Assembly: GCA_021740625.1 (NCBI GenBank)
Contig: JAIOZK010000001.1
Location: 1 to 64,000 of the forward strand
Source of the DNA: Bacteroidales bacterium
GTDB lineage: Bacteria > Bacteroidota > Bacteroidia > Bacteroidales > JAIOZK01
DNA: 64,000 bases
Direction: 5' to 3'
In this document: positions 1 through 64,000 of the stretch, in pieces
Position numbering within the stretch: the stretch's first letter is position 1
Layout of the letters: every line of letters starts with the position of its first letter
Program-made: the position numbers and the translations under genes
The notes under the pieces: generated by a model
What the model was told of the DNA's origin: nothing
Database searches by the model: none
Seen by the model: only the letters and a program-made list of their open reading frames with translations

Positions 1-39
1 AGGCAATTCATCTGGTCCATTATTAAATCATCAAGTTGA
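1..39 (+). CDS. C-terminal end of a GIY-YIG-nuclease-like protein (partial)
   Basis: Frame 1 is open from the window edge to a TGA at 37-39 and reads RQFIWSIIKSSS. The short tail resembles the basic, hydrophobic C-terminal helix of small GIY-YIG endonucleases of Bacteroidetes, which often end in a KSRxFIxxLI pattern. Only 12 residues are visible, so the family call rests on that resemblance and on the tRNA-like structure just downstream, a setting I associate with these genes from memory. It could equally be the end of an unrelated protein. Confidence 0.3.
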   Translation, partial: RQFIWSIIKSSS

Positions 40-84
40 CTTCGGGTTTGTGAAAGTATCCATTTTATTACAAAATCCAAGAGA

Positions 85-143
85 AGCGTCGGATTCATAT
101 CCGCCGGCTGGCGGACCCGAGTTCAAGTCTCGGCCTCGCTACT
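85..143 (+). other. tRNA-like 3' half (variable-arm and T-arm hairpins)
   Basis: The stretch folds into two adjacent hairpins: CCGCC-GGCT-GGCGG at 101-114 (extended by T100-A115), then CCGAG-TTCAAGT-CTCGG at 117-133, which has the 5-bp stem and 7-nt TTC-type loop of a tRNA T-arm. The following CCTCGCT at 134-140 looks like the 3' strand of an acceptor stem; only four bases of it (CGCT, 137-140) pair with AGCG at 85-88. There is no D-arm or anticodon arm in the expected place, so this is not a complete tRNA. It may be a tRNA remnant, an insertion-site scar or a structured RNA element tied to the upstream gene. Confidence 0.5.
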
Positions 144-177
144 AATAAAAGGCAATCTTAGCATGGTTGCCTTTTTA
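144..177 (+). terminator. Rho-independent terminator after the tRNA-like element
   Basis: The arms AAAAGGCAA (147-155) and TTGCCTTTT (167-175) pair perfectly, extended inward by a G-U and a C-G pair, and the right arm ends in a T tract. It lies directly after the tRNA-like fold and 100 nt before the next gene. Confidence 0.65.
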
Positions 178-277
178 CACATCCTTCATGATATTAATTA
201 ACAACTTACCAACACCCACATTTCGAGTATCATTTTATTGTAGTTTCGATTGGTAATAACCAAAACAAATTGCATTT

Positions 278-1681
278 ATGGGAGGATTCTTCGGCAGCAT
301 TTCCAAAACCGACTGTGTCAGCGATATTTTCTATGGAACAGATTATAACTCGCACCTGGGCACAAAAAGGGGTGGCATGGTTGTAAAGAATGGAAGAAAT
401 TTCACGCGTTCCATCCACAACATTGAAAGCTCATATTTCAGGACCAAATTCGAGCCCTACCTGCACGAGTTCAAAGGGAAAAGCGGATTGGGAGTTATAT
501 CGGATACCGAATCACAGCCCATTATCATACACTCTCACCTCGGAGAATTTGCCATCGTTACTGTGGCAAAAATTGCCAATATTGAAGCATTGACAAAAAG
601 AGCCCTGAACAAGGGCACATATTTTTCTGAGACGAGTGACGGTGAAACCAATCCCAGCAAACTTACAGCAAGCCTGATCAACGAGGAAGAAAGCATCGAA
701 AAAGGCATTGAGAATGTTTACGACAAAGTAAAAGGTTCCTGTTCCATGCTGATATTGACCACCAGGGGAATTTATGCAGCCCGCGATAAACTTGGCAGAA
801 CACCTATCGTACTTGGACGAAAAGAAGGCGCTTATGCCATGAGTTCAGAATCTTCCTCCTTTTCAAACCTGGGATATGAAATCGAAAGGAATATCGGTCC
901 GGGTGAAATCATTTTCGTCACTGCCGAAGGATACGAGCAAAAAAGGAGTCCCAATAAAAAAATGCAGATCTGCGCTTTCCTTTGGGTTTACTACGGATAT
1001 CCCAGCTCTTATTACGAAAATATCAATGTTGAGGAATGCCGCTATCGTTGCGGTGCCTGCCTCGCGAAAAATGATGACATTGAAGTGGATTATGTTTCAG
1101 GAATACCGGATTCGGGTGTTGCCCATGCCATTGGTTATTCCAACAAAAAACAAATTCCATACAAGCGTGCTTACGTTAAATATACACCCACCTGGCCCCG
1201 GAGCTTCATGCCTCAAAGCCAGGTAACCCGCGATCTGGTAGCCAGGATGAAACTCATTCCCATCAAAACCCTGATCGAAAACAAAAAAATTGTTTTTTGT
1301 GATGATAGTATCGTTCGTGGCACACAGCTCAAAGACAACACAAAAATATTGTTTGAATACGGCGCCAGAGAGATCCACATCCGCCCCGCCTGCCCTACCT
1401 TGATTTTTCCCTGCGAGTTTCTGAACTTCTCAAGATCACGCTCCACCTTAGACCTGGCAGGGAGAAAAGCCATCAAAGAAATCGATGGAAATAATCTGGA
1501 TCACCTGAATGAATATGCCACACCAGGCACCGACCGTTACGAGGCAATGATCGAAAAGATTCGGCAACGCATCGGTGTTACATCACTGAAGTATCAAAAA
1601 CTCGACGACCTGGTGGAGGCGATTGGTTTGCCCAAAGAACAACTTTGCACGCATTGCTGGGATGGGTCGAGTGGGTTTTAG
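278..1681 (+). CDS. PurF-family amidophosphoribosyltransferase-like protein lacking the N-terminal nucleophile cysteine
   Basis: The protein (467 aa) has a class II glutamine amidotransferase N-terminal half and a phosphoribosyltransferase C-terminal half. The PRPP-binding loop FCDDSIVRG lies near residue 340, and a CxxC pair (CTHC, about residue 457) with other cysteines resembles the 4Fe-4S ligands of Bacillus-type PurF. PurF normally makes phosphoribosylamine from PRPP and glutamine in purine synthesis. Here the N-terminus reads MGGFFG where active enzymes have MCG(I/V)FG after processing, so the catalytic Cys1 is a glycine. No upstream in-frame start restores it. From memory, Bacteroidetes carry a conserved family with this N-terminus, so it is probably not a sequencing error. 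It may use ammonia or another substrate. It stands alone, with no purine genes nearby. Confidence 0.85.
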   Translation: MGGFFGSISKTDCVSDIFYGTDYNSHLGTKRGGMVVKNGRNFTRSIHNIESSYFRTKFEPYLHEFKGKSGLGVISDTESQPIIIHSHLGEFAIVTVAKIANIEALTKRALNKGTYFSETSDGETNPSKLTASLINEEESIEKGIENVYDKVKGSCSMLILTTRGIYAARDKLGRTPIVLGRKEGAYAMSSESSSFSNLGYEIERNIGPGEIIFVTAEGYEQKRSPNKKMQICAFLWVYYGYPSSYYENINVEECRYRCGACLAKNDDIEVDYVSGIPDSGVAHAIGYSNKKQIPYKRAYVKYTPTWPRSFMPQSQVTRDLVARMKLIPIKTLIENKKIVFCDDSIVRGTQLKDNTKILFEYGAREIHIRPACPTLIFPCEFLNFSRSRSTLDLAGRKAIKEIDGNNLDHLNEYATPGTDRYEAMIEKIRQRIGVTSLKYQKLDDLVEAIGLPKEQLCTHCWDGSSGF

Positions 1682-1927
1682 GGAGACTCAGTGACTGAGT
1701 GACTGAGAGACAAGGAGACAGGACGAATCGGCGGCCATTGAGGAGAGCGGAACAGGGAAAGAGTGAAAAATATTTGATCATTTTGATATTAAGAAACCTG
1801 AAAGCGCCCGAAAAACCTTTCAGCCTTGAAATAAACATAAATGGAGAAATTAAATCCCGTCCTGCGATTGAAGCAAGCTTTTTAAAACCGAGACAGTGCA
1901 ACAATAGAACAATTGAGCAATAGAACA

Positions 1928-2593
1928 ATGGAACAATGGAAAAATCAAACCATCATCGATAAAACAGCAGCTTTTGTGAAAGAAAGCCTGTCGGGCGCGG
2001 AAGGTGGGCACGACTGGTGGCATGTGCAACGGGTCCGGAAGATGTCAATATATATTGCCAGACACGAAAAGGCGGACCTTTTTGTTGTTGAACTGGGAGC
2101 GCTACTTCACGATATCGCAGATGCTAAGTTTCACTATGGCAACGAAGAAATCGGCCCGGAAAAGGCAAGGGGGTTCCTTCAATCCCTGTACCTGAAAAAG
2201 GATATCCTTGACCACATTGAAAATATCATCCGCAACATCTCTTTCAAAGGAGGCAATCATAGCCAGCAATTCAGATCAAAAGAGCTGGATATCATTCAGG
2301 ATGCCGACCGCCTGGATGCCATGGGCGCCATCGGCATTGCCAGGGCTTTTAATTATGGAGGATTCAAAAACCGAGAAATTTATAACCCTGCAATAAAACC
2401 CGATCTGAACATGAGCCGGGAAGAATACAAAAAATGCAAGGCACCTACCATCAACCACTTTTATGAAAAACTGCTTCTCCTGAAGGACAGAATGAACACG
2501 CCTACAGGCCAAAGGTTGGCAGAAGAACGGCACGACTTTATGGAAAAGTTCCTGGATACGTTTTATGAGGAATGGAAGTTTGGCGAAGTATGA
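1928..2593 (+). CDS. HD-domain phosphohydrolase
   Basis: 221 aa, a single HD domain: His in GHDWWHVQRV near the N-terminus, the HD pair in LLHDIAD, and an Asp in IQDADRLDAMGA complete the metal-binding set H...HD...D. The arrangement matches the YedJ/YpgQ-like metal-dependent phosphohydrolases, several of which act on nucleotides; the substrate cannot be read from the sequence. I chose the ATG at 1928; an in-frame TTG at 1913 would add five residues made of a CAATAGAACAAT-type repeat and is less likely. The 246 nt upstream hold only short GTGACTGA repeats and no clear promoter. Confidence 0.85.
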   Translation: MEQWKNQTIIDKTAAFVKESLSGAEGGHDWWHVQRVRKMSIYIARHEKADLFVVELGALLHDIADAKFHYGNEEIGPEKARGFLQSLYLKKDILDHIENIIRNISFKGGNHSQQFRSKELDIIQDADRLDAMGAIGIARAFNYGGFKNREIYNPAIKPDLNMSREEYKKCKAPTINHFYEKLLLLKDRMNTPTGQRLAEERHDFMEKFLDTFYEEWKFGEV

Positions 2594-2599
2594 TATGAT

Positions 2600-2820
2600 G
2601 ATGGGGCGATGGAGGCGATGGGGCGATGGAAGCGATGGGGCGATGGAAGCGATGGGGCGACGGAAGCGATGGGGCGATGGAAGCGATGGGGCGATGGAAG
2701 CGATGGGGCGACGGAAGCGATGGGGCGACGGAAGCGATGGGGCGACGGAAGCGATGGGGCAGCGGAAGCGATGGGGCGATGGAGGCGATGGGGCGACGGA
2801 GGCGATGGGGCAGCGGAGGC
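2600..2820 (+). repeat. 17-bp minisatellite, 13 tandem copies
   Basis: The unit is GATGGGGC followed by GAYGGARGC (17 bp). Thirteen units run without interruption from 2600 to 2820 and differ only at a few positions (GAT, GAC or AGC in the middle; GGAAGC or GGAGGC at the end), then decay into GATTGG. The first half GATGGGGC is invariant. Because 17 is not a multiple of 3, every frame stays open and yields spurious repetitive proteins. The array starts seven bases after the HD gene stop. It is purine-rich on the plus strand. Confidence 0.95.
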
Positions 2821-2984
2821 GATTGGATTGAGATTGTGGCTAAATTTGGAGTAATAAGTAAAGAGTATGAAGTAGTAAGACAAGGAGACTTAGTGATTAA
2901 GAGAGATTGTCTTAACCTGAAACCTGCAACTTGCAACCCAGCAAATAAATCCACATTTTTATTAATTCATAATAAAATTTGGCT

Positions 2985-2992
2985 TACATTTG
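2985..2992 (+). promoter_or_regulatory. Possible -7 element (TACATTTG) upstream of the radical SAM gene
   Basis: TACATTTG matches the Bacteroidetes -7 consensus TAnnTTTG and lies 25 nt before the start codon at 3018. No TTG is found at the expected 19-21 nt upstream, so the call is weak. Confidence 0.3.
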
Positions 2993-3017
2993 CTCTACAT
3001 CATAAGCAGCAATTCTG

Positions 3018-4481
3018 ATGTACAAGGGTTTATTGGATTTAAAAAAACCGCGCCTGTTATTGGTGAATCCGGTTAGCAGACACAAAAAGGGATTTGCCAT
3101 CAACAAATCCTCGCGCTTTGAACCAACGGGGCTGGGCATTGTGGCGGCGCTCACACCTGATAACTGGGAAATTGAATTACTGGATGAGAATTTCGATGAG
3201 TTTGAATTCCGTGAAGCTGACCTGGTCGCCCTTACCGCCTTCACCGGGAATGTTTACCGTGCCTACGAACTGGCCGGCATCTACCGCGAAAAAGGAATCC
3301 ATACGGTACTCGGCGGCGCTCATGCAAGCATGATGCCTGAAGAAGCAGCTAAATATGTGGATACGGTTGTAGTGGGTGAAGCCGAAGGAATATGGCCAGA
3401 AGTAATCAAAGACTATGAAGCGGGTAAAATTAAAAGGCTATATGAGGCAGAACGCCTGCCCCTCAATCCTCCCATTCCCCGCAGAGACCTCTTTAACTCC
3501 GGATACATACAGTCGCTTATTCAAACAACCCGGGGCTGTCCCATGGACTGCGAGTTTTGTTCGGTCACGGCCTTCAACGGCAGAAAATACCGGTTCAGGC
3601 CGGTGGATGAGATCGTAAAGGAATTGAAATCCATCAACAGGCAAAGGGTCTTTTTTGTGGATGACAACATCATCGGGCATACCAATGCCTCGAAAGACCA
3701 TGCGAAAGATCTGTTCGAAACCATGATCCGGGAAAAGATTAAGGTAAGCTGGTATTCACAAACAGATATGACCTTCGGAAAAGATCCCGAAATGGTCAAA
3801 CTGGCAGCAAAAAGCGGATGCCGCATGGTACTGATCGGATTTGAGTCGGAAAAAGCCGAGGAACTGAAAAATATGCGCAAAAGCATCAATACCGACATGA
3901 AATTAAAATACCGGAAATATCTCCGCAACATTCATCGCGAAGGCATTATGGTGATGGGCACTTTTATTTTCGGCCTCGACAGCGACAATGTAAGAGATCT
4001 TTACAGGAGGGCGCGCTTCGTGAACCGCTCGGGTGCTGATATTCTACAACTGACCATTCTCACCCCTTTCCCCGGCACTAAACTCTATTACCGGATGAAG
4101 GATGAAAAGCGCATTATCAAAAACAACTACCCAGAGGACTGGCAACACTACCATTTCTGGGAAGTATGCATGCAGCCGGGAAATATGTCCCCGGATGATC
4201 TGTCATTCAATATGACCAATGTCTGGGAGTACCTCTACAGCAAAAAAAACCTGCGTAAACTATTCCTGAAGTCATTATTTAGAACAAGGCGGCTGAATAT
4301 TTTCAAATGGTTTTCTTTTCGCAAACATGTGATCTGGGCCTATGTAGTAAACTGGATATACAAAAGGATCACGCTGCAATATTCTAAAAGACCTGAAGGT
4401 ATTCCAGATATTCAAACACCTGTCCCGGATCTAAAGGAACCTGCCACCTTATCTTCGGAGAAAAAAACAATAAGAGCTTGA
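3018..4481 (+). CDS. B12-binding-domain radical SAM protein
   Basis: 487 aa. The N-terminal 150 residues form a cobalamin-binding-like Rossmann domain (LLVNP at the start, VLGGAHASMMPEEAA around residue 100). It is followed by the radical SAM cluster motif CPMDCEFC (Cys174, Cys178, Cys181) and a TIM-barrel region with FFVDDNI. This order is that of the class B/P-methylase-like radical SAM enzymes, which perform methylations or ring rearrangements using SAM and often cobalamin. The substrate is unknown and the neighbours do not suggest one. The cobalamin His motif (DxHxxG) is not evident, so B12 binding is uncertain. Confidence 0.85.
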   Translation: MYKGLLDLKKPRLLLVNPVSRHKKGFAINKSSRFEPTGLGIVAALTPDNWEIELLDENFDEFEFREADLVALTAFTGNVYRAYELAGIYREKGIHTVLGGAHASMMPEEAAKYVDTVVVGEAEGIWPEVIKDYEAGKIKRLYEAERLPLNPPIPRRDLFNSGYIQSLIQTTRGCPMDCEFCSVTAFNGRKYRFRPVDEIVKELKSINRQRVFFVDDNIIGHTNASKDHAKDLFETMIREKIKVSWYSQTDMTFGKDPEMVKLAAKSGCRMVLIGFESEKAEELKNMRKSINTDMKLKYRKYLRNIHREGIMVMGTFIFGLDSDNVRDLYRRARFVNRSGADILQLTILTPFPGTKLYYRMKDEKRIIKNNYPEDWQHYHFWEVCMQPGNMSPDDLSFNMTNVWEYLYSKKNLRKLFLKSLFRTRRLNIFKWFSFRKHVIWAYVVNWIYKRITLQYSKRPEGIPDIQTPVPDLKEPATLSSEKKTIRA

Positions 4482-4649
4482 GTTAAACTTGAGTTTTCAA
4501 GGGTTTGCATTCTGTTCGAACTAAAACCCATTTTTTCAACAGGCCAATTTGCAATCCGGAAATATCAGGGAATAACAAAGAGGTATTTGATCTGTTATTA
4601 AAAATCACTACACCATCAAACAATTTGACTTTCAATTTGTTAATTTGAT

Positions 4650-4973
4650 ATGAAAACACATGTAATCATTGGTGCCTCCTCCGGGATCAGACAACAGTTT
4701 GCAAAAATGCTGGCAGAAGCCGGAGACATGGTGATCGGCAACTTTAACAAAACGGAACCAAAGTTCGAACATCCCAATATCTCCTATCATCAGTTTGATG
4801 TGCTGGACAGTGAAGATAAAATAAAAGCAAATGCAGACAGGCACTCCCTGAAAAAGATCGGGAATGTAGAGGATATCGCCGGCATGGCAGCCTATCTCTT
4901 GTCTGATCAGGCAGCCTGGATCACCGGGCAGGTCATGCATGTTGATGGCGGGATGTCGTTAATAAAAGGATAA
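4650..4973 (+). pseudogene. Internally deleted short-chain dehydrogenase/reductase
   Basis: 107 aa against about 230 for a full SDR. The N-terminal part holds the cofactor loop as GASSGIRQQ (the last Gly of GxxxGxG is Arg) and the first two beta strands to FDVLD. It then jumps in frame to the C-terminal part (ANADRHSLKKIGNVEDIAGMAAYLL, then HVDGGMS), which is typical of the end of SDRs. Roughly 120 residues, including the catalytic Ser-Tyr-Lys region, are missing. The frame is intact, so the deletion was in frame or is recent; oxidoreductase activity is not expected. It opens the photolyase operon and is followed 4 nt later by the DoxX-like gene. Confidence 0.75.
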
Positions 4974-4977
4974 AGCA

Positions 4978-5475
4978 ATGAACTTAAGAGGTGAAACATT
5001 TCATAAAATAGATCTGGCTGTTACCAGGTGGATGGCAGCCAGCGGATTTAGATTACTTCGCTGGAGCATCGGTCTCATTTTTTTGTGGTTCGGCGGATTG
5101 AAATTTTTCCAGGGAATGAGCCCTGCCGAAGAACTTGCCATACAAACTATCCAGGACCTGAGTTTCGGGCTTATCTCGGAACAACTGATCATATACGGAC
5201 TTGCAGTCTGGGAAGTCCTGATCGGGATCGGATTGCTCTTCAATATTTTTATGAGGGAGACTCTGCTGCTGCTATTTCTGCAAATGATCGGCACCTTCTC
5301 CCCTGTATTCTTGTATCCTGAAAAAGTATTTGCTATCTTTCCATACGCATTGACGCTGGAAGGACAATATATTATCAAGAACCTCGTGATCGTCAGTGCC
5401 GGCATCGTGCTGGGCGCCACCGTCCGTGGCGGCAGGTTCGAAACAAACGAAAAACAGGCACAAAAAGACAAATAA
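4978..5475 (+). CDS. DoxX/DUF417-like membrane protein
   Basis: 165 aa with about four hydrophobic segments (FRLLRWSIGLIFLWFGGLKFF near residue 25, then LIIYGLAVWEVLIGIGLLF, ETLLLLFLQMIGTF and NLVIVSAGIVLG). The first segment with WxGxxKF is the signature of the DoxX-like/YkgB group of small inner-membrane proteins. Members are linked to redox or oxidative stress, but no reaction is established for this type. The stop overlaps the next start as TAATG. Confidence 0.7.
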   Translation: MNLRGETFHKIDLAVTRWMAASGFRLLRWSIGLIFLWFGGLKFFQGMSPAEELAIQTIQDLSFGLISEQLIIYGLAVWEVLIGIGLLFNIFMRETLLLLFLQMIGTFSPVFLYPEKVFAIFPYALTLEGQYIIKNLVIVSAGIVLGATVRGGRFETNEKQAQKDK

Positions 5476-6893
5476 TGAAAATACTACTGACAGGGACCAC
5501 AGGTTATATCGGCAAAAGGCTTCTGAACGTCCTGCTGGCAAAAGGTTATGAAATCGTTTGCTGCGTTCGGGACAAACAAAGATTTGATGCAACTCCATAT
5601 GACCCGGGCAAGGTTAGCGTCATCGAAGTGGACTTCCTGGATCCAGGCACCCTGGGACGGATACCCGAAGACATCGATGCTGCTTATTACCTGATCCATT
5701 CCATGTCGGCAGGCAATGCTGATTTCGAGCAACTCGAAAAAGAAACAGCGCAAAATTTCCGTGACCGTTTGCAGCAAACGAATATAAAACAGGTGATCTA
5801 CCTGAGCGGCATTGTAAACGAGGATAAACTTTCCAAACATCTCCGCTCCCGCAAGCAGGTGGAAGACATACTGAAACAGGGAAGCTATCACCTGACCACC
5901 CTGCGTGCCGGGATCATTGTCGGCTCGGGCAGTGCTTCCTTCGAGATCATCCGCGACCTGGTGGAAAAGCTGCCGGTCATGATCGCCCCGCGCTGGCTGA
6001 ACACCCGCTCACAGCCCCTGGCCGTGCGGAATGTGTTGCAGTTCCTGAGCGGTGTTCTGCTGAGAGAGGACACGTATGACCAGAGTTTTGACATCGGCGG
6101 TCCCGAAATACTGACCTACAAGGAAATGCTGCTGAAGTTTGCCAGAGTCAGGAAACTGAAAAGGTTCATCATACCCGTCCCTGTGATGACGCCCCGTTTA
6201 TCCTCTTACTGGCTTTATTTCGTAACATCAACTTCCTACAAGCTGGCCATCAATCTCGTAAACAGTATGAAAGTAGAGATCGTGGGCAAGGCGAACGATC
6301 TGCATGAGCGACTTGGCATCGAGTTGATCTATTATGAAGATGCTGTAAAAAAAGCCTTCGACAAGATCGAACAGCAGGAAGTCCTATCCAGTTGGAAAGA
6401 TGCCCAGTCCAGCAACCTGCTGCGAAACGGTATCAGCAAGCTTATCCAGGTACCCGAATACGGATGCTACAGGGATGAGAGATCTGCAAAGGTCAGAAGC
6501 GAAGCAGCCACCCTGGAGAAGATCTGGAGTATCGGCGGAAGGAACGGATGGTACTATGCCAACCGCCTCTGGGCGCTGCGTGGCCTCATGGACAAAATGG
6601 TCGGTGGCGTGGGCTTGCGGCGGGGCCGCAAGAACCAGACAGATTTGAATGCCGGCGATGCGCTGGATTTCTGGCGTGTACTCTGGGCCAGCCGGCAAGA
6701 AAAAAGACTTTTGCTTTATGCAGAGATGAAACTTCCCGGGGAAGCCTGGCTGGAGTTTCACATCAGGGATGGGGTTTTATACCAGACAGCAACTTTCAGA
6801 CCTCTTGGCCTGTGGGGCCGGATGTACTGGTTTGCAGTATTGCCCTTTCACGGGATTGTTTTCAAAGGAATGATCAATAAAATTGCAGCATAA
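5475..6893 (+). CDS. NAD(P)-binding SDR with C-terminal DUF2867
   Basis: 472 aa. Residues 1-300 are an atypical/extended SDR (NmrA-like) beginning LLTGTTGYIGKRL (TGxxGxxG cofactor loop). The C-terminal 170 residues are the DUF2867 SRPBCC-like domain (GGRNGWYYANRLW, then WLEFHI and FRPLGLWGRMYW). The combination is that of the YbjT-like family, of unknown substrate. Position between DoxX-like and SRPBCC genes and upstream of a photolyase suggests a role in a light or oxidative-stress response. Only 2 nt separate it from the next gene. Confidence 0.85.
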   Translation: MKILLTGTTGYIGKRLLNVLLAKGYEIVCCVRDKQRFDATPYDPGKVSVIEVDFLDPGTLGRIPEDIDAAYYLIHSMSAGNADFEQLEKETAQNFRDRLQQTNIKQVIYLSGIVNEDKLSKHLRSRKQVEDILKQGSYHLTTLRAGIIVGSGSASFEIIRDLVEKLPVMIAPRWLNTRSQPLAVRNVLQFLSGVLLREDTYDQSFDIGGPEILTYKEMLLKFARVRKLKRFIIPVPVMTPRLSSYWLYFVTSTSYKLAINLVNSMKVEIVGKANDLHERLGIELIYYEDAVKKAFDKIEQQEVLSSWKDAQSSNLLRNGISKLIQVPEYGCYRDERSAKVRSEAATLEKIWSIGGRNGWYYANRLWALRGLMDKMVGGVGLRRGRKNQTDLNAGDALDFWRVLWASRQEKRLLLYAEMKLPGEAWLEFHIRDGVLYQTATFRPLGLWGRMYWFAVLPFHGIVFKGMINKIAA

Positions 6894-6895
6894 TT

Positions 6896-7363
6896 ATGGG
6901 ATTCTATCAATTCAAAAGACAGCAAAAATTACCGGGAAACATTGAGGAGATCTGGGATTTCATCTCCTCCCCGTCCAACCTCAAGGTGATCACCCCCGAG
7001 CATATGGGCTTTGATATTATCACTGAAAACCTCCCGGAGAAAATGTACCCCGGGATGATCATCGCCTACAAGGTAAGCCCTCTGCCCGCTTACAAAACCA
7101 CCTGGGTGACCGAGATCACCCATGTGCGGGAAAAGGAATTCTTCGTAGACGAGCAAAGAGTAGGACCCTACAGCATGTGGCATCACGAGCATCATATCGA
7201 AGCCATCGAAGGCGGGGTGCTGATGACAGACATCGTATCTTATCAACCTCCCTACGCATTCCTGGGCAGCATCGCCAACAATTTGCTTATTCGCAGACAA
7301 CTCAAAAAGATCTTTGCTTACCGCAAAACAGCCATGGAAAAGATCTTCGGCAAAATGCAATAA
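6896..7363 (+). CDS. SRPBCC-family ligand-binding protein
   Basis: 155 aa, soluble, no signal peptide. The opening pattern (QKLPGNIEEIWDFISSPSNLKVITPEHMGF) and the later YSMWHHEHHIEAIEGG and DIVSYQPP are typical of the START/SRPBCC cyclase-like proteins often encoded beside photolyases. It likely binds a hydrophobic ligand; which one is unknown. It is separated by one base from the photolyase gene. Confidence 0.8.
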   Translation: MGFYQFKRQQKLPGNIEEIWDFISSPSNLKVITPEHMGFDIITENLPEKMYPGMIIAYKVSPLPAYKTTWVTEITHVREKEFFVDEQRVGPYSMWHHEHHIEAIEGGVLMTDIVSYQPPYAFLGSIANNLLIRRQLKKIFAYRKTAMEKIFGKMQ

Positions 7364-7364
7364 T

Positions 7365-8840
7365 ATGAAATCTGCCAGCCTGATTTTCCCCCATCAACTT
7401 TTTCGCAACAACCCATGCCTGGGGAAGGACAGGCAGGTTTTTATCATCGAGGAGAGCCTTTATTTCAGGCAATATAAATTCCACAGGCACAAGCTGGTCC
7501 ACCAGCGGGCCAGCATGAAATATTACCAGGATTTTCTTGAAGCGGATCACAGCTCAACATACATTGATGCTTCAGATGAACGAACCGATATTCGGACCCT
7601 GATCCCTTCCCTGAAAAAGCAGGGCTACACTAAGATTCATTACACCCTTACGACAGACGACTGGCTGGAGAAACGGATCACAAAGGCTGCGAAAGAGCAT
7701 GATGTAAAAGTCGTGCCTTATGAAACGCCCATGTTCCTGAACACGAAGAAAGATATCGCGGCTTATTTCTCCGGGAAGAAAAAAATCTTCCAGGCCCATT
7801 TTTACAAAAAGGAAAGAAAGAAAAGGAAGATACTTCTGGAGGAAGATGGACAGCCTACCGGCGGAAAATGGTCCTTTGATGCAGAGAACCGCCAGAAATA
7901 TCCTGCCGGGAAAAAGCCGCCGGAGATCAGCTTTCCAGCCCGCACACCTTATTACGAAGAAGCCATTGCATACACGCAAAGAAATTACCAGGACCTTCCG
8001 GGCGAGGTGCATGATCGTATTACCTATCCTCACACCCACAAACAGGCCACGGCCTGGCTGCAGGATTTCCTGCAACAGAGATTCCGGGAATTCGGGACTT
8101 ACGAAGACGCCCTGGTCGGGCAGGATCATTTCCTGCACCACAGCCTTTTGAGCCCCCTAATGAACAACGGGCTTTTAACACCTGCCCAGGTGCTGGAAGC
8201 AAGCATTGCCTGTGCCAAGGATCACGACATCCCCATGAACTCAGTGGAAGGCTTTGTGCGCCAGGTCATGGGGTGGCGGGAGTTCATCCGCGGTGTATAC
8301 GATAGCAGAGGGCGTAAAGAAAGAACGAAGAATTTCTGGGGATTCAAAAAGAAGATCCCGGCTTCCTTCTGGAAGGGTGAAACCGGCATCCTTCCGGTCG
8401 ATATTACCATACGGAAGGTACTGAAAACAGCCTACGCCCATCACATCGAACGACTGATGGTGCTGGGCAATTTCATGTTGTTGTGTGAGTTTGACCCGGA
8501 TGAGGTCTACCGCTGGTTCATGGAAATGTTCATCGATGCATACGACTGGGTGATGGTGCCCAACGTATACGGCATGAGCCAGTTCGCCGACGGCGGCCTG
8601 ATGTCGACCAAACCCTATATCAGCTCCAGCAATTACCTGATGAAAATGAGCAATTACCCGAAAGGTGAATGGCAGGAAACCTGGGATGCCCTTTTCTGGC
8701 GTTTTATGCATGTTCACCGGGAGTTCTTCCTTTCCAATCCCAGGATAGGCATGCTGGTCAGAACCTTTGACAAAATGAAGCCAGAAAAACAAAAGGAATT
8801 GCTGAAGAGAGCTGAGGCATATCTTGATAAACTCGATTAA
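7365..8840 (+). CDS. Cryptochrome/photolyase-family protein (bacterial 6-4 photolyase-like)
   Basis: 491 aa from the ATG at 7365, which lies one base after the preceding stop; an upstream in-frame ATG would overlap that gene by 50 nt. The N-terminal half is the photolyase-related alpha/beta domain (LIFPHQLF) and the C-terminal half the FAD-binding helical domain (YAHHIERLMVLGNFML, then GMSQFADGG and STKPYISSS). This layout is that of the bacterial FeS-type cryptochrome/(6-4) photolyase group, which repairs UV photoproducts or senses blue light. The cysteine-rich loop that holds the 4Fe-4S cluster in PhrB (after SDY) reads NYPKGEWQETW here, without cysteine. The whole protein has only three scattered cysteines, so no cluster is expected. 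Confidence 0.85.
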   Translation: MKSASLIFPHQLFRNNPCLGKDRQVFIIEESLYFRQYKFHRHKLVHQRASMKYYQDFLEADHSSTYIDASDERTDIRTLIPSLKKQGYTKIHYTLTTDDWLEKRITKAAKEHDVKVVPYETPMFLNTKKDIAAYFSGKKKIFQAHFYKKERKKRKILLEEDGQPTGGKWSFDAENRQKYPAGKKPPEISFPARTPYYEEAIAYTQRNYQDLPGEVHDRITYPHTHKQATAWLQDFLQQRFREFGTYEDALVGQDHFLHHSLLSPLMNNGLLTPAQVLEASIACAKDHDIPMNSVEGFVRQVMGWREFIRGVYDSRGRKERTKNFWGFKKKIPASFWKGETGILPVDITIRKVLKTAYAHHIERLMVLGNFMLLCEFDPDEVYRWFMEMFIDAYDWVMVPNVYGMSQFADGGLMSTKPYISSSNYLMKMSNYPKGEWQETWDALFWRFMHVHREFFLSNPRIGMLVRTFDKMKPEKQKELLKRAEAYLDKLD

Positions 8841-8878
8841 GAATCCCAACAATTCTGTAAGTTAGCAATCAGTCACCA

Positions 8879-9544
8879 TCACAATTTGATCCTACTACTC
8901 CCCTTACTGCCACTACCACTACCACTACCACTACTCCCACCCCCAAACTCATTATTGATGGTAATATAGCCCGGGTAATCAATACTCCTTCCCGCCACGA
9001 TCACTGTGGGTTTGGCTTTTACTTTTACCCGGGTAGGCTGGTTTCCCTGTCCGGCAAGGTTCAAACCGAAATTAATAATGGCATCTTTGGATTCCCCGGA
9101 AAGTACGTTGAAAAGATCCACATTGATGTTCAGGGGCAGATCGTTGATCCCGCCATTGGGTGGTATTTCTATCCGCTGATTCGTTGTTCCCTTTGTCATT
9201 TCTATATCATCGATAAACAGGATCCAATCCAGTTTGTTCAGGGCTGCCGTTTGCTGATTGGGATTTTTGGTTTCAATGTTCAAGCGGAAATCCAGCGGCA
9301 TTTCCTTGTTCACAAATGCCATGGTGAGCTGGGTGATATCCGAAAGACTCAGGTCGGAAAACTGGTCCTTGTTCTGCACATTTACCCCGGACAGCCGGAT
9401 ATTCTCGATGGTACTCAGCCTGAAATCACATTTGCTCAGGGTATACATCTGTTGTGCCTGCTGCAGAACATCACACGCATGCAAACTGAAGATCATCAGA
9501 AGTACAAGCAATATCTTTGTATTTTTACTTGACAATGAAATCAT
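8879..9544 (-). CDS. LEA2-like (WHy domain) lipoprotein
   Basis: About 221 aa from the ATG at 9544; an upstream ATG would add 17 charged residues before the signal peptide and is rejected. The N-terminus has a hydrophobic stretch ending in FSLHAC, a lipobox, so the mature protein is probably lipid-anchored. The middle (IRLSGVNVQNKDQF, FVNKEMPLDFRLNIETKNPN) matches the LEA type 2/WHy fold. The C-terminus is a Gly-Ser linker (encoded by a CCACTA-type simple repeat at 8910-8940) ending in KGSSRIKL. The role is unknown. It converges on the photolyase gene. Confidence 0.7.
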   Translation of the reverse strand: MISLSSKNTKILLVLLMIFSLHACDVLQQAQQMYTLSKCDFRLSTIENIRLSGVNVQNKDQFSDLSLSDITQLTMAFVNKEMPLDFRLNIETKNPNQQTAALNKLDWILFIDDIEMTKGTTNQRIEIPPNGGINDLPLNINVDLFNVLSGESKDAIINFGLNLAGQGNQPTRVKVKAKPTVIVAGRSIDYPGYITINNEFGGGSSGSGSGSGSKGSSRIKL

Positions 9545-9610
9545 CTTTTCTTTTTCTGCAATATTACCACAAATAGTTTTTTCATCCATACCCAATCCAT
9601 TATTTTACAT

Positions 9611-9618
9611 TAATTTTG
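9611..9618 (+). promoter_or_regulatory. lplA: Possible -7 element (TAATTTTG) upstream of the lipoate ligase gene
   Basis: TAATTTTG fits TAnnTTTG and lies 23 nt before the start at 9642. No TTG is seen at the usual distance upstream. Confidence 0.3.
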
Positions 9619-9641
9619 CATTTAGATCGATTCTAAATAAT

Positions 9642-10622
9642 ATGCTATACATCAACCGGACATCCACGGATCCTTATTTTAACCTGGCGGCGGAAGAATA
9701 TGTGCTGAAAAATTTCAGCGAGGATTGCTTCATGCTCTGGCAGAATTCCCCATGCGTTGTCGTTGGCAAGCATCAGAATACGCTTGCAGAGATCAATTAC
9801 GAATATATCAGGAAAAAGAACATTCCTGTTGTAAGAAGGATTTCAGGAGGCGGCACCGTATTTCATGATCCGGGCAATCTGAATTTCACTTTTGTACAGA
9901 ACATTAAAGACGAGAATCTGGTCAATTTCCGCAAATTCACTGCGCCCATCCTGGCCGTGCTGGAAACCATGGGTGTCCATGCCAGATTCGAAGGTAAAAA
10001 CAATTTAACCCTTGCTGGCCTGAAATTTTCCGGAAACGCCGAACATGTGTACAAAAAAAGAACACTTCACCACGGCACCCTGCTATACTCCTCCCGCCTA
10101 TCCGAGCTGTCGGATGCCCTGAAATTTGATCCGCACAGGTACACCGACAAAGCAGTCAAATCCATCCGCAGCCGGATAACCAACCTGCAGGACTTCATGA
10201 AGGAAAAGATCAGCATTTCAGAATTCAAAAACAGGATCAGGGATTTTGTGCTGGATCAATACAGCGATACCAGCGATTATGAGTTTACAAAAACCGACAT
10301 TGAAAATATTGAAGAACTGGTCCGTTCAAAATACGCCACATGGGAATGGAATTTCGGCTACTCCCCGAAATACAATTTCAGGAGATCCATTGAACACAAG
10401 GGAGGAAAGATCACTTTCAACGTGGATGTAAAAGAAGGACATATTCAAAATGCCAAAGTTAGCGGCGATCTTATCAATGTGGAAACCATAAGCGATTTTG
10501 AAAAAAGACTGACTGGTATCCCCCACCGGGAAAAAAATATTGCGAACAAATTGCATGATCTGGATGTTAAGAAGTATTTCCACAATCTTGGAGAAAAGGA
10601 AGTACTACAGGGGTTCTTTTAA
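9642..10622 (+). CDS. lplA: Lipoate-protein ligase A
   Basis: 326 aa from the ATG at 9642. An open frame continues 128 codons upstream but runs through the antisense of the LEA2 lipoprotein gene, so the later ATG is taken. The motif RRISGGGTVFHDPGNLNF (about residues 65-82) is the signature of the lipoate/biotin ligase fold. LAGLKFSGNAE carries the conserved lysine. The C-terminal accessory domain typical of LplA is present. It activates lipoate with ATP and transfers it to the E2 and GcvH lipoyl domains in the cytoplasm. Confidence 0.9.
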   Translation: MLYINRTSTDPYFNLAAEEYVLKNFSEDCFMLWQNSPCVVVGKHQNTLAEINYEYIRKKNIPVVRRISGGGTVFHDPGNLNFTFVQNIKDENLVNFRKFTAPILAVLETMGVHARFEGKNNLTLAGLKFSGNAEHVYKKRTLHHGTLLYSSRLSELSDALKFDPHRYTDKAVKSIRSRITNLQDFMKEKISISEFKNRIRDFVLDQYSDTSDYEFTKTDIENIEELVRSKYATWEWNFGYSPKYNFRRSIEHKGGKITFNVDVKEGHIQNAKVSGDLINVETISDFEKRLTGIPHREKNIANKLHDLDVKKYFHNLGEKEVLQGFF

Positions 10623-10699
10623 TAGAAGATATCGCCCATGACCTGCAACTTGTAACTTGCAAAATGCAACAAAAACTTTGAAACTTGAAATTTGAGATT

Positions 10700-11512
10700 A
10701 TGAATGCAAAAGAAATATTCAACAAACTCTGGAAAGATTATACGGAACAAAATCCTTCAGCAAAAAAGGTATACGATCTTTTCAGCAATGAAGGGGAAGA
10801 TGTACAGAATGACCACATCGCCTTTCGCACATTTGACGATAAGCGGGTAAACATCGATGTACTGGCAAAGCCATTCCTAAAGGCAGGCTACGAAGAAAAG
10901 GGCGAATATCATTTTGAGCAAAAGCATCTTTATGCCAAACATTTCGAGCACAAAGATGATACAAGCATGCCCAGAGTTTTTATCAGCGAGTTGATCACGG
11001 AGGATTTCAGTAAATTCCTGCAGGAAAAGGTAGCAGAGATCATCAATCAGATTCCATCAAATTTGCTGGAATCAGATGAATTGATCCATTCCGGCAGACA
11101 ATGGGATAGGCCATCTTATGAGAACTATCAAAAGCTCAGGGAAGAATCCGAATACGCTGCCTGGCTATATGTATACGGTTTCCGGGCCAATCACTTTACC
11201 GTCAGTATCAATGCATTGAAAAAATTCGACAGCATTTACAAAGTCAATCAATTCCTGAAAGATAATGGTTTTTTAATGAATGACTCAGGCGGCGAAGTAA
11301 AGGGGAAACCGGAGGACCTGCTGGAGCAATCCAGTATTAAATCAGAGATCATCAAAGTGGATTTCCAGGAAGGAACTTACGAAATCCCTGCATGCTATTA
11401 TGAATTTGCAAAACGATATCCCGATGAGCGGGGCAATCTTTACAGCGGATTCATTGCTAAGTCGGCTGATAAGATCTTTGAGAGTACGGATTATTATAAG
11501 AAGAAGGCGTAG
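10700..11512 (+). CDS. DUF1338 protein (2-oxoadipate dioxygenase/decarboxylase-like)
   Basis: 270 aa from the ATG at 10700; a TTG 15 nt earlier is less likely. The pattern NDHIAFRTF near residue 35 and ANHFTVSIN near residue 165 supply two histidines of the metal site of the DUF1338 (HglS/YdcJ-like) family, related to VOC-type Fe(II) enzymes. HglS itself converts 2-oxoadipate to 2-hydroxyglutarate in lysine breakdown, but this short form may act on another oxoacid. The gene ends 8 nt from the convergent transporter gene. Confidence 0.8.
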   Translation: MNAKEIFNKLWKDYTEQNPSAKKVYDLFSNEGEDVQNDHIAFRTFDDKRVNIDVLAKPFLKAGYEEKGEYHFEQKHLYAKHFEHKDDTSMPRVFISELITEDFSKFLQEKVAEIINQIPSNLLESDELIHSGRQWDRPSYENYQKLREESEYAAWLYVYGFRANHFTVSINALKKFDSIYKVNQFLKDNGFLMNDSGGEVKGKPEDLLEQSSIKSEIIKVDFQEGTYEIPACYYEFAKRYPDERGNLYSGFIAKSADKIFESTDYYKKKA

Positions 11513-11520
11513 ATTCAATT

Positions 11521-13716
11521 CTATTTCAATATCTCCTCAAACTTCATATCCTGCGAAGCCAGCACGAACATAGTTGTTGGTAAGTCTTTGATCTTTTCCG
11601 TGAGGTCCTGGTAATAAGCAATGAAGTTTTCGCCCGGTGTTGCAAGTCCCAGGATCATCAGATCGGCATCGCTTGATTTTTCGTGTGCGATCTGCTCAAA
11701 ACTTTTTCCTTCAGATAGCATCACACTGATATTGAGCTTCATCCGGAAGTTCTTTGTAAGATTTAACAGGTTTTCCTCCAGTTCCTGTCTTGCTTCTTTA
11801 TCTTTCACAATCATCCTGATTACGATCTGCGCACCATACCATGGTATGCTGTGTTGCATCAAATAGGCCAGGATGATCATCAGGGCCCCGTTGTAGCGGA
11901 TACCTCGCAACCACAGGTCGATTCTTTTGTTTCGCCCGAATTGCCTGTTCTCATTAAATTTTACTACGATGATATTTTTCCGGGACTCGTGAAAGTAGCT
12001 GATCATGCGCGCAAAATCATCGTGATGCTCCTTGCGCTCGGTGCTGCCCAGCATAACTGTATTTGGAACAAGGTTTCCCAGACCATAGGACTCCGACAGC
12101 TTTATGGCTCCCGAATAAGTATCTGTTGCATTGATTACCCTTACCAGGCAATTTATACCTTTGACTTTCAGGTATTTTAAAACCTGTTCTTCCATTCCGC
12201 TCCTCCGCTCGGTATTTGTATTCTGGTCAGTAAGAATTGTAGACACCGTCATGATTCCGCGGTTTTGAACAAGTGAATTGGCCAGCGCGATCAAATGCCA
12301 TCTTTTGGTGGGTGCTCCCGAAAGCACAAGCAAATGCGGACGCCAGTTCTTTGGATCCATCGTTTTTTTAAGATGCATCAGGCCATAACGAATCATACCG
12401 AGTACCATTCCCTGGCGAAGATCTCCCCAGGAAGCGCTCAGCTTCCTTTTTTCAAGCATTACGAAAACAAGCACGACCACAACAAAAGCGATGAATGTAG
12501 CCAGGGGATTGATCAACAGCATGACAGCGATACAACCAAATGCACCCAGGAAAGAGAAAACCCAGTGTACTTTAAAAGAAGGTCTGAAGGAAGGACTGTC
12601 AAGCAGTTTCTCCAATCCTGCAGAAATGTTCAGCAAAGCATATGTCGAAAGAAAAAACATCGACAGTATGGGGGCAATGAGGTTCAGGTTGCCAAAATAG
12701 ACTGCTGTCAATACAATGACCAATGTAAATGCTGTACCATTTCTTGGTATATTTCCTTTTTTACTGCTGATGCCCAACCACCTGAGCCATTTTGGAAAGA
12801 TATTGTCGAACACCATGGCCTGCAACACCCTGGGCGCCCCCATGATGCTGCCCAGGGCACTCGACAGGGTTGCTCCCCAAACGCCCAGCAAAATAGCATT
12901 ACCCCACCATGAAATACGTTTCATGATCAGGGGATCCTCAATCAGGCTGGTGGTATCGGCACGTTGATAGAGTATTACAGGTAAAATCATGTATACGATA
13001 TATCCCGCGCCAACTGCCAGGAAGGTTCCCCGGGGAATGCTTTTCACCGGGTTTTTGAGATCTCCCGACATATTCACACCCACCATGATACCTGTTACCG
13101 CTGGAAAGAAGACCGCAAAAACTGTCCAGAAACCTTCTTTCGGAAGCATGGTTTGTACAACATTCGCATCTTCCAGGGGTTTTCCAAAAAGCAGGGATAT
13201 CAGAGAAATAACAATGGCTGCCAGGATAAAAAACTGACTCCTGACGGCAAGTTTGGTGGAGATCAATGCCAATCCGGCGATGAATACAGTCACAATAATC
13301 CCAACGGATGTCTGGTTGAACTGTGGAAAAGTATTGGCAAAACTCTCTGCAAAACCAATGGTGTAGAGGGCAACGGAAAATGTTTGCGCAAAATAGAGTG
13401 GAATCCCGATGGCGCCTCCCACTTCGATGCCGAGACTTCGGCTGATCATATAATAGGCTCCGCCTGTTTTCACAAACTGATTGGTCGCAATGGCAGCAAT
13501 GGAAAGTGCTGTTAAAAAAGTAATGGAGGTGGATAGGGTTACGATGATCAGGGTGTTGGTGATCCCGACATTGCCGACAACCCAACCCATTCTGAGATAC
13601 ATAATGACACCCAGTACGGTCAGGATGGAAGGGGTGAATACACCTGCAAAAGTACCGAGCAATGTCTTCCCGGATTTTTGCTTTTCACTGATAATTCCAC
13701 TAAGCTTATTCGACAT
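11521..13716 (-). CDS. SLC12-type (cation-chloride cotransporter-like) APC permease
   Basis: 731 aa. The first 450 residues carry about 12 membrane helices beginning GTFAGVFTPSILTVLGVIMYLRMGWVVG, the start typical of the Na-K-Cl cotransporter branch of the APC superfamily. GSIMGAPRVLQAM follows in the loop after TM7 or so. The last 250 residues are a soluble domain (from RPHLLVLSGAPTKRW) like the C-terminal domain of SLC12 proteins. Transported ions cannot be assigned from sequence. It likely moves K+/Cl- or amino acids across the inner membrane. Confidence 0.8.
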   Translation of the reverse strand: MSNKLSGIISEKQKSGKTLLGTFAGVFTPSILTVLGVIMYLRMGWVVGNVGITNTLIIVTLSTSITFLTALSIAAIATNQFVKTGGAYYMISRSLGIEVGGAIGIPLYFAQTFSVALYTIGFAESFANTFPQFNQTSVGIIVTVFIAGLALISTKLAVRSQFFILAAIVISLISLLFGKPLEDANVVQTMLPKEGFWTVFAVFFPAVTGIMVGVNMSGDLKNPVKSIPRGTFLAVGAGYIVYMILPVILYQRADTTSLIEDPLIMKRISWWGNAILLGVWGATLSSALGSIMGAPRVLQAMVFDNIFPKWLRWLGISSKKGNIPRNGTAFTLVIVLTAVYFGNLNLIAPILSMFFLSTYALLNISAGLEKLLDSPSFRPSFKVHWVFSFLGAFGCIAVMLLINPLATFIAFVVVVLVFVMLEKRKLSASWGDLRQGMVLGMIRYGLMHLKKTMDPKNWRPHLLVLSGAPTKRWHLIALANSLVQNRGIMTVSTILTDQNTNTERRSGMEEQVLKYLKVKGINCLVRVINATDTYSGAIKLSESYGLGNLVPNTVMLGSTERKEHHDDFARMISYFHESRKNIIVVKFNENRQFGRNKRIDLWLRGIRYNGALMIILAYLMQHSIPWYGAQIVIRMIVKDKEARQELEENLLNLTKNFRMKLNISVMLSEGKSFEQIAHEKSSDADLMILGLATPGENFIAYYQDLTEKIKDLPTTMFVLASQDMKFEEILK

Positions 13717-13747
13717 TGATCATTTTTTTGGCGAATACAAAAATACA

Positions 13748-14308
13748 CTAATATTGAAATGAAATCTCTGCCTCCACCATGCGTTCGTATTCTTTTTGTT
13801 TGATCCGTTTATCATGGTTTCTGAAGGTAAGCATGGCAAGTGCTTCCCAGAAAAACACCCATCCTCCGATGTAAAAACTTTCGGTTACCGTGATATAAAA
13901 CCAGTCGTTGTGGTCGAGTGAGCGCAGGAAAAAACCCAGTGCAAGGGATACGAATGATACGAGGGTAAAAACCAGCACGCGTCTCAATGTTTTCATTCTA
14001 TGCTTGCGCTGATTGAAGATCAGAAACAGGAAAAAGTTGCGCAATCCTTCCCTGATTTTTTCTTCGGTTTGTTCATCTTTCTTTTCATTGTTGACCTCAA
14101 AACGAAGAACAATATCAAATTTCAATGGAATGTCAGAAGAACAGTTTTCCAGGAAACTCCTGAGCAAGGTATTCAGATCCTTTCTTTTAAAAGGCGCCGG
14201 GTCGAGCTCATTGAAAACCTCCCTGTAGTTATTGATTGCCAGGTGGATAATGTATTTTCCCGTTTCAGGGTCTTTGGGATATATCCTGTCAAGAAGATCT
14301 GTATTCAT
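13748..14308 (-). CDS. Hypothetical membrane protein
   Basis: 186 aa from the ATG at 14308; an upstream in-frame ATG would start inside the terminator hairpin. Residues 1-105 are soluble and charged (YPKDPETGKYIIHLAI, then the Asp/Glu/Lys-rich VNNEKKDEQTEEK). Two hydrophobic segments follow around residues 115-160 (VLVFTLVSFVSLALGFFL and SFYIGGWVFFWEALAML), then a basic tail. I do not recognise the family. The gene lies upstream of the SLC12-type transporter on the same strand with a 31-nt gap, so they may be co-transcribed. Confidence 0.65.
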   Translation of the reverse strand: MNTDLLDRIYPKDPETGKYIIHLAINNYREVFNELDPAPFKRKDLNTLLRSFLENCSSDIPLKFDIVLRFEVNNEKKDEQTEEKIREGLRNFFLFLIFNQRKHRMKTLRRVLVFTLVSFVSLALGFFLRSLDHNDWFYITVTESFYIGGWVFFWEALAMLTFRNHDKRIKQKEYERMVEAEISFQY

Positions 14309-14329
14309 GTGGGGCAAGATACAAAATAA

Positions 14330-14367
14330 AAAAAGAGACATTCAAATATTGAATGTCTCTTTTTTTA
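14330..14367. terminator. Bidirectional terminator next to tRNA-Lys
   Basis: A near-perfect inverted repeat, AAAAGAGACATTCAA and TTGAATGTCTCTTTT with a three-base loop, is flanked by A and T runs on both sides. It begins 5 nt after the 3' end of the minus-strand tRNA and would stop its transcription. Confidence 0.8.
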
Positions 14368-14371
14368 TTTG

Positions 14372-14444
14372 TGATTCGGGAGAGGCTCGAACTCTCGACC
14401 CACGGCTTAAAAGGCCGTTGCTCTACCGACTGAGCTACCGAATC
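14372..14444 (-). tRNA. tRNA-Lys (TTT anticodon)
   Basis: On the minus strand a full 73-nt cloverleaf is visible. The acceptor stem is GATTCGG/CCGAATC. The anticodon arm is ACGGC-CTTTTAA-GCCGT, giving anticodon TTT, and the T-arm has GAGAG-TTCGAGC-CTCTC. No CCA is encoded. A good promoter lies upstream and a strong terminator downstream, so it is probably transcribed alone. Confidence 0.95.
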
Positions 14445-14466
14445 ATCCGTTTTTCAAACGAGGGTG

Positions 14467-14498
14467 CAAAAGTACTCAGCTTTTTTTAAATATCCAAA
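14467..14498 (-). promoter_or_regulatory. Promoter of tRNA-Lys (TTTG-N20-TACTTTTG)
   Basis: Reading the minus strand, TTTG (14498-14495) is followed after 20 nt by TACTTTTG (14474-14467), which fits the Bacteroidetes primary sigma consensus TTTG, 19-21 nt, TAnnTTTG. The tRNA 5' end at 14444 lies 22 nt further. Confidence 0.65.
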
Positions 14499-14516
14499 AG
14501 CGGGATGGGATTTTTT

Positions 14517-15125
14517 CTAAACTTCTCCTTTACCTTCACGCAGGATCAGCATTTCCTCCCCGGTACAATCGATCACAGTTGAAGGTTCGTTGTCGCCAAG
14601 TCCACCATCGATCACAATGTCAACGATCTTCTCGTATTTTTCATGGATCAGTTCGGGATCGGTGGTATATTCAACCAGGTCATCCTCATCCTTGATACTG
14701 GTAGTCATGATCGGGTTTCCGAGTTCTTTTACAATTTCACTGGGAATATTGTTCTGGGGTATTCGGATGCCCACTGTTTTTTTATTGTTTTGGAAGATCT
14801 TCGGTATTTTATTCGTTGCTTTCAGGATAAAGGTAAACGGACCTGGCAGACTTTGCCGGATGTATTTAAAGACATCATTGCTCATGGGTTTTGTATATTC
14901 CGACAATTGGCTCAGATCGTGAAAAATAAAGGAAAAATTGGCTTCACTTTTCTTGATCCCCTTGATCCGGGCAATCTTTTCGATAGCTTTCGGATTGTTG
15001 ATATCACAGGCCAAACCGTAAACGGTATCCGTAGGAATAACAACAATGCCTCCATTGGCAAGGCTTTCTACTACTTTCTGTATCTGGCGGGCACTTGGAT
15101 TGTCAGGATGAATCTTCAGCAACAT
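14517..15125 (-). CDS. Sua5/YciO/YrdC-family protein (threonylcarbamoyladenylate synthase-like)
   Basis: 202 aa, a single YrdC domain: IPTDTVYGLACD near residue 30, KSEANFSFIFHDLSQL, SLPGPFTFILKA and PSTVIDC towards the C-terminus. TsaC/Sua5 makes threonylcarbamoyl-AMP for tRNA t6A37. The KSEANFSFIFHDLSQLSEY segment is closer to the YciO branch, whose activity in t6A synthesis is weaker, so the exact role is uncertain. No Sua5 C-terminal domain is present. Confidence 0.85.
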   Translation of the reverse strand: MLLKIHPDNPSARQIQKVVESLANGGIVVIPTDTVYGLACDINNPKAIEKIARIKGIKKSEANFSFIFHDLSQLSEYTKPMSNDVFKYIRQSLPGPFTFILKATNKIPKIFQNNKKTVGIRIPQNNIPSEIVKELGNPIMTTSIKDEDDLVEYTTDPELIHEKYEKIVDIVIDGGLGDNEPSTVIDCTGEEMLILREGKGEV

Positions 15126-15158
15126 ATATTCTGGTTTTTATGTAAAGATAACAAAAAA

Positions 15159-15258
15159 ACGGGTAAGCTACTTATATCGCACCGCTCAACCGTCTACCCT
15201 TGCTTGCTTCCGCACCTGGGGGAGTTCGACAGGAGCTGGTCGTATAAGACTTACCCGT
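15159..15258 (-). ncRNA. ffs: Signal recognition particle RNA, small bacterial type
   Basis: On the minus strand the 100-nt element begins ACGGGTAAG and ends CTTACCCGT, so its ends pair into a long stem. The apex carries CAGGTGCGGAAGCAAGCA, the conserved domain IV of 4.5S/SRP RNA that binds Ffh (asymmetric loop plus GGAA tetraloop). A T run follows the 3' strand and acts as the terminator. A well-placed promoter lies just upstream, so the 5' end is near 15258. It targets membrane and secreted proteins together with Ffh. Confidence 0.88.
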
Positions 15259-15261
15259 TTG

Positions 15262-15292
15262 CAAAAATACAAAATCAATAAAAGCTGACCAA
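15262..15292 (-). promoter_or_regulatory. ffs: Promoter of the SRP RNA (TTG-N20-TATTTTTG)
   Basis: On the minus strand TTG (15292-15290) is followed after 20 nt by TATTTTTG (15269-15262). The predicted start is within a few bases of the RNA 5' end at about 15258. Confidence 0.6.
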
Positions 15293-15330
15293 TTATTATC
15301 AAAACTTTTCTACCCAATTCTTTAATTTAG

Positions 15331-15338
15331 TAAGTTTG
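15331..15338 (+). promoter_or_regulatory. Possible -7 element (TAAGTTTG) upstream of the DUF4199 gene
   Basis: TAAGTTTG fits TAnnTTTG, 23 nt before the start at 15362. Only a T-rich stretch, not a clear TTG, lies at the -33 position. Confidence 0.35.
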
Positions 15339-15361
15339 CATCATAACCAAAATCAAAAGAA

Positions 15362-15886
15362 ATGGCAGAAAAATCAACCCCAGTCTGGAAAACTTCCCTG
15401 AATTTCGGTCTGATCACCGGTGTTATCATCATTATTTTCCAGCTTATACTTTACCTTACTGATAGTTTAATAAAAGAGGAATCAAGCTGGTTAAACTTCC
15501 TCGTTTATTTAATTCTGATCGGTGGAATTATTTGGGGATCCAAATCCTACAGGGATTTGCACAACAATGGGTTCATCAGTTATGGAAAAGCCTTCACTAC
15601 AGGTTTCCTGGTGGCATTTTTTGCATCAGTGCTCACTGCTGTGTTTACTTTCCTGTTGTATTCAATGGACGAATCCCTGGTGCAGGAAATGCTGCTCAGG
15701 GCGGAAGAGACTCTTTATGAACAAAATCTTTCTGAGGGTGACATTGAGAATGCCCTGAAAGTTCAAAAGATATTTGTATCACCGCCGATAATGGCGCTGA
15801 TGAGTTTGCTCTGGATGACCATCATTTCGGTGGTACTGGCTTTGATAACTTCAATATTCATCAAGCGGGAGGAAATACCTGCATAA
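15362..15886 (+). CDS. DUF4199 membrane protein
   Basis: 174 aa with four hydrophobic segments (FGLITGVIIIIFQLILYL, WLNFLVYLILIGGIIWG, FTTGFLVAFFASVLTAVFTFLLY and LMSLLWMTIISVVLALITSIF). The loop YRDLHNNGFISYGKAF is the hallmark of the Bacteroidetes DUF4199 family. The function is unknown. It is the first gene of a run with glycosyltransferases (gap of 19 nt), a pairing I recall as common in this phylum. Confidence 0.8.
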   Translation: MAEKSTPVWKTSLNFGLITGVIIIIFQLILYLTDSLIKEESSWLNFLVYLILIGGIIWGSKSYRDLHNNGFISYGKAFTTGFLVAFFASVLTAVFTFLLYSMDESLVQEMLLRAEETLYEQNLSEGDIENALKVQKIFVSPPIMALMSLLWMTIISVVLALITSIFIKREEIPA

Positions 15887-15905
15887 GGAAAGCATGGAAA
15901 TATAA

Positions 15906-16853
15906 ATGAATCTAAGCATTATCATACCCCTGTATAATGAGGAAGAGTCCCTTCCGGAACTGCACGAATGGATCAGACGTGTTGTAAAAGAAAACAATTT
16001 GAGCTACGAGATCATTTTTGTGGATGATGGCAGTAGCGACAATTCATGGAAGGTGATCGAGGGAATTGCAGGAAAAGATCCCAACGTCAAGGGGATCAAA
16101 TTCAGGAGGAATTATGGAAAATCGGCCGCGCTCAACAGCGGCTTTGATCTGGCCGTTGGCGAAGTGGTGATTACGATGGATGCAGACCTGCAGGACAGTC
16201 CGGATGAAATCCCTGAATTGTACAAGATGGTGCATGAAGAAGGCTACGAACTGGTTTCCGGCTGGAAGAAAAAACGACATGATCCGCTTGGAAAGAAAAT
16301 TCCTTCCAGGCTTTTTAACTTGACCACCAGGAGAATGTCGGGCATCAAGCTGCACGATTTCAACTGCGGACTCAAGGCTTATAAAAATGAGGTGGTCAAA
16401 AACATAGAGGTATACGGAGAAATGCATCGTTACATCCCGGTGATCGCCAAATGGGAAGGCTATAAAAACATCGGGGAAAAAATTGTGAAACACCGTGCCC
16501 GCAAATACGGTGTTACAAAATTCGGAATGAGCCGTTTTATCAAAGGTTATCTGGATTTACTTACCATCAATTTTGTTTCGAAATTTGGAAAACGCCCCAT
16601 GCATTTATTCGGAACCCTCGGCTCCCTGATTTTTTTCCTGGGTTTTGTGATCGCCGCCTATCTTGCTTATGCAAAATTCTTCCTGGAAGAATACCGCATG
16701 ACGGAAAGGCCTTTGTTTTATTTCGGGTTGCTGGCCATGATTATCGGAACCCAGCTTTTTGTAGCTGGTTTCCTGGCAGAGATGATTTCACGCACCGGCA
16801 GCGAAAGAAACCAATACTCTGTTGAAAAAATGATTGATAAACCAAAAGAATAA
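15906..16853 (+). CDS. Family 2 glycosyltransferase (DPM1/GtrB-like) with two membrane helices
   Basis: 315 aa. The GT-A domain opens SIIIPLYNEEESLPEL and contains EIIFVDDGSSDNSW and TMDADLQDSP (the DxD metal site). Two C-terminal helices (MHLFGTLGSLIFFLGFVIAAYLAY and LFYFGLLAMIIGTQLFVAGFL) anchor it. This is the layout of polyprenyl-phosphate sugar transferases that load undecaprenyl phosphate for later glycan decoration. Ten bases separate it from the GT4 gene. Confidence 0.88.
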   Translation: MNLSIIIPLYNEEESLPELHEWIRRVVKENNLSYEIIFVDDGSSDNSWKVIEGIAGKDPNVKGIKFRRNYGKSAALNSGFDLAVGEVVITMDADLQDSPDEIPELYKMVHEEGYELVSGWKKKRHDPLGKKIPSRLFNLTTRRMSGIKLHDFNCGLKAYKNEVVKNIEVYGEMHRYIPVIAKWEGYKNIGEKIVKHRARKYGVTKFGMSRFIKGYLDLLTINFVSKFGKRPMHLFGTLGSLIFFLGFVIAAYLAYAKFFLEEYRMTERPLFYFGLLAMIIGTQLFVAGFLAEMISRTGSERNQYSVEKMIDKPKE

Positions 16854-16862
16854 AGTTTTTTC

Positions 16863-18023
16863 ATGCCTGAAAAAATGAAGATCATCATCATCGGTCCAGC
16901 GCATCCCTTGCGGGGAGGATTATCCAGTTATAACGAACGCCTGGCAAGAGAATTCATCAAAGAGGGGCATGAAGTGCTGATCGAAACATTCAAGTTACAA
17001 TATCCAGGGATTTTATTTCCGGGCAAATCACAGTATTCAGAAGAAAAAGCACCAGAAGATCTCAACATCAACATCAGCATCAATTCCATCAACCCACTGA
17101 ACTGGATTCGTACCGGAAACAGGCTGCGAAAAGAAAATGCCGATATTGTAATCTGTAAATTCTGGCTTCCCCTCATGGGCCCATGCTTCGGAACCATTCT
17201 CAGAAAGATCAGAAAAAACAAAAGATCAGTCATCATATCCATACTCGACAATGTAATCCCGCATGAGAAAAGACCAGGCGACCGCCTGATGACCAAATAT
17301 TTCCTGAAAGCCGTGGATGGCTTTATTGCCATGTCAAGAAGCGTGCTGAACGACCTGGAAACATTTGACACGCATAAACCAAAACTTTTCAACCCCCATC
17401 CCCTTTACGACAATTTCGGAGAGATCATTCCGAAAGAAAAAGCCAGAGAGCAACTGCAAATCCGTTCGGATGAAAAAATCATCCTGTTCTTTGGATTCAT
17501 CAGGGATTACAAAGGTCTAGACTTACTCATCAAAGCCATGGATTATGATAGGATCCGGGCAATGAAGATCAAACTACTTGTAGCCGGTGAGTTTTATACG
17601 GATTCTAAACCCTATTACAAATTGATTCAGGACGGAGGCCTTGAAAATAATGTGATCATGTCGAATGATTTTATCCCGGATTCGAAAGTTGCCAGGTATT
17701 TTTGCTCCGCCGATGTGGTTGTGCAACCTTACAAAACGGCTACCCAGAGCGGTGTCACACAAATTGCCTATCATTTCAACAAACCCATGATCACGACCGA
17801 TGTAGGTGGACTGGCTGAGATCGTTCCCCATGAAAAAGTAGGTTATGTGATCAAGCCAGAAGTAAAAGAGATCTCCAAATCAATTGTTAAGTTTTACGAA
17901 GAAGAGAAAGAGATTGAATTCACAAAAAATGTAATAAAAGAAAAAGAAAATTACAGTTGGGATAAAATGACGGATAAGGTGTATGCGTTGAAAGAAATCC
18001 TGGACAAAAACATAGGAGTTTGA
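16863..18023 (+). CDS. Family 4 glycosyltransferase
   Basis: 386 aa, GT-B fold. The N-terminal domain starts KIIIIGPAHPLRGGLSSYNERLA, and the C-terminal domain has ILFFGFIRDYKGLDLLIKA (donor-binding start) and the loop VGGLAEIVPHEKVGYV near residue 315, an EX7E-like region. It probably adds a sugar to a lipid-linked glycan in the cytoplasm. It lies between a GT2 gene and a GHMP kinase gene on the same strand. Confidence 0.85.
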   Translation: MPEKMKIIIIGPAHPLRGGLSSYNERLAREFIKEGHEVLIETFKLQYPGILFPGKSQYSEEKAPEDLNINISINSINPLNWIRTGNRLRKENADIVICKFWLPLMGPCFGTILRKIRKNKRSVIISILDNVIPHEKRPGDRLMTKYFLKAVDGFIAMSRSVLNDLETFDTHKPKLFNPHPLYDNFGEIIPKEKAREQLQIRSDEKIILFFGFIRDYKGLDLLIKAMDYDRIRAMKIKLLVAGEFYTDSKPYYKLIQDGGLENNVIMSNDFIPDSKVARYFCSADVVVQPYKTATQSGVTQIAYHFNKPMITTDVGGLAEIVPHEKVGYVIKPEVKEISKSIVKFYEEEKEIEFTKNVIKEKENYSWDKMTDKVYALKEILDKNIGV

Positions 18024-18027
18024 TCAG

Positions 18028-19053
18028 ATGAAAGTATACAGAAGCAAATCACCCTTAAGACTCGGCCTGGCCGGTGGTGGCACCGATGTTTCACCCTATT
18101 CCGATCTGCATGGCGGAGCCATCCTGAATGCTACCATCAGCATGTTTGCACATGCTACCATCATGCCCCGCGACGATGGCAAGATTATCTTTCACTCTGT
18201 GGATAAAGATCAAACACTTGAATCGAAAGCTGAAAACAGACTGGAAATCAAAGACCAGCTTGCCTTGCACCATGGAATTTACAACCGCGTCATCAAAGAT
18301 TATGTCAAAAAGCCTTTGTCGTTTGAATTATCGACTTTCGTGGATGCACCTCCCGGTTCAGGACTGGGAACCTCCTCCACCCTGGTGGTCACCATTCTGG
18401 GAGCTTTTGCAGAGTGGCTCAAGCTGCCCCTGGGAGAATACGACCTTGCCCGGTTGGCCTACGAAATCGAAAGAGTTGACCTGAAAATGGCCGGTGGAAA
18501 ACAGGATCAATATGCTGCAACCTTTGGCGGGGTAAATTTCATGGAGTTTTATAAAGATGACAAGGTGATCGTGAATCCGCTGCGCATCAAGCCAGAATAC
18601 CTGAATGAGTTGTCGCACAACCTGGTACTGTATTACACGGGCACCAGCCGCCTCAGTTCAAAGATCATTGAAGCACAGCAAAGCAATGTCGACAAATCCG
18701 ACAAAAAATCTGTAGAAGCCATGCACAAACTCAAGGAACAGGCTGTGATGATGAAAGAAGCCATTTTGCGGGGAGAGATTGACAAGATCGGTGAAATCCT
18801 TGACTTTGGCTGGAAATATAAAAAACAAATGGCTTCGGGGATCAGCAATCCCATGATCAACAAAATTTATAAAACTGCAAAAGAAAACGGGGCCACTGGC
18901 GGCAAAATATCCGGTGCGGGAGGAGGCGGTTTCATGATCTTTTATTGTCCGGGTAATTCACGTTTACAGGTCATTGAAGCACTCCAGGAATTCGGCGGAC
19001 AATTCAAGCGTTATGAATTCACCAAGCGGGGCCTTACCAGTTGGAACCTCTGA
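18028..19053 (+). CDS. GHMP kinase (D-glycero-D-manno-heptose 7-phosphate kinase-like)
   Basis: 341 aa. The start SPLRLGLAGGGTDVSPYSD matches HddA-type sugar kinases. The ATP loop is PPGSGLGTSSTLVV near residue 110 and the third GHMP motif ISGAGGGGFMIFY near residue 295. HddA phosphorylates heptose 7-phosphate for GDP-heptose synthesis; related kinases act on other sugars, so the substrate is tentative. Its position after two glycosyltransferases supports a role in nucleotide-sugar supply for surface glycan. Confidence 0.82.
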   Translation: MKVYRSKSPLRLGLAGGGTDVSPYSDLHGGAILNATISMFAHATIMPRDDGKIIFHSVDKDQTLESKAENRLEIKDQLALHHGIYNRVIKDYVKKPLSFELSTFVDAPPGSGLGTSSTLVVTILGAFAEWLKLPLGEYDLARLAYEIERVDLKMAGGKQDQYAATFGGVNFMEFYKDDKVIVNPLRIKPEYLNELSHNLVLYYTGTSRLSSKIIEAQQSNVDKSDKKSVEAMHKLKEQAVMMKEAILRGEIDKIGEILDFGWKYKKQMASGISNPMINKIYKTAKENGATGGKISGAGGGGFMIFYCPGNSRLQVIEALQEFGGQFKRYEFTKRGLTSWNL

Positions 19054-19148
19054 TTTTCAGTTTACGAATTGTTGCCGGGAGTTTGCAGGAAACATATATA
19101 AAATTTATAATTACCTAATATTGTAAGCTTATTTTAATTGCATACTTT

Positions 19149-20354
19149 ATGAAATACTGCATGATATTGATCATTGCAATGACGCTGGTTTCATGCAATG
19201 AAGAAACAACCGAAGAAAAAGCCGCCAGGATACACCAGAAAGTATTAACAATTGATTCTCATACAGATACTCCCCTGCGGTTTACACGTTCTGATTTTGA
19301 TCTGGCTGAAAAACACGATCCGCGGGAATCAAGGAGTAAGGTAGATTTTCCCCGCATGCAGGAAGGAGGTTTGGATGCTATCTTCATGGCGGCCTTCATC
19401 GGACAGGGTTTGCGCGATGACAGCTCCAACCTGAACGCAAAAAACAGGATCATCAGGATCTTTGATTCTATTGAGGCAAACGTGAACAGGTATCCCAATC
19501 TGGCCGGGATCGCCTACGAACCTCAAGATGCATATGAACTCGAAAAACAGGGAAAACATGCTGTTTATATCGGAATAGAAAATGGATATCCCATAGGAAA
19601 TGATATACGGAATGTCAAAGAATTTTACGACAGGGGTGCCAGGTACATCACCCTTTGCCACACAAAGAATAATGATCTTTGTGATTCATCAACAGACACA
19701 ACGGAACACAATGGTTTGAGTAATCTGGGCATTGAAGTGGTGAAGGAAATGAACAGGCTTGGAATGCTGGTAGACGTATCCCATATTTCCGATTCCAGCT
19801 TTTATGACGTGCTGGAAGTTTCTTCGGCCCCGGTCATTGCCTCACATTCCAATGCCAGAGCGATTTGCGATAGCCCAAGAAATCTGAATGATGAAATGCT
19901 GAAAAAACTGGCTGAAAACGGTGGCGTTGTGCAGGCTTGCGTGCTAACATCCTATGTTAAAGATATGGGTCATAATCCTCAGCGAGACAGTGCTTTCAAT
20001 GCGATCCGGGAGAAGTACAATCATTTCAGGAACCTCAATGATGAAGAAATGGAACAGGCCCGGAAAGAATGGTACGCAACAGATCGGCAATTCCCGAGAA
20101 AACTTGCCCGGGTTGCAGATTTTGTCGATCACATCGACCATATTGTAAATATTGCCGGGATCGATCATGTGGGCATAGGAACAGATTTTGATGGTGGCGG
20201 AGCCCTGGAAGACTGCTACGATGTGAGTGATATGGGGAACATCACCGTGGAACTCGTCAGAAGAGGCTATACAAAAGAGGAAATCGAGAAAATTTGGGGT
20301 GGCAACTTTATGCGTGTATTCAGAGAAGTTGCTGCTGCTTCCGAGCATCAATAG
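19149..20354 (+). CDS. Membrane dipeptidase (peptidase M19), lipoprotein
   Basis: 401 aa. The signal peptide ends TLVSCNEE, a lipobox with Cys16. The metal site of family M19 is present: IDSHTDTP (His-x-Asp), GIENGYP (bridging Glu), VDVSHISD and IASHSNARAICDSPRN (His). It hydrolyses dipeptides, or other substrates of renal-dipeptidase-like enzymes, outside the cytoplasm. No sign of truncation. Confidence 0.88.
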   Translation: MKYCMILIIAMTLVSCNEETTEEKAARIHQKVLTIDSHTDTPLRFTRSDFDLAEKHDPRESRSKVDFPRMQEGGLDAIFMAAFIGQGLRDDSSNLNAKNRIIRIFDSIEANVNRYPNLAGIAYEPQDAYELEKQGKHAVYIGIENGYPIGNDIRNVKEFYDRGARYITLCHTKNNDLCDSSTDTTEHNGLSNLGIEVVKEMNRLGMLVDVSHISDSSFYDVLEVSSAPVIASHSNARAICDSPRNLNDEMLKKLAENGGVVQACVLTSYVKDMGHNPQRDSAFNAIREKYNHFRNLNDEEMEQARKEWYATDRQFPRKLARVADFVDHIDHIVNIAGIDHVGIGTDFDGGGALEDCYDVSDMGNITVELVRRGYTKEEIEKIWGGNFMRVFREVAAASEHQ

Positions 20355-20426
20355 CAAAGATTCTTAATTGCTATTCAGATTATTTCTTTTTAATTTTACC
20401 TGGGGTTTAATGAATCATATTCAACA

Positions 20427-20999
20427 ATGAAAAAAACGCTCACGATTATAATTATTATACTGTTTACAGGTGCATGTGAAAACGAAGAGATCCCCGATGC
20501 TCAAAGCGTAATATCGGATTTGTCATTTGAATACCTCTGGTCGAGCGATACGGTAGCCCGTTACAGGTTCCTGAACGAATCGAGTGGTGCTGACAGTTAC
20601 CGCTGGGAGTTCGGTGACAACCTCGCCTCCGACAAATCGAATCCGGAACACGAATATTTCCAGGATGGACATTATAAGGTACGCTTGCATGCTTACAAGG
20701 GGAATAATGAAGACATCTCAGATACCATCCTGAAGCTGGAGTTTAAAAAATTACCACCAGTGGCTGATTTTGAATTCTATCAGACGCATGTTGATACTGC
20801 TGTGCAAGTCAGTTTTATCAATCGTTCTTATCATGTACATACATGCAACTGGAGATTCGACGACGGACATGGGTCATCCCAGATAAATCCCGTTCACTAT
20901 TATAAACAAAACGGAGACTACCAGGTACGCCTGAAAATCCACAATGCCATCTGGGAAGTGGACAGCATTATCAGGACTGTAAGTATCATCATGAAATAA
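20427..20999 (+). CDS. Two-PKD-domain lipoprotein
   Basis: 190 aa. A lysine-rich start, a hydrophobic run and FTGACENEE form a lipoprotein signal. Two PKD domains follow, each with the WxFG/D-type core (YRWEFGDN near residue 70, CNWRFDDG near 150) and the paired HxY...G.Y.VRL ending. Such proteins often bind surface glycans or mediate adhesion. The role here is unknown. It lies 73 nt after the dipeptidase gene and could be co-transcribed. Confidence 0.75.
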   Translation: MKKTLTIIIIILFTGACENEEIPDAQSVISDLSFEYLWSSDTVARYRFLNESSGADSYRWEFGDNLASDKSNPEHEYFQDGHYKVRLHAYKGNNEDISDTILKLEFKKLPPVADFEFYQTHVDTAVQVSFINRSYHVHTCNWRFDDGHGSSQINPVHYYKQNGDYQVRLKIHNAIWEVDSIIRTVSIIMK

Positions 21000-21070
21000 A
21001 ACGAATTCCTTACGCTGCTTCTGACTTCGTCACACCCAAAATAATAACGTAAACATCCTGCATATCATCC

Positions 21071-23353
21071 TTACTCCAGCTTAAAAGGAATGTGAAGATA
21101 TATATTTATGTTCCTTCCCGGATTGTAGATCCCCATGGGCTTCAAACTTGACAAGTGATCCACATAAGTTTCATCCAGCAGATTATTCACATTGATTCCC
21201 ATTTCCAGTTTTTGCCTGGTCCAATCCAGTTGTGCACCTATGCCGGCATTGAGGAGATTGTATGCCGGAGTTTTTGATTCAAAGGTGGCAGGGCGATCCT
21301 GTTTAAGAACACTATGGATTTGCACATTGATAAAAAAATTCCTGAAAGGACCGGCCTTTTCAAAGGAAAAACGGACCTCATTTATCAACTTGCTGGCTGG
21401 AATGAGGGGCAGGTATGCTCCATCCGATCTTTCTCCTGTAACATTGGAGAAACTCGATTTCAAATGGAGCCAATCCATGCCTACCGGATGGTAATGAATG
21501 CCAGCCTCGAGCCCGTATAATCTGGCATTGGTTTGTTCATAGAGGTATACAGATGATCCCCCAACTGGCGCGGTATCATTGGTCGGGGAGAGATAAATGT
21601 AATCCTTGATATTGTTGTAAAACAGCGCCAGGTCAAAACTGAGGTGGTCTGTATGGACATGCATACTGAAGTCCAGCTCCCCGCTACGCTGCGGGCCAAG
21701 ATCGGGATTACCCCGCTCGAAACGGCCGGCATGCAAACCGTTGGAGGTCAGCTCCGAGAGATTCGGCGCCCTGAATCCAAGGGCATAATTAATCCTGACC
21801 AGCCAGGCAGGTGTCAGGTAGTAGGTTAAACCAACAGATGCACTAAGATTCCCGAAAGTTTTATCGACTTCTGGCAAAATCCGGTGTTCATCTTCATGTT
21901 CTTCTTCATCCTCACCATGAGAATGGCCACCACGGGCCTCCATTTCAGGGCTGTCAATAATTCTGTAATCATAGCGTATTCCGGCCTGTGGATGGAACTT
22001 TCCCCAGTGCATACGACGGGCAAAAACATAAACCGAATAATTGGCCATGTTTGCATTGGGCAGAAAAACGGTTTCCCGTTGATTGATGTTCTCATTATCC
22101 TGGTTCATTCCCTGGAAACCAAACAGCAGATCACTTTTTTCATCGCTGGGTAAATACAGTTTAACATCATATGTAAGTGTATTCAAACGCATTTCAACAG
22201 CCGGCTCATCCTCTTCTTCTATCAGGCTTCGGTAATTGCTCTGGTAAGCTGCGCTCGCATCAAGCTTGAACCTGCCCAGCATAAATTTGGATTTTGCATG
22301 CAAAAGATGATTTTCCAGGTCTTGGTACCAGGCAGACAAATTTCTACCCCTCTCTTCAATCAGACCTTCCTGAATCACATCCGGTACCAGCATGCCTGGC
22401 TTTGAGTGTGCGTAGTCGTAATACAACTTAATGCTTCCTTTGCTGCCCAGATGACCTGCCGAGAGTTTCAACGCTTTCTCTTTAAAGCGTGTGTTGGGAG
22501 CATAGTCACCATTGCCCTGCATATAATCTGCATTATCTTTTACCCCCAACCTGAGTATTCCATAATAATTGCCCTTTGTAGCTCTGACACCCAGGTCGCT
22601 GCTCAATCCGAGTGTATTTGAATTAAAACTGGCATTGTAGTCTCCTGCCATGCTTCCCTGTATAGCAGGTTTCTCAGGAATAAAATTGATCACACCACCA
22701 ATGGCATCTGATCCGTAAAGCAGGGAAGCCGGCCCTTTTATCACTTCCACTTTTTCCACTCCGAATTCATTCAAGCCCAGGGGATGATTCACGCCAAACT
22801 GATAATTTTCCACCCTGACGCCATCGTTCAGCACCAGCACATCATTCATAGAAAGTCCGCGGATCACAGGCTTACCGATCCCCGATCCCCGGGAGATCAA
22901 ATCCACCCCGGGCAATACCGAAATGGCTTCGAGGTAATTTGGCGTACCCATTTTCTGAAGACTACTCCTGTTGACCACATCTATTTTAACAGCATTCTCA
23001 TCCTGTGTGGAATAATAACCACCACTGATCACCACTTCCTCGGAAAGCAGAATATCGGGTTCCATCAAAATGTTAAAAGTGGTTTTATCTTCATCGAAAT
23101 AAAAATTGAGTATTCTGCTTGCATACCCCACAAAAGAGAACTGAACATTCAACTTTGCCTTAGGCAAATCAGGTACAAGGAATTTTCCGTTTTGGTCGGT
23201 CACATCCCCGCGCTGCAATTCGGGGAAATATACATTGACTCCGGGAAGCGGTTCTCTGGATTTTTTGTCAACAACAGTTCCGCTGAATTTGTATTGTGCA
23301 AAAACCGGCACACAAAAAAAAATCAGAAGAAAAATCATGCTAATTTTTCTCAT
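21071..23353 (-). CDS. TonB-dependent receptor with a His-rich extracellular loop (metal uptake)
   Basis: 760 aa with a signal peptide. A carboxypeptidase-regulatory-like domain is followed by the plug (EEVVISGGYY, then KVEVIKGPASLLYGSDAIGGVINF) and a beta-barrel ending in a C-terminal aromatic strand. A loop near residues 470-487 reads GGHSHGEDEEEHEDEH, very rich in His and acidic residues, like the zinc-binding loops of ZnuD-type receptors. It probably imports zinc or another divalent metal through the outer membrane. The gene lies 60 nt after a small exported protein with HDHEHE, likely in one transcript. Confidence 0.88.
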   Translation of the reverse strand: MRKISMIFLLIFFCVPVFAQYKFSGTVVDKKSREPLPGVNVYFPELQRGDVTDQNGKFLVPDLPKAKLNVQFSFVGYASRILNFYFDEDKTTFNILMEPDILLSEEVVISGGYYSTQDENAVKIDVVNRSSLQKMGTPNYLEAISVLPGVDLISRGSGIGKPVIRGLSMNDVLVLNDGVRVENYQFGVNHPLGLNEFGVEKVEVIKGPASLLYGSDAIGGVINFIPEKPAIQGSMAGDYNASFNSNTLGLSSDLGVRATKGNYYGILRLGVKDNADYMQGNGDYAPNTRFKEKALKLSAGHLGSKGSIKLYYDYAHSKPGMLVPDVIQEGLIEERGRNLSAWYQDLENHLLHAKSKFMLGRFKLDASAAYQSNYRSLIEEEDEPAVEMRLNTLTYDVKLYLPSDEKSDLLFGFQGMNQDNENINQRETVFLPNANMANYSVYVFARRMHWGKFHPQAGIRYDYRIIDSPEMEARGGHSHGEDEEEHEDEHRILPEVDKTFGNLSASVGLTYYLTPAWLVRINYALGFRAPNLSELTSNGLHAGRFERGNPDLGPQRSGELDFSMHVHTDHLSFDLALFYNNIKDYIYLSPTNDTAPVGGSSVYLYEQTNARLYGLEAGIHYHPVGMDWLHLKSSFSNVTGERSDGAYLPLIPASKLINEVRFSFEKAGPFRNFFINVQIHSVLKQDRPATFESKTPAYNLLNAGIGAQLDWTRQKLEMGINVNNLLDETYVDHLSSLKPMGIYNPGRNINIYLHIPFKLE

Positions 23354-23413
23354 AAGCTTTTGATAATCAAATCAAAATTAAAAAAACAGAATGAATAAAA
23401 AGGTGGGCAAAGC

Positions 23414-23725
23414 TTATGCAACAGGCGGAGCGCGGCTGTCATTCAGCATGCAGGAGTTGGTCGTATGAGTGTTGCTTACCGATTGAGAAATCACAATACA
23501 CGGAAGATCATGCAGGATCATGGTCTCAAATGGCTCACTGATCCCCGGCAGCAAATAAAGCATTTCATCAGAACAATTGTGCAAACGTTCGTGTACGATT
23601 CGGATATCTGATGGATATTCGTATTTTTCATGCTCATGATCATGCAAACTGATCCAGAGCTGCCCCGGGACCAAACGGAAAGTCAGGATTAATAGTAAAA
23701 AGCCGGTGTAGAATTGTCGATGCAT
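23414..23725 (-). CDS. Small exported protein upstream of the TonB receptor gene
   Basis: 103 aa from the ATG at 23725. The first 20 residues are hydrophobic (FYTGFLLLILTFRLVPGQLW), and a short LHDHEHEKYEY segment follows. The mature part has three Cys and several His. Small proteins of this sort precede metal-linked TonB receptors in Bacteroidetes; I do not recognise the exact family. It may bind or signal metal in the periplasm. A promoter with good spacing sits directly in front. Confidence 0.6.
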   Translation of the reverse strand: MHRQFYTGFLLLILTFRLVPGQLWISLHDHEHEKYEYPSDIRIVHERLHNCSDEMLYLLPGISEPFETMILHDLPCIVISQSVSNTHTTNSCMLNDSRAPPVA

Positions 23726-23737
23726 TTTAATTGGCTG

Positions 23738-23767
23738 CAAAACTAAATAAAATCAGGAGATAAGCAA
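23738..23767 (-). promoter_or_regulatory. Promoter (TTG-N19-TAGTTTTG) of the small protein and TonB receptor
   Basis: On the minus strand TTG (23767-23765) is followed after 19 nt by TAGTTTTG (23745-23738), 12 nt before the ATG. The leader must be very short. Confidence 0.5.
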
Positions 23768-23785
23768 GTTAATCAATAATCCAGT

Positions 23786-24433
23786 TCAAGACACCTCAAT
23801 GATGCGGTATTCGGTGGGTCTTGGTACACCTTTGAAGTCTTCCAGGTACTTTTCCGACACCTGGTCGATGGCCGAATTCATGATGTTGCTGTGTTTGCTG
23901 TCGAAATCCTGTTTCACCTTGTTGTAAAAACGTTCACTCATTACGATCCGGTTGGCTTTGGCTTTGGATGTGAGCCTGGCAGCCAGATCAATATCCTGAC
24001 CGTAATAATCGTTCGCTCCTTCCAGAAAACTGATATTGTAAACCTCGGTACAATAATGAATGGCCACTTTGCATGGCAGAAAAAGACCTTCTATAGGAAA
24101 GTTCTTGATATTATCCAGGGTGGCATATATCTCCTGAAGCAGGCTGTAATAGTCCTTGAATGCGGCTTTCCGCCCGAGTTCTTCGTCTGGTATAAAAAGC
24201 ATGATCTCATCCCCAATGCCTTTTACCACATTATCCGGGAATTCGTTGATAATGGAAATAAAGTTAAAGGTATTGTTCAGTTTTTTTCCCCAGGATTTCA
24301 GATCCTCGCGATATTTGATCTGTGTGGATCCTACGATATCGATAAAAAAACATGTACCCGGACAAAGCGGGATATTTTCCAGTACATTTTCAATTTCCTT
24401 AGAATTCGGATCCCTGAAATGAATATAGCTCAT
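23786..24433 (-). CDS. Class III adenylate/guanylate cyclase-domain protein
   Basis: 215 aa, a stand-alone cyclase domain. FFIDIVGST holds the first metal Asp near residue 30, VVKGIGDEIML the second Asp with an upstream Lys, and YYGQDIDLAARLTSKA the transition-state Arg. The usual Asn before LAAR (VNxAAR) is Asp here, which may affect catalysis. No receptor or membrane domain is attached. Substrate (ATP, GTP or none) cannot be told from this. Confidence 0.75.
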   Translation of the reverse strand: MSYIHFRDPNSKEIENVLENIPLCPGTCFFIDIVGSTQIKYREDLKSWGKKLNNTFNFISIINEFPDNVVKGIGDEIMLFIPDEELGRKAAFKDYYSLLQEIYATLDNIKNFPIEGLFLPCKVAIHYCTEVYNISFLEGANDYYGQDIDLAARLTSKAKANRIVMSERFYNKVKQDFDSKHSNIMNSAIDQVSEKYLEDFKGVPRPTEYRIIEVS

Positions 24434-24480
24434 CCTTGAAAAGTTTCTAAAACAAAGATAAAGATAAAAACAAAAGCATT

Positions 24481-24510
24481 AAAAAAAGCCACACCTGAGG
24501 CATGGCTTTA
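24481..24510 (-). terminator. Rho-independent terminator of the FKBP gene
   Basis: On the minus strand, a stem AAAGCCA/TGGCTTT with an inner CC-TCAG-GG pairing is followed by a T run. It lies 22 nt after the FKBP stop codon. Confidence 0.7.
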
Positions 24511-24531
24511 TCATTTCTTGCAGTGCAATAT

Positions 24532-24975
24532 TTAGGATCCGATTTCCACCAGCTCAATTTCAAATACAAGTTCTTTGCCTGCCAGGGGATGATTGGCATC
24601 GATCACAATGGAATCGTCTTTCACATCGGCAACCGTAACCCTGAATTCTTTTCCTTCCGGAGTTCTTGATTGCAACTGCATTCCAATTTTGGGTTGCAGG
24701 TCCTCGGGCAATTGATCATTGCTGATTTCCTGGGTAAGCTCCTTGCGCTTTTCACCATAAGCTTCATCCGGTGTCAATGTAATTTCCTTCTTTTCACCCT
24801 TTTCCATTCCCATTACAGCTTTTTCAAAACCCGGTATCATTTGACCTTTGCCTACTTCAAATTCCAGGGGTTCCCTTTGCAAAGAACTGTCGAACACCTG
24901 TCCATCTGTAAATTTTCCTGTGTAATGAACCTTAACTTTGTCGTTGTCTTTTACTTTGGTCATAACTTCATTCAT
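24532..24975 (-). CDS. FKBP-type peptidyl-prolyl isomerase (SlyD-like)
   Basis: 147 aa without a signal peptide. VKVHYTGKFTDGQVFDSS and LEFEVGKGQMIPGFEKAVMGM are the FKBP core. The inserted chaperone flap (LTPDEAYGEKRKEL) and the end HPLAGKELVFEIELVEI are typical of SlyD/SlpA. It isomerises Xaa-Pro bonds and assists folding in the cytoplasm. The His-rich tail of E. coli SlyD is absent. A second in-frame ATG four codons later is an alternative start. Confidence 0.9.
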   Translation of the reverse strand: MNEVMTKVKDNDKVKVHYTGKFTDGQVFDSSLQREPLEFEVGKGQMIPGFEKAVMGMEKGEKKEITLTPDEAYGEKRKELTQEISNDQLPEDLQPKIGMQLQSRTPEGKEFRVTVADVKDDSIVIDANHPLAGKELVFEIELVEIGS

Positions 24976-25056
24976 TTTTTATGAAAAATGCTTCCTTATA
25001 AATCTTTGGAAAAAGATCGTCTTTAAGAAAGGATTCATCAGATTTTCAATAAAATG

Positions 25057-25087
25057 CAAAGTTACGAAGAATAACACAGACCCCCAA
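25057..25087 (-). promoter_or_regulatory. Promoter (TTG-N20-TAACTTTG) of the FKBP gene
   Basis: On the minus strand TTG (25087-25085), 20 nt, then TAACTTTG (25064-25057). The leader to the ATG at 24975 would be about 75 nt. Confidence 0.5.
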
Positions 25088-25147
25088 CCTTGCGATGGAT
25101 AATATCCCGTCGTGAGGATAATTATGATGTAATTTTCCGGGGGATGG

Positions 25148-25480
25148 TTACATGGCAGCCTCGGCCTGATCGCGGTTCTCGTAAATATCAAAGATGCTGG
25201 TAAAACCGCTGATCTTAAATATCTCCTTTATTTCATCCTGCATTGAACAAACAAAGAATTTTCCGTTAAGTCCCTTGATCTTTTTCAGGAACATCAGAAA
25301 AACACGCAAACCCGAGCTACTCACATATTCCAGGTTTGTACAATCAAGGATCAGGTTCCTGGCACCTGCATCCAGTTTCTCCTGGAGATTGGTTTCCAAT
25401 TCCTGGTAATTCGTTGTATCAAGCCTGCCGGCAATTTCAACAATCGTATATTTTTCTTTCTTGATATCGGCAATTTCCAT
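25148..25480 (-). CDS. STAS-domain anti-sigma factor antagonist
   Basis: 110 aa, a single STAS domain. The segment LEYVSSSGLRVFL near residue 55 contains the serine at which SpoIIAA/RsbV-type proteins are phosphorylated by RsbW-like kinases and dephosphorylated by PP2C phosphatases. It is the last gene of a five-gene set that also encodes both kinases and the phosphatase. The final target (sigma factor or other effector) is not seen in this cluster. Confidence 0.88.
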   Translation of the reverse strand: MEIADIKKEKYTIVEIAGRLDTTNYQELETNLQEKLDAGARNLILDCTNLEYVSSSGLRVFLMFLKKIKGLNGKFFVCSMQDEIKEIFKISGFTSIFDIYENRDQAEAAM

Positions 25481-25511
25481 TGTTCAATGATTTTTTACAA
25501 TTATAATAATT

Positions 25512-27026
25512 TTAACTTGTTTCTTGTTCATTCGGATCCTGAGATCTGACATAATCCAGGATTTCCTGTGTTTCATCACATGCTGTGGCAATGTAGTTGT
25601 AATCGATCGCATAATTATTCAAATACTGCAAAATAAGCCTGTCCCGGTTTTCGGATGCAGGCATAATCCCGGCAAAAAAGAATCCCAGTTTTTCAAATTC
25701 CCGGCAAAGTTTCGCTGTTAAAGGGTCTGCCAAAGGCAGGTGCAAATAAATACTCAGTATTTCTTCCCGGCATAACTTTTTTAGATTCCTGGCTACTTCG
25801 GGAACAGCATCGCTTCCGAAGGACCTGATATAAATATCCGCAACCAGACTGTTCATATTGGTTTGCAGGTGGATGACACTGGCTTGTTCAGGAGGTTTCA
25901 AATCCTGCGGGATCTCCCGTATTTCGGGATTTCCCCGGATGAATCCATAAATTTTCCGTATCATTTCCCGGTGTTCGGCAGGTGGATAGACCCAGTGTTC
26001 CTGAGGTTCATTCATGTAGATCATTTGCAATACCACACTCTCACGCTGAACTTTTTTTTGTTCAATGCCTTTGTATTTCCTTTCCTTGCCACTGCTCACG
26101 AGCAATGCACTGGGCATCAGGCCATGTTTCAGCATGGATCGCTGTGAATAGTTGTGGGTACTTATTCCCCTTCCGAAAACACCGGTAAATTTTCTTTTCC
26201 TGGCTTCGTTCAGCAAAGCGATATTCAGTCCGTTCAAACATCCTTGTCCACGGTAGACAGGTTTTGTTGCAGCTACGCCAACCTGCGGCAGAAAGGGGTC
26301 TTCTTCCCGCTCCAGGGCACAATGCGACATGATATCGCCATTTTCATCATTCAAGGCAACAAAGGAGATCAGATCGCCGGATTTATTCATTGCCCGCACC
26401 CTTTCGGGATAATAAATGGCTTCATGGACATAAGTATAACCATAAGATGTATATGCACATCTTGACACTTCAACCGCTTCTTCAGGTTGCAGACTCCTGA
26501 TGGTATACTTTACGCTCCCCCTGGGCAGTTGCTCATATTCTCTTTCGGCAACAGCCCTGGCCTTTTCTTCCTCATTCAGGATTTGCTCCAGGTCGCGGTT
26601 GTGCCGGTATTTGAATATACGCGTCTCCTTGCCCTCTTTTCCATGATTGATAAAAGAAAATTCATCCATATACTGTTTGAGCAGATACATGCCAAGTCCT
26701 TCATCCGAAAGATCCTGCATAAATTTTTCTGGCGAAAACTCCGCAATTACATCAGGATCGAAAGGCAGGCCTTTTTCAAATACGGATATTCCCAGGCCCA
26801 GGCTTTCAACAGAAAAGACAATCTTAACTTTTTCCCGTTCACCCTCCTCAAAAGCATATTTGATGATGTTGCCGACAGCTTCTTCAACGCCAAGCTCGAT
26901 CTTTCTGATGTCGACTTCCTCAAATTTCATTGCAGTAGCAAGACTTTTCGCCAAATCAATTACCACAGCTAACAGATCATAATTGTTGTAAATGACCAGC
27001 TCTATTTTTTCATGCTCTATTTTCAC
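25512..27026 (-). CDS. RsbW-like ATPase fused to GNAT acetyltransferase-like domains
   Basis: 504 aa. Residues 1-150 are a GHKL ATPase of the anti-sigma-kinase kind: N-box IELGVEEAVGNIIKYAF, then EKGLPFDP (Glu for the usual Asp of DxGxPFDP) and DEGLGMYLL. Residues about 170-330 are a GNAT domain with the acetyl-CoA loop VYRGQGCLNGLN. The last 160 residues look like a second, weaker GNAT fold (REFEKLGFFFAGIMP then DRLILQYL). The start overlaps the upstream RsbW-like gene by 17 nt. The fusion suggests that kinase control and acylation are joined in one protein; the acceptor is unknown. Confidence 0.8.
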   Translation of the reverse strand: MKIEHEKIELVIYNNYDLLAVVIDLAKSLATAMKFEEVDIRKIELGVEEAVGNIIKYAFEEGEREKVKIVFSVESLGLGISVFEKGLPFDPDVIAEFSPEKFMQDLSDEGLGMYLLKQYMDEFSFINHGKEGKETRIFKYRHNRDLEQILNEEEKARAVAEREYEQLPRGSVKYTIRSLQPEEAVEVSRCAYTSYGYTYVHEAIYYPERVRAMNKSGDLISFVALNDENGDIMSHCALEREEDPFLPQVGVAATKPVYRGQGCLNGLNIALLNEARKRKFTGVFGRGISTHNYSQRSMLKHGLMPSALLVSSGKERKYKGIEQKKVQRESVVLQMIYMNEPQEHWVYPPAEHREMIRKIYGFIRGNPEIREIPQDLKPPEQASVIHLQTNMNSLVADIYIRSFGSDAVPEVARNLKKLCREEILSIYLHLPLADPLTAKLCREFEKLGFFFAGIMPASENRDRLILQYLNNYAIDYNYIATACDETQEILDYVRSQDPNEQETS

Positions 27027-27438
27027 GTGAATTGTATTTGGTTAAACGCAATACATTTTTATTGTCCTGCCGTTTGTAGGAAATCTCATCCATTACCGAT
27101 CTGACAAAATGAATCCCCAAACCGCCTATATGCCGCTCTTCAGCCGGTTTTTCAAGATCGTCAGGAGGAGGTGTCTGCAATGGATCAAAAGCCTTTCCTG
27201 CATCGGTAACCGTGATGTTCACACCTTGTTTAAGTTGATCAAACTGAAAGATGATATCATGTTCCTTATCATCATCAAAAGCATAGAAAACAATATTGGA
27301 GAAAACCTCTTCCAGGGCCAGGTTAACATTAACTCCCATATTTGGAGGCATAGACCATTTCTCCAACAACTCATCAATGAATACATTCAGTTTTTGCAAT
27401 TCATCCACCCTGTTTTTTAGCACCAGTTTTTCCATCAT
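27010..27438 (-). CDS. RsbW-like anti-sigma factor serine kinase
   Basis: 142 aa, a stand-alone GHKL ATPase: N-box NLALEEVFSNIVFYAF, DAGKAFDP, and GGLGIHFVRSVMDE. It is expected to phosphorylate the STAS protein and bind an effector. It lies 6 nt after the phosphatase gene and overlaps the next kinase gene, so translation is probably coupled. Confidence 0.85.
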   Translation of the reverse strand: MMEKLVLKNRVDELQKLNVFIDELLEKWSMPPNMGVNVNLALEEVFSNIVFYAFDDDKEHDIIFQFDQLKQGVNITVTDAGKAFDPLQTPPPDDLEKPAEERHIGGLGIHFVRSVMDEISYKRQDNKNVLRLTKYNSRENRA

Positions 27439-27444
27439 CAGGTT

Positions 27445-29373
27445 TTATTTCTTAAGAAAATAGGTAAGGGATAAAATTGTAATATCATCAGATTGCTGGG
27501 CATCCGCCACATAATGCTTGACATCATACAGCATTTCGTTCGTTATCTGGTCGGGCGATTTCCTGCAATGCTTTTTCAACAATTCCTTCAAACGCTCATC
27601 ACCATATGCTTTGTCGTCGATATCCATGGCTTCCGGAACACCGTCGGTATAAAGCACAAGATTATCTCTTTTTTCGAGGCGGATGCTGTCAGACTGATAA
27701 TCAATATCCTCAAAAATGCCCAGGGGTGTTCCATGAGTTTTTTCGAGAATTTCCATCCTGCAATCGGAGCGCAACAAATAAGGATAATTATGCCCGGCAT
27801 TACAATATTCGACCACACCACTTTGCAGATCAATGATACCGATAAAAAAGGTTACAAACATACTGTTCTCATTGCCCTGGCAAAGTTCCATGTTCATGCT
27901 CTTTACGATATTTTCAACTTTGGCTCCTTTTGTTGCTTTTGCCCGCAACAATGTCCTGGTAATTGCCATGAAAAGAGAAGCAGGTACTCCTTTACCGGAG
28001 ACATCGCCAATGGCAAAGCACAATTTATAATCATCGATAAAGAAGAAATCGTACAGGTCGCCCCCAACATCACGCGCTGGATCAAGGATGGCATAAAGAT
28101 CGACGTCTTCCCTTTCCGGAAAAGGAGGAAAGATCTTTGGGATGATGCCCTGTTGGATATCATGGGCAATCTTCAATTCGCTTTCGATCCGTTCTTTTGC
28201 TGCCGTGGTTGCTTTCAGGCTTTGCATATATTGCTTGAGTTCCACCTGCATATGATCGATTGAGCGGGTGAGCTGGCCGATTTCATCATTCGATACGGTT
28301 GCGGGGAGATTCACCTCAAAGTCGCCTCCCCCGATATCCTGGGTGATCCTGGCCAATCTTGAAAGGGGCTTTGTGATCCGCTTGGAAATGATGATGATTA
28401 AAGTAAGCAGGGCCACAATCCCGATGATCCCGATCAACAAAAGACTTCGATTTAATTTGTAGAGATCGGCAAAAAGCTCGTCTTTGGGAAATATTACGCC
28501 CAGAGACCATCCTGTCACACTGAGCGGGTAATAATACATATAACCGTCTTTGTTCGTATAAACCGAGCTGTATTCGGTAAATCCGCTTTTTCCGGCAAGC
28601 ATTTCTCTGCCTACTTCCCTCAAATGAGGTTTATCATATTCTTCAGCAATGCTGAAAATGGTTTGATGCATTTCAAATTTATCATTCGGATGGGTGACGA
28701 TGGATCCGTTTGAGGAGATCAGGTATGCATAACCTGTTTCAAAAAGCTTTATGGAAGACACCAGCTTATCGAGCCATTCGAGTGAAATATCCACAGTAAC
28801 GATACCGTGCAATTCTTTCTGATTGCTATTTTTCCTGTAGAAAGGAACGGAGTATGTGCACATCAGGATATTTCCACCGCCTTCATCAAAATAGGGCTCC
28901 GACCAAACCGGCTTATTTAAAACAGCAGGAATCTGGTACCAATCCCAGTAAAAATACTGATAAGAATCATTGCCGAGATTCTCACAAACAATCGAATCAT
29001 CTTTTCTGTAACAATAGGGTGCATAATACAATGAATCGGGAAAGTACTGATAAGGTTCAAAAGCTACACAGGAACCGAAGATTTCCGGATTCTCGGTTAC
29101 GATCATTTGTATGTAACGGTTAAGTTGTTCTTTTGAAATATTAAAATTCTCAAAAACTTTGGCTTCATTTTCCGGAATTTTTGAGACCGTTTCCAGCTCG
29201 CCTTCAATTTTATTAACGGTTGCCCTGGCCAGATCATCGGCCTGCTCCTCCATGTTTTTGACCAGTACTTTTTTTGAATTGTAATAGTTGATCCAGAGAA
29301 TAACACCAACAATGACTACTGTTGCAGTAACAATATAAAGTGCCAGCTTGAAGCCTAGTCCTTTATTTTTCAT
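27445..29373 (-). CDS. Cache-HAMP-SpoIIE (PP2C) sensor phosphatase
   Basis: 642 aa. A membrane helix near residues 10-28 and another near 310-330 (LLLIGIIGIVALLTLIIII) flank a periplasmic dCache-type domain (GYAYLISSNGSIVTHPNDKF). A HAMP segment (RITKPLSRLA) and the SpoIIE phosphatase domain follow, with metal Asp residues in DPARDVGGDLYDFFF and AIGDVSGKGVPASLF, and GTPLGIF near the end. It should dephosphorylate the STAS protein in answer to an extracytoplasmic signal. The start codon overlaps the stop of the periplasmic binding protein gene (ATGA), so the two are translated together. Confidence 0.9.
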   Translation of the reverse strand: MKNKGLGFKLALYIVTATVVIVGVILWINYYNSKKVLVKNMEEQADDLARATVNKIEGELETVSKIPENEAKVFENFNISKEQLNRYIQMIVTENPEIFGSCVAFEPYQYFPDSLYYAPYCYRKDDSIVCENLGNDSYQYFYWDWYQIPAVLNKPVWSEPYFDEGGGNILMCTYSVPFYRKNSNQKELHGIVTVDISLEWLDKLVSSIKLFETGYAYLISSNGSIVTHPNDKFEMHQTIFSIAEEYDKPHLREVGREMLAGKSGFTEYSSVYTNKDGYMYYYPLSVTGWSLGVIFPKDELFADLYKLNRSLLLIGIIGIVALLTLIIIISKRITKPLSRLARITQDIGGGDFEVNLPATVSNDEIGQLTRSIDHMQVELKQYMQSLKATTAAKERIESELKIAHDIQQGIIPKIFPPFPEREDVDLYAILDPARDVGGDLYDFFFIDDYKLCFAIGDVSGKGVPASLFMAITRTLLRAKATKGAKVENIVKSMNMELCQGNENSMFVTFFIGIIDLQSGVVEYCNAGHNYPYLLRSDCRMEILEKTHGTPLGIFEDIDYQSDSIRLEKRDNLVLYTDGVPEAMDIDDKAYGDERLKELLKKHCRKSPDQITNEMLYDVKHYVADAQQSDDITILSLTYFLKK

Positions 29374-30377
29374 TTTTCCGGGGATGTTTTGTTGAATTCA
29401 TCGTAATCAGGTATGTGTTCAATCGCAGCTGAATTAAGGAGTATTCGGGCTGTCTGGTCATAATCAGCTTTCTTGAGTTGCACATTAATAACACCATTAT
29501 CCGCTTTAAAAATATCTTCCATTCGGTTTAACATCCATTTTTGATGTGCCCGGTTGGCAGGAATATTAGCCGCTTCCATATAACTGATCACCAGATCGAG
29601 GGCTTCCTCTTTGTGTTCGAAAGCATAGTTCCAGCCATCAATGCTGGCTTCGACAAAGTTTCTGCAAACATCGGTATTTTCATTATAAAATTTCTCAAGG
29701 CAAATGATACCATCTTCCGGAAAATCCAGATCATGATCATGAAACTCAAAAACATTCAATTCATCTTCGTTGATTCCAAAATTCAGCACCTGGTGATATT
29801 CATTGTACCACATAACACACATAACATCCACTCCATCCTTGAGAAAAAGATTTACTGTGCTGGTAATGGGAACAATTTCAGCTTCTATGTCATATTTGTT
29901 CAGAAATGCCCGGGGCAGTTCCTGAAAATCGGAACGCCACACGCCTATCCTTTTGTTGTTGAAATCTTCCGGACTGGTAATCCCACTTGATTTTTTTGCA
30001 ATATAAATTAATGCTGAGCGCTGCGACATCTGGGCAATATTTACAACTTTAACACCTCTTGCCCTGGCTTTGATCGCACCGGAAAGAAACATGGAAGTAA
30101 ACTCCGCCCTGTCCTCAGTGAGGGTGGGCACGGCCGGAAAGTTCGGGCCACCCATCAGGATGGTAACATCCAATCCATATTGTTCATAAATCCCCCTTTC
30201 CTTTGCCATATAATAACCGGCAAACTGCGCCTGGTGAAGCCAGTGCGGCATATAACGAACGCTTGTCAATTCCTGGGCATTCGTATGGTAAGCGGCACCC
30301 GGCACAAATGCACCCATTAAAATCAGCATCAGTAATATTGCCGGATTCGCTTTTGCAAGGAAGTTTCTAATTCTCAT
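29370..30377 (-). CDS. NMT1/THI5-like periplasmic substrate-binding protein
   Basis: 335 aa with a signal peptide (residues 1-34, hydrophobic ILLMLILMGAFVPGAA). The mature part starts SVRYMPHWLHQAQFAGYYMAKERGIYEQYGLDV, the standard opening of NMT1/THI5-like binding proteins of nitrate/sulfonate/hydroxymethylpyrimidine ABC systems. No permease or ATPase gene is nearby. It is coupled to the sensor phosphatase by an ATGA overlap, so a signalling role (ligand presented to the Cache domain) is more likely than transport. The ligand is unknown. Confidence 0.85.
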   Translation of the reverse strand: MRIRNFLAKANPAILLMLILMGAFVPGAAYHTNAQELTSVRYMPHWLHQAQFAGYYMAKERGIYEQYGLDVTILMGGPNFPAVPTLTEDRAEFTSMFLSGAIKARARGVKVVNIAQMSQRSALIYIAKKSSGITSPEDFNNKRIGVWRSDFQELPRAFLNKYDIEAEIVPITSTVNLFLKDGVDVMCVMWYNEYHQVLNFGINEDELNVFEFHDHDLDFPEDGIICLEKFYNENTDVCRNFVEASIDGWNYAFEHKEEALDLVISYMEAANIPANRAHQKWMLNRMEDIFKADNGVINVQLKKADYDQTARILLNSAAIEHIPDYDEFNKTSPEK

Positions 30378-30406
30378 CCCGAAATTGAATTAATTCTTAG
30401 CCAGAT

Positions 30407-30436
30407 CAAATATAACAACTTATTATCAATAATCAA
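30407..30436 (-). promoter_or_regulatory. Promoter (TTG-N19-TATATTTG) of the partner-switching operon
   Basis: On the minus strand TTG (30436-30434), 19 nt, then TATATTTG (30414-30407), which fits the Bacteroidetes consensus. The leader to the ATG at 30377 is about 23 nt. Confidence 0.55.
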
Positions 30437-30517
30437 TTAAATCTCCAAAAGCAGATCAAGCTTGTTTTGAAGCATTATAAATTAATGATTTGCAGAAAGA
30501 ATTTGCATGCAATTATT

Positions 30518-30525
30518 TACATTTG
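30518..30525 (+). promoter_or_regulatory. nrfH: Possible -7 element (TACATTTG) upstream of nrfH
   Basis: TACATTTG fits TAnnTTTG, 32 nt before the start at 30558. TTTG occurs 25 nt upstream of it, longer than usual, so the promoter may need an activator or the call may be wrong. Confidence 0.35.
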
Positions 30526-30557
30526 TACATAGAATTTCAGAACCGAATTACCTATTT

Positions 30558-31142
30558 ATGAAAAACCAGATTAACAAGATCATTCCGCCTGCAGGCTGGA
30601 GGGCACCCTTTGCAATCCTCACAGGTGCGATGTTTGGTTTATTGTTTTATGCGTTTTATGCCAGCCGTGCATATTCCTACCTGTCTGATGATCCCAAGAC
30701 CTGTGTTAATTGTCATATCATGGCACCCGAGTATTCCACCTGGGCGCACAGTGCTCATCGCGAAGTGACCAATTGCAACGACTGTCATGTTCCGCACGAC
30801 AATGTATTCAGAAAATATTATTTCAAAGCCATGGATGGCTTGCGTCACGCCTCCGTTTTTACCATGCGGGCCGAACCACAGGTAATATTCATCAAAGAGG
30901 CTGGTATTGAGGTTGTTCACGAGAACTGCATCCGCTGTCATGAAGAATTGATCAGCAACCACAAAGTATCTGCTGCAACAGATCAATTCACCAAAAAGTT
31001 TGAACAAAGACTTTGCTGGGATTGCCATCGTTACTCTCCGCACGGAAGGGTAAAAAGCCTTTCAAGTACGCCCTTTGCCAGGGTACCGGTACCTGAAAGC
31101 CCAGTGCCCGATTGGCTTAAGGAAAGAACAAACAAGAACTAA
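30558..31142 (+). CDS. nrfH: Cytochrome c nitrite reductase small subunit NrfH
   Basis: 194 aa from the ATG at 30558; an upstream in-frame start adds 17 unlikely residues. One N-terminal helix (FAILTGAMFGLLFYAFY) anchors it, and four CxxCH heme motifs follow (CVNCH, CNDCH, CIRCH, CWDCH), as in the NapC/NirT-family quinol dehydrogenase NrfH. It oxidises menaquinol and passes electrons to NrfA in the periplasm. The nrfA gene follows after 31 nt. Confidence 0.95.
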   Translation: MKNQINKIIPPAGWRAPFAILTGAMFGLLFYAFYASRAYSYLSDDPKTCVNCHIMAPEYSTWAHSAHREVTNCNDCHVPHDNVFRKYYFKAMDGLRHASVFTMRAEPQVIFIKEAGIEVVHENCIRCHEELISNHKVSAATDQFTKKFEQRLCWDCHRYSPHGRVKSLSSTPFARVPVPESPVPDWLKERTNKN

Positions 31143-31173
31143 TAATACAATTAATAATTAATAATATAGAAGT

Positions 31174-32682
31174 ATGGGTGATCAAAAAAGAAAATCATGG
31201 GTAAACTGGTTGTTGTTCCTTGCAACCATGGTCATTGTATTTTTACTGGGCCTCCTGGCTTCCTCCATTATGGAGCGGAGGGCAGAAGCTGTATTTGCAT
31301 ATGAACCGGTTGTGGATATTACAATGGATTATGAACCCCGGAATGAAATCTGGGGAAAGAACTATCCCCGGGAATACGAAACTTATTATCAGACATCGGA
31401 TACCTCTTTCAGGACCAAATACAACGGCAATGTGTGGATCGATATGCTGGAAGAGGATCCGCGTATGGTGGTGTTGTGGGCAGGCTATGGTTTCTCCAAG
31501 GATTACTCACAGGCTCGTGGCCATGCTTATGCCATTGAGGATATCAGAAACACCTTGCGAACGGGTGGCCCCATGAAGCCCGATGAAGGCCCCATGCCCA
31601 ATACCTGCTGGACCTGCAAAAGTCCGGATGTTCCGCGCGTGATGCAGGAAACGGGCATTGCCGAATTTTACAATGGGAAATGGGCTTCCAGGGGTGCACA
31701 GATTCACAATCCCATTGGTTGTGCCGATTGTCACGATCCGGAAAGCATGGAATTGCGGATTTCGAGGCCAGCCCTCATTGAAGCATTTGAACGGCAGGGA
31801 AAAGATATTTCCAAAGTCACCCACCAGGAGATGAGAACCCTTGTATGCGCCCAGTGTCACGTTGAGTATTATTTTAACGAAGAAAGTCCTGCTCCCGGTG
31901 TACCTTATCTCACCTTCCCCTGGGACAAAGGAACCACGCCCGAAGAAATGCTTGAATACTATAACAAGATGGAATTTGCCGACTGGACACACAAGATCAG
32001 CAAAGCCCCGATGCTCAAAGCCCAGCATCCGGGTTATGAAATATTCAAAACCAGCATTCATTATGAAAGGGGTGTATCCTGTGCTGATTGCCACATGCCT
32101 TACGTAAGCGAAGGAGGTGTTAAATACACCAACCACTGGATGACCTCTCCCCTGCGTCACGTTTCCACTTCCTGCCAGGTATGCCACAAAGAAAGCGAAT
32201 CGACATTGTTCAAGAATGTTTTCGACAAACAGGACCGTGTGATCGAGATCAGGAATAAAGCGGAAAAAGAACTTGTGAAAGCACATGTTGAAGCCGGAGC
32301 TGCCTGGAAAGCGGGAGCCAGCGAAACTGAAATGTATTCTATCTTACAGGACATCCGCGAAGCCCAATGGTACTGGGATTATGCCGCTGCAAGTCATGGC
32401 GCTTCCGCCCACGCTCCTATTGAAACCTTGAGAATACTGGGAAATTCGTTAAATGTAGCCAAAGAAGCCCGGGTGAAACTTGCCAGATTGCTTGCTTCCA
32501 AAGGGATCACAGAAGAAATACCTTATCCGGACATTTCTACAAAAGCCAAAGCGCAAGCATTTATCGGACTGCCAATGGAGAAACTCCTGGAACAAAAAAG
32601 AGAATTCCTGAGAGAGATCGTACCTGTTTGGGATGCTGAAGCTGAAGCAAGAGAAGAAACATATCCAGAATACGGTGAGTAA
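31174..32682 (+). CDS. nrfA: Ammonia-forming cytochrome c nitrite reductase NrfA
   Basis: 502 aa. An N-terminal hydrophobic segment (WLLFLATMVIVFLLGLLA) exports or anchors it. The catalytic heme motif is the special CWTCK near residue 145, and four CxxCH motifs follow (CADCH, CAQCH, CADCH, CQVCH), giving the five hemes of NrfA. It reduces nitrite to ammonium with six electrons (EC 1.7.2.2) and can also reduce NO. Together with the nar genes 13 kb away it completes dissimilatory nitrate reduction to ammonium. Confidence 0.97.
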   Translation: MGDQKRKSWVNWLLFLATMVIVFLLGLLASSIMERRAEAVFAYEPVVDITMDYEPRNEIWGKNYPREYETYYQTSDTSFRTKYNGNVWIDMLEEDPRMVVLWAGYGFSKDYSQARGHAYAIEDIRNTLRTGGPMKPDEGPMPNTCWTCKSPDVPRVMQETGIAEFYNGKWASRGAQIHNPIGCADCHDPESMELRISRPALIEAFERQGKDISKVTHQEMRTLVCAQCHVEYYFNEESPAPGVPYLTFPWDKGTTPEEMLEYYNKMEFADWTHKISKAPMLKAQHPGYEIFKTSIHYERGVSCADCHMPYVSEGGVKYTNHWMTSPLRHVSTSCQVCHKESESTLFKNVFDKQDRVIEIRNKAEKELVKAHVEAGAAWKAGASETEMYSILQDIREAQWYWDYAAASHGASAHAPIETLRILGNSLNVAKEARVKLARLLASKGITEEIPYPDISTKAKAQAFIGLPMEKLLEQKREFLREIVPVWDAEAEAREETYPEYGE

Positions 32683-32721
32683 GGATTGCCGGAACAATCA
32701 CTTCGAAATTCATTATTCATG

Positions 32722-32767
32722 ATTAGACATTCGACATTTTTTGAATTTCGAATTTCGAATGTCTAAT
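32722..32767. terminator. Inverted repeat between convergent genes, possible terminator
   Basis: Two perfect 13-base arms, ATTAGACATTCGA (32722-32734) and TCGAATGTCTAAT (32755-32767), enclose a 20-nt loop with GAATTTC repeats. It lies between convergent nrfA and the PfkB kinase gene. There is no long T tract, so termination is inferred from the position. Confidence 0.4.
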
Positions 32768-32797
32768 TTCGAAATTAGGGAATTACAACCTGTATTC

Positions 32798-33709
32798 CTA
32801 TGCATCAAGTTCCGATGCAAAGTTGAAAGAGATATAATTATCATACGACCTGCACACATCCTGTGCAAAGGCAATAGCAGTATGCAAAATTGCTTTCCAG
32901 CTATCTTCGTGGAGATGTGGCAGGTCTTCCTTATGAATGCAGCGTTTCTCGAATGCGAAGATCAAACCTGCATTAAAGGCGTCGCCAGCACCTATGCTGC
33001 TCAACACTTTTATTTCCGGTACATTCAGGAATATTTTATGACCATACCCCATCAACCATAAACCCTTTTTGTTGATGGTATAGATCAATATTCTCTTTGC
33101 GGGATTGATCAGTTTGGCAGCTTCATCAAATGTATTCGCAGAAAAGGCGGTTTTGAAATCCTCATCAGAAGCACGGATAATATCTGCCGATTCTATGTTT
33201 TCACTGATTCTGTGGCGGACCAGAGACATTTTATCCCGGTGCGGTTTACGAATATTGGGATCATAAATGCACAAGCAATTTTTCCTTTCGACTTCCCGAA
33301 GCAATTTCACGATGTAATCCCTGTTTTGATCTTCCAGAGAAAAGAAGGATCCGAACAAAAAAATGTCGGAATGCTTAAAATCAGGAGTCTTTTCAATTAA
33401 AGCATCCGGTAAAACAGCCTTATAAAAGGAATAATCTGCATCTCCATTTTCATCAATAAAAGCAAGGGAGATGGTGGTTTTAACATCATTGTTTTGGGTG
33501 ATCATATCTACACGGACTCCATTCTCCTTCAGAAAAGTCAAGATCAGGTCTCCCACACGGTCCTGTCCCAATGCTGTGATCAATCGTGGCTTCCTCCCGG
33601 CCCTACCCAGGGAAACAACTGTATTCAACATGGAACCGCCAGCCTTTGCAGCAACTGGCTTATCCACATTAAAAATAATATCATAAACGGTTTCACCGAT
33701 TGCGTACAT
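32798..33709 (-). CDS. PfkB-family carbohydrate kinase (fructokinase-like)
   Basis: 303 aa. The start YAIGETVYDIIF, the GGSMLNTVVSLGRAG sugar-binding segment near residue 25 and the catalytic IGAGDAFNAGL near residue 250 define a ribokinase-fold kinase. The nearest named type is fructokinase, but substrate choice within PfkB proteins is hard to read. No sugar-metabolism genes adjoin it. Confidence 0.82.
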   Translation of the reverse strand: MYAIGETVYDIIFNVDKPVAAKAGGSMLNTVVSLGRAGRKPRLITALGQDRVGDLILTFLKENGVRVDMITQNNDVKTTISLAFIDENGDADYSFYKAVLPDALIEKTPDFKHSDIFLFGSFFSLEDQNRDYIVKLLREVERKNCLCIYDPNIRKPHRDKMSLVRHRISENIESADIIRASDEDFKTAFSANTFDEAAKLINPAKRILIYTINKKGLWLMGYGHKIFLNVPEIKVLSSIGAGDAFNAGLIFAFEKRCIHKEDLPHLHEDSWKAILHTAIAFAQDVCRSYDNYISFNFASELDA

Positions 33710-33754
33710 GTATGCAAAATAATAAAAAAAACAAATCAGGCAGAAGATATAAAA

Positions 33755-34492
33755 TCATTCTTCCAGCGCTATCAGGATTTCTTGAGCTTTTTCAGAAAAG
33801 TTGTTCTCTTCGATTTTGATCCTGGATAACAGCAGGGAAGCCCTCTCAATCTTTCCCTGGTGCAGGGTTGCAAGTGCCTCATACCACTCAGCATATTCTC
33901 TCAGGCGCAAATGATCCGATTTTATTACCCGACTGAAATAATGCACAGCCTCATTGTATTTCCCCTCCTCCATGAGGGAAATGGCCAGCAGAAAATTCGC
34001 CTGAACATCACCAGTGTGGTTTGTAATGTATGATTTTGAAAACCGAATAGCCTGCTCATACTGCCCCTCTTGATAAAACAATATTCCTTCCTGCAGTTTA
34101 TTTTCTTCAAAAGATCGGAATTGCTCAAACGCATAGCTTGTATAATACTTCCTGAACAGTCTTTCATGTTCAGGCCTTAGGAGTTGGAAAAGCAATATAC
34201 TTCCCACCGCCAGCAATACAACAATGAGCGCGGCAATAGCATAAATGCGTTTAGTACGCTGAAAATTCAGCGGATGTTTCACCCTCTTCTCACGATGTAT
34301 TTCATTTAACAGTTTTTTGTACTGTATGAATTCCTCATCATCAAGGGCTCTGTTTATATTCTTCTGAAGCTCATAGGCTTCCCTGAGCCCGGGATCCTCC
34401 GATAACTTTCTCTCAAACTGCTCTCTTTCTTCAACAGACATTTCACCCCTGATATAATCATCCACCAACTTGCTGGCCTCTTTCGTTTTCAT
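33755..34492 (-). CDS. Anti-sigma-like membrane protein with TPR domain
   Basis: 245 aa. Residues 1-70 resemble a zinc-less anti-sigma domain (VDDYIRGEMSVEEREQFERKLSEDP). A single helix (IYAIAALIVVLLAVGSILLF, about 85-105) crosses the membrane. The C-terminal half contains TPR repeats (EGILFYQEGQYEQAI, ANFLLAISLMEEGKYNEAVHYF). The gene overlaps the ECF sigma factor gene by ATGA, so it probably holds that sigma at the membrane and senses something through the TPR part. Confidence 0.75.
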   Translation of the reverse strand: MKTKEASKLVDDYIRGEMSVEEREQFERKLSEDPGLREAYELQKNINRALDDEEFIQYKKLLNEIHREKRVKHPLNFQRTKRIYAIAALIVVLLAVGSILLFQLLRPEHERLFRKYYTSYAFEQFRSFEENKLQEGILFYQEGQYEQAIRFSKSYITNHTGDVQANFLLAISLMEEGKYNEAVHYFSRVIKSDHLRLREYAEWYEALATLHQGKIERASLLLSRIKIEENNFSEKAQEILIALEE

Positions 34493-35076
34493 TTCTTTTT
34501 ATTTTTCATGATTGCCTGATAGCGTTTATCGCTTTTGATCCATTGCAGGAGTTTTTCCTTGCATCTGTGTTTCTTTTTCCTTACCAGGTCGTATTGCGAG
34601 ATGTTCAGCAAATCGCATATTTCCTGGTTGGAATAATCCTTCAGGTGAAGCTTCATTATCTTCCTGCATCTCTCATCCAGCTTCTCTACATATTCTCGGA
34701 CCAGGAGGTATTGCTCTTCTTTGTCCGTATTCACTTCAATGCTTTCCTGATTTTCCTCCACGAGCTGAAAATCGTAGCTGCGATTCTTATGGTACTCAAA
34801 CCTCCTTCTCTCCAGGGTTTTCAGCCATTTGTTTTTCCAGATGGCATACAAATAGGTACTGAATGCACATTTAAGCTGCAACTCGTCATTCCTGATCTTC
34901 TCAAAAATAATCAGGATTGTATCTTGAAAGATATCCCAGGCATCATCGTCCCTGCCTGAATTGTGCAGCACCATCCTTCTCAATGCAGGATAATAGTTAT
35001 CATAGAGATATTCTATCATTTTCCTGTCTTTTCTCCGGATGCCATCAATTATTTCTTTATTCGAATAAATACCCAC
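34489..35076 (-). CDS. ECF-type RNA polymerase sigma factor
   Basis: 195 aa. Region 2 is visible as MIEYLYDNYYPALRRMV and DDDAWDIFQDTILIIFEKI, followed by FSTYLYAIWKNKWL. Region 4 is LDERCRKIMKLHLKDYSNQEICDLLNIS with a helix-turn-helix. It should redirect RNA polymerase to a small regulon. It is translationally coupled to the membrane TPR protein downstream, the likely anti-sigma. Confidence 0.85.
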   Translation of the reverse strand: MGIYSNKEIIDGIRRKDRKMIEYLYDNYYPALRRMVLHNSGRDDDAWDIFQDTILIIFEKIRNDELQLKCAFSTYLYAIWKNKWLKTLERRRFEYHKNRSYDFQLVEENQESIEVNTDKEEQYLLVREYVEKLDERCRKIMKLHLKDYSNQEICDLLNISQYDLVRKKKHRCKEKLLQWIKSDKRYQAIMKNKKK

Positions 35077-35194
35077 AATGAACTATTTGTTTATACCTTT
35101 CAGGCCAGATTTGTCCACAACCAAATCAAAAATTTTTTAATAATTTTATTAATAATTTTAATTTTTATTACACTCGACTAAAAATGTAAAGCAG

Positions 35195-35560
35195 ATGCCC
35201 AGTAAATTTACACTTAATAAGAGGATTCTAAGTTTCAAATTTGCGTTTAAAGGTATAAAACATTTATTAATTAGACAGCACAACGCATGGATCCACTTGA
35301 TTTTCACAGTACTCGTGATCATTGCAGGTTTTATCTTTGGCATCAAACAGATAGAATGGTTGTTAATCTGCTTTGCCATCGGATTTGTATTTACTGCAGA
35401 GGCCATGAACACAGCAACAGAATTAATGGTTGATAAAATTTCACCAGAGCAGGACAAACAAGCCGGGCTGATCAAAGACCTGGCCGCCGGCGCAGTGCTG
35501 ATCTCGGCCATCACTGCGGCTGCAATAGGACTGATCATTTTTATACCTAAAATATTTTGA
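35195..35560 (+). CDS. dgkA: Diacylglycerol/undecaprenol kinase (DgkA family)
   Basis: 121 aa with three membrane helices (AWIHLIFTVLVIIAGFIFG, WLLICFAIGFVFTAEAMNTATE, LAAGAVLISAITAAAIGLIIF). The motif EAMNTATELMVDKI carries the conserved Glu and Asn of the active site; KDLAAGAVL is also typical. In Gram-positive bacteria this branch phosphorylates undecaprenol. The specific lipid used here is not decided by sequence. It is divergent from the sigma factor gene. Confidence 0.9.
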   Translation: MPSKFTLNKRILSFKFAFKGIKHLLIRQHNAWIHLIFTVLVIIAGFIFGIKQIEWLLICFAIGFVFTAEAMNTATELMVDKISPEQDKQAGLIKDLAAGAVLISAITAAAIGLIIFIPKIF

Positions 35561-35563
35561 GTT

Positions 35564-36403
35564 ATGTTATTGATAGCAGACAGCGGATCATCCAAGATTG
35601 ACTGGGCCACCATCGATAAAGGCGGCAATGTCAGGTATTTCGAAACAGAAGGATTCAACCCCTATTATAAGAAAACGGAGGAATTATACAAAACCGTGGA
35701 AAAAGAGTTGCTGCCCATGATCGATAAGGACCTGGTGGAGGAAATTTATTTCTACGGTTCGGGTTGCTCTACCGACAGCAAGAAGATGAATGTGGAATAC
35801 ACCCTCAAAGAATCCTTCGGTCATATTGCTGTTTTTATTGAACACGATCTGTTCGGTGCTGCCAGGGCATTGCTTGGCAAGCAGGAAGGTATCGCCTGTA
35901 TTCTGGGGACCGGTTCTAATTCCTGCTATTATGATGGAAAAGAGATTGTGGAAAATGTTCCTTCCCTGGGTTATCTCTATGGTGATGAAGGCAGCGGTAC
36001 CTATATCGGAAAGTCGTTGATCACAGCTTACCTGCAAAACAAACTCCCGGGAAGCCTGAAAAAAGGTTTTGAGAACAAGTACAATATGAGCCTGGAAGCC
36101 ATCCTCGACGCATCATATAATAAAGGCAGGCCCAATATTTTTCTATCTTCCTTCAGTGGATTTATTTCAGAGCATATTTCAGATAATTTCCTGAAAAACA
36201 TGGTACGGGTTTCTTTTGAGGATTTTTTCCACCTGCAAATCCTGAAATACAAAAAATACGACAAAGCAACCATCAGTTTTACCGGTTCGGTGGCTTATGT
36301 TTTCAGGGATATATTAACCGAGGTTGCCAAAAAGTTCAAGGTAAAAATCGGGAAGATTGAACGCAAACCGATTCACGGACTGGTCGAGTTTCACAGGCAA
36401 TAA
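35564..36403 (+). CDS. BadF/BadG-family sugar kinase (N-acetylglucosamine kinase-like)
   Basis: 279 aa, an ASKHA-fold kinase: phosphate-1 loop IADSGSSKIDWATID, CILGTGSNSCYYDG and GDEGSGTYIGK near residue 140, SFTGSVAYVF near the end. The group phosphorylates GlcNAc or related amino sugars, often from recycled cell wall. It lies 3 nt after dgkA, so the two are probably co-transcribed. Confidence 0.82.
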   Translation: MLLIADSGSSKIDWATIDKGGNVRYFETEGFNPYYKKTEELYKTVEKELLPMIDKDLVEEIYFYGSGCSTDSKKMNVEYTLKESFGHIAVFIEHDLFGAARALLGKQEGIACILGTGSNSCYYDGKEIVENVPSLGYLYGDEGSGTYIGKSLITAYLQNKLPGSLKKGFENKYNMSLEAILDASYNKGRPNIFLSSFSGFISEHISDNFLKNMVRVSFEDFFHLQILKYKKYDKATISFTGSVAYVFRDILTEVAKKFKVKIGKIERKPIHGLVEFHRQ

Positions 36404-36721
36404 TCAACGGTACTGCTTAGCTGCGAATGCAAGAAATATTATTAATTTAGTGAAGGTTTCACTTTAAGTGAAGGTTTCATTTTTCAAAAAAAGCAAAAGC
36501 CAATAGATCATTGATTATTTTGTGAGCGAGAGCCTCGCTTAAAACGAACTCATTTCAGGAAGCGGAGGCCTTGCCTGGGTTTAACCCCTGGTTTCATTCC
36601 CCAAGCTCCGCTTTCCATACTATCTTGGCGGTTATCTGAATTTAAAACTAAATGGTGCTAAAAAATAAGCCTTGACAAAGCGGTTGAAATAAATCTGGTT
36701 TAATGCATTCATTCAAGTAGT
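36404..36721. other. Intergenic region with a structured GC-rich repeat element
   Basis: No gene is visible in these 318 bases. A direct repeat GTGAAGGTTTCA occurs twice near 36452-36480. A structured stretch follows: arms GGAAGCGGAG (36558-36567) and CTCCGCTTTCC (36606-36616) pair with one bulge, and the interior includes the palindrome GGGTTTAACCC. Related sequence (GAAGCGAGGGCCTCGCCTG) occurs at about 38331-38350, on the other side of the T9SS gene. No clear promoter for the minus-strand gene was found. Confidence 0.55.
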
Positions 36722-38149
36722 TTATCTTCTGACAACAATTTTTTTTACGATACTATGGTCACCGGAAATAATCCTCAACAAATAAATCCCGGGAGAAAAG
36801 CTTCCGACATCAATTTCCTGTGCACCTTTCAGCCCGGTCAATGTCATCATTTGCTGTCCACCTGAATTCACAAGCATCAAATTAAAATTCATTCTTTTAT
36901 TTTGCGGATACAGGGTAACCCGATCTTTTGCAGGATTGGGGCGAAGCGTAAATTCATTTTTTACTGCCGGGTGTTTATCGGTAGATGTTACCAGGCCCTC
37001 TTCATCAGTCTTTAGCAGATAATAACGTTTGAGATCCTGTTCACTTTTACGCGTCATGCCGGCAATGGCAAAACCTCCATCGTCGGCCTGGTCGAGGGCA
37101 TAGCCGGCAGCAGTGCCCAGTCCGTGGAAATACCTTTCCCAGATGATCTCTCCATCAGTGCTAATTTTATACAGCAAGAGGGTTTCGGATGCGGATTCAA
37201 ATTCCAGGATCTTCCCGCATACAATGATATGTCCATCACTGGAAAGTATAGCGTCTGCAAAATGAATGGAATAATCCTGCTTAATGTGGTGTATTTCCAG
37301 CAGGGTCCCGCCGGTACCGAAATTCAGGATCACCCCTTCTGCCAGATTGTTATCCGGGTTTACAGTGCTCGTAACTGCAGTGATATTCTCATTATCCTGT
37401 TCCAAAAGTGACAAATAATAGGGATTTACAAGCTGGTTAAGAACATCGTGGGGTATCATCCACTCTTCATCAAAGCCGGCGCTGATCGATTGCAGGTAGA
37501 GCACGGAAGTTTCACCGATAAAACCGGCACTCAAGTATCCACCATCATCCTTCTCTATCAGGCAAATCGGAGAAAGGTCTTCATCATGAGGATAAGAAAA
37601 TGTGTTTAACTGAATACCGTTACTGTCGATCTCATGCATCATCACGAGCTCCTCATTCCCATTCATTGAAACACTATTATTGAGAATGATCGTCTTTTCA
37701 TCGGCATTGATGATAAAATCCACCGGGAATGAATAATCATACATTCCGGAATACCATTCGTCCCAGTTGCGTAAACCGTCAAAATTTGTCTGCACCAGAT
37801 AGCATAGGATATTGCTCATGAAAGGATTGTAATAAGAAGGCCCGGCCACATAGCCAAGTCCGGGCTGTTCAAGCATTTTGTATGGAACCTCCTCCTGTAC
37901 ATAGATCCAGTTTGTCTCAAACCATAGGGAGTCCCCTTTCTCATCTGCCTTAAACATAAAAATGGAAGGCCCGTAGCCGGCATCAAATGTTATTCCTGCC
38001 GAGATATAGCAGCCGTCGGAACTTTGTTTTACCGACTTGCCATATACATGATAAATTCCATCAAAGGAATAATCTTTTTCAAATGAAATCTGGGAGAATA
38101 AAAATACCGGCAGGCAAAAAGCCATGATAAATGTGGATGCAATTTTCAT
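36722..38149 (-). CDS. Secreted protein with T9SS C-terminal sorting domain
   Basis: 475 aa from the ATG at 38149. A signal peptide (STFIMAFCLPVFLFSQ) precedes a body with repeated DGGYxxAG-type turns (DDGGYLSAGFIG, DDGGFAIAGMT), like beta-propeller repeats of Bacteroidetes surface proteins. The last 75 residues (LRPNPAKDRVTL, GIYLLRIISGDHSIVKKIVV) are a type A sorting domain, so it passes the outer membrane through type IX secretion. Function unknown. Confidence 0.88.
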   Translation of the reverse strand: MKIASTFIMAFCLPVFLFSQISFEKDYSFDGIYHVYGKSVKQSSDGCYISAGITFDAGYGPSIFMFKADEKGDSLWFETNWIYVQEEVPYKMLEQPGLGYVAGPSYYNPFMSNILCYLVQTNFDGLRNWDEWYSGMYDYSFPVDFIINADEKTIILNNSVSMNGNEELVMMHEIDSNGIQLNTFSYPHDEDLSPICLIEKDDGGYLSAGFIGETSVLYLQSISAGFDEEWMIPHDVLNQLVNPYYLSLLEQDNENITAVTSTVNPDNNLAEGVILNFGTGGTLLEIHHIKQDYSIHFADAILSSDGHIIVCGKILEFESASETLLLYKISTDGEIIWERYFHGLGTAAGYALDQADDGGFAIAGMTRKSEQDLKRYYLLKTDEEGLVTSTDKHPAVKNEFTLRPNPAKDRVTLYPQNKRMNFNLMLVNSGGQQMMTLTGLKGAQEIDVGSFSPGIYLLRIISGDHSIVKKIVVRR

Positions 38150-38330
38150 AATCAATGGGATTGGTTATAAGTATTCTGATCAAAATCCAATATTGGCTAC
38201 AATATAAGCAATCTCGATGGAAATTCCAAAAGAAAGCAGAGGACAGATCCTTCACAGATAAAATTCCACAGTGTGTATTATTGCCCGGGATTGAAGGCGA
38301 CCGTTGCTTTCTCGGGAGCCAGACCCTTGC

Positions 38331-38372
38331 GGGAAGCGAGGGCCTCGCCTGCCCCAGCTCCGAAGCTCCATG
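38331..38372. repeat. GC-rich intergenic element, related to 36558-36616
   Basis: GAAGCGAGGGCCTCGCCTG and CCCCAGCTCCGAAGCTCC recall GAAGCGGAGGCCTTGCCTG and CCCCAAGCTCCGC in the other flank of the T9SS gene. GCGAGGGCCTCGC is itself nearly palindromic. It lies just after the PepSY gene stop on the minus strand and may help end its transcript. Confidence 0.4.
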
Positions 38373-38379
38373 CTCAAGG

Positions 38380-39924
38380 TTATTTTTTCTTCCTTCTCCA
38401 GTACACCTTCAACCAAACCACCAGGCCGGTGATCAGCAAGCTCAGTGAGAAAATACCGAACAAGGGGATGAACAGTATATAAAAATCACCGAAGAGGAAA
38501 CGGAAGAATCTTGCTGTGTGTACTTCCAGCATCACATTCCACAAGGACATGGGCTGGTTTTTTACCTTTTTGGGCATAGGAGTAAAACCTTCCGGACTGC
38601 TGATGGGAATTGCACCGCGGTCGTAATCGAAAAAATATTCCCGGCCCTGCGAACCTGCCAGGTAACCGGCCACGACCTGCTGACCCAGCGGTGGCCCGGA
38701 GGGATTGTAATCGATCCTGGTACTTTTGGTCACATAATTCTCAACATAGTTCATGGAGGGTATCCAGCGGAAGAGACCGCTGAAACTGCCGACCAGGTAT
38801 TGTCCCGTACCTTTCTGTTCAAATACATTGATCCCCATTACACTGACGGGTGGTTGCACCGGAAAATATTTCAGATCGCTGGAAAAATCATCTTCCGAAA
38901 AATAAATGCCTTCATTGGTACCGATAATCCATCTTTCAAGCGCTTCATCATAGATAACGCTTCTCAGCTTGTCGAACCATGGATTGGGATTGTCGAGATA
39001 AGAGTATTTGATCTTGGCCACTTTGGTATTGGCAATGGTGATCAGAAGAGGTGGTCGCAGGAACATGCCGGCAAGCGTATTGATGATGAGGATGGCCACC
39101 AGCCAGATACCGATCTTGTTGTGCCACCTCAAGGACCATTTGTTGAGGCGGGCATGTTTTTTAATAGGTTTATTTTTCTTTCTTCTTCTTCGAAAAATGT
39201 AGGGCATAAAGAAGTACACAACTCCCGTTATGGAAAGAAAGATAAAGACCAGTCCTACGAAATCGATAATGAGTTTTCCGGGGAGGCCATATATTTCTCC
39301 GCTGTGGATTACCCAGAGGGTGCGGAAAAGACCTACTTTGTTATCATAACCTTCCGGTGGAGGAAGGGTGAGTTGTTGCCAGTCATAAACGCAATCATTA
39401 TTCACCAAACCAAACCAAAGAAAAGAACGCGTCATGACGATCAGGCTGTCACCCTTCTCCCGAAGATCGGTTATCCGCTCCTCGTGAGCCGGAAGGTGGA
39501 TCTTTGTCCATTTGTTATTTTTATAATCAAACTTATAAAGACCGAAATAGGTGCCGGCAAAAAGTTTGCCGGACTGAATCATTAACACTTTTGAAATTTT
39601 TTTATTGTCTACTCCACTGGGAAAACCGTGGTTAAAACTTTCGAATCTTTCAAATTGGCTATCTGTCAGCCAGATGCCAATATTACCGTAAAGAAGAATT
39701 GAATCCTGCCCGATTTTTTCAGCACCACGAACAGCAGCCAGGTTCCAGTTTTCGTAGGCATATTCTGAGGGTAACACATTCCTGTTCACATCCAGTGGGG
39801 AAAAAGTTCCCCGGTGGTTCAGCACAATACCAGAAATCGCCCATAAAACAAAGAACACTGAAAAAATCAATCCCAGCCATTTGTGCAACCAGCGGGATAT
39901 CCTGGCCCTGCGCTTCTTTTTCAT
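38380..39924 (-). CDS. PepSY-associated transmembrane protein
   Basis: 514 aa. The N-terminus RRARISRWLHKWLGLIFSVFFVLWAISGIVLNH and later LRWHNKIGIWLVAILIINTLAGMFL carry the His-containing helices of the PepSY_TM family. Two more helices (LIIDFVGLVFIFLSITGVVYFF and FIPLFGIFSLSLLITGLVVWL) end the blocks. A non-conserved extracytoplasmic stretch with propeller-like turns (KLFAGTYFGLYKF, QYLVGSFSGLFRW) is inserted on both sides. Members are linked to iron/siderophore or redox function. Its role next to nitrate genes is not clear. Confidence 0.78.
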   Translation of the reverse strand: MKKKRRARISRWLHKWLGLIFSVFFVLWAISGIVLNHRGTFSPLDVNRNVLPSEYAYENWNLAAVRGAEKIGQDSILLYGNIGIWLTDSQFERFESFNHGFPSGVDNKKISKVLMIQSGKLFAGTYFGLYKFDYKNNKWTKIHLPAHEERITDLREKGDSLIVMTRSFLWFGLVNNDCVYDWQQLTLPPPEGYDNKVGLFRTLWVIHSGEIYGLPGKLIIDFVGLVFIFLSITGVVYFFMPYIFRRRRKKNKPIKKHARLNKWSLRWHNKIGIWLVAILIINTLAGMFLRPPLLITIANTKVAKIKYSYLDNPNPWFDKLRSVIYDEALERWIIGTNEGIYFSEDDFSSDLKYFPVQPPVSVMGINVFEQKGTGQYLVGSFSGLFRWIPSMNYVENYVTKSTRIDYNPSGPPLGQQVVAGYLAGSQGREYFFDYDRGAIPISSPEGFTPMPKKVKNQPMSLWNVMLEVHTARFFRFLFGDFYILFIPLFGIFSLSLLITGLVVWLKVYWRRKKK

Positions 39925-40138
39925 ATTCGTTTCTACTTGCTAAGAAGAATTGTCACCAACTATTATTAAAATCCCAAATAACAAATTTCAAATAACAAAT
40001 AAATCTCAATTACCAAAATTCAAATACCGAAACTGTTGTCTGTAGTTAGGTTTTGGTTCTTGGGTTTTTGAACTTGGTACTCCTGACCGTCAGGCAAGTT
40101 ATATGTTTTTTGGTGTTTTGGATTTGGAATTTTCCAGT

Positions 40139-40654
40139 TCATTTTTTTAAAAAGTAATTCTTAAACACACCATCCTGCTCATCCGTCCAGGCATCGAAGC
40201 CCCTTTCCATTACTTTATCGATAAGCGGTGCCGGCATAAAGGAGGAGATCAGGAGGTATATTTCACCCACCTCCAGCTCTTTCGTTTCTTTCAGTACTTT
40301 TTCAAGAGGATGTCCACCGTTCCGGATCACGGGTCGTGCATCAAAGCTCAGTTTCACTTTTTCTTCATCCAGCCAATCAGGCGGGCCGGCTTTGATACTT
40401 TCCTTTTCTTCCACTTCAATATCAGCCTGACCGGCTTCTTTTCTTAATGAGTTCACAAGCCTGTCGACAGGAATTCCACCTACCCTGGCTGCCTGCTGCA
40501 GACTGGTTACGCGGGCAATCGTCATGCGTAATACAGGATTTTTCAGTTTTTTAAATTCAGGTGCGAGTTCAACGAGTTTGCTTTCCAGTTCGGGATAAAC
40601 TTTCAACAGTTCCCCGACTTTTGTTTTGGGTGTAATGATCAGTTTATCACTCAT
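40139..40654 (-). CDS. DUF1858/DUF2249-type protein
   Basis: 171 aa. The first 70 residues (TPKTKVGELLKVYPELESKLVELAPEF) are a DUF1858 domain, a small helical unit found with NO and hybrid-cluster proteins. The C-terminal part (DARPVIRNGGHPLEKVLKETKEL then YLLISSFMPAPLIDKVMERGF) resembles the DUF2249 (TusA-like) fold. It overlaps the DUF438 gene by 8 nt, which implies coupled expression and possibly a shared complex. Confidence 0.75.
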   Translation of the reverse strand: MSDKLIITPKTKVGELLKVYPELESKLVELAPEFKKLKNPVLRMTIARVTSLQQAARVGGIPVDRLVNSLRKEAGQADIEVEEKESIKAGPPDWLDEEKVKLSFDARPVIRNGGHPLEKVLKETKELEVGEIYLLISSFMPAPLIDKVMERGFDAWTDEQDGVFKNYFLKK

Positions 40655-41894
40655 TTTCTTTTTTCTTTCCGTATGACAATATTCTTTGTTCTCCTTCCAG
40701 TTTTCGTTTATCGGTCAGATCCTGTGAAACCTCAAGCGTTCCTAAATACTCGCCTTTTTCATTGCGCAGGGCGAAATATTCGATGTGGATAAATTTCCCT
40801 TTCATTTGAATCCAGAAAGGCGCCCTGTCTTGTTTACCGCTTTTAAAATCTTCCACAATATCATCCACAACATTCACACTTGAGGGTGGATGGCACAAAC
40901 GTACGTCCCTGTTGAGGATAGCCCGGCTGCGGCTGAAAACTCTTTCTTCACCCTGTGAGAAATACTTCACTTTATCGTTCCTGTCCACTAAAGTCATGTC
41001 GATGGGCAGGGTATTCAGAATGGCCAGCAATTCCTCGGCGTTCATGCTGCCGCTGGGAAGCTGAATGGTTTTCTCATCCGAACTGGCTTCGGCTTCTTCT
41101 TCTACATCCTCAGGAGTCCATGTTGTTTGCGGATCGTAAAGACAAAAGCCATATTCGCGGGTTTGCCTTGAAACCTCAAACCACTCCCGGTCTGTTAGTT
41201 TATCCATGGACATGGGAAAGAGAATTTCTTCCTCTTTCATGGTCATATCTGCCACCGAATCCGAAGCAGGTTTCAAGACCATTTCTATCAGCGTCCGTGC
41301 CTCTTCCCTGCTCACAGTCGTTTCTTTCAGTCCTTCGATAGCCGCCTTGAGCAATTCACGAGTTTCATCATGTTTGCCCCACATCACCTTGGGCGGACCT
41401 GTAATGCCCTTTTGCTCCAGGTAAGGAAACAACAGGTTTTCCTTTCTGAGATAATGCTTGTCCACATCCATCAACTGGTTGAACATAGCTCGCAACTGTA
41501 TAAAATATTCTGGTATATCTTCATCCGAAGAAAGTTCACCAAGCCACTGGTATCTTTCTCCCAGTTCCCTGACGACCTTCAGAAGTTCCCGGTTTTCTTT
41601 CAGGAATACGTCTACCGGATGACCTTCCGGGATCTCTTTTGCCCCGCTGGTGTCGATGGCGCCCTCCAGTGCCTGTGTGTGCAGATCGCAAAATTTCAGT
41701 ACTTCTTCATCGGTTAGCACACCTTCTGAGATCAGTTCCTGCTCAACATCCACCACTTCCTGGTAGGGCACCCTGGCCATCAGATTGATCAGCCTTTGCC
41801 GTACTTCTTCGGGAGCTTCCCCTTCATGCAATTGAAGAATCATGTGCTTGAGAAGCTCTTTACGCTTTTCAGAGTTATTCAATAATTCGCTCAT
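40647..41894 (-). CDS. DUF438-hemerythrin-PAS protein
   Basis: 415 aa. The N-terminal 95 residues (KRKELLKHMILQLHEGEAPEEVRQRL) are DUF438. A hemerythrin-like helical bundle (residues about 130-255) supplies His/Glu metal ligands: DKHYLRKENLLFPYLE, WGKHDETRELL and MTMKEEEILFP. A PAS domain (MTLVDRNDKVKYFSQGEERVF) ends the protein. The architecture suggests an O2- or NO-sensing di-iron protein with a PAS sensor. Its place after rrf2 and RIC genes fits NO stress. Confidence 0.85.
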   Translation of the reverse strand: MSELLNNSEKRKELLKHMILQLHEGEAPEEVRQRLINLMARVPYQEVVDVEQELISEGVLTDEEVLKFCDLHTQALEGAIDTSGAKEIPEGHPVDVFLKENRELLKVVRELGERYQWLGELSSDEDIPEYFIQLRAMFNQLMDVDKHYLRKENLLFPYLEQKGITGPPKVMWGKHDETRELLKAAIEGLKETTVSREEARTLIEMVLKPASDSVADMTMKEEEILFPMSMDKLTDREWFEVSRQTREYGFCLYDPQTTWTPEDVEEEAEASSDEKTIQLPSGSMNAEELLAILNTLPIDMTLVDRNDKVKYFSQGEERVFSRSRAILNRDVRLCHPPSSVNVVDDIVEDFKSGKQDRAPFWIQMKGKFIHIEYFALRNEKGEYLGTLEVSQDLTDKRKLEGEQRILSYGKKKENE

Positions 41895-41901
41895 TATTTA
41901 T

Positions 41902-41952
41902 TGTTTTGTGTTTTGTGTTTTGTGTTCTGTGTTTCGTGTTCTGTGTTCTGTT
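41902..41952. repeat. Short tandem TGTTTTG/TGTTCTG repeat
   Basis: About seven copies of a 7-bp unit (TGTTTTG with C variants) run between the DUF438 and folA genes. It precedes a short ACTGCT trinucleotide run at 41962-41979. No function is apparent. Confidence 0.7.
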
Positions 41953-41980
41953 TTTCGGGTTACTGCTACTGCTACTGCCA

Positions 41981-42475
41981 CTACCAAATCCTCTCGTATA
42001 TCAAATAATCAAATTCAAATTCATGTTTTTCATCTTTGTTGTGATGGACGATAGAAACCAGTTCCCATTTGCTGAATTCAACATCAGGAAAAAATGCGTC
42101 TCCTTCAAAATCATGTCTGATCATGGTGAGATAGAGCCGGTCGGCCAGGTCGAGGGTCTGTGCATAAATTTCGGCCCCGCCTGATACGAATAATTCACTT
42201 TCCCCAGCCAGGGCAGCTTTTACGATTCCTTCCTCGATACTGCTAACCACATCGGCATATTCCCCATCAAAATGTTTTTGATTTGTTACAACCAGTACCT
42301 TATGATCTTTCATGATCTTTTTATAGGTGTGGAAGGTTTTCCTCCCCATGAGAACATAGTGCCCCTGCGTTTTGTCCATAAAATATTGGAGGTCATCGGG
42401 CAGGTGCCAGGGCATTTTGCCTTCCTTTCCGATCACCATGTTATTGCCCATGGCTGCTATCAGTGATATGTCCAT
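41981..42475 (-). CDS. folA: Dihydrofolate reductase
   Basis: 164 aa from the ATG at 42475, which gives the canonical opening MDISLIAAMGNNMVIG; an upstream in-frame start lies inside rrf2. MPWHLPDDLQYF has the catalytic Asp, VLMGRKTFHTY the NADPH-binding Gly-Arg-Lys, and LFVSGGAEIYAQTL the second cofactor loop. It reduces dihydrofolate with NADPH. Its start overlaps the end of the Rrf2 gene by 35 nt, an odd partner for a stress regulator. Confidence 0.93.
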   Translation of the reverse strand: MDISLIAAMGNNMVIGKEGKMPWHLPDDLQYFMDKTQGHYVLMGRKTFHTYKKIMKDHKVLVVTNQKHFDGEYADVVSSIEEGIVKAALAGESELFVSGGAEIYAQTLDLADRLYLTMIRHDFEGDAFFPDVEFSKWELVSIVHHNKDEKHEFEFDYLIYERIW

Positions 42476-42887
42476 TCCGGTTCTCAGGCTTTGCATATTC
42501 ATCCAGTGTTTTTTCTCTCAGAAACTCTCTGAAATCTATTTTTAGTTCATTGATCTTATGTTCAAACACACATTGTGCAAAAGGACATTTTTTTCTATTG
42601 AAAGCGCATTCGGTAATTTTCATTTTCCCCGAAGCCAGTTCATATATTTCAAGCAAATTGATCCTTGAAGCATCTTTTCGCAAATAAAAACCTCCCCTGG
42701 GTCCTCTGGCAGAACCCAGGTAATTATTTTGCTGCAGAAGCAGTAAAATTTTCGACACATGATGCCTTGAAGCAAACAAACGACTGGCAACTTCCGAAGC
42801 ATTCAGCGATTTCCCTGAACGAACAAACAATATCATACTGTAAATAGCCAGATATGCCGCTTCGGATATGGAACCAAATCCTTTCAT
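42441..42887 (-). CDS. Rrf2-family regulator with three cysteines (NsrR/IscR-like)
   Basis: 148 aa. The winged helix is at the N-terminus (SGKSLNASEVASRLFASRHHVSKILLLLQQ with GPRGGFYLRK in the wing). Three cysteines, TECAFNRKKCPFAQC, lie near residues 93-106, the place and spacing of Fe-S ligands in NsrR and IscR. It is therefore likely an Fe-S-containing sensor, with NO the most plausible signal given the RIC and nitrate genes around it. A TATATTTG element lies 14 nt before its start. Confidence 0.85.
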   Translation of the reverse strand: MKGFGSISEAAYLAIYSMILFVRSGKSLNASEVASRLFASRHHVSKILLLLQQNNYLGSARGPRGGFYLRKDASRINLLEIYELASGKMKITECAFNRKKCPFAQCVFEHKINELKIDFREFLREKTLDEYAKPENRNGHITDSSHGQ

Positions 42888-42901
42888 GTCTGTTGCTTTT
42901 G

Positions 42902-42909
42902 CAAATATA
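42902..42909 (-). promoter_or_regulatory. Possible -7 element (TATATTTG) of the Rrf2 gene
   Basis: On the minus strand TATATTTG fits TAnnTTTG and ends 14 nt before the ATG at 42887. No TTG is present 19-21 nt further up. It lies in the 134-nt gap after the RIC gene, so rrf2 may have its own promoter. Confidence 0.4.
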
Positions 42910-43021
42910 GCAATTAAGTATTTGTTTACTGATTAATTTTAAAATCCGTCCATATCCAATTCACAAAACGCAATTAAATCCCAAACTCTAAATTCAAAAA
43001 CTGTTCGGATAAGTACCCAAA

Positions 43022-43756
43022 TCATTGGGATTTCTCTACCTCCATTTTGATTGCATTTGGGAACAAAATATTATTCTCCAGATGGATATGCTTGTGCAGA
43101 TCATCCTCAAACTCTTCCAGTTTTTTAAAGGCAACGATGTAGGTATTGCAGGCATGAGGCGGATAATCATAATTATCACTTAATTCACGAATTTTCCGGA
43201 ATGCTTCTCCTGCGCTTTCATGTTCATGTTCCATCATGGTGATTGGATTCTGAACCGAACCAAAAGATCCACAACCACCCCCTCCGGGATATTTCTCAGG
43301 ATCCACCATGTTTTTTATGTAAGAAAAAAGAACATGTTCCTCTTTCATCATATGCTGTTCAAGCTCTCCCGCCAAACCAAGAAATAGTTCATAAATATCT
43401 TTTAGCTCGGGATTGGTGTCATAATGAACTTCTGCGATTTTCTTTGTGTATTCTTTGAGCAACGGAAGGTTTTCCGCTACATATTTATGATGCACGTTAA
43501 TGATGTATTCAATAAGCAAGTCCAGCGACATCCTATTGAAATCAACACTGCTGTCATTTATTTTGACTGCCTCTTCCAGATCATTGCTTATCTCCTGAAT
43601 ATCAACACCTGCATTTTCACACGCTTCCTTCAGGCTAATCCTTCCTCCACAACAAAAATCGATTCCGTGTTTTTTGAAAACCTCAGCAGTTTTATAATTA
43701 TCGGTTACAAACCTGCTTACTGACTCATACTTTATATTTTCTTTTGTTATATCCAT
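43022..43756 (-). CDS. ric: Iron-sulfur cluster repair di-iron protein (RIC/YtfE/ScdA)
   Basis: 244 aa. The ScdA N-terminal domain (TAEVFKKHGIDFCCGGRISLKEAC) is followed by a hemerythrin-like bundle with the His/Glu ligands (YIINVHHKYVAENLP, EQHMMKEEHVLFSYI, MMEHEHESAGEAF, HKHIHLENNILFPNA). RIC proteins repair Fe-S clusters damaged by NO or peroxide. It lies 17 nt after narK and upstream of the Rrf2 regulator. Confidence 0.93.
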   Translation of the reverse strand: MDITKENIKYESVSRFVTDNYKTAEVFKKHGIDFCCGGRISLKEACENAGVDIQEISNDLEEAVKINDSSVDFNRMSLDLLIEYIINVHHKYVAENLPLLKEYTKKIAEVHYDTNPELKDIYELFLGLAGELEQHMMKEEHVLFSYIKNMVDPEKYPGGGGCGSFGSVQNPITMMEHEHESAGEAFRKIRELSDNYDYPPHACNTYIVAFKKLEEFEDDLHKHIHLENNILFPNAIKMEVEKSQ

Positions 43757-43773
43757 GTCTCTGTTGTTTTTGA

Positions 43774-45075
43774 TTAGTAATTAATTTTTGTCTTGAATAC
43801 TTTCATTTCGTTTTTTCGCAAAATACCTGAGCATATAAGCGAGAATACTGCCAGTACTATGAATATGATAAAGCCATTGGAATATCCTTTCACACCCTGC
43901 AGATCAACAAACAATCCCATCAGGGGTGGGATCACAAAGCCACCAAAAGCTCCGAGTCCGCCGACAATACCGGCCGCCCCGCCAACCGCTTCTTTTACGT
44001 AATGGGGTACAAGTTTAAAAACACCGGCATTGTTAACTCCCATGCCAATGGCCACAAGTATTAATCCGATCAATGCAGTGATCATATCAGCGGAAAAAGT
44101 TAACATCCCTGCGCCAAGCAGCAGGATACTGATTGCAATAAAAATAGTTTTGATGCCACCTATCCTGTCTGAAAAAATCCCGCCCGGAACACGAATGACA
44201 GATGCCAATACCGAAAACAACATGGTCAAAGCTCCTGCTGTTTGCAGATCTTTTCCAAAATATTCCTGCCAGTATGTAGGGAACCAGACCGTAAGTGCCA
44301 GGAATCCTCCAAAGGTTGTAAAATAAAGCAAAACCAATGGCCATGTTTGCCATATCCGGGCCGCTTTCTTCAATCCACTCCAGGCACCGCCGGATGGAAA
44401 AATCTCCTGGCCGTTTATTTTTGCGATTTTCCGTGCTTCCTCTCCTGAAATTTCTTGTGATCTTTTTATAATCTGAAAATAAAAGGCATTGGGTGTTATG
44501 GAAACATAAAGTATAATCCCAACGATCAAAAAAAGCAACCATACCAGATAGGTGCCGGTTAGCATCAGGGTTCCGATCAGTAAGGGTATCAGCAGGGCAA
44601 ACAAACCGGGGGCAATGTTTCCGAAACCTGCATAAGCTCCCAGGGCCCAGCCCTGTTTCTTTTGCGGGAACCAGTACGACACCTGACCAATGCCTACTGA
44701 GAAAGTAGCAACACCTGAGCCAATGAACAATGCCAGGATCAGCAAAAGGGGATAATGTGCCATATTCAGGTTTTCCTGACCTGTGGTATAAAGCAACAAT
44801 GCCAGTCCGGCCATGCCAATTGCTGACAATAGCAACAAAATGGTAAAGGGCTTTTTACCACCGGTGCTATCGACCCAGGCACCAAAGGGAATCCTCAGCA
44901 ACGAGCCCGACAATTGTGCCATGGCAACCAGCAAGCCAAGTTGCAGATTACTCATTTGCATATATTGATCAAATACCTTGGCCGTTGGTCCAAATAGTGA
45001 AACGGCGGCGAAGCCGATAAAAAATCCCAGGGTAGCGCCTGTTAGTCCTTTGTTTGGTGTTCCTTTTAGTTTCAT
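43774..45075 (-). CDS. narK: Nitrate/nitrite transporter (NarK-type MFS)
   Basis: 433 aa with about 12 helices. The pattern LGFFIGFAAVSLFGPTAKVFDQ at the start, GSLLRIPFGAWVDSTGGKKPF near residue 55, and two glycine-rich nitrate-signature segments (AYAGFGNIAPGLFALLIPLL and GGAAGIVGGLGAFGGFVIPP) mark the NarK/NasA branch. It brings nitrate into the cytoplasm for NarG or expels nitrite. It is 46 nt downstream of narI. Confidence 0.9.
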   Translation of the reverse strand: MKLKGTPNKGLTGATLGFFIGFAAVSLFGPTAKVFDQYMQMSNLQLGLLVAMAQLSGSLLRIPFGAWVDSTGGKKPFTILLLLSAIGMAGLALLLYTTGQENLNMAHYPLLLILALFIGSGVATFSVGIGQVSYWFPQKKQGWALGAYAGFGNIAPGLFALLIPLLIGTLMLTGTYLVWLLFLIVGIILYVSITPNAFYFQIIKRSQEISGEEARKIAKINGQEIFPSGGAWSGLKKAARIWQTWPLVLLYFTTFGGFLALTVWFPTYWQEYFGKDLQTAGALTMLFSVLASVIRVPGGIFSDRIGGIKTIFIAISILLLGAGMLTFSADMITALIGLILVAIGMGVNNAGVFKLVPHYVKEAVGGAAGIVGGLGAFGGFVIPPLMGLFVDLQGVKGYSNGFIIFIVLAVFSLICSGILRKNEMKVFKTKINY

Positions 45076-45121
45076 AATTCAGGTACTTGATTTCATATTT
45101 TATTCAAAAAAATAATCATCT

Positions 45122-45793
45122 CTAAATACTCCTTTTATTCCAAATTACTAACTGATATCTGCGCCAGATATACGCAAGCGGCAATACCAGGAAATGCATA
45201 AACCTGGTGAACGGGATCATCCCAATCAATATGAAAGCGGAAATGATGTGAACCTTGACCATAAAGGGCATAACCGACACCGCTGCAATATCGGGATTAA
45301 ATGTAAAAATGGACCTGAGGTAAGGTGTCAACACGGATGCAAACCATGAGGACCCCCAGCGAAAGGCCAATGCGATCCAGATACCGGAAACAATTTGCAA
45401 CAGTAATATCAGGTACACAAATAAATCCATTTTATTTGTTACATACCAGAGTCTGGGAGTAGATATTCTTCTTATGATCAACATCAGTAAGCCTGATAAG
45501 GTGAGTAATGCAAAGGCAAATGCCGACAACTCCAGGATGAATAAACGAATGGGCATGCCGTTCCAGATCATCACAGCCCTTGGAAACAAAAATGCAATCA
45601 GGTGACCGAAGAATAAAAAGACAAGTCCCCAATGAAAGGGCAGGCTGCCATAAAAAAGGTTTTTCCCTTCCAGGAACTGGGAGGAAAGCGAGGAAACTTT
45701 AAACCCTTTCGACCAATAACGATAGGCCGATCCCAGTATCATAACCACCAGGACAACATAAGGCAAAACGATGAAGAGCAAGGTATTGATCAT
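45122..45793 (-). CDS. narI: Respiratory nitrate reductase gamma subunit NarI
   Basis: 223 aa with five helices. His residues in the helices (PFHWGLVFLFFGHLIAFLFP and FMVKVHIISAFILIGMIPFTRFMHFLVLP) are the diheme b ligands of NarI. It oxidises the membrane quinol and passes electrons to NarH. It starts 4 nt after narJ. Confidence 0.93.
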   Translation of the reverse strand: MINTLLFIVLPYVVLVVMILGSAYRYWSKGFKVSSLSSQFLEGKNLFYGSLPFHWGLVFLFFGHLIAFLFPRAVMIWNGMPIRLFILELSAFAFALLTLSGLLMLIIRRISTPRLWYVTNKMDLFVYLILLLQIVSGIWIALAFRWGSSWFASVLTPYLRSIFTFNPDIAAVSVMPFMVKVHIISAFILIGMIPFTRFMHFLVLPLAYIWRRYQLVIWNKRSI

Positions 45794-45797
45794 ATCA

Positions 45798-46418
45798 TTA
45801 AAGTTTTATGGATTTCTTTGATTTCTTCATTGAGCAACCGATGCAATCCAGAAAATCGGACTTAACACCGGTTTTTATTTGGTATTGCTCAAAAGGAGCT
45901 CCCTCAAAATCTTCTTCCAAAATAAACAGGAGCATTTTTAGTAAACCTTTGTAAACATTGGATTCGGAATGAAAGTTCCGGATCATCTCCCTGATCGCAG
46001 GGATCAGCAGGCTGTATGAAAACTCTCTTACAAATTCCCTCTTGCTGCTTTCGCTGATCAACATCAGGACATTGGGAAGATGATCGGGCAATTCGTTGCC
46101 CCAGCCCAGGGAGGCATTTCGGTATTCCTTTTGCAATGCAACCAGAAATTCTCCACGCATGTAATCTTCACCGAAAAGGACATATCCAATATCGAGATAG
46201 CAGAGCGCCTGTACGTCAAATGTCTTGATATAAAATTCTTTCAAGGTGTCCGTATGTTTTCCGGTTACATGATCCTTGAAGGCATCAATATAAGGTCTGA
46301 TATCCGGATAATAGATCGTGATCCCCCTGAAATGCCCCAAAGCATCCTGCAAACTGCAGGAAGGGTATTCGAAGAGTTTCGCAATGAGCTTATAATGATT
46401 GAAATTTGTCCTTTTCAT
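45798..46418 (-). CDS. narJ: Nitrate reductase assembly chaperone NarJ
   Basis: 206 aa, all helical, a member of the TorD/DmsD/NarJ chaperones: KLIAKLFEYPSCSLQDAL at the start and QALCYLDIGYVLFGEDYMRGEFL in the middle. It assists molybdenum cofactor insertion into NarG in the cytoplasm. The C-terminus has CIGCSMKK, an unusual extra CxxC. Only one base separates it from narH. Confidence 0.85.
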   Translation of the reverse strand: MKRTNFNHYKLIAKLFEYPSCSLQDALGHFRGITIYYPDIRPYIDAFKDHVTGKHTDTLKEFYIKTFDVQALCYLDIGYVLFGEDYMRGEFLVALQKEYRNASLGWGNELPDHLPNVLMLISESSKREFVREFSYSLLIPAIREMIRNFHSESNVYKGLLKMLLFILEEDFEGAPFEQYQIKTGVKSDFLDCIGCSMKKSKKSIKL

Positions 46419-46419
46419 A

Positions 46420-47910
46420 TCATAATCCTCTTTTTGGTCTTTCGGTAAATCCCAGCCCGGCTTCTCCTTTGTATTCGTGTGTATCCTCCATCATTTCAAT
46501 GGCTTCTTCGCGATGTGCCGGCGGTATCACAAATCGTTCATCATACAATGGCAGTGAAGTAAGCCTGAAAATAGCATCAGCAGTTTCCGGGCTCAGTCCG
46601 GTATCTTTCAATACTTTATTCGCCTCCTTTTTATTCATGTCACCTACTGTTTTGTTTCTACGGTGCACCCTGACAGCCATCATTTTTTTCAGCACTTTTT
46701 CGATGATCTTTGTATCTCCTGCCGAAAAAAGGGAGGCAAGGTATTCCATTGGCAATCTTGATTTCTCAATGGTAGCCCAGAGTTCATCCGAAGTGGATTC
46801 GTATACATTATTCACCATGGAAGCCATTGTTGGCAACAATGGCGGAACGTAGAACAGATTGGGCAGGGTACGGAATTCAGGATGCAAGGGCAATGCAAGC
46901 TCCCATTCTTTTGCAAACTTCCATACCGGGGATTTTTGTGCCGCTTCAATAGTAGATTCAGGAATCCCTGCTTTTTTAGCTTCTTCAATGACTTCTTCAT
47001 CAAAAGGATCGAGATAAATTTCCATCTGGGCATTCACCAGGTCTTTTTCACCGGCATTGGCAGCGGCTTCAATTTTATCGGCATCATACAACATGACACC
47101 CAGGTAACGGATCCTGCCCACACAGGAATGCATGCAAGCCGGTATCTGTCCTGTTTCCAAACGTGGATAACAAAGGATACATTTTTCCGACTTGCCGGTT
47201 TTCCAGTTATAATAACTTTTTTTATATGGACATGCCGAAACACAAAAGCGCCAGCCCCGGCATTTCTTCTGGTTGATCAGCACGATGCCGTCCTCTCCCC
47301 TTTTATACATGGCCCCGGAGGGACAAGCCGCAACACAAGAAGGATTCAGGCAATGATTGCAAATACGGGGCAGGTAGAAAAATGTCATGCGTTCCAGCAT
47401 GAACAAAGCTTCCTGTTCTTCTTTCGACACATTCTTAAAATTGACATCATTGCGTGCATAATCCGGAGAACCGGAAAAGTCATCATCCCAGTTGGGACCG
47501 GCTTTTGGGGTCATCACTTCCCCGGTGATATCGGAAACCGGCATGGCCGTTGGCTGATCATCTCCTTCAGGCGCATCGAAAAGATCCTGGTAACGATACC
47601 GCCAGGGTTCGTAATAATCATCCATGGCCGGGAGCTTTGGATTGTAAAAGATATTTCCAAGACCTTTCTTTTTGCCGGCACTCTTCAACTTCGGTTTTTT
47701 CTTTGTCTTTTCCCATCCGCCGCCATATATTTCCTGGTCTTCCCACTTCGTGGGGAAACCGGTTCCTGGCTTTGTTTCCACATTGTTCCACCACATGTAT
47801 TCTGCTCCTTTGCGGTCGGTCCAGGTATTCTTGCAGGCAATGCTGCAGGTATGGCATCCGATACATTTATCAAGATGAAAAACCATGGAGATTTGGGATC
47901 GTATATTCAT
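46420..47910 (-). CDS. narH: Respiratory nitrate reductase beta subunit NarH
   Basis: 496 aa with the full Fe-S ligand sets: CIGCHTCSIACKNTW near residue 16, CNHCLNPSCVAACP, and CRGWRFCVSACP followed by CILCYPR and CMHSCVGRIRYLG. The Trp in CRGWRFC marks the 3Fe-4S cluster, as in NarH. It carries electrons from NarI to NarG in the cytoplasm. Confidence 0.95.
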   Translation of the reverse strand: MNIRSQISMVFHLDKCIGCHTCSIACKNTWTDRKGAEYMWWNNVETKPGTGFPTKWEDQEIYGGGWEKTKKKPKLKSAGKKKGLGNIFYNPKLPAMDDYYEPWRYRYQDLFDAPEGDDQPTAMPVSDITGEVMTPKAGPNWDDDFSGSPDYARNDVNFKNVSKEEQEALFMLERMTFFYLPRICNHCLNPSCVAACPSGAMYKRGEDGIVLINQKKCRGWRFCVSACPYKKSYYNWKTGKSEKCILCYPRLETGQIPACMHSCVGRIRYLGVMLYDADKIEAAANAGEKDLVNAQMEIYLDPFDEEVIEEAKKAGIPESTIEAAQKSPVWKFAKEWELALPLHPEFRTLPNLFYVPPLLPTMASMVNNVYESTSDELWATIEKSRLPMEYLASLFSAGDTKIIEKVLKKMMAVRVHRRNKTVGDMNKKEANKVLKDTGLSPETADAIFRLTSLPLYDERFVIPPAHREEAIEMMEDTHEYKGEAGLGFTERPKRGL

Positions 47911-47921
47911 ATCGTTGTTTC

Positions 47922-50900
47922 TTAAAATTTAACTTTATCCATTTTCCTGATTACGCAATGTGTATCCCTGTTCACACCAACCGGGCCCCAGTAATTAAAA
48001 TGATAGCTGAACTGTCCGTAACCACCCATCAATAGATTGGGCTTAAAATGCAGCCTGGTAAAGCTGTTGTGCCCTCCTCCCCTTCTTTTACGAGTTTCGG
48101 ATTTGGGTGCAGCGTATGTCCTTTCGGGTGCATGATACACGATACTCACACCCTTTGGTATTCTCGCGCTCACACAGGCTCTGGTGCAATACACCCCATT
48201 GTCGTTAAAAACCTCAACCCAGTCATTGTCTTTAATACCCATTTCCGCAGCATCTTCCTCACTCAGCCAGCAGGGTTCCATGCCTCTGGAAAGTGTGAGC
48301 ATCCTCAATGTGTCACCATAAGTTGAATGGATATGCCATTTACCGTGCGGGGTCAAAACATTCAGCACCCTGGCTTTTCCTTCTGCTACAGATCTTTTTA
48401 ATTCTCCATAAACCTCTGGCGTTGGTGAAGGTTTATAGGTTGGCAAATGCTCCCCGAATTTGATATAACCTTCATGATCCAGGTAAAAATGCTGACGACC
48501 GGTAAGTGTTCTCCATGGCACCAGTCTTTCAACATTGTAGGTATAAGCAGAATACGCCCTGCCCTTATGCATCAGACCCGACCAGATGGGGGAATTATTG
48601 TACCGCCTGGGCTGTGATTGAAGGTCTTTGAAATTGACTGAATGGATATGGTTTTCATCCCCCATTTCCTGCAAACTCAGGCCGGTCTTTTTCTCGGCAT
48701 TGGCATACGCCCTCTTGCTCAGACCGGAATTTGTCAGTGAAGAGAGCTTCAGAATAGCATTGCACATTTCCTCATCCTCGTACAGGCTTGGGTATGATCT
48801 CCCTTCCAGTTGGCCAAGATGTTTTTCATCCTGCAGCATCTCTTCGTACATATCCTGGCAGTCAAATTTATTCCCGTGCGCTCCCAGACCATTTCTAACA
48901 TTCTCACCAAGGTTAATGAATTTATCATAGACCTTGGTATAGTCCCGATCTATGATCTTCATATCATGCATGGTTTTTCCGGGAACAGCTTCACACTCTC
49001 CCTTCGACCAGTCTTTGATCTCAGCCTGGCTGATTTCCCCGGCTGAGTCATGTGCAATGGGTGTATTCACCACATCCTTAAATTTGCCAGGTAAAACTTC
49101 TTTGGCCAGCTCGCTGGTCTTTTTGGCGATCTCCCTGAATATAGCCCAGTCACTCTTCGACTCCCATACCGGAGCAATCGCCTTCGATAAAGGATGTATG
49201 AATGAATGCATATCGGTTGAGTTAAGGTCATCCTTTTCATACCAGGAAGCAGCCGGCAATACAATATCGGAATACAGGGCCGAGGTATCCATGCGAAAGT
49301 TCAGATCCACAACCAGGTCCATTTTCCCCCGGGGTGCTTCATGGTGCCAGTTCACATCCTTTACCTTACCTTTGGCCGATTCTTCTGCAATGGCATTGTC
49401 GTGTGTTCCCAGGTAATGTCTTAAAAAGAATTCATGTCCTTTGGCACTCGACATGAGCGCATTCCCCCGCCAGATAAACCATATCCTGGGAAAGCTCATT
49501 TCGTCATCCGGATCTTCCACGGCATACTTCAAATCACCGGATTTAACGGATTCAATAATGTAGTCCTTTATCTCTTCTTCTGTTCTGGCACCTTTTTCCT
49601 CAGCTTCTTTTACAATCTCAAAATTGTGTTTGTTGTATTGTGGAAAGAAGGGCATCCAGCCGTTTTTCACGGATTTCACAATCAGGTCGGCAGTATGCTG
49701 TGCCGATAATTCATTATCGGGTACCGTATTGTAATCCGACTGGTTTCCGTCGTAACGCCACTGGTCGGAATGCATGTAATGCCAGATTGGTGTTTGCTGC
49801 AGACGGGCAGCTCCATGCCAGTCTTTGCCGGCCATCATCATACCCCATGAGTCCACGGGAGCCAGTTTTTCCTGCCCTACATAATGATTCATACCACCTC
49901 CCTGAACACCAACGCTGCCGGTCAGCATCAGCGCCATCGTCCCGGCCCGGTATATCAGGTTGTTATGGTACCAGTGGTTGATACCCGCCCCAATGATGAT
50001 CATGCATTTGCCTCTGGTGAGCTCGGCCGTTTTGCTCCACTCACGGGCAAATTGCTTAACGGTTTCCTTTCCGGTACCTGAATATATTTCCTGCCAGGCG
50101 GGAGTATAAGAATAATCAGGATCATCGTAACTTTCAGGGTACTCGCCTTCCAGCCCTCTGGAAACACCGTATTGTGCCATGATGAGATCATAAACGGTTG
50201 TTACTTTAATCTTACCATCTTTTGTCTTCAAATTGCGAACAGGAACCCCCCTTTTAAAAGTTTGCTTTTTCGCAAATTCAGTGAATTCAACCTGCAACAC
50301 TTCATCATGCTTATCAAGCAAGCTCAGCAGAGGATTGTATTTTTCATCGGTTTCTCCATCCCTGAATTTCATATTCCATTTTCCATCCTCCTTTCCCCAA
50401 CGATGGCCAACACTACCAGCAGGGCAGATCAATTCATTACTTTCTTCATCAAAATTCAAAAACTTCCAATCGCCATTCTCTGCATTTCCGAACTTCTTTA
50501 TCCTGTTCGCCCTGACCATCCGGCAGGGAATATATTTTCCTTTTTCTTCCTTCAGTTCTACAAGGAAAGGGCTGTCGGTATAGCGTTTGGTATAATCAAT
50601 AAAATAAGGAACTTTCTTTTCGTGATGGTACTCTTTCAGGATCACATGGCTAACGGCCATCCAGAAAGCCCCGTCCTGCCCGGCATGTATCGGTATCCAG
50701 GTGTCAGCGTATTTGGAAACCATGCTGAAGTCAGGTGAGAATACAACCGTTTTTGTACCATTATGCCTTGATTCGGAAAAGAAGTGCACATCAGGTGTAC
50801 GGGTCATGCCGAGGTTGGCCCCCATTACAGCAACGAATTTGGCGTTGTACCAGTCGGCGCTTTCGGCCACATCTGTTTGCTCGCCCCAAATCTCAGGGAA

Positions 50901-51530
50901 GGAATTGGGCAGGTCACAGTACCAATCGTAAAAACTCAGGTTCACTCCTCCCATCAATTGCAGAAAACGTGAACCGGCGGCATAACTGATCATCGACATG
51001 GCAGGAATGGGTGAAAAGCCAGTGATGCGATCAGGACCATATTTCTTGACGGTGTACATATTCGCAGCCGCAATTATTTCCAGGGCTTCATCCCAACTCA
51101 GTCTTCTGAAACCACCCTTTCCCCTGGCTTTCTGATACCGCTCTCTTTTTTCCTTGTCTTCCTGAAGACATTTCCAGGCTTCATAAGCACTGCCCTTCTC
51201 CTGTTTCAGTTTCTGATACAGATCCAGCAGGGCACCTCTTATCAATGGGTATTTAACACGAATGGGGCTGTAAAGGTACCAGGAGAATGAAATACCCCGC
51301 TGGCATCCTCTTGGTTCGTAGGGTGGCAGGGAAGATTCCAACAATGGGTAATCCAGCGCCTGGGTTTCCCAAACCACGATGCCGTCTTTCACATGAATAT
51401 TCCAACTGCATCCACCCGTACAGTTTACGCCATGTGTGCTGCGTACAACTTGATCATGATGGAAACGGTTCCTGTAAAATTCTTCCCATTGTCTGGTTTT
51501 CGGTGAAACGATGTCTTTGATCCAACTCAT
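47922..51530 (-). CDS. narG: Respiratory nitrate reductase alpha subunit NarG
   Basis: 1202 aa from the ATG at 51530; an earlier in-frame ATG would add 16 basic residues overlapping the cytochrome gene. [13 protein letters not shown] has the His and Cys ligands of the FS0 cluster. [26 protein letters not shown] carries the molybdenum Asp, and several pterin-binding segments follow. No Tat RR motif is visible at the N-terminus, so the site is probably cytoplasmic. NarG reduces nitrate to nitrite with Mo-bisMGD. Confidence 0.96.
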
Positions 51531-51540
51531 AATCCGGTTT

Positions 51541-52401
51541 TTAATGAATTTCAATTTGACGATTGTAAATGGCATCATTCACACTGCCTCTTTTTCTTCT
51601 TACCCATATCAGAGCGATAATGCCGATAAAAATCATCCATAAAAAGATCCCTGTGATCACAAAATATTTCGCATTATCCCTGGGAATCTGGTAAATGGCC
51701 TCTTTCGATGAATCAGCCAGAAAAGCAGTCAGGGCATTAACTTCCTTATCTGTTAACGGATGGTTTTTGTATGAGATACTCATTTCGGGGAAGGGTGGAT
51801 TGACCAGAATTGCCTGGATTCCCGGTATACCCATATTATTATAGGAATCCGTCAGATTGCGGGCCAGCGATCCTCCGGCAATAACCGCATCGTGTTTGAT
51901 GGTATGACACGAAACACAGGATGCGCCACCATTTTCAAGCTGGCGCGTACCCTTGAAAAGGGCAAGTCCTGTTTGTACATCCGCTTTTGTATAATTGAAG
52001 GTGCTTTTCTCTCCGGGCTTGTTGGTTTGACCCTTTGTTTCCATCCCAGTATCAGAGGAGCTTTGACCGGAAATGTAATCCAGTACTTTTTCAACTTCTG
52101 AATTGTCCAGGGGCTGGTCGGGCATAGGAGTTTTGTTGTATTTTTCAAAAACTTTAACAGCTTCAGGATTCCCATCCTTTATCATTGTTTCGGAGGACTG
52201 TATAAAGCTGATCAGCCAGGTCTGACCTCTTTTACCAGTTATGCCCTTGAGGTCTGGTCCGATCAAATCCCCACTGCCAATGGTGTGGCAGGCGGCACAA
52301 TACTGATTATAAAGATCTGCTCCGTTTTGAGCTTTAGCTCCTCCTGCCATGATTAGAAAGGCAGAAAAATAAATCATGAGCGCGATATTCCTTCCTTTCA
52401 T
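51541..52401 (-). CDS. Membrane-anchored diheme cytochrome c in the nar operon
   Basis: 286 aa. A signal peptide ([16 protein letters not shown]) leads into two class I cytochrome c domains: CAACHTIG near residue 35 and CVSCHTIK near 160. Methionines in [10 protein letters not shown] and PEMSISYK may be the sixth ligands. A C-terminal helix ([22 protein letters not shown]) anchors it with a basic cytoplasmic tail. It ends 10 nt before narG. Thermus nar operons also carry a diheme cytochrome c (narC), but ours may not be homologous. It probably shuttles electrons to or from the quinol/NarI level. Confidence 0.85.
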
Positions 52402-52450
52402 TTTATTTCGGTATTAGTGTACTTTAATTCATATTTTATGGCAAAAAAAA

Positions 52451-52780
52451 TTATCCTTTGATCATGGTCAGTATCATTTTAAACTTTTCTACAGCACGCA
52501 GGGCATGGGGCACATTGGCCGGCATGATAATGGAATCGTTCTTTCCCAGTTCATAAGGCTTACCGTCTATAGTTATTTCCGCTTTACCATCAATCACCTG
52601 CACCAGGGCATTAAAGGGAGCGGTATGTTCGCTCAGGCCCTCATCCTTGTCGAAGGCAAATAGTGATACATTGCCTGCATCATTCTTTAACACATTTTTA
52701 CTTACAACTGAATTATCGGCATATTCGACCGATTCTTCGAATTGAAATACTTTTGATTTGTCGAATTCTTTTGATTTCAT
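52451..52780 (-). CDS. Small cupin-domain protein
   Basis: 109 aa, one cupin barrel. GLSEHTAPFNALVQVIDGKAEI is the first motif and DSIIMPANVPHAL the second, with His residues for a metal. No catalytic role is evident; such small cupins are often linked to stress or redox operons in Bacteroidetes. It lies 31 nt from the ferredoxin-like gene and 49 nt from the cytochrome gene. Confidence 0.85.
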   Translation of the reverse strand: MKSKEFDKSKVFQFEESVEYADNSVVSKNVLKNDAGNVSLFAFDKDEGLSEHTAPFNALVQVIDGKAEITIDGKPYELGKNDSIIMPANVPHALRAVEKFKMILTMIKG

Positions 52781-52811
52781 TGTTCTATTGTTCGATTTTT
52801 CGGTTGTTATA

Positions 52812-53231
52812 TCATTTGAACTTCAGTTCATACTGCCGATCTTCTTTTCCATTCAGCAAATCAGCCACATTAAAACCCAGGTCTTTCTGATTGCTTTTCA
52901 GACAGCTCACAGCCTGGTTTAAAAAGGAAAATTCACCATGATCCTGTAAATGTTTAAGATTGGCAGCAACTGTATTTCTGCCCTGCTTTACCATTTCTTT
53001 TATTACGGCCTTTTCATCATAAGATTCCGCTTCTCTCTTTTCCACTTCAATAGCTTCAATAGCATCCACAGGACATTCCCCCTGGCAAGCTCCCAGCCCA
53101 TCACACATCAGATCACTGACCAGTCGTGCTTTCCCATCAATGATCTGCAACGCACCCTCCGGGCAAGCCGGAATAAATAATCCGGAACCGTTGCACCTTT
53201 CTTCGTCTATTTTTATTATTTCCCTGATCAT
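52812..53231 (-). CDS. Ferredoxin-like protein with one degenerate 4Fe-4S site
   Basis: 139 aa. The second cluster region is intact in form (CDGLGACQGECPVDAI). In the first (CNGSGLFIPACPEGAL), relatives have CxGCGxC; here Ser and Phe replace the second and third Cys. Two single-base changes (TGC to TCC, TGT to TTT) would explain it. The C-terminal 70 residues (VIKEMVKQGRNTVAANLKHLQDHGE) are typical of this Bacteroidetes ferredoxin family. It is the first gene of the nar run, so it may feed or sense electrons in anaerobic growth. Confidence 0.8.
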   Translation of the reverse strand: MIREIIKIDEERCNGSGLFIPACPEGALQIIDGKARLVSDLMCDGLGACQGECPVDAIEAIEVEKREAESYDEKAVIKEMVKQGRNTVAANLKHLQDHGEFSFLNQAVSCLKSNQKDLGFNVADLLNGKEDRQYELKFK

Positions 53232-53263
53232 TCAATTTATATGTATTTAGGTATTTGATTACG

Positions 53264-53271
53264 CAAATATA
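53264..53271 (-). promoter_or_regulatory. Possible -7 element (TATATTTG) upstream of the nar run
   Basis: On the minus strand TATATTTG lies 32 nt before the ATG at 53231, in an AT-rich stretch. There is no TTG at the usual distance, as would suit a promoter that needs an activator under anaerobic conditions. Confidence 0.4.
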
Positions 53272-53382
53272 TATAATATATTCTGACATCACTGAATTTT
53301 TTCCATGATTTTTTCTTAATCAGATTCATTTTAAATAAGAAAATTTTAATTTTTTGTTCACGGCCTTCTTATAATCTTTTTT

Positions 53383-53390
53383 TACTTTTG
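53383..53390 (+). promoter_or_regulatory. Possible -7 element (TACTTTTG) upstream of the V-ATPase operon
   Basis: TACTTTTG fits TAnnTTTG and gives a leader of about 60 nt to the first gene. The nearest TTTG upstream is 26 nt away, longer than normal. Confidence 0.4.
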
Positions 53391-53456
53391 CCCGGTTGAA
53401 AAGTCCAGTTAGTCAAACTATTGTATACAAGCTAATTACATATATAACGATGTGTC

Positions 53457-54077
53457 ATGGAAAATAAGCTGCAGGAATTAACCGAGAAGCTGTATGCCGA
53501 AGGAATTGATAAAGCCAATCAGGAAGCCGATGAAATAAAAAAGAAGGCAGAAGAACAAGCTGAAGACATTAAAAAGCAAGCAGAAAAGGAAGCCGAATCA
53601 ATCATACAAGATGCCAAAAAGAAAGCGGAAGAAATTAAAAACAATCTTGAATCTGAATTAAAGCTTTCTTCGAGTCAGGCTATTACTGCATTAAAGCAAA
53701 AGATCACCAACCTGATCACTGCCAAAGTTATAGATAAACCGGTGGAAGAAACTTTTTCTGAAAGCGAGTTCATCAAAGAAAGTGTGGAAAAAGCAATTGA
53801 GAACTGGAAGCCCGGCGAGAGAGGCACAGCCGATCTCACCATTTTACTTCCAGGAAAAACAGAAGAAAAGCTTAAATCTCATTTTCTTTCCAAAGAAAAT
53901 GAAATCCTCCAAAAAGGATTTGAAGTCAGGTTTGATGACAAGCTATCCTCAGGGTTTATGATCAAACCGGTGGAAGGAGGATTTAAGATCAACTTCACGG
54001 ATGAAGATTTCAAGAATTTCTTTAAAGCATACCTAAGGCCACGTTCCAGCGAATACCTGTACGAAGAAAAGAAATGA
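53457..54077 (+). CDS. V-type ATPase subunit E
   Basis: 206 aa. The first 85 residues form a long Ala/Glu/Lys coiled coil (KKKAEEQAEDIKKQAEKEA), and the C-terminal globular part ends SGFMIKPVEGGFKINFTDEDF, typical of the peripheral stalk subunit E. It links the V1 head to subunit I. The stop overlaps the next start by 4 nt (ATGA). Confidence 0.88.
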   Translation: MENKLQELTEKLYAEGIDKANQEADEIKKKAEEQAEDIKKQAEKEAESIIQDAKKKAEEIKNNLESELKLSSSQAITALKQKITNLITAKVIDKPVEETFSESEFIKESVEKAIENWKPGERGTADLTILLPGKTEEKLKSHFLSKENEILQKGFEVRFDDKLSSGFMIKPVEGGFKINFTDEDFKNFFKAYLRPRSSEYLYEEKK

Positions 54078-54919
54078 GAGTAAAGAATCATTATTATTGC
54101 TTAATTGCCGGATTGCCAGAGCTGATCCCCGATCAAACCAAATTATGCTTTTCCCCGGGGGAGTTCAGGGAATATTTATTCGAGGAATTAAAAGGAACGG
54201 ATCTGGAGCTTGTTAAAACACTTTATCTGCCACACGACCATAAAAATCTGCTGATCCTTTTGCAAAAAAAAGACGAACCCTTCGATACGCTTGGAAATTA
54301 CAGCAGTGAGTTTCTGGAAGAAGCTTTAAAAGAACCGGAGAAACTACCGGAATACCTGGAAAAGTTTATTCACGCTTTCAGGGACGAGTCTCCACTTCAT
54401 GAAAAACTGAGCTGGGAAAACCAGCTCACATGCGAATATTATCACCACCTTACAGGCCTTGAAAATAAATTTCTCTCGGAATATTTCGAATTCGATTGGA
54501 ATCTGAAAAACGTGATGACCGGCCTTGTGACCAGAAAACACGACCGTCCTCTTGAAGGAGAACTCATTGGCGAACATGCTCTTACAAAAGCGATCAGCAA
54601 AAGCCATGCAAGAGATTTCGGGATTGCCAATGATTTCCCAGAGGTTGAATCCCTGATCAGCATCTTTGAAAAAACCGACCTGCTTGAACGAGAGAAAGAA
54701 ATTGATTTACTGAAATGGAAACACATCGATCAATTGAATACATTCAATTATTTCACCATTGAGGTAATCCTGGGACATGTGCTCAAAACAGAGATGGTTG
54801 ACAGATGGCTGCAGCTCGACGAAGAAACCGGGCGCAAGATGTTTAATCAGCTTCTGGACGATCTGAATAACAGTTTTAAATTTCCGAAAGAATTTAATAT
54901 AAATGGAAGAAAAGGTTAG
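54074..54919 (+). CDS. DUF2764 protein (V-type ATPase subunit C-like)
   Basis: 281 aa, helical, soluble. YYCLIAGLPEL at the start and LKWKHIDQLNTFNYFTIEVILGHVLKTEMVDRWLQLDEETG near the end are characteristic of DUF2764 proteins, which sit between subunits E and A in Bacteroidetes V-ATPase operons. The position and absence of an ordinary subunit C suggest it takes that role as the central-stalk socket. Its end overlaps the subunit A start by 17 nt. Confidence 0.82.
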   Translation: MRVKNHYYCLIAGLPELIPDQTKLCFSPGEFREYLFEELKGTDLELVKTLYLPHDHKNLLILLQKKDEPFDTLGNYSSEFLEEALKEPEKLPEYLEKFIHAFRDESPLHEKLSWENQLTCEYYHHLTGLENKFLSEYFEFDWNLKNVMTGLVTRKHDRPLEGELIGEHALTKAISKSHARDFGIANDFPEVESLISIFEKTDLLEREKEIDLLKWKHIDQLNTFNYFTIEVILGHVLKTEMVDRWLQLDEETGRKMFNQLLDDLNNSFKFPKEFNINGRKG

Positions 54920-56672
54920 TACAAAAGGAAAAGTTAAATCGATCATTGCCAACCTGGTGATTGTAGAGGTGGATGGTCCGGTTTCCCAAAACGAGATTTG
55001 TTATATCAAGCTGCAAGAAACCGACCTGATGGCTGAAGTTATCAAAGTTAGCGGCAATACGGCTTATGTGCAGGTTTTTGAAAGCACCCGAAGCCTTAGC
55101 ATCAATACCGAGGTGGAATTCACCGCTCATATGCTTGAAGTAACGCTTGGTCCCGGATTGCTTTCCAAAAACTACGACGGGCTTCAAAATGACCTGAATA
55201 CGATGGAGGGCATCTTCCTGAAAAAAGGTGAGTACACCAAAGCTCTTGATGAAAGCAAAAAATGGGATTTCAAGCCGCTGGTCAAAGAGCATGATCAGGT
55301 TGAGGCAGGAAGCTGGCTTGGAGAAGTGGACGAAAACCACCAGCCCCACAGGATCATGGTGCCCTTCAAGATGCAGGGCACCTACAAAGTAAAAAGCATC
55401 AAAGGGGAAGGTGCATACACTGTGAAAGATACCATTGCCGTAATCAGTGATACGGAAGGCAATGAGTTTCCCATCACAATGACGCAAACCTGGCCTGTAA
55501 AAGTACCCATCAGAGTTTATAACAATAAGCCCCGCCCCTATCGTCTGCTCGAAACAGGTGTTCGTACCATTGACACACTGAACCCAATTACCGAAGGCGG
55601 TACCGGATTTATTCCGGGTCCTTTTGGCAGTGGAAAGACCGTATTGCAGCACGCCCTGTCGAAACAGGCCGAAGCCGACATCGTGATCGTAGCTGCATGT
55701 GGCGAACGTGCCAACGAAGTAGTTGAACTTTTTACCGAATTCCCCGAGCTGGATGACCCACGCACCGGCCGTAAGCTGATGGAGAGAACCACCATCATCG
55801 CCAATACTTCCAACATGCCTGTAGCAGCCCGTGAAGCTTCCGTATACACAGCCATGACTCTGGCTGAGTATTACCGGCAGATGGGCCTGAAAGTACTCTT
55901 GCTTGCCGACTCGACTTCCCGCTGGGCACAGGCCCTGCGCGAAATGTCGAACCGCATGGAAGAATTGCCCGGTCCCGATGCGTATCCCATGGACCTGACA
56001 GCTATCATTGCAAGCTTCTACGCACGCGCCGGATATGTTTATCTGAATAATGATAAAACCGGATCCATTACCTTTATCGGAACAGTTTCTCCCGCAGGGG
56101 GTAACCTCAAGGAACCTGTTACCGAAGCAACCAAAAAAGCTGCCCGTTGTTTTTATGCACTTTCTCAGCAACGAGCCGACAGCAAGCGTTATCCGGCCAT
56201 CGATCCCATCGATAGTTATTCAAAGTACCTGGAATATGACGAGGTAAAAGAATATATGAATGAAAACATCGATGAAAAGTGGACCGATAATATTGAAACG
56301 GTAAAAGACATCCTGATCCGTGGCAGGGAAGCATCCGAACAAATAGACATCCTGGGTGATGACGGTGTACCGATTGATTACCACATCGCTTACTGGAAAT
56401 CCGAGATCATCGATTTTGTGATCCTTCAGCAAGATGCTTTTGACGATATCGACGCTTCCACGCCCATCGACAGGCAAAAGTATATGCTTCACAAAATTCT
56501 GACAATCTGCCATACCAATTTTGAATTCGAATCTTTTGAAGACACGGCTGAATATTTCAAACGTATCATCAATGAATTGAAACAAATGAACTATTCCGAA
56601 TTTGAATCGGATAAGTTCAAAAACCATGAAGAACAACTGGAAAAAATCATTGAAGAAAGGAAAGTTGACTAA
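54903..56672 (+). CDS. atpA: V-type ATPase catalytic subunit A
   Basis: 589 aa. The Walker A loop GPFGSGKTVLQH lies near residue 240. The catalytic Glu region CGERANEVVELFTEFPEL and the Walker B LLADSTSRWAQALREMSNRM follow. An inserted domain (VEVTLGPGLLSKNYDGLQN) marks the A type rather than F-ATPase beta. It hydrolyses or makes ATP in the V1 head. Confidence 0.96.
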   Translation: MEEKVSTKGKVKSIIANLVIVEVDGPVSQNEICYIKLQETDLMAEVIKVSGNTAYVQVFESTRSLSINTEVEFTAHMLEVTLGPGLLSKNYDGLQNDLNTMEGIFLKKGEYTKALDESKKWDFKPLVKEHDQVEAGSWLGEVDENHQPHRIMVPFKMQGTYKVKSIKGEGAYTVKDTIAVISDTEGNEFPITMTQTWPVKVPIRVYNNKPRPYRLLETGVRTIDTLNPITEGGTGFIPGPFGSGKTVLQHALSKQAEADIVIVAACGERANEVVELFTEFPELDDPRTGRKLMERTTIIANTSNMPVAAREASVYTAMTLAEYYRQMGLKVLLLADSTSRWAQALREMSNRMEELPGPDAYPMDLTAIIASFYARAGYVYLNNDKTGSITFIGTVSPAGGNLKEPVTEATKKAARCFYALSQQRADSKRYPAIDPIDSYSKYLEYDEVKEYMNENIDEKWTDNIETVKDILIRGREASEQIDILGDDGVPIDYHIAYWKSEIIDFVILQQDAFDDIDASTPIDRQKYMLHKILTICHTNFEFESFEDTAEYFKRIINELKQMNYSEFESDKFKNHEEQLEKIIEERKVD

Positions 56673-58048
56673 TGGAAACACAGGCATTTCAGAAAATATA
56701 CACACGCATCACAAGCATCACCAAGGCAACCTGTTCGCTGAAAGCAGCCGGAGTCGGTTATGAAGAACTGGCAGTTATCAACGGCAAACTTGCACAGGTG
56801 GTTAAGGTCATCGGAGATGAAGTTACCCTTCAGGTTTTTGGAGGTACAGAAGGTATCCCAACAGATGCTGAGGTTGTGTTTTACGGTAAGCCTCCTTCAT
56901 TGAAAGTTAGCGATGAGCTTTCTGGCAGGTTTTTTAATTCATTCGGCCTCCCCATCGACGACGGACCCGAGGTGGAAGGCGAAGAACGTGAAATTGGTGG
57001 GCCAACAGTGAATCCGGTCAGAAGGCAGCAACCTTCTGAGCTTATCGCCACAGGCATTGCCGGTATCGACCTGAACAATACCCTGGTAAGCGGCCAGAAA
57101 ATACCTTTCTTTGCCGATCCCGACCAGCCTTACAACCAGGTGATGGCCATGGTTGCCTTGCGTGCCAAGGCAGATAAAATCATCCTGGGCGGAATGGGAC
57201 TCACCAATGATGACTATCTTTTCTTCAAAAACGTATTTGACCAGGCCGGCGCCCTCGACCGAATCGTTTCTTTTGTGAATTCAACAGAAGACCCTCCGGT
57301 AGAGCGTTTGCTTGTGCCCGATATGGCGCTGACAGCAGCCGAATATTTTGCAGTGGATAAAAACCAGGATGTTCTTGTGCTTTTGACAGATATGACCCTG
57401 TATGCTGATGCCCTTGCCATTGTCTCCAACAGGATGGATCAGATCCCGTCAAAAGATTCTATGCCGGGCTCTCTTTATAGCGACCTTGCCAGAATTTATG
57501 AAAAAGCCGTACAGTTCCCCGAAGGAGGCTCCATTACCATTGTGGCGGTGACCACACTCTCGGGTGGAGATATTACCCATTCCATCCCGGACAATACTGG
57601 CTATATTACCGAGGGTCAGTTATTCCTCAGGAAAGATACCGATATCGGTAAAGTTATCGTTGACCCCTTCAGAAGCCTTTCACGACTGAAACAACTGGTG
57701 ATCGGTAAAAAAACAAGAGAAGACCATCCCAGTGTGATGAATACTGCAGTGCGACTTTTCGCAGATGCATCCAATGCCAAAACAAAGCTTGAGAATGGTT
57801 TTGACCTGACTGACTATGATGAACGAAGTCTGGAATTCGCGAAGGAGTATTCAAGAAAGTTGCTGGCAATCGATGTGAATATTGATATCGATGAGATGCT
57901 GGACACAGGTTGGAAGCTATTCAACAAATTCTTCACCAAAGCGGAAGCAGGAATCAAGGAAAACCTGGTTGAAAAATACTGGCCTGAAGAGGAAGGTCTC
58001 GAGCAAAAGAAATCGGGCAAAGAAAAAGAAGAACCGACAGAAGCTTAA
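56672..58048 (+). CDS. atpB: V-type ATPase regulatory subunit B
   Basis: 458 aa. The fold is that of A but the P-loop is lost (SGQKIPFFADPDQPYNQV). LLTDMTLYADALAIVSNRMDQIPSKD and PGSLYSDLARIYEKA are hallmark B-subunit segments. The end is a charged tail (KKSGKEKEEPTEA). It starts on the last base of the preceding stop codon. Confidence 0.95.
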   Translation: METQAFQKIYTRITSITKATCSLKAAGVGYEELAVINGKLAQVVKVIGDEVTLQVFGGTEGIPTDAEVVFYGKPPSLKVSDELSGRFFNSFGLPIDDGPEVEGEEREIGGPTVNPVRRQQPSELIATGIAGIDLNNTLVSGQKIPFFADPDQPYNQVMAMVALRAKADKIILGGMGLTNDDYLFFKNVFDQAGALDRIVSFVNSTEDPPVERLLVPDMALTAAEYFAVDKNQDVLVLLTDMTLYADALAIVSNRMDQIPSKDSMPGSLYSDLARIYEKAVQFPEGGSITIVAVTTLSGGDITHSIPDNTGYITEGQLFLRKDTDIGKVIVDPFRSLSRLKQLVIGKKTREDHPSVMNTAVRLFADASNAKTKLENGFDLTDYDERSLEFAKEYSRKLLAIDVNIDIDEMLDTGWKLFNKFFTKAEAGIKENLVEKYWPEEEGLEQKKSGKEKEEPTEA

Positions 58049-58077
58049 TGAATTTGTATTGAAAAAGCAGATAAAGC

Positions 58078-58670
58078 GTGAAAATAAAATTCCAGTATAA
58101 CAAAACATCTTTACACCGGCTGAAGAAACAGTTGGCCATCAGGGAAAGGGCGCTACCTACCCTGAAGAACAAGGAGTCGGCCCTGCGCGTTGAGGTAAAG
58201 AAAGCCAAGGACGAGGCCGGTTATCTGGATAAACAACTCAGCGAGAAAATGCAGGCATATGAGCATATGGTGGAACTATGGAGCGAGTTTAATCCCGAAC
58301 TGGTTCACATATGTGATGTTAAAACCAGCACGAAAAAAATTGCAGGTGTAAAAACACCCATATTGGAGGATATATCCTTTAGTAAAAAATATTTCAGCAT
58401 ATTCAATAATCCCAAATGGTATCTCGATGGCATTCACATTTTGCAGGAGCTTTCCCGCATTTCCATTGAAAAGGAATTCTTTATCCGCAAAATGCAACTG
58501 CTGGATCATGCCCGGAAAAAAACCACACAAAAGGTAAACCTCTACGAAAAAGTTCAAATACCGGGATTCCAGGATGCCATCAGGAAGATCAACCGTTTTC
58601 TGGAAGATGAAGAAAATCTTTCAAAATCTTCACAGAAAATTGTAAAAAGCAGAAAGGAGGAGGCCGCCTG

Positions 58671-58671
<1 letters not shown>
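58078..58671 (+). CDS. atpD: V-type ATPase subunit D
   Basis: 197 aa from a GTG at 58078. The N-terminal coiled coil starts KIKFQYNKTSLHRLKKQLAIRERALPTLKNKESAL, typical of the rotor shaft subunit D. The C-terminal helix includes LYEKVQIPGFQDAIRKINRFLEDEENLS. No ATG is better placed. It couples rotation between head and ring. Confidence 0.9.
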
Positions 58672-60931
<2,260 letters not shown>

Positions 60932-61309
60932 GATATCGTAATCAGACAGCGCAGTATCCACAATTCATTGGACATACATGGTAATTTGTCAATTCGTATG
61001 GTTCCTACATTGATTCTGATAGAAGCTGTGCAAAAAGTACGGTATTTCGTCAGGCTGAGCGCCTTGCCTGCCGCCTAAGCAGGGAATCGAAGCCAAAAGA
61101 ACGCTTATTTTCAATGCATCTCGACTACCAACCTGTCGGCAGGCATGGCGTTCGATGTGACCCGGAAAATTGCAGGTTTTATTTTTTGTCAAAGAGGCAG
61201 ATGGGCTGATCAGGTGAATAGTTGAACAGACAGGACACATCTTCGATTGCCTTATGAATGCACAAGAAGCAGTTGCCAAATTTATCAGAAGAAAAACTTT
61301 GGCAATTAA
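60932..61309. other. Intergenic region between convergent genes
   Basis: No gene is seen in these 378 bases. The stretch near 61050-61160 reads as a dispersed intergenic repeat of the kind seen in Bacteroidetes chromosomes (GTCAGGCTGAGCGCC, GCCTAAGCAGGGAATCGAAG, CTCGACTACC, CCTGTCGGCAGGCATGG). CCTGTCGGCAGG is nearly self-complementary. No clear terminator was found after the ATPase operon. Confidence 0.4.
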
Positions 61310-63001
61310 CTATAATTCAGCTATCTTTTGATTAACAATATGCAAAATATCCTTTTCCCTTTGAACAGCCTTTTCCTCAAGCTTTAATCCCTCGTCGATC
61401 AGCTTGCTAACGAAGGATTTGTCTTCCACACCCGAAGCGTTGATCTTCACGTTAAGATATGCCCCCATGATGGCTGTACGGGCGCATAGCGCACCAACAC
61501 CTGCATCAGAAACTGAATTGGGATTACCGGTCTTTGCCATGGCTTCGATCACCTCAAATGCATCGTAGGACCTTTGCATTACTTTAAAAGGAACTTCCAT
61601 GGCATATTTGGAAGCATCTTCGATGGCCTGTTTGCGGATCTTCTTCTCTTCATCCGTACTTTTGGACATGCCGAAAGCATCCATAATCTTGTTGAAGGCA
61701 TTGGTGTCCTCATCCACCAGGTGTACAAGTTCATCCTTGATCTTTTGTCCTTTTTCGGCCCAGTTGGAGAACTCTTTCCAACGCTCGTCCCATCCTCTTT
61801 TATGAGAAGAAAGATTGGCCACCATGGTTGCCAGTGAAGCACCCAGTGAGCCAACATAAGCAGAAATAGAACCTCCACCAGGGGCCGGGGACTCCGATGC
61901 CGTTTCGTCGGCAAAATCATCCAGGGGCATATCGACGAGTTTTTGTCTGCTGTCATCTTCTATCATGTACTCAATGATCTTATCCTCCGGTTTAAAAGGC
62001 TTAAGTTCATCCAGTCCCATGGATTTAACGGCAATCTTGATCAGCTCTGATTCGGAAACACCCAGGGAGCGTTGTTGTTTGGTCAGGAAATATTTCCCGG
62101 CATCCAGCATGGCCTTGAGCGGGATCAGTCCTACAAGTTCCGAACCGGTCACCCGCAATCCCCTGGCATTGGCTTTTTCATAAACTTCATCAAAGGCAAC
62201 ATGTACCGGGGTAATGCTGATGTTGGTCAGGTTCATGGATATCTGCGCGACACCGTATTCCTCAATGAACCAGCCAATGGCTTTCACAGCTTTCAAAGAA
62301 CCAGGAATCCACACTTTATTTCCTTTTTCATCTTTCACGATTTTACCGGTAAGCGGATGACCTTCTCTTTTTACACGTCCCCGCTCACGTACATCAAATG
62401 CCACTGCATTGGCCCTACGGGTGGAAGTTGTATTCAGGTTTACATTGAAAGCAACCAGGAAATCCCTTGCCCCAACAGCAGTAACACCGTGCCTTGCATT
62501 AAATTTAGCAGGACCAAAATCTGGTTTCCATTCTGGTTTCTGTAATTTATCGGGCATGCCTTCGTATTCACCTGCACGGATGGTAGCCAGGTTTTTCCTT
62601 TTGTCTTCCGTTGCTGCATTTTCATAAAGGAAAATCGGAATTTCGAGTTCCTCCCCAACTCTTTTTCCCAGTTTCTTTGCATATTCAACGGTTTCTTCCA
62701 TGCTGATGTTGGAAACCGGCACCAGGGGACAAACATCGGTTGCTCCCATGCGGGGATGTTCTCCCTTATGCTTGCTCATGTCAATCACCTTTGAAGCTTT
62801 TGTAATGGCAAGAAAAGCCGCTTCGATGACCGGCTCAGGTTCTCCCACGAAAGTCACAACGGTTCGGTTGGTGGCTTTTCCGGGATCCACATCCAGAAGC
62901 TTTACGCCTTCAACACTTTCGATCTCATCTGTAATTTGCTTAATAATACTCATATCGCGGCCTTCGCTGAAATTGGGCACGCATTCGATCAGTTTCTTCA
63001 T
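61310..63001 (-). CDS. ftcD: Formimidoyltransferase-cyclodeaminase (FtcD)
   Basis: 563 aa. Residues 1-325 are glutamate formimidoyltransferase (IECVPNFSEGRDMSI at the start, HKGEHPRMGATDVCPLVPV with catalytic His). The last 190 residues are the cyclodeaminase (DETASESPAPGGGSISAYVGSLGASLATMV). It moves the formimino group of formiminoglutamate to tetrahydrofolate and then releases ammonia, the last steps of histidine degradation. It is 50 nt downstream of hutI on the same strand. Confidence 0.95.
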   Translation of the reverse strand: MKKLIECVPNFSEGRDMSIIKQITDEIESVEGVKLLDVDPGKATNRTVVTFVGEPEPVIEAAFLAITKASKVIDMSKHKGEHPRMGATDVCPLVPVSNISMEETVEYAKKLGKRVGEELEIPIFLYENAATEDKRKNLATIRAGEYEGMPDKLQKPEWKPDFGPAKFNARHGVTAVGARDFLVAFNVNLNTTSTRRANAVAFDVRERGRVKREGHPLTGKIVKDEKGNKVWIPGSLKAVKAIGWFIEEYGVAQISMNLTNISITPVHVAFDEVYEKANARGLRVTGSELVGLIPLKAMLDAGKYFLTKQQRSLGVSESELIKIAVKSMGLDELKPFKPEDKIIEYMIEDDSRQKLVDMPLDDFADETASESPAPGGGSISAYVGSLGASLATMVANLSSHKRGWDERWKEFSNWAEKGQKIKDELVHLVDEDTNAFNKIMDAFGMSKSTDEEKKIRKQAIEDASKYAMEVPFKVMQRSYDAFEVIEAMAKTGNPNSVSDAGVGALCARTAIMGAYLNVKINASGVEDKSFVSKLIDEGLKLEEKAVQREKDILHIVNQKIAEL

Positions 63002-63051
63002 ATAGTTAATCTTTTTCTTTAGATAATGTTTTCAGTTCAGGGTTTCAATTT

Positions 63052-64000
63052 TCATTTTTTTATAATTTCTCCATTCAAAATTACGGAATCTACTTTATTC
63101 GACCCATAATAATACGGCATAAATTCATAAGTGGGGATTTCTCTGGTGATGAACACATTGGCTCTTTTCCCCACGGCAATACTCCCCAGCTCATCACTCA
63201 GATCCATGGCATAAGCGCCGTTGATGGTTGTCGCGTTGATGCCTTCTTCCGGGAGGAGGCGATATAAAATACTTCCCATGGAAAGGATCAACTGCATATT
63301 ACCGGATGGAGAAGAACCGGGATTAAAGTCACTGGCCATGCAAAGCGGGAGCCCTGCATCGATCATTTTGCGGGCCGGGGCGTAGATCATGTTCAGGAAA
63401 AAAGCAGCACCCGGTAAAATGGTTGGCATAGTTTCCGATCCAAGCAGGGCTTCGATTTCCTCATCTCCCGTATATTCCAGATGATCAACTGAAAGTGCAT
63501 TGTATTTCACGCCTGCCTGTATGCCGCCTGAATAATCCAGCTCGTTGGCGTGGATCTTTGGCCGCAGGCCATATTTGATCCCGGCCATCAAGATTTTCTC
63601 GGTTTGTTCTACTGTAAAAAATCCTTTGTCACAGAAAACATCGATGTAATCGGCCAATTCTTCGGCCGCCACCTGCGGGATCATTTCGTTGATCACCAGG
63701 TCAACATAATCATCGGGATTATCTTTGTATTCGGCAGGAATGGCATGTGCACCGAGAAAAGTGGATTTTACCGTCAAAGGAGAAGTATCTTTCAACCTTT
63801 TTATCACACGCAACATTTTCAGCTCGGATTCGGTTGTCAGCCCGTAACCACTTTTGATCTCAACGGCACCTGTTCCAAAGCTGATGATCTCATCCAATCT
63901 TTTCATGGATTCCTCATAAAGCTCTTCTTCCGGCATTTGTTGCATCATGCGGGCGGAATTCTTTATACCGCCTCCTCGCTTTGCGATTTCCTCATAGGAA
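63052..64000 (-). CDS. hutI: Imidazolonepropionase HutI (5' end beyond the window)
   Basis: The reading frame runs from the stop at 63052 to the window edge, so the N-terminus is missing. The visible 316 residues contain ETKSGYGL-like EIKSGYGLTTE, STFLGAHAIPAEYK with a metal His, IHANELDYSGG, DHLEYTGDEEI and SDFNPGSSP with the metal Asp. Upstream codons read SYEEIAKRGGGI, a typical HutI segment. It hydrolyses imidazolone-5-propionate to formiminoglutamate, the substrate of the FtcD encoded next to it. Confidence 0.93.
   Translation of the reverse strand, partial: SYEEIAKRGGGIKNSARMMQQMPEEELYEESMKRLDEIISFGTGAVEIKSGYGLTTESELKMLRVIKRLKDTSPLTVKSTFLGAHAIPAEYKDNPDDYVDLVINEMIPQVAAEELADYIDVFCDKGFFTVEQTEKILMAGIKYGLRPKIHANELDYSGGIQAGVKYNALSVDHLEYTGDEEIEALLGSETMPTILPGAAFFLNMIYAPARKMIDAGLPLCMASDFNPGSSPSGNMQLILSMGSILYRLLPEEGINATTINGAYAMDLSDELGSIAVGKRANVFITREIPTYEFMPYYYGSNKVDSVILNGEIIKK

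Follow-up and report, generated by a model that had tools for sequence, protein, structure and literature searches.

The respiratory nitrate reductase NarGHI is the textbook quinol-nitrate redox loop. In Thermus the enzyme has a fourth subunit, NarC, which sections of one review describe as a membrane-bound periplasmic diheme cytochrome that is required for the mature membrane-bound enzyme; loss of NarC leaves NarG soluble and immature (PMC7694296). The same sections report NarC-NarI contact in two-hybrid tests, interpret the Thermus data as a possible electron exit toward nitrite reductase, and call NarC absent from the nar operons of mesophiles. Excerpts of a second source state that Thermus NarG is without the NarJ-binding end and without the hairpin through which E. 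coli NarG touches NarI (PMC10609526). For Streptomyces Nar1, parts of a further paper propose QcrC as the donor to heme bD of NarI, together with the bcc-aa3 supercomplex, and argue that the direction from QcrC to Nar1 is energetically feasible (PMC7931247). Here we describe a nar operon of a Bacteroidales bacterium and propose, with a probability of about 0.6, that it encodes a NarCGHI enzyme in which NarI has a port for cytochrome c, probably fed by quinol:cytochrome c oxidoreductases.

The operon lies on the minus strand of the first 64,000 nucleotides of contig JAIOZK010000001.1 (assembly GCA_021740625.1), hereafter the window. Directly before narG, narC (52401-51541) translates free of internal stops into a 286-residue diheme cytochrome c with a signal sequence, two heme domains and a C-terminal membrane anchor. 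The mechanical open reading frame of narG starts at 51578 and would overlap narC. We accepted the ATG at 51528-51530. It stands 32 codons ahead of HGVNC, the spacing of almost every relative, and leaves a gap of 10 nt between narC and narG. The initial annotation had described a diheme cytochrome with a signal peptide, two CxxCH motifs and a C-terminal helix 10 nt from narG; its coordinates were right, and the strand is minus. The type II narG (47922-51530; TIGR01580, 1449 bits), without the N-terminal tail of type I NarG, is followed by narH for the iron-sulfur subunit (46420-47910; TIGR01660, 660 bits) and by the chaperone gene narJ (45798-46418), assigned by position with a TIGR00684 match below the cut-off (41.6 bits, E 1.2e-10). 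Next come narI for the b-type cytochrome (45122-45793; TIGR00351, 108.5 bits), which keeps the four heme histidines and has Arg83 at the position of E. coli Lys86, and a narK-like MFS nitrate/nitrite transporter gene (43774-45075; TIGR00886, 178.5 bits, below the cut-off). Upstream of narC, on the same strand, are genes for a small cupin-domain protein (52451-52780) and then a small ferredoxin-like protein (52812-53231), both kept in a genome of the same genus (G001).

Downstream of narK, the minus strand between 40139 and 43756 holds genes that Pfam assigns to ScdA_N/hemerythrin (RIC-like), Rrf2 regulator, DHFR, DUF438/hemerythrin/PAS and DUF1858/DUF2249 proteins. This group looks like a nitric oxide stress set, and homologues of RIC, Rrf2 and DUF438 also lie downstream of narK in a same-genus genome (L046). 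A V/A-type ATPase gene set (53457-60931, plus strand; three genes checked with Pfam) is divergent from the nar operon, and the nitrite ammonification pair nrfH and nrfA (30507-32682, plus strand) lies about 20 kb from it.

The hydrophobic signal sequence of NarC ends near AQ-N. Pfam recognizes Cytochrom_C at residues 24-111 (E 3.8e-14). The first heme motif, CAACH, occupies residues 35-39 (52285-52299) and the second, CVSCH, residues 162-166 (51904-51918); C35, C38 and H39, as well as C162, C165, H166 and M207, are invariant in alignments A1 and A3. Both motifs and the likely methionine ligands M93 and M207 are invariant across the 41 sequences of A3, which were chosen for carrying two CxxCH, and Met207 would be the axial ligand of the second domain. 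In the AlphaFold2 model (mean pLDDT 82, pTM 0.54), helical regions at 27-115 and 139-237 surround the heme motifs and are joined by a low-confidence linker at 117-131. The C-terminus, a hydrophobic stretch followed by a basic tail (RRKR), is modeled as one long helix at 243-271 (51589-51675), which the hydropathy of relatives also marks as transmembrane, and a short helix at 274-285 (51547-51582) that its charge places on the cytoplasmic side. Within this last helix V274, R281 and Q282 are at least 90% conserved in A3, though not in every lineage of A1. Judged from its sequence, NarC is most simply a membrane-anchored diheme cytochrome, and its location is predicted on that basis.

Foldseek with the NarC model returned three matches at E ≤0.001, each to one cytochrome c domain over 93-95 aligned columns; QcrC chains appeared at E 0.19-0.45 with an rmsd of 13-14, which speaks neither for nor against a tie to QcrC. 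The majority of rows in VIA-align cover NarC residues 25-116. The second domain aligned with SorU (Z 9.7, rmsd 2.6, 87 aligned), and the Kuenenia diheme protein Kustd1711 covered both domains (Z 8.8, rmsd 14.3, 175 aligned). Membership of NarC in the SoxX, CcoP or QcrC families was rejected, as all NCBIfam scores fell under their cut-offs.

A tblastn search of plasmids with NarC matched 21 records, 14 of them from Thermus. The Thermus matches span NarC residues 25-247 (78% of the query) at about 30-32% identity and E 4e-17; a DNA-level plasmid search with narC gave 0 matches. Four of the Thermus plasmid loci were opened: in three of them the match is an annotated gene right before narG, and in the fourth it is unannotated and in two pieces. 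On the T. thermophilus HB5018 plasmid (L034, 9735-14653) an IS3-family insertion splits narG. In the reverse blastp, run among the open reading frames of the fetched loci, Thermus NarC found the NarC proteins of Bacteroidota with E-values of 1e-16 or lower, versus E ~0.2 for the ActA of our own genome, an alternative complex III (ACIII) cytochrome that we call ActA from its act neighbors. The parallel with the diheme cytochrome of Thermus nar operons, raised in the initial annotation, is thus one of real homology over both heme domains, with the same gene order and the same NarG branch. We are highly confident that the gene encodes NarC and that the respiratory nitrate reductase of this operon is a four-subunit NarCGHI enzyme. 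NarC itself is of a known kind, that of Thermus; our addition is that it is the rule in one NarG branch.

To delimit that branch we used three samples. Among 247 genomes of the order, TIGR01580 found 26 narG places in 23 genomes: 11 of type I (1857-2024 bits), 13 of type II (1430-1497 bits), and two partial ones (G071, G130) assigned to type II by similarity to the window protein. Upstream of narG, narC was present at 14 of the 15 type II places, the remaining one (G071) ending inside narG and hence unassessable. At 13 of these the two genes share a contig with gaps of up to ~440 nt; in G168, counted among the 14, the narC contig ends within the first 32 codons of narG. At type I places narC was upstream in 0 of 11, two of which begin at a contig edge and are unassessable. 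Three genomes (G041, G014, G130) have both narG types, and carry narC at the type II copy only. In the phylum sample of 395 genomes, narG was found in 24, with scores of 1440-1525 bits, and each of them has narC upstream (23 fetched loci and the window). Finally, 80 named loci, the best 80 of 138 NarC-alignment matches, were inspected; narG starts 24-207 nt downstream of narC in 78 of them, and the other two (L104, L147) end at a contig edge before narG. Since these loci were found through narC, the set is biased toward it and tests only its side. Their titles include Ignavibacteria, Melioribacter, Calditrichota, Krumholzibacteriia and Gemmatimonadota, and further Bdellovibrionaceae, Deltaproteobacteria and Phycisphaeraceae, with binning errors possible throughout. 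Cultured species are among the carriers named, such as Melioribacter roseus (L161) and Algoriphagus alkaliphilus (L106).

Linkage of narC to nar is therefore conserved among the Bacteroidota relatives, and no assessable type II operon was seen in which the two are unlinked. Chance or misannotation is ruled out, since no assessable type II locus departs from the arrangement. In a tree of 77 NarG sequences, 61 type II proteins, Thermus included (support 0.89), lie across the midpoint root from 16 type I proteins. The latter comprise E. coli, Cupriavidus, Paracoccus, Rhizobium, Streptomyces and 11 from the order. The labels in this tree were preset, with 52% identity to the window protein as the dividing line, and no sequence fell between 47.1% and 56.0%. 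NarC also occurs far from Bacteroidota, in a Phycisphaeraceae MAG (L124) and a Deltaproteobacteria MAG (L147); the NarG of L124 sits among Bacteroidota sequences, which indicates either horizontal transfer or a binning error.

The two NarG types also differ at their N-termini, type II starting about 16 residues later. Among 110 type II frames, a set that contains near-duplicates and excludes the type I copies of two both-type genomes (L035, L049, reading 48), the ATG lies 32 codons before HGVNC in 105 and 33 before it in three Thermus; of the other two, L149 reads 34 and has a second ATG at 32, and L144, with ATGs at both 48 and 32, is ambiguous. In 101 frames a stop is too near to leave room for a lead of 48 residues. 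Leads in the 11 type I frames, one of them from E. coli, are 48 (eight), 49 (E. coli), 50 and 40. Outside the HGVNC pattern stand L044 and L131, with an HGANC motif and a similar short start, and L065-L069, which are a few residues longer and without the type I tail; L038, L048, L057, L104 and L147 are cut or unmatched by the pattern. The window NarG, with a lead of 32 codons against 33 in Thermus and 49 in E. coli, is without the E. coli tail.

This difference bears on the idea that NarC is mainly an assembly or anchoring subunit that offsets the missing NarG tail, its hemes carrying little current. Type I NarG has the tail and NarC-type NarG does not, and the effect of NarC loss on Thermus NarG (PMC7694296) would fit such a role. 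So would some of the variation among relatives: the narC frame of L083 is short with a single CxxCH, and a lineage (family f131) comprising L061, L062, L063 and L070 has a NarC without part of the first heme domain, in which both CxxCH are retained. A scaffold would not need its heme motifs, M93 and M207 to be invariant, however, as they are in the 41 A3 sequences (picked for two CxxCH). We regard a mainly structural role as quite unlikely, and an electron port at NarI as the better account of NarC.

In six Bacteroidota genomes, genes for a quinol:cytochrome c oxidoreductase are located directly upstream of narC. At L041, L047/L143, L126/L129, L135 and L155 these form a co-directional four-gene module (6292-9958 in L126); it encodes an iron-sulfur protein whose start looks Tat-like, a membrane protein of the NrfD type, a monoheme cytochrome c and a 158-residue protein. 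L047 and L143 are the same genome region; L126 and L129 come from the same MAG with different sequence. That MAG, Prolixibacteraceae UBA8504, has two similar, non-identical module-narC-nar loci on two contigs, which may be two copies or mixed strains. The iron-sulfur and NrfD-type proteins of L126 resemble DsrO/DsrP and QrcC/QrcD below the cut-offs, and the NrfD protein is over its Pfam cut-off; the 158-residue protein had no match in Pfam or NCBIfam. The gene for the latter adjoins narC without the rest of the module in L044 and L131. In L039, co-directional genes for ActC (NrfD by Pfam), ActD, an ActE-like cytochrome and an ActF-like protein (11064-14794) take the same place directly upstream of narC. 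Such neighbors are rare: of 116 loci where NarC matched (94 with 4 kb or more on the upstream side), the NrfD-type profile picked out just these 8. At L038 (G168), Fe-S and cytochrome genes are divergent from narC at the contig end. ActD is absent from both module genomes tested (G003, G170) and present in 8 of the 15 NarC genomes of the order, which suggests that the module and ACIII may replace each other. Our literature search, with most subscription journals outside its scope, found neither NarC in Bacteroidota nar operons nor an NrfD module adjoining narC.

All four heme histidines are kept in 98 of 98 type II and 14 of 14 type I NarI sequences, E. coli included. At the position of E. coli Lys86, which we take to be a quinol-site residue, 88 of the 98 type II sequences carry Arg and none carries Lys; among the 14 of type I, 13 carry Lys and a Streptomyces plasmid copy carries Tyr. 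Among the papers listed by a literature search, none paired Lys86 with NarI. The pairing of Lys86 with Arg crosses a one-residue gap and is a matter of sequence alignment, with which a profile-profile alignment agrees, and the NarI set includes near-duplicates (e.g., L047/L143, L072/L161). Arg is a plausible substitute for Lys86 in the window enzyme, so its NarI may still oxidize quinol directly. The type II sequences without Arg are L041, L047, L126, L129, L143 and L155 (Trp or Gly), and L061, L062, L063 and L070 (Met, Val, Thr, Trp). The NarI from all six NrfD-module loci that include narI (four genomes; L135 ends before it) is thus without Arg, and because module NarI is monophyletic (support 1.0 in the NarI tree) the coincidence of module and Arg change counts as one event. 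The second lineage without Arg has no NrfD-type gene in its fetched flanks. Both the window NarI and that of L039, with its act genes upstream, retain Arg; in the window enzyme the port may therefore work both ways. The statement in the initial annotation that NarGHI alone takes electrons from quinol is uncertain for the type II branch.

The same intact NarI is what the outflow proposed for Thermus (PMC7694296) would call for: NarI would oxidize quinol, and at low nitrate NarC would pass the electrons to an oxidase or to a reductase of nitrite or NO, standing in for complex III. The kept heme ligands (98 of 98) and the frequent Arg (88 of 98) are compatible with this direction, but a NarI that itself fed the cytochrome would leave no need for the quinol:cytochrome c modules upstream of narC. 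The inventory of our own genome, rated 95% complete, argues in the same sense. Searches for NirS, NirK and NosZ found none there, so that the Thermus acceptors are missing, although an oxidase is present: ACIII genes and a heme-copper oxidase are on contig C24, away from narC, which has no act cluster around it, and the NrfHA pair is in the window. Contig C33 has a second oxidase-family gene, by eye of quinol NO reductase-like length and start, whose protein no NCBIfam model matched at 1e-5.

Across genomes, NosZ was over the cut-off in 10 of 46 narG genomes (10 of 38 NarC genomes and 0 of 8 with type I only), and G068 has strong NosZ matches below the cut-off. NosZ as a general partner of NarC is ruled out, as most NarC genomes are without it. 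A strong oxidase match (E below 1e-100, which leaves out weaker PF00115 matches, qNor-length ones among them) occurs in 12 of 15 NarC genomes of the order, compared with 3 of 8 type I-only genomes (Fisher p 0.07) and 4 of 20 without narG (p 0.0006). The corresponding counts for ActD are 8 of 15, 1 of 8 (p 0.09) and 1 of 20 (p 0.002). That the oxidase is commoner in NarC genomes than in those without narG agrees with outflow; the 20 controls without narG were the first listed and are non-random, and the Fisher tests ignore relatedness, so co-occurrence is weak evidence and was set aside as proof of electron direction. On balance we consider outflow unlikely.

Two further schemes seem far less probable still. 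In one, the enzyme runs backward and serves as a nitrite oxidoreductase, with NarC accepting electrons from NarI; sections of the Thermus review note a very similar gene cluster in Nitrobacter hamburgensis (PMC7694296), and part of another source mentions a membrane c-heme subunit of ~32 kDa there (PMC12300631). Our own genome instead pairs Nar with the nitrite-reducing NrfHA, which makes reversal very improbable. The other is exchange of electrons between NarC and NrfA, which the initial annotation had named as an example of another c-type carrier. Although nrfA is in the same window, ~20 kb off, it adjoins the gene of its own quinol dehydrogenase, nrfH, so that NrfA needs no link to NarC, and we saw nothing in the genome tying narC to nrfA; this partnership is equally hard to credit. 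The broader suggestion that electrons come from other c-type carriers has fared better: six genomes with oxidoreductase genes directly upstream of narC speak for it, as does the altered quinol-site residue of NarI.

NarC-like domains are also found within ACIII. The first domain of NarC is most similar to a domain of ActA (chain A of 6btm, E 4e-15; 41% identity to our own ActA). Three genomes of the order that are not in the narG list (G221, G124, G119) encode proteins of 482-486 residues with seven CxxCH, located beside an ActB homologue: L016 (862-2316, minus strand), L018 (1423-2868, plus) and L026 (1429-2886, plus). Their first two CxxCH have the NarC spacing, with 25-32% identity over most of NarC. 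The remainder is 51-56% identical to our own ActA, and the next gene is the ActB homologue (50-56%). The second NarC domain alone matched the fusions of L016 (28%, E 1e-8) and L026 (23%, E 6e-7) and gave no match at E 0.01 to that of L018. These ActA-like fusions rule out that NarC is exclusive to the narG neighborhood, and they suggest that such a diheme head can be part of ACIII.

We therefore favor NarC as an entry port to the enzyme, given the Thermus acceptors not found, the oxidoreductase genes beside narC in relatives, and the NarI quinol-site change in one clade. As we picture it, the two c-type hemes of NarC would lie in the periplasm, with the C-terminal helix anchoring the protein beside NarI and the end helix inside. 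NarC would provide a cytochrome c port to the distal b heme of NarI. Quinol would be oxidized by a separate quinol:cytochrome c oxidoreductase, which would be ACIII in this organism and, in certain relatives, a dedicated NrfD/Fe-S/cytochrome c module. From NarC, electrons would pass through the NarI hemes and the NarH iron-sulfur clusters to the NarG molybdenum and nitrate. Contact of NarC with NarI in this organism, its topology and its redox role are predicted here from sequence and from the Thermus precedent, and for the inward direction taken separately we would give even odds. A wider hypothesis, which we hold tentatively and at somewhat less than even odds, is that the type II branch of Bacteroidota and neighboring phyla is primarily cytochrome c-fed and not a quinol oxidase, ACIII or the DsrOP/Qrc-like NrfD module delivering electrons to NarC, a head shared with ACIII, with decay of the NarI quinol site in two or more lineages.

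Of the two NarG branches in the sampled Bacteroidota, Ignavibacteria included, one has NarC as a rule, and NarC is found in MAGs of Calditrichota and other phyla. If it is an entry port, how much energy these bacteria gain from nitrate respiration, and how its electrons are routed, need recalculating, and the role of Thermus NarC becomes testable in relatives that encode adjacent quinol-oxidizing partners. If the branch as a whole is cytochrome c-fed, its coupling site differs from that of the textbook E. coli redox loop.

The window enzyme shares with E. coli NarGHI the narGHJI order and the NarI heme ligands; E. coli has no NarC, a NarG lead of 49 residues against 32, and Lys86 in NarI. ActA differs from NarC in being multiheme, in being part of ACIII and, in the copies examined, in having no C-terminal anchor of the NarC type. 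QcrC of actinobacterial complex III resembles NarC in having two heme domains and a C-terminal helix, and a NarC profile matches QcrC chains at E ~1e-10, mainly through the second domain. QcrC belongs, however, to a Rieske/cytochrome b complex, whereas the neighbors of NarC are cupin, ferredoxin and nar genes, and NarC scores 25.9 bits against the NCBIfam QcrC model NF050122, under its cut-off of 200. NarC may thus work like QcrC without being a member of its family. Parts of the Streptomyces Nar1 paper likewise propose a feed by a diheme cytochrome instead of quinol (PMC7931247). There the cytochrome is borrowed from complex III, unlike NarC, and the Streptomyces copy that we examined, a plasmid one from another species, has Tyr at NarI 86 and a NarG on the type I side. 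The closest relative is NarC of the T. thermophilus narCGHJIKT operon. The two differ in that identity is 30%, that the SVNxxIxxRQ tail common in Bacteroidota NarC is not kept in Thermus, and that our own genome pairs Nar with NrfHA in place of a nirS, nirK or nosZ match. They share two homologous heme domains with two CxxCH, a C-terminal anchor, a position directly before narG, and, in the enzyme that NarC accompanies, the same NarG branch, a tail-less NarG and Arg at the Lys86 position of NarI.
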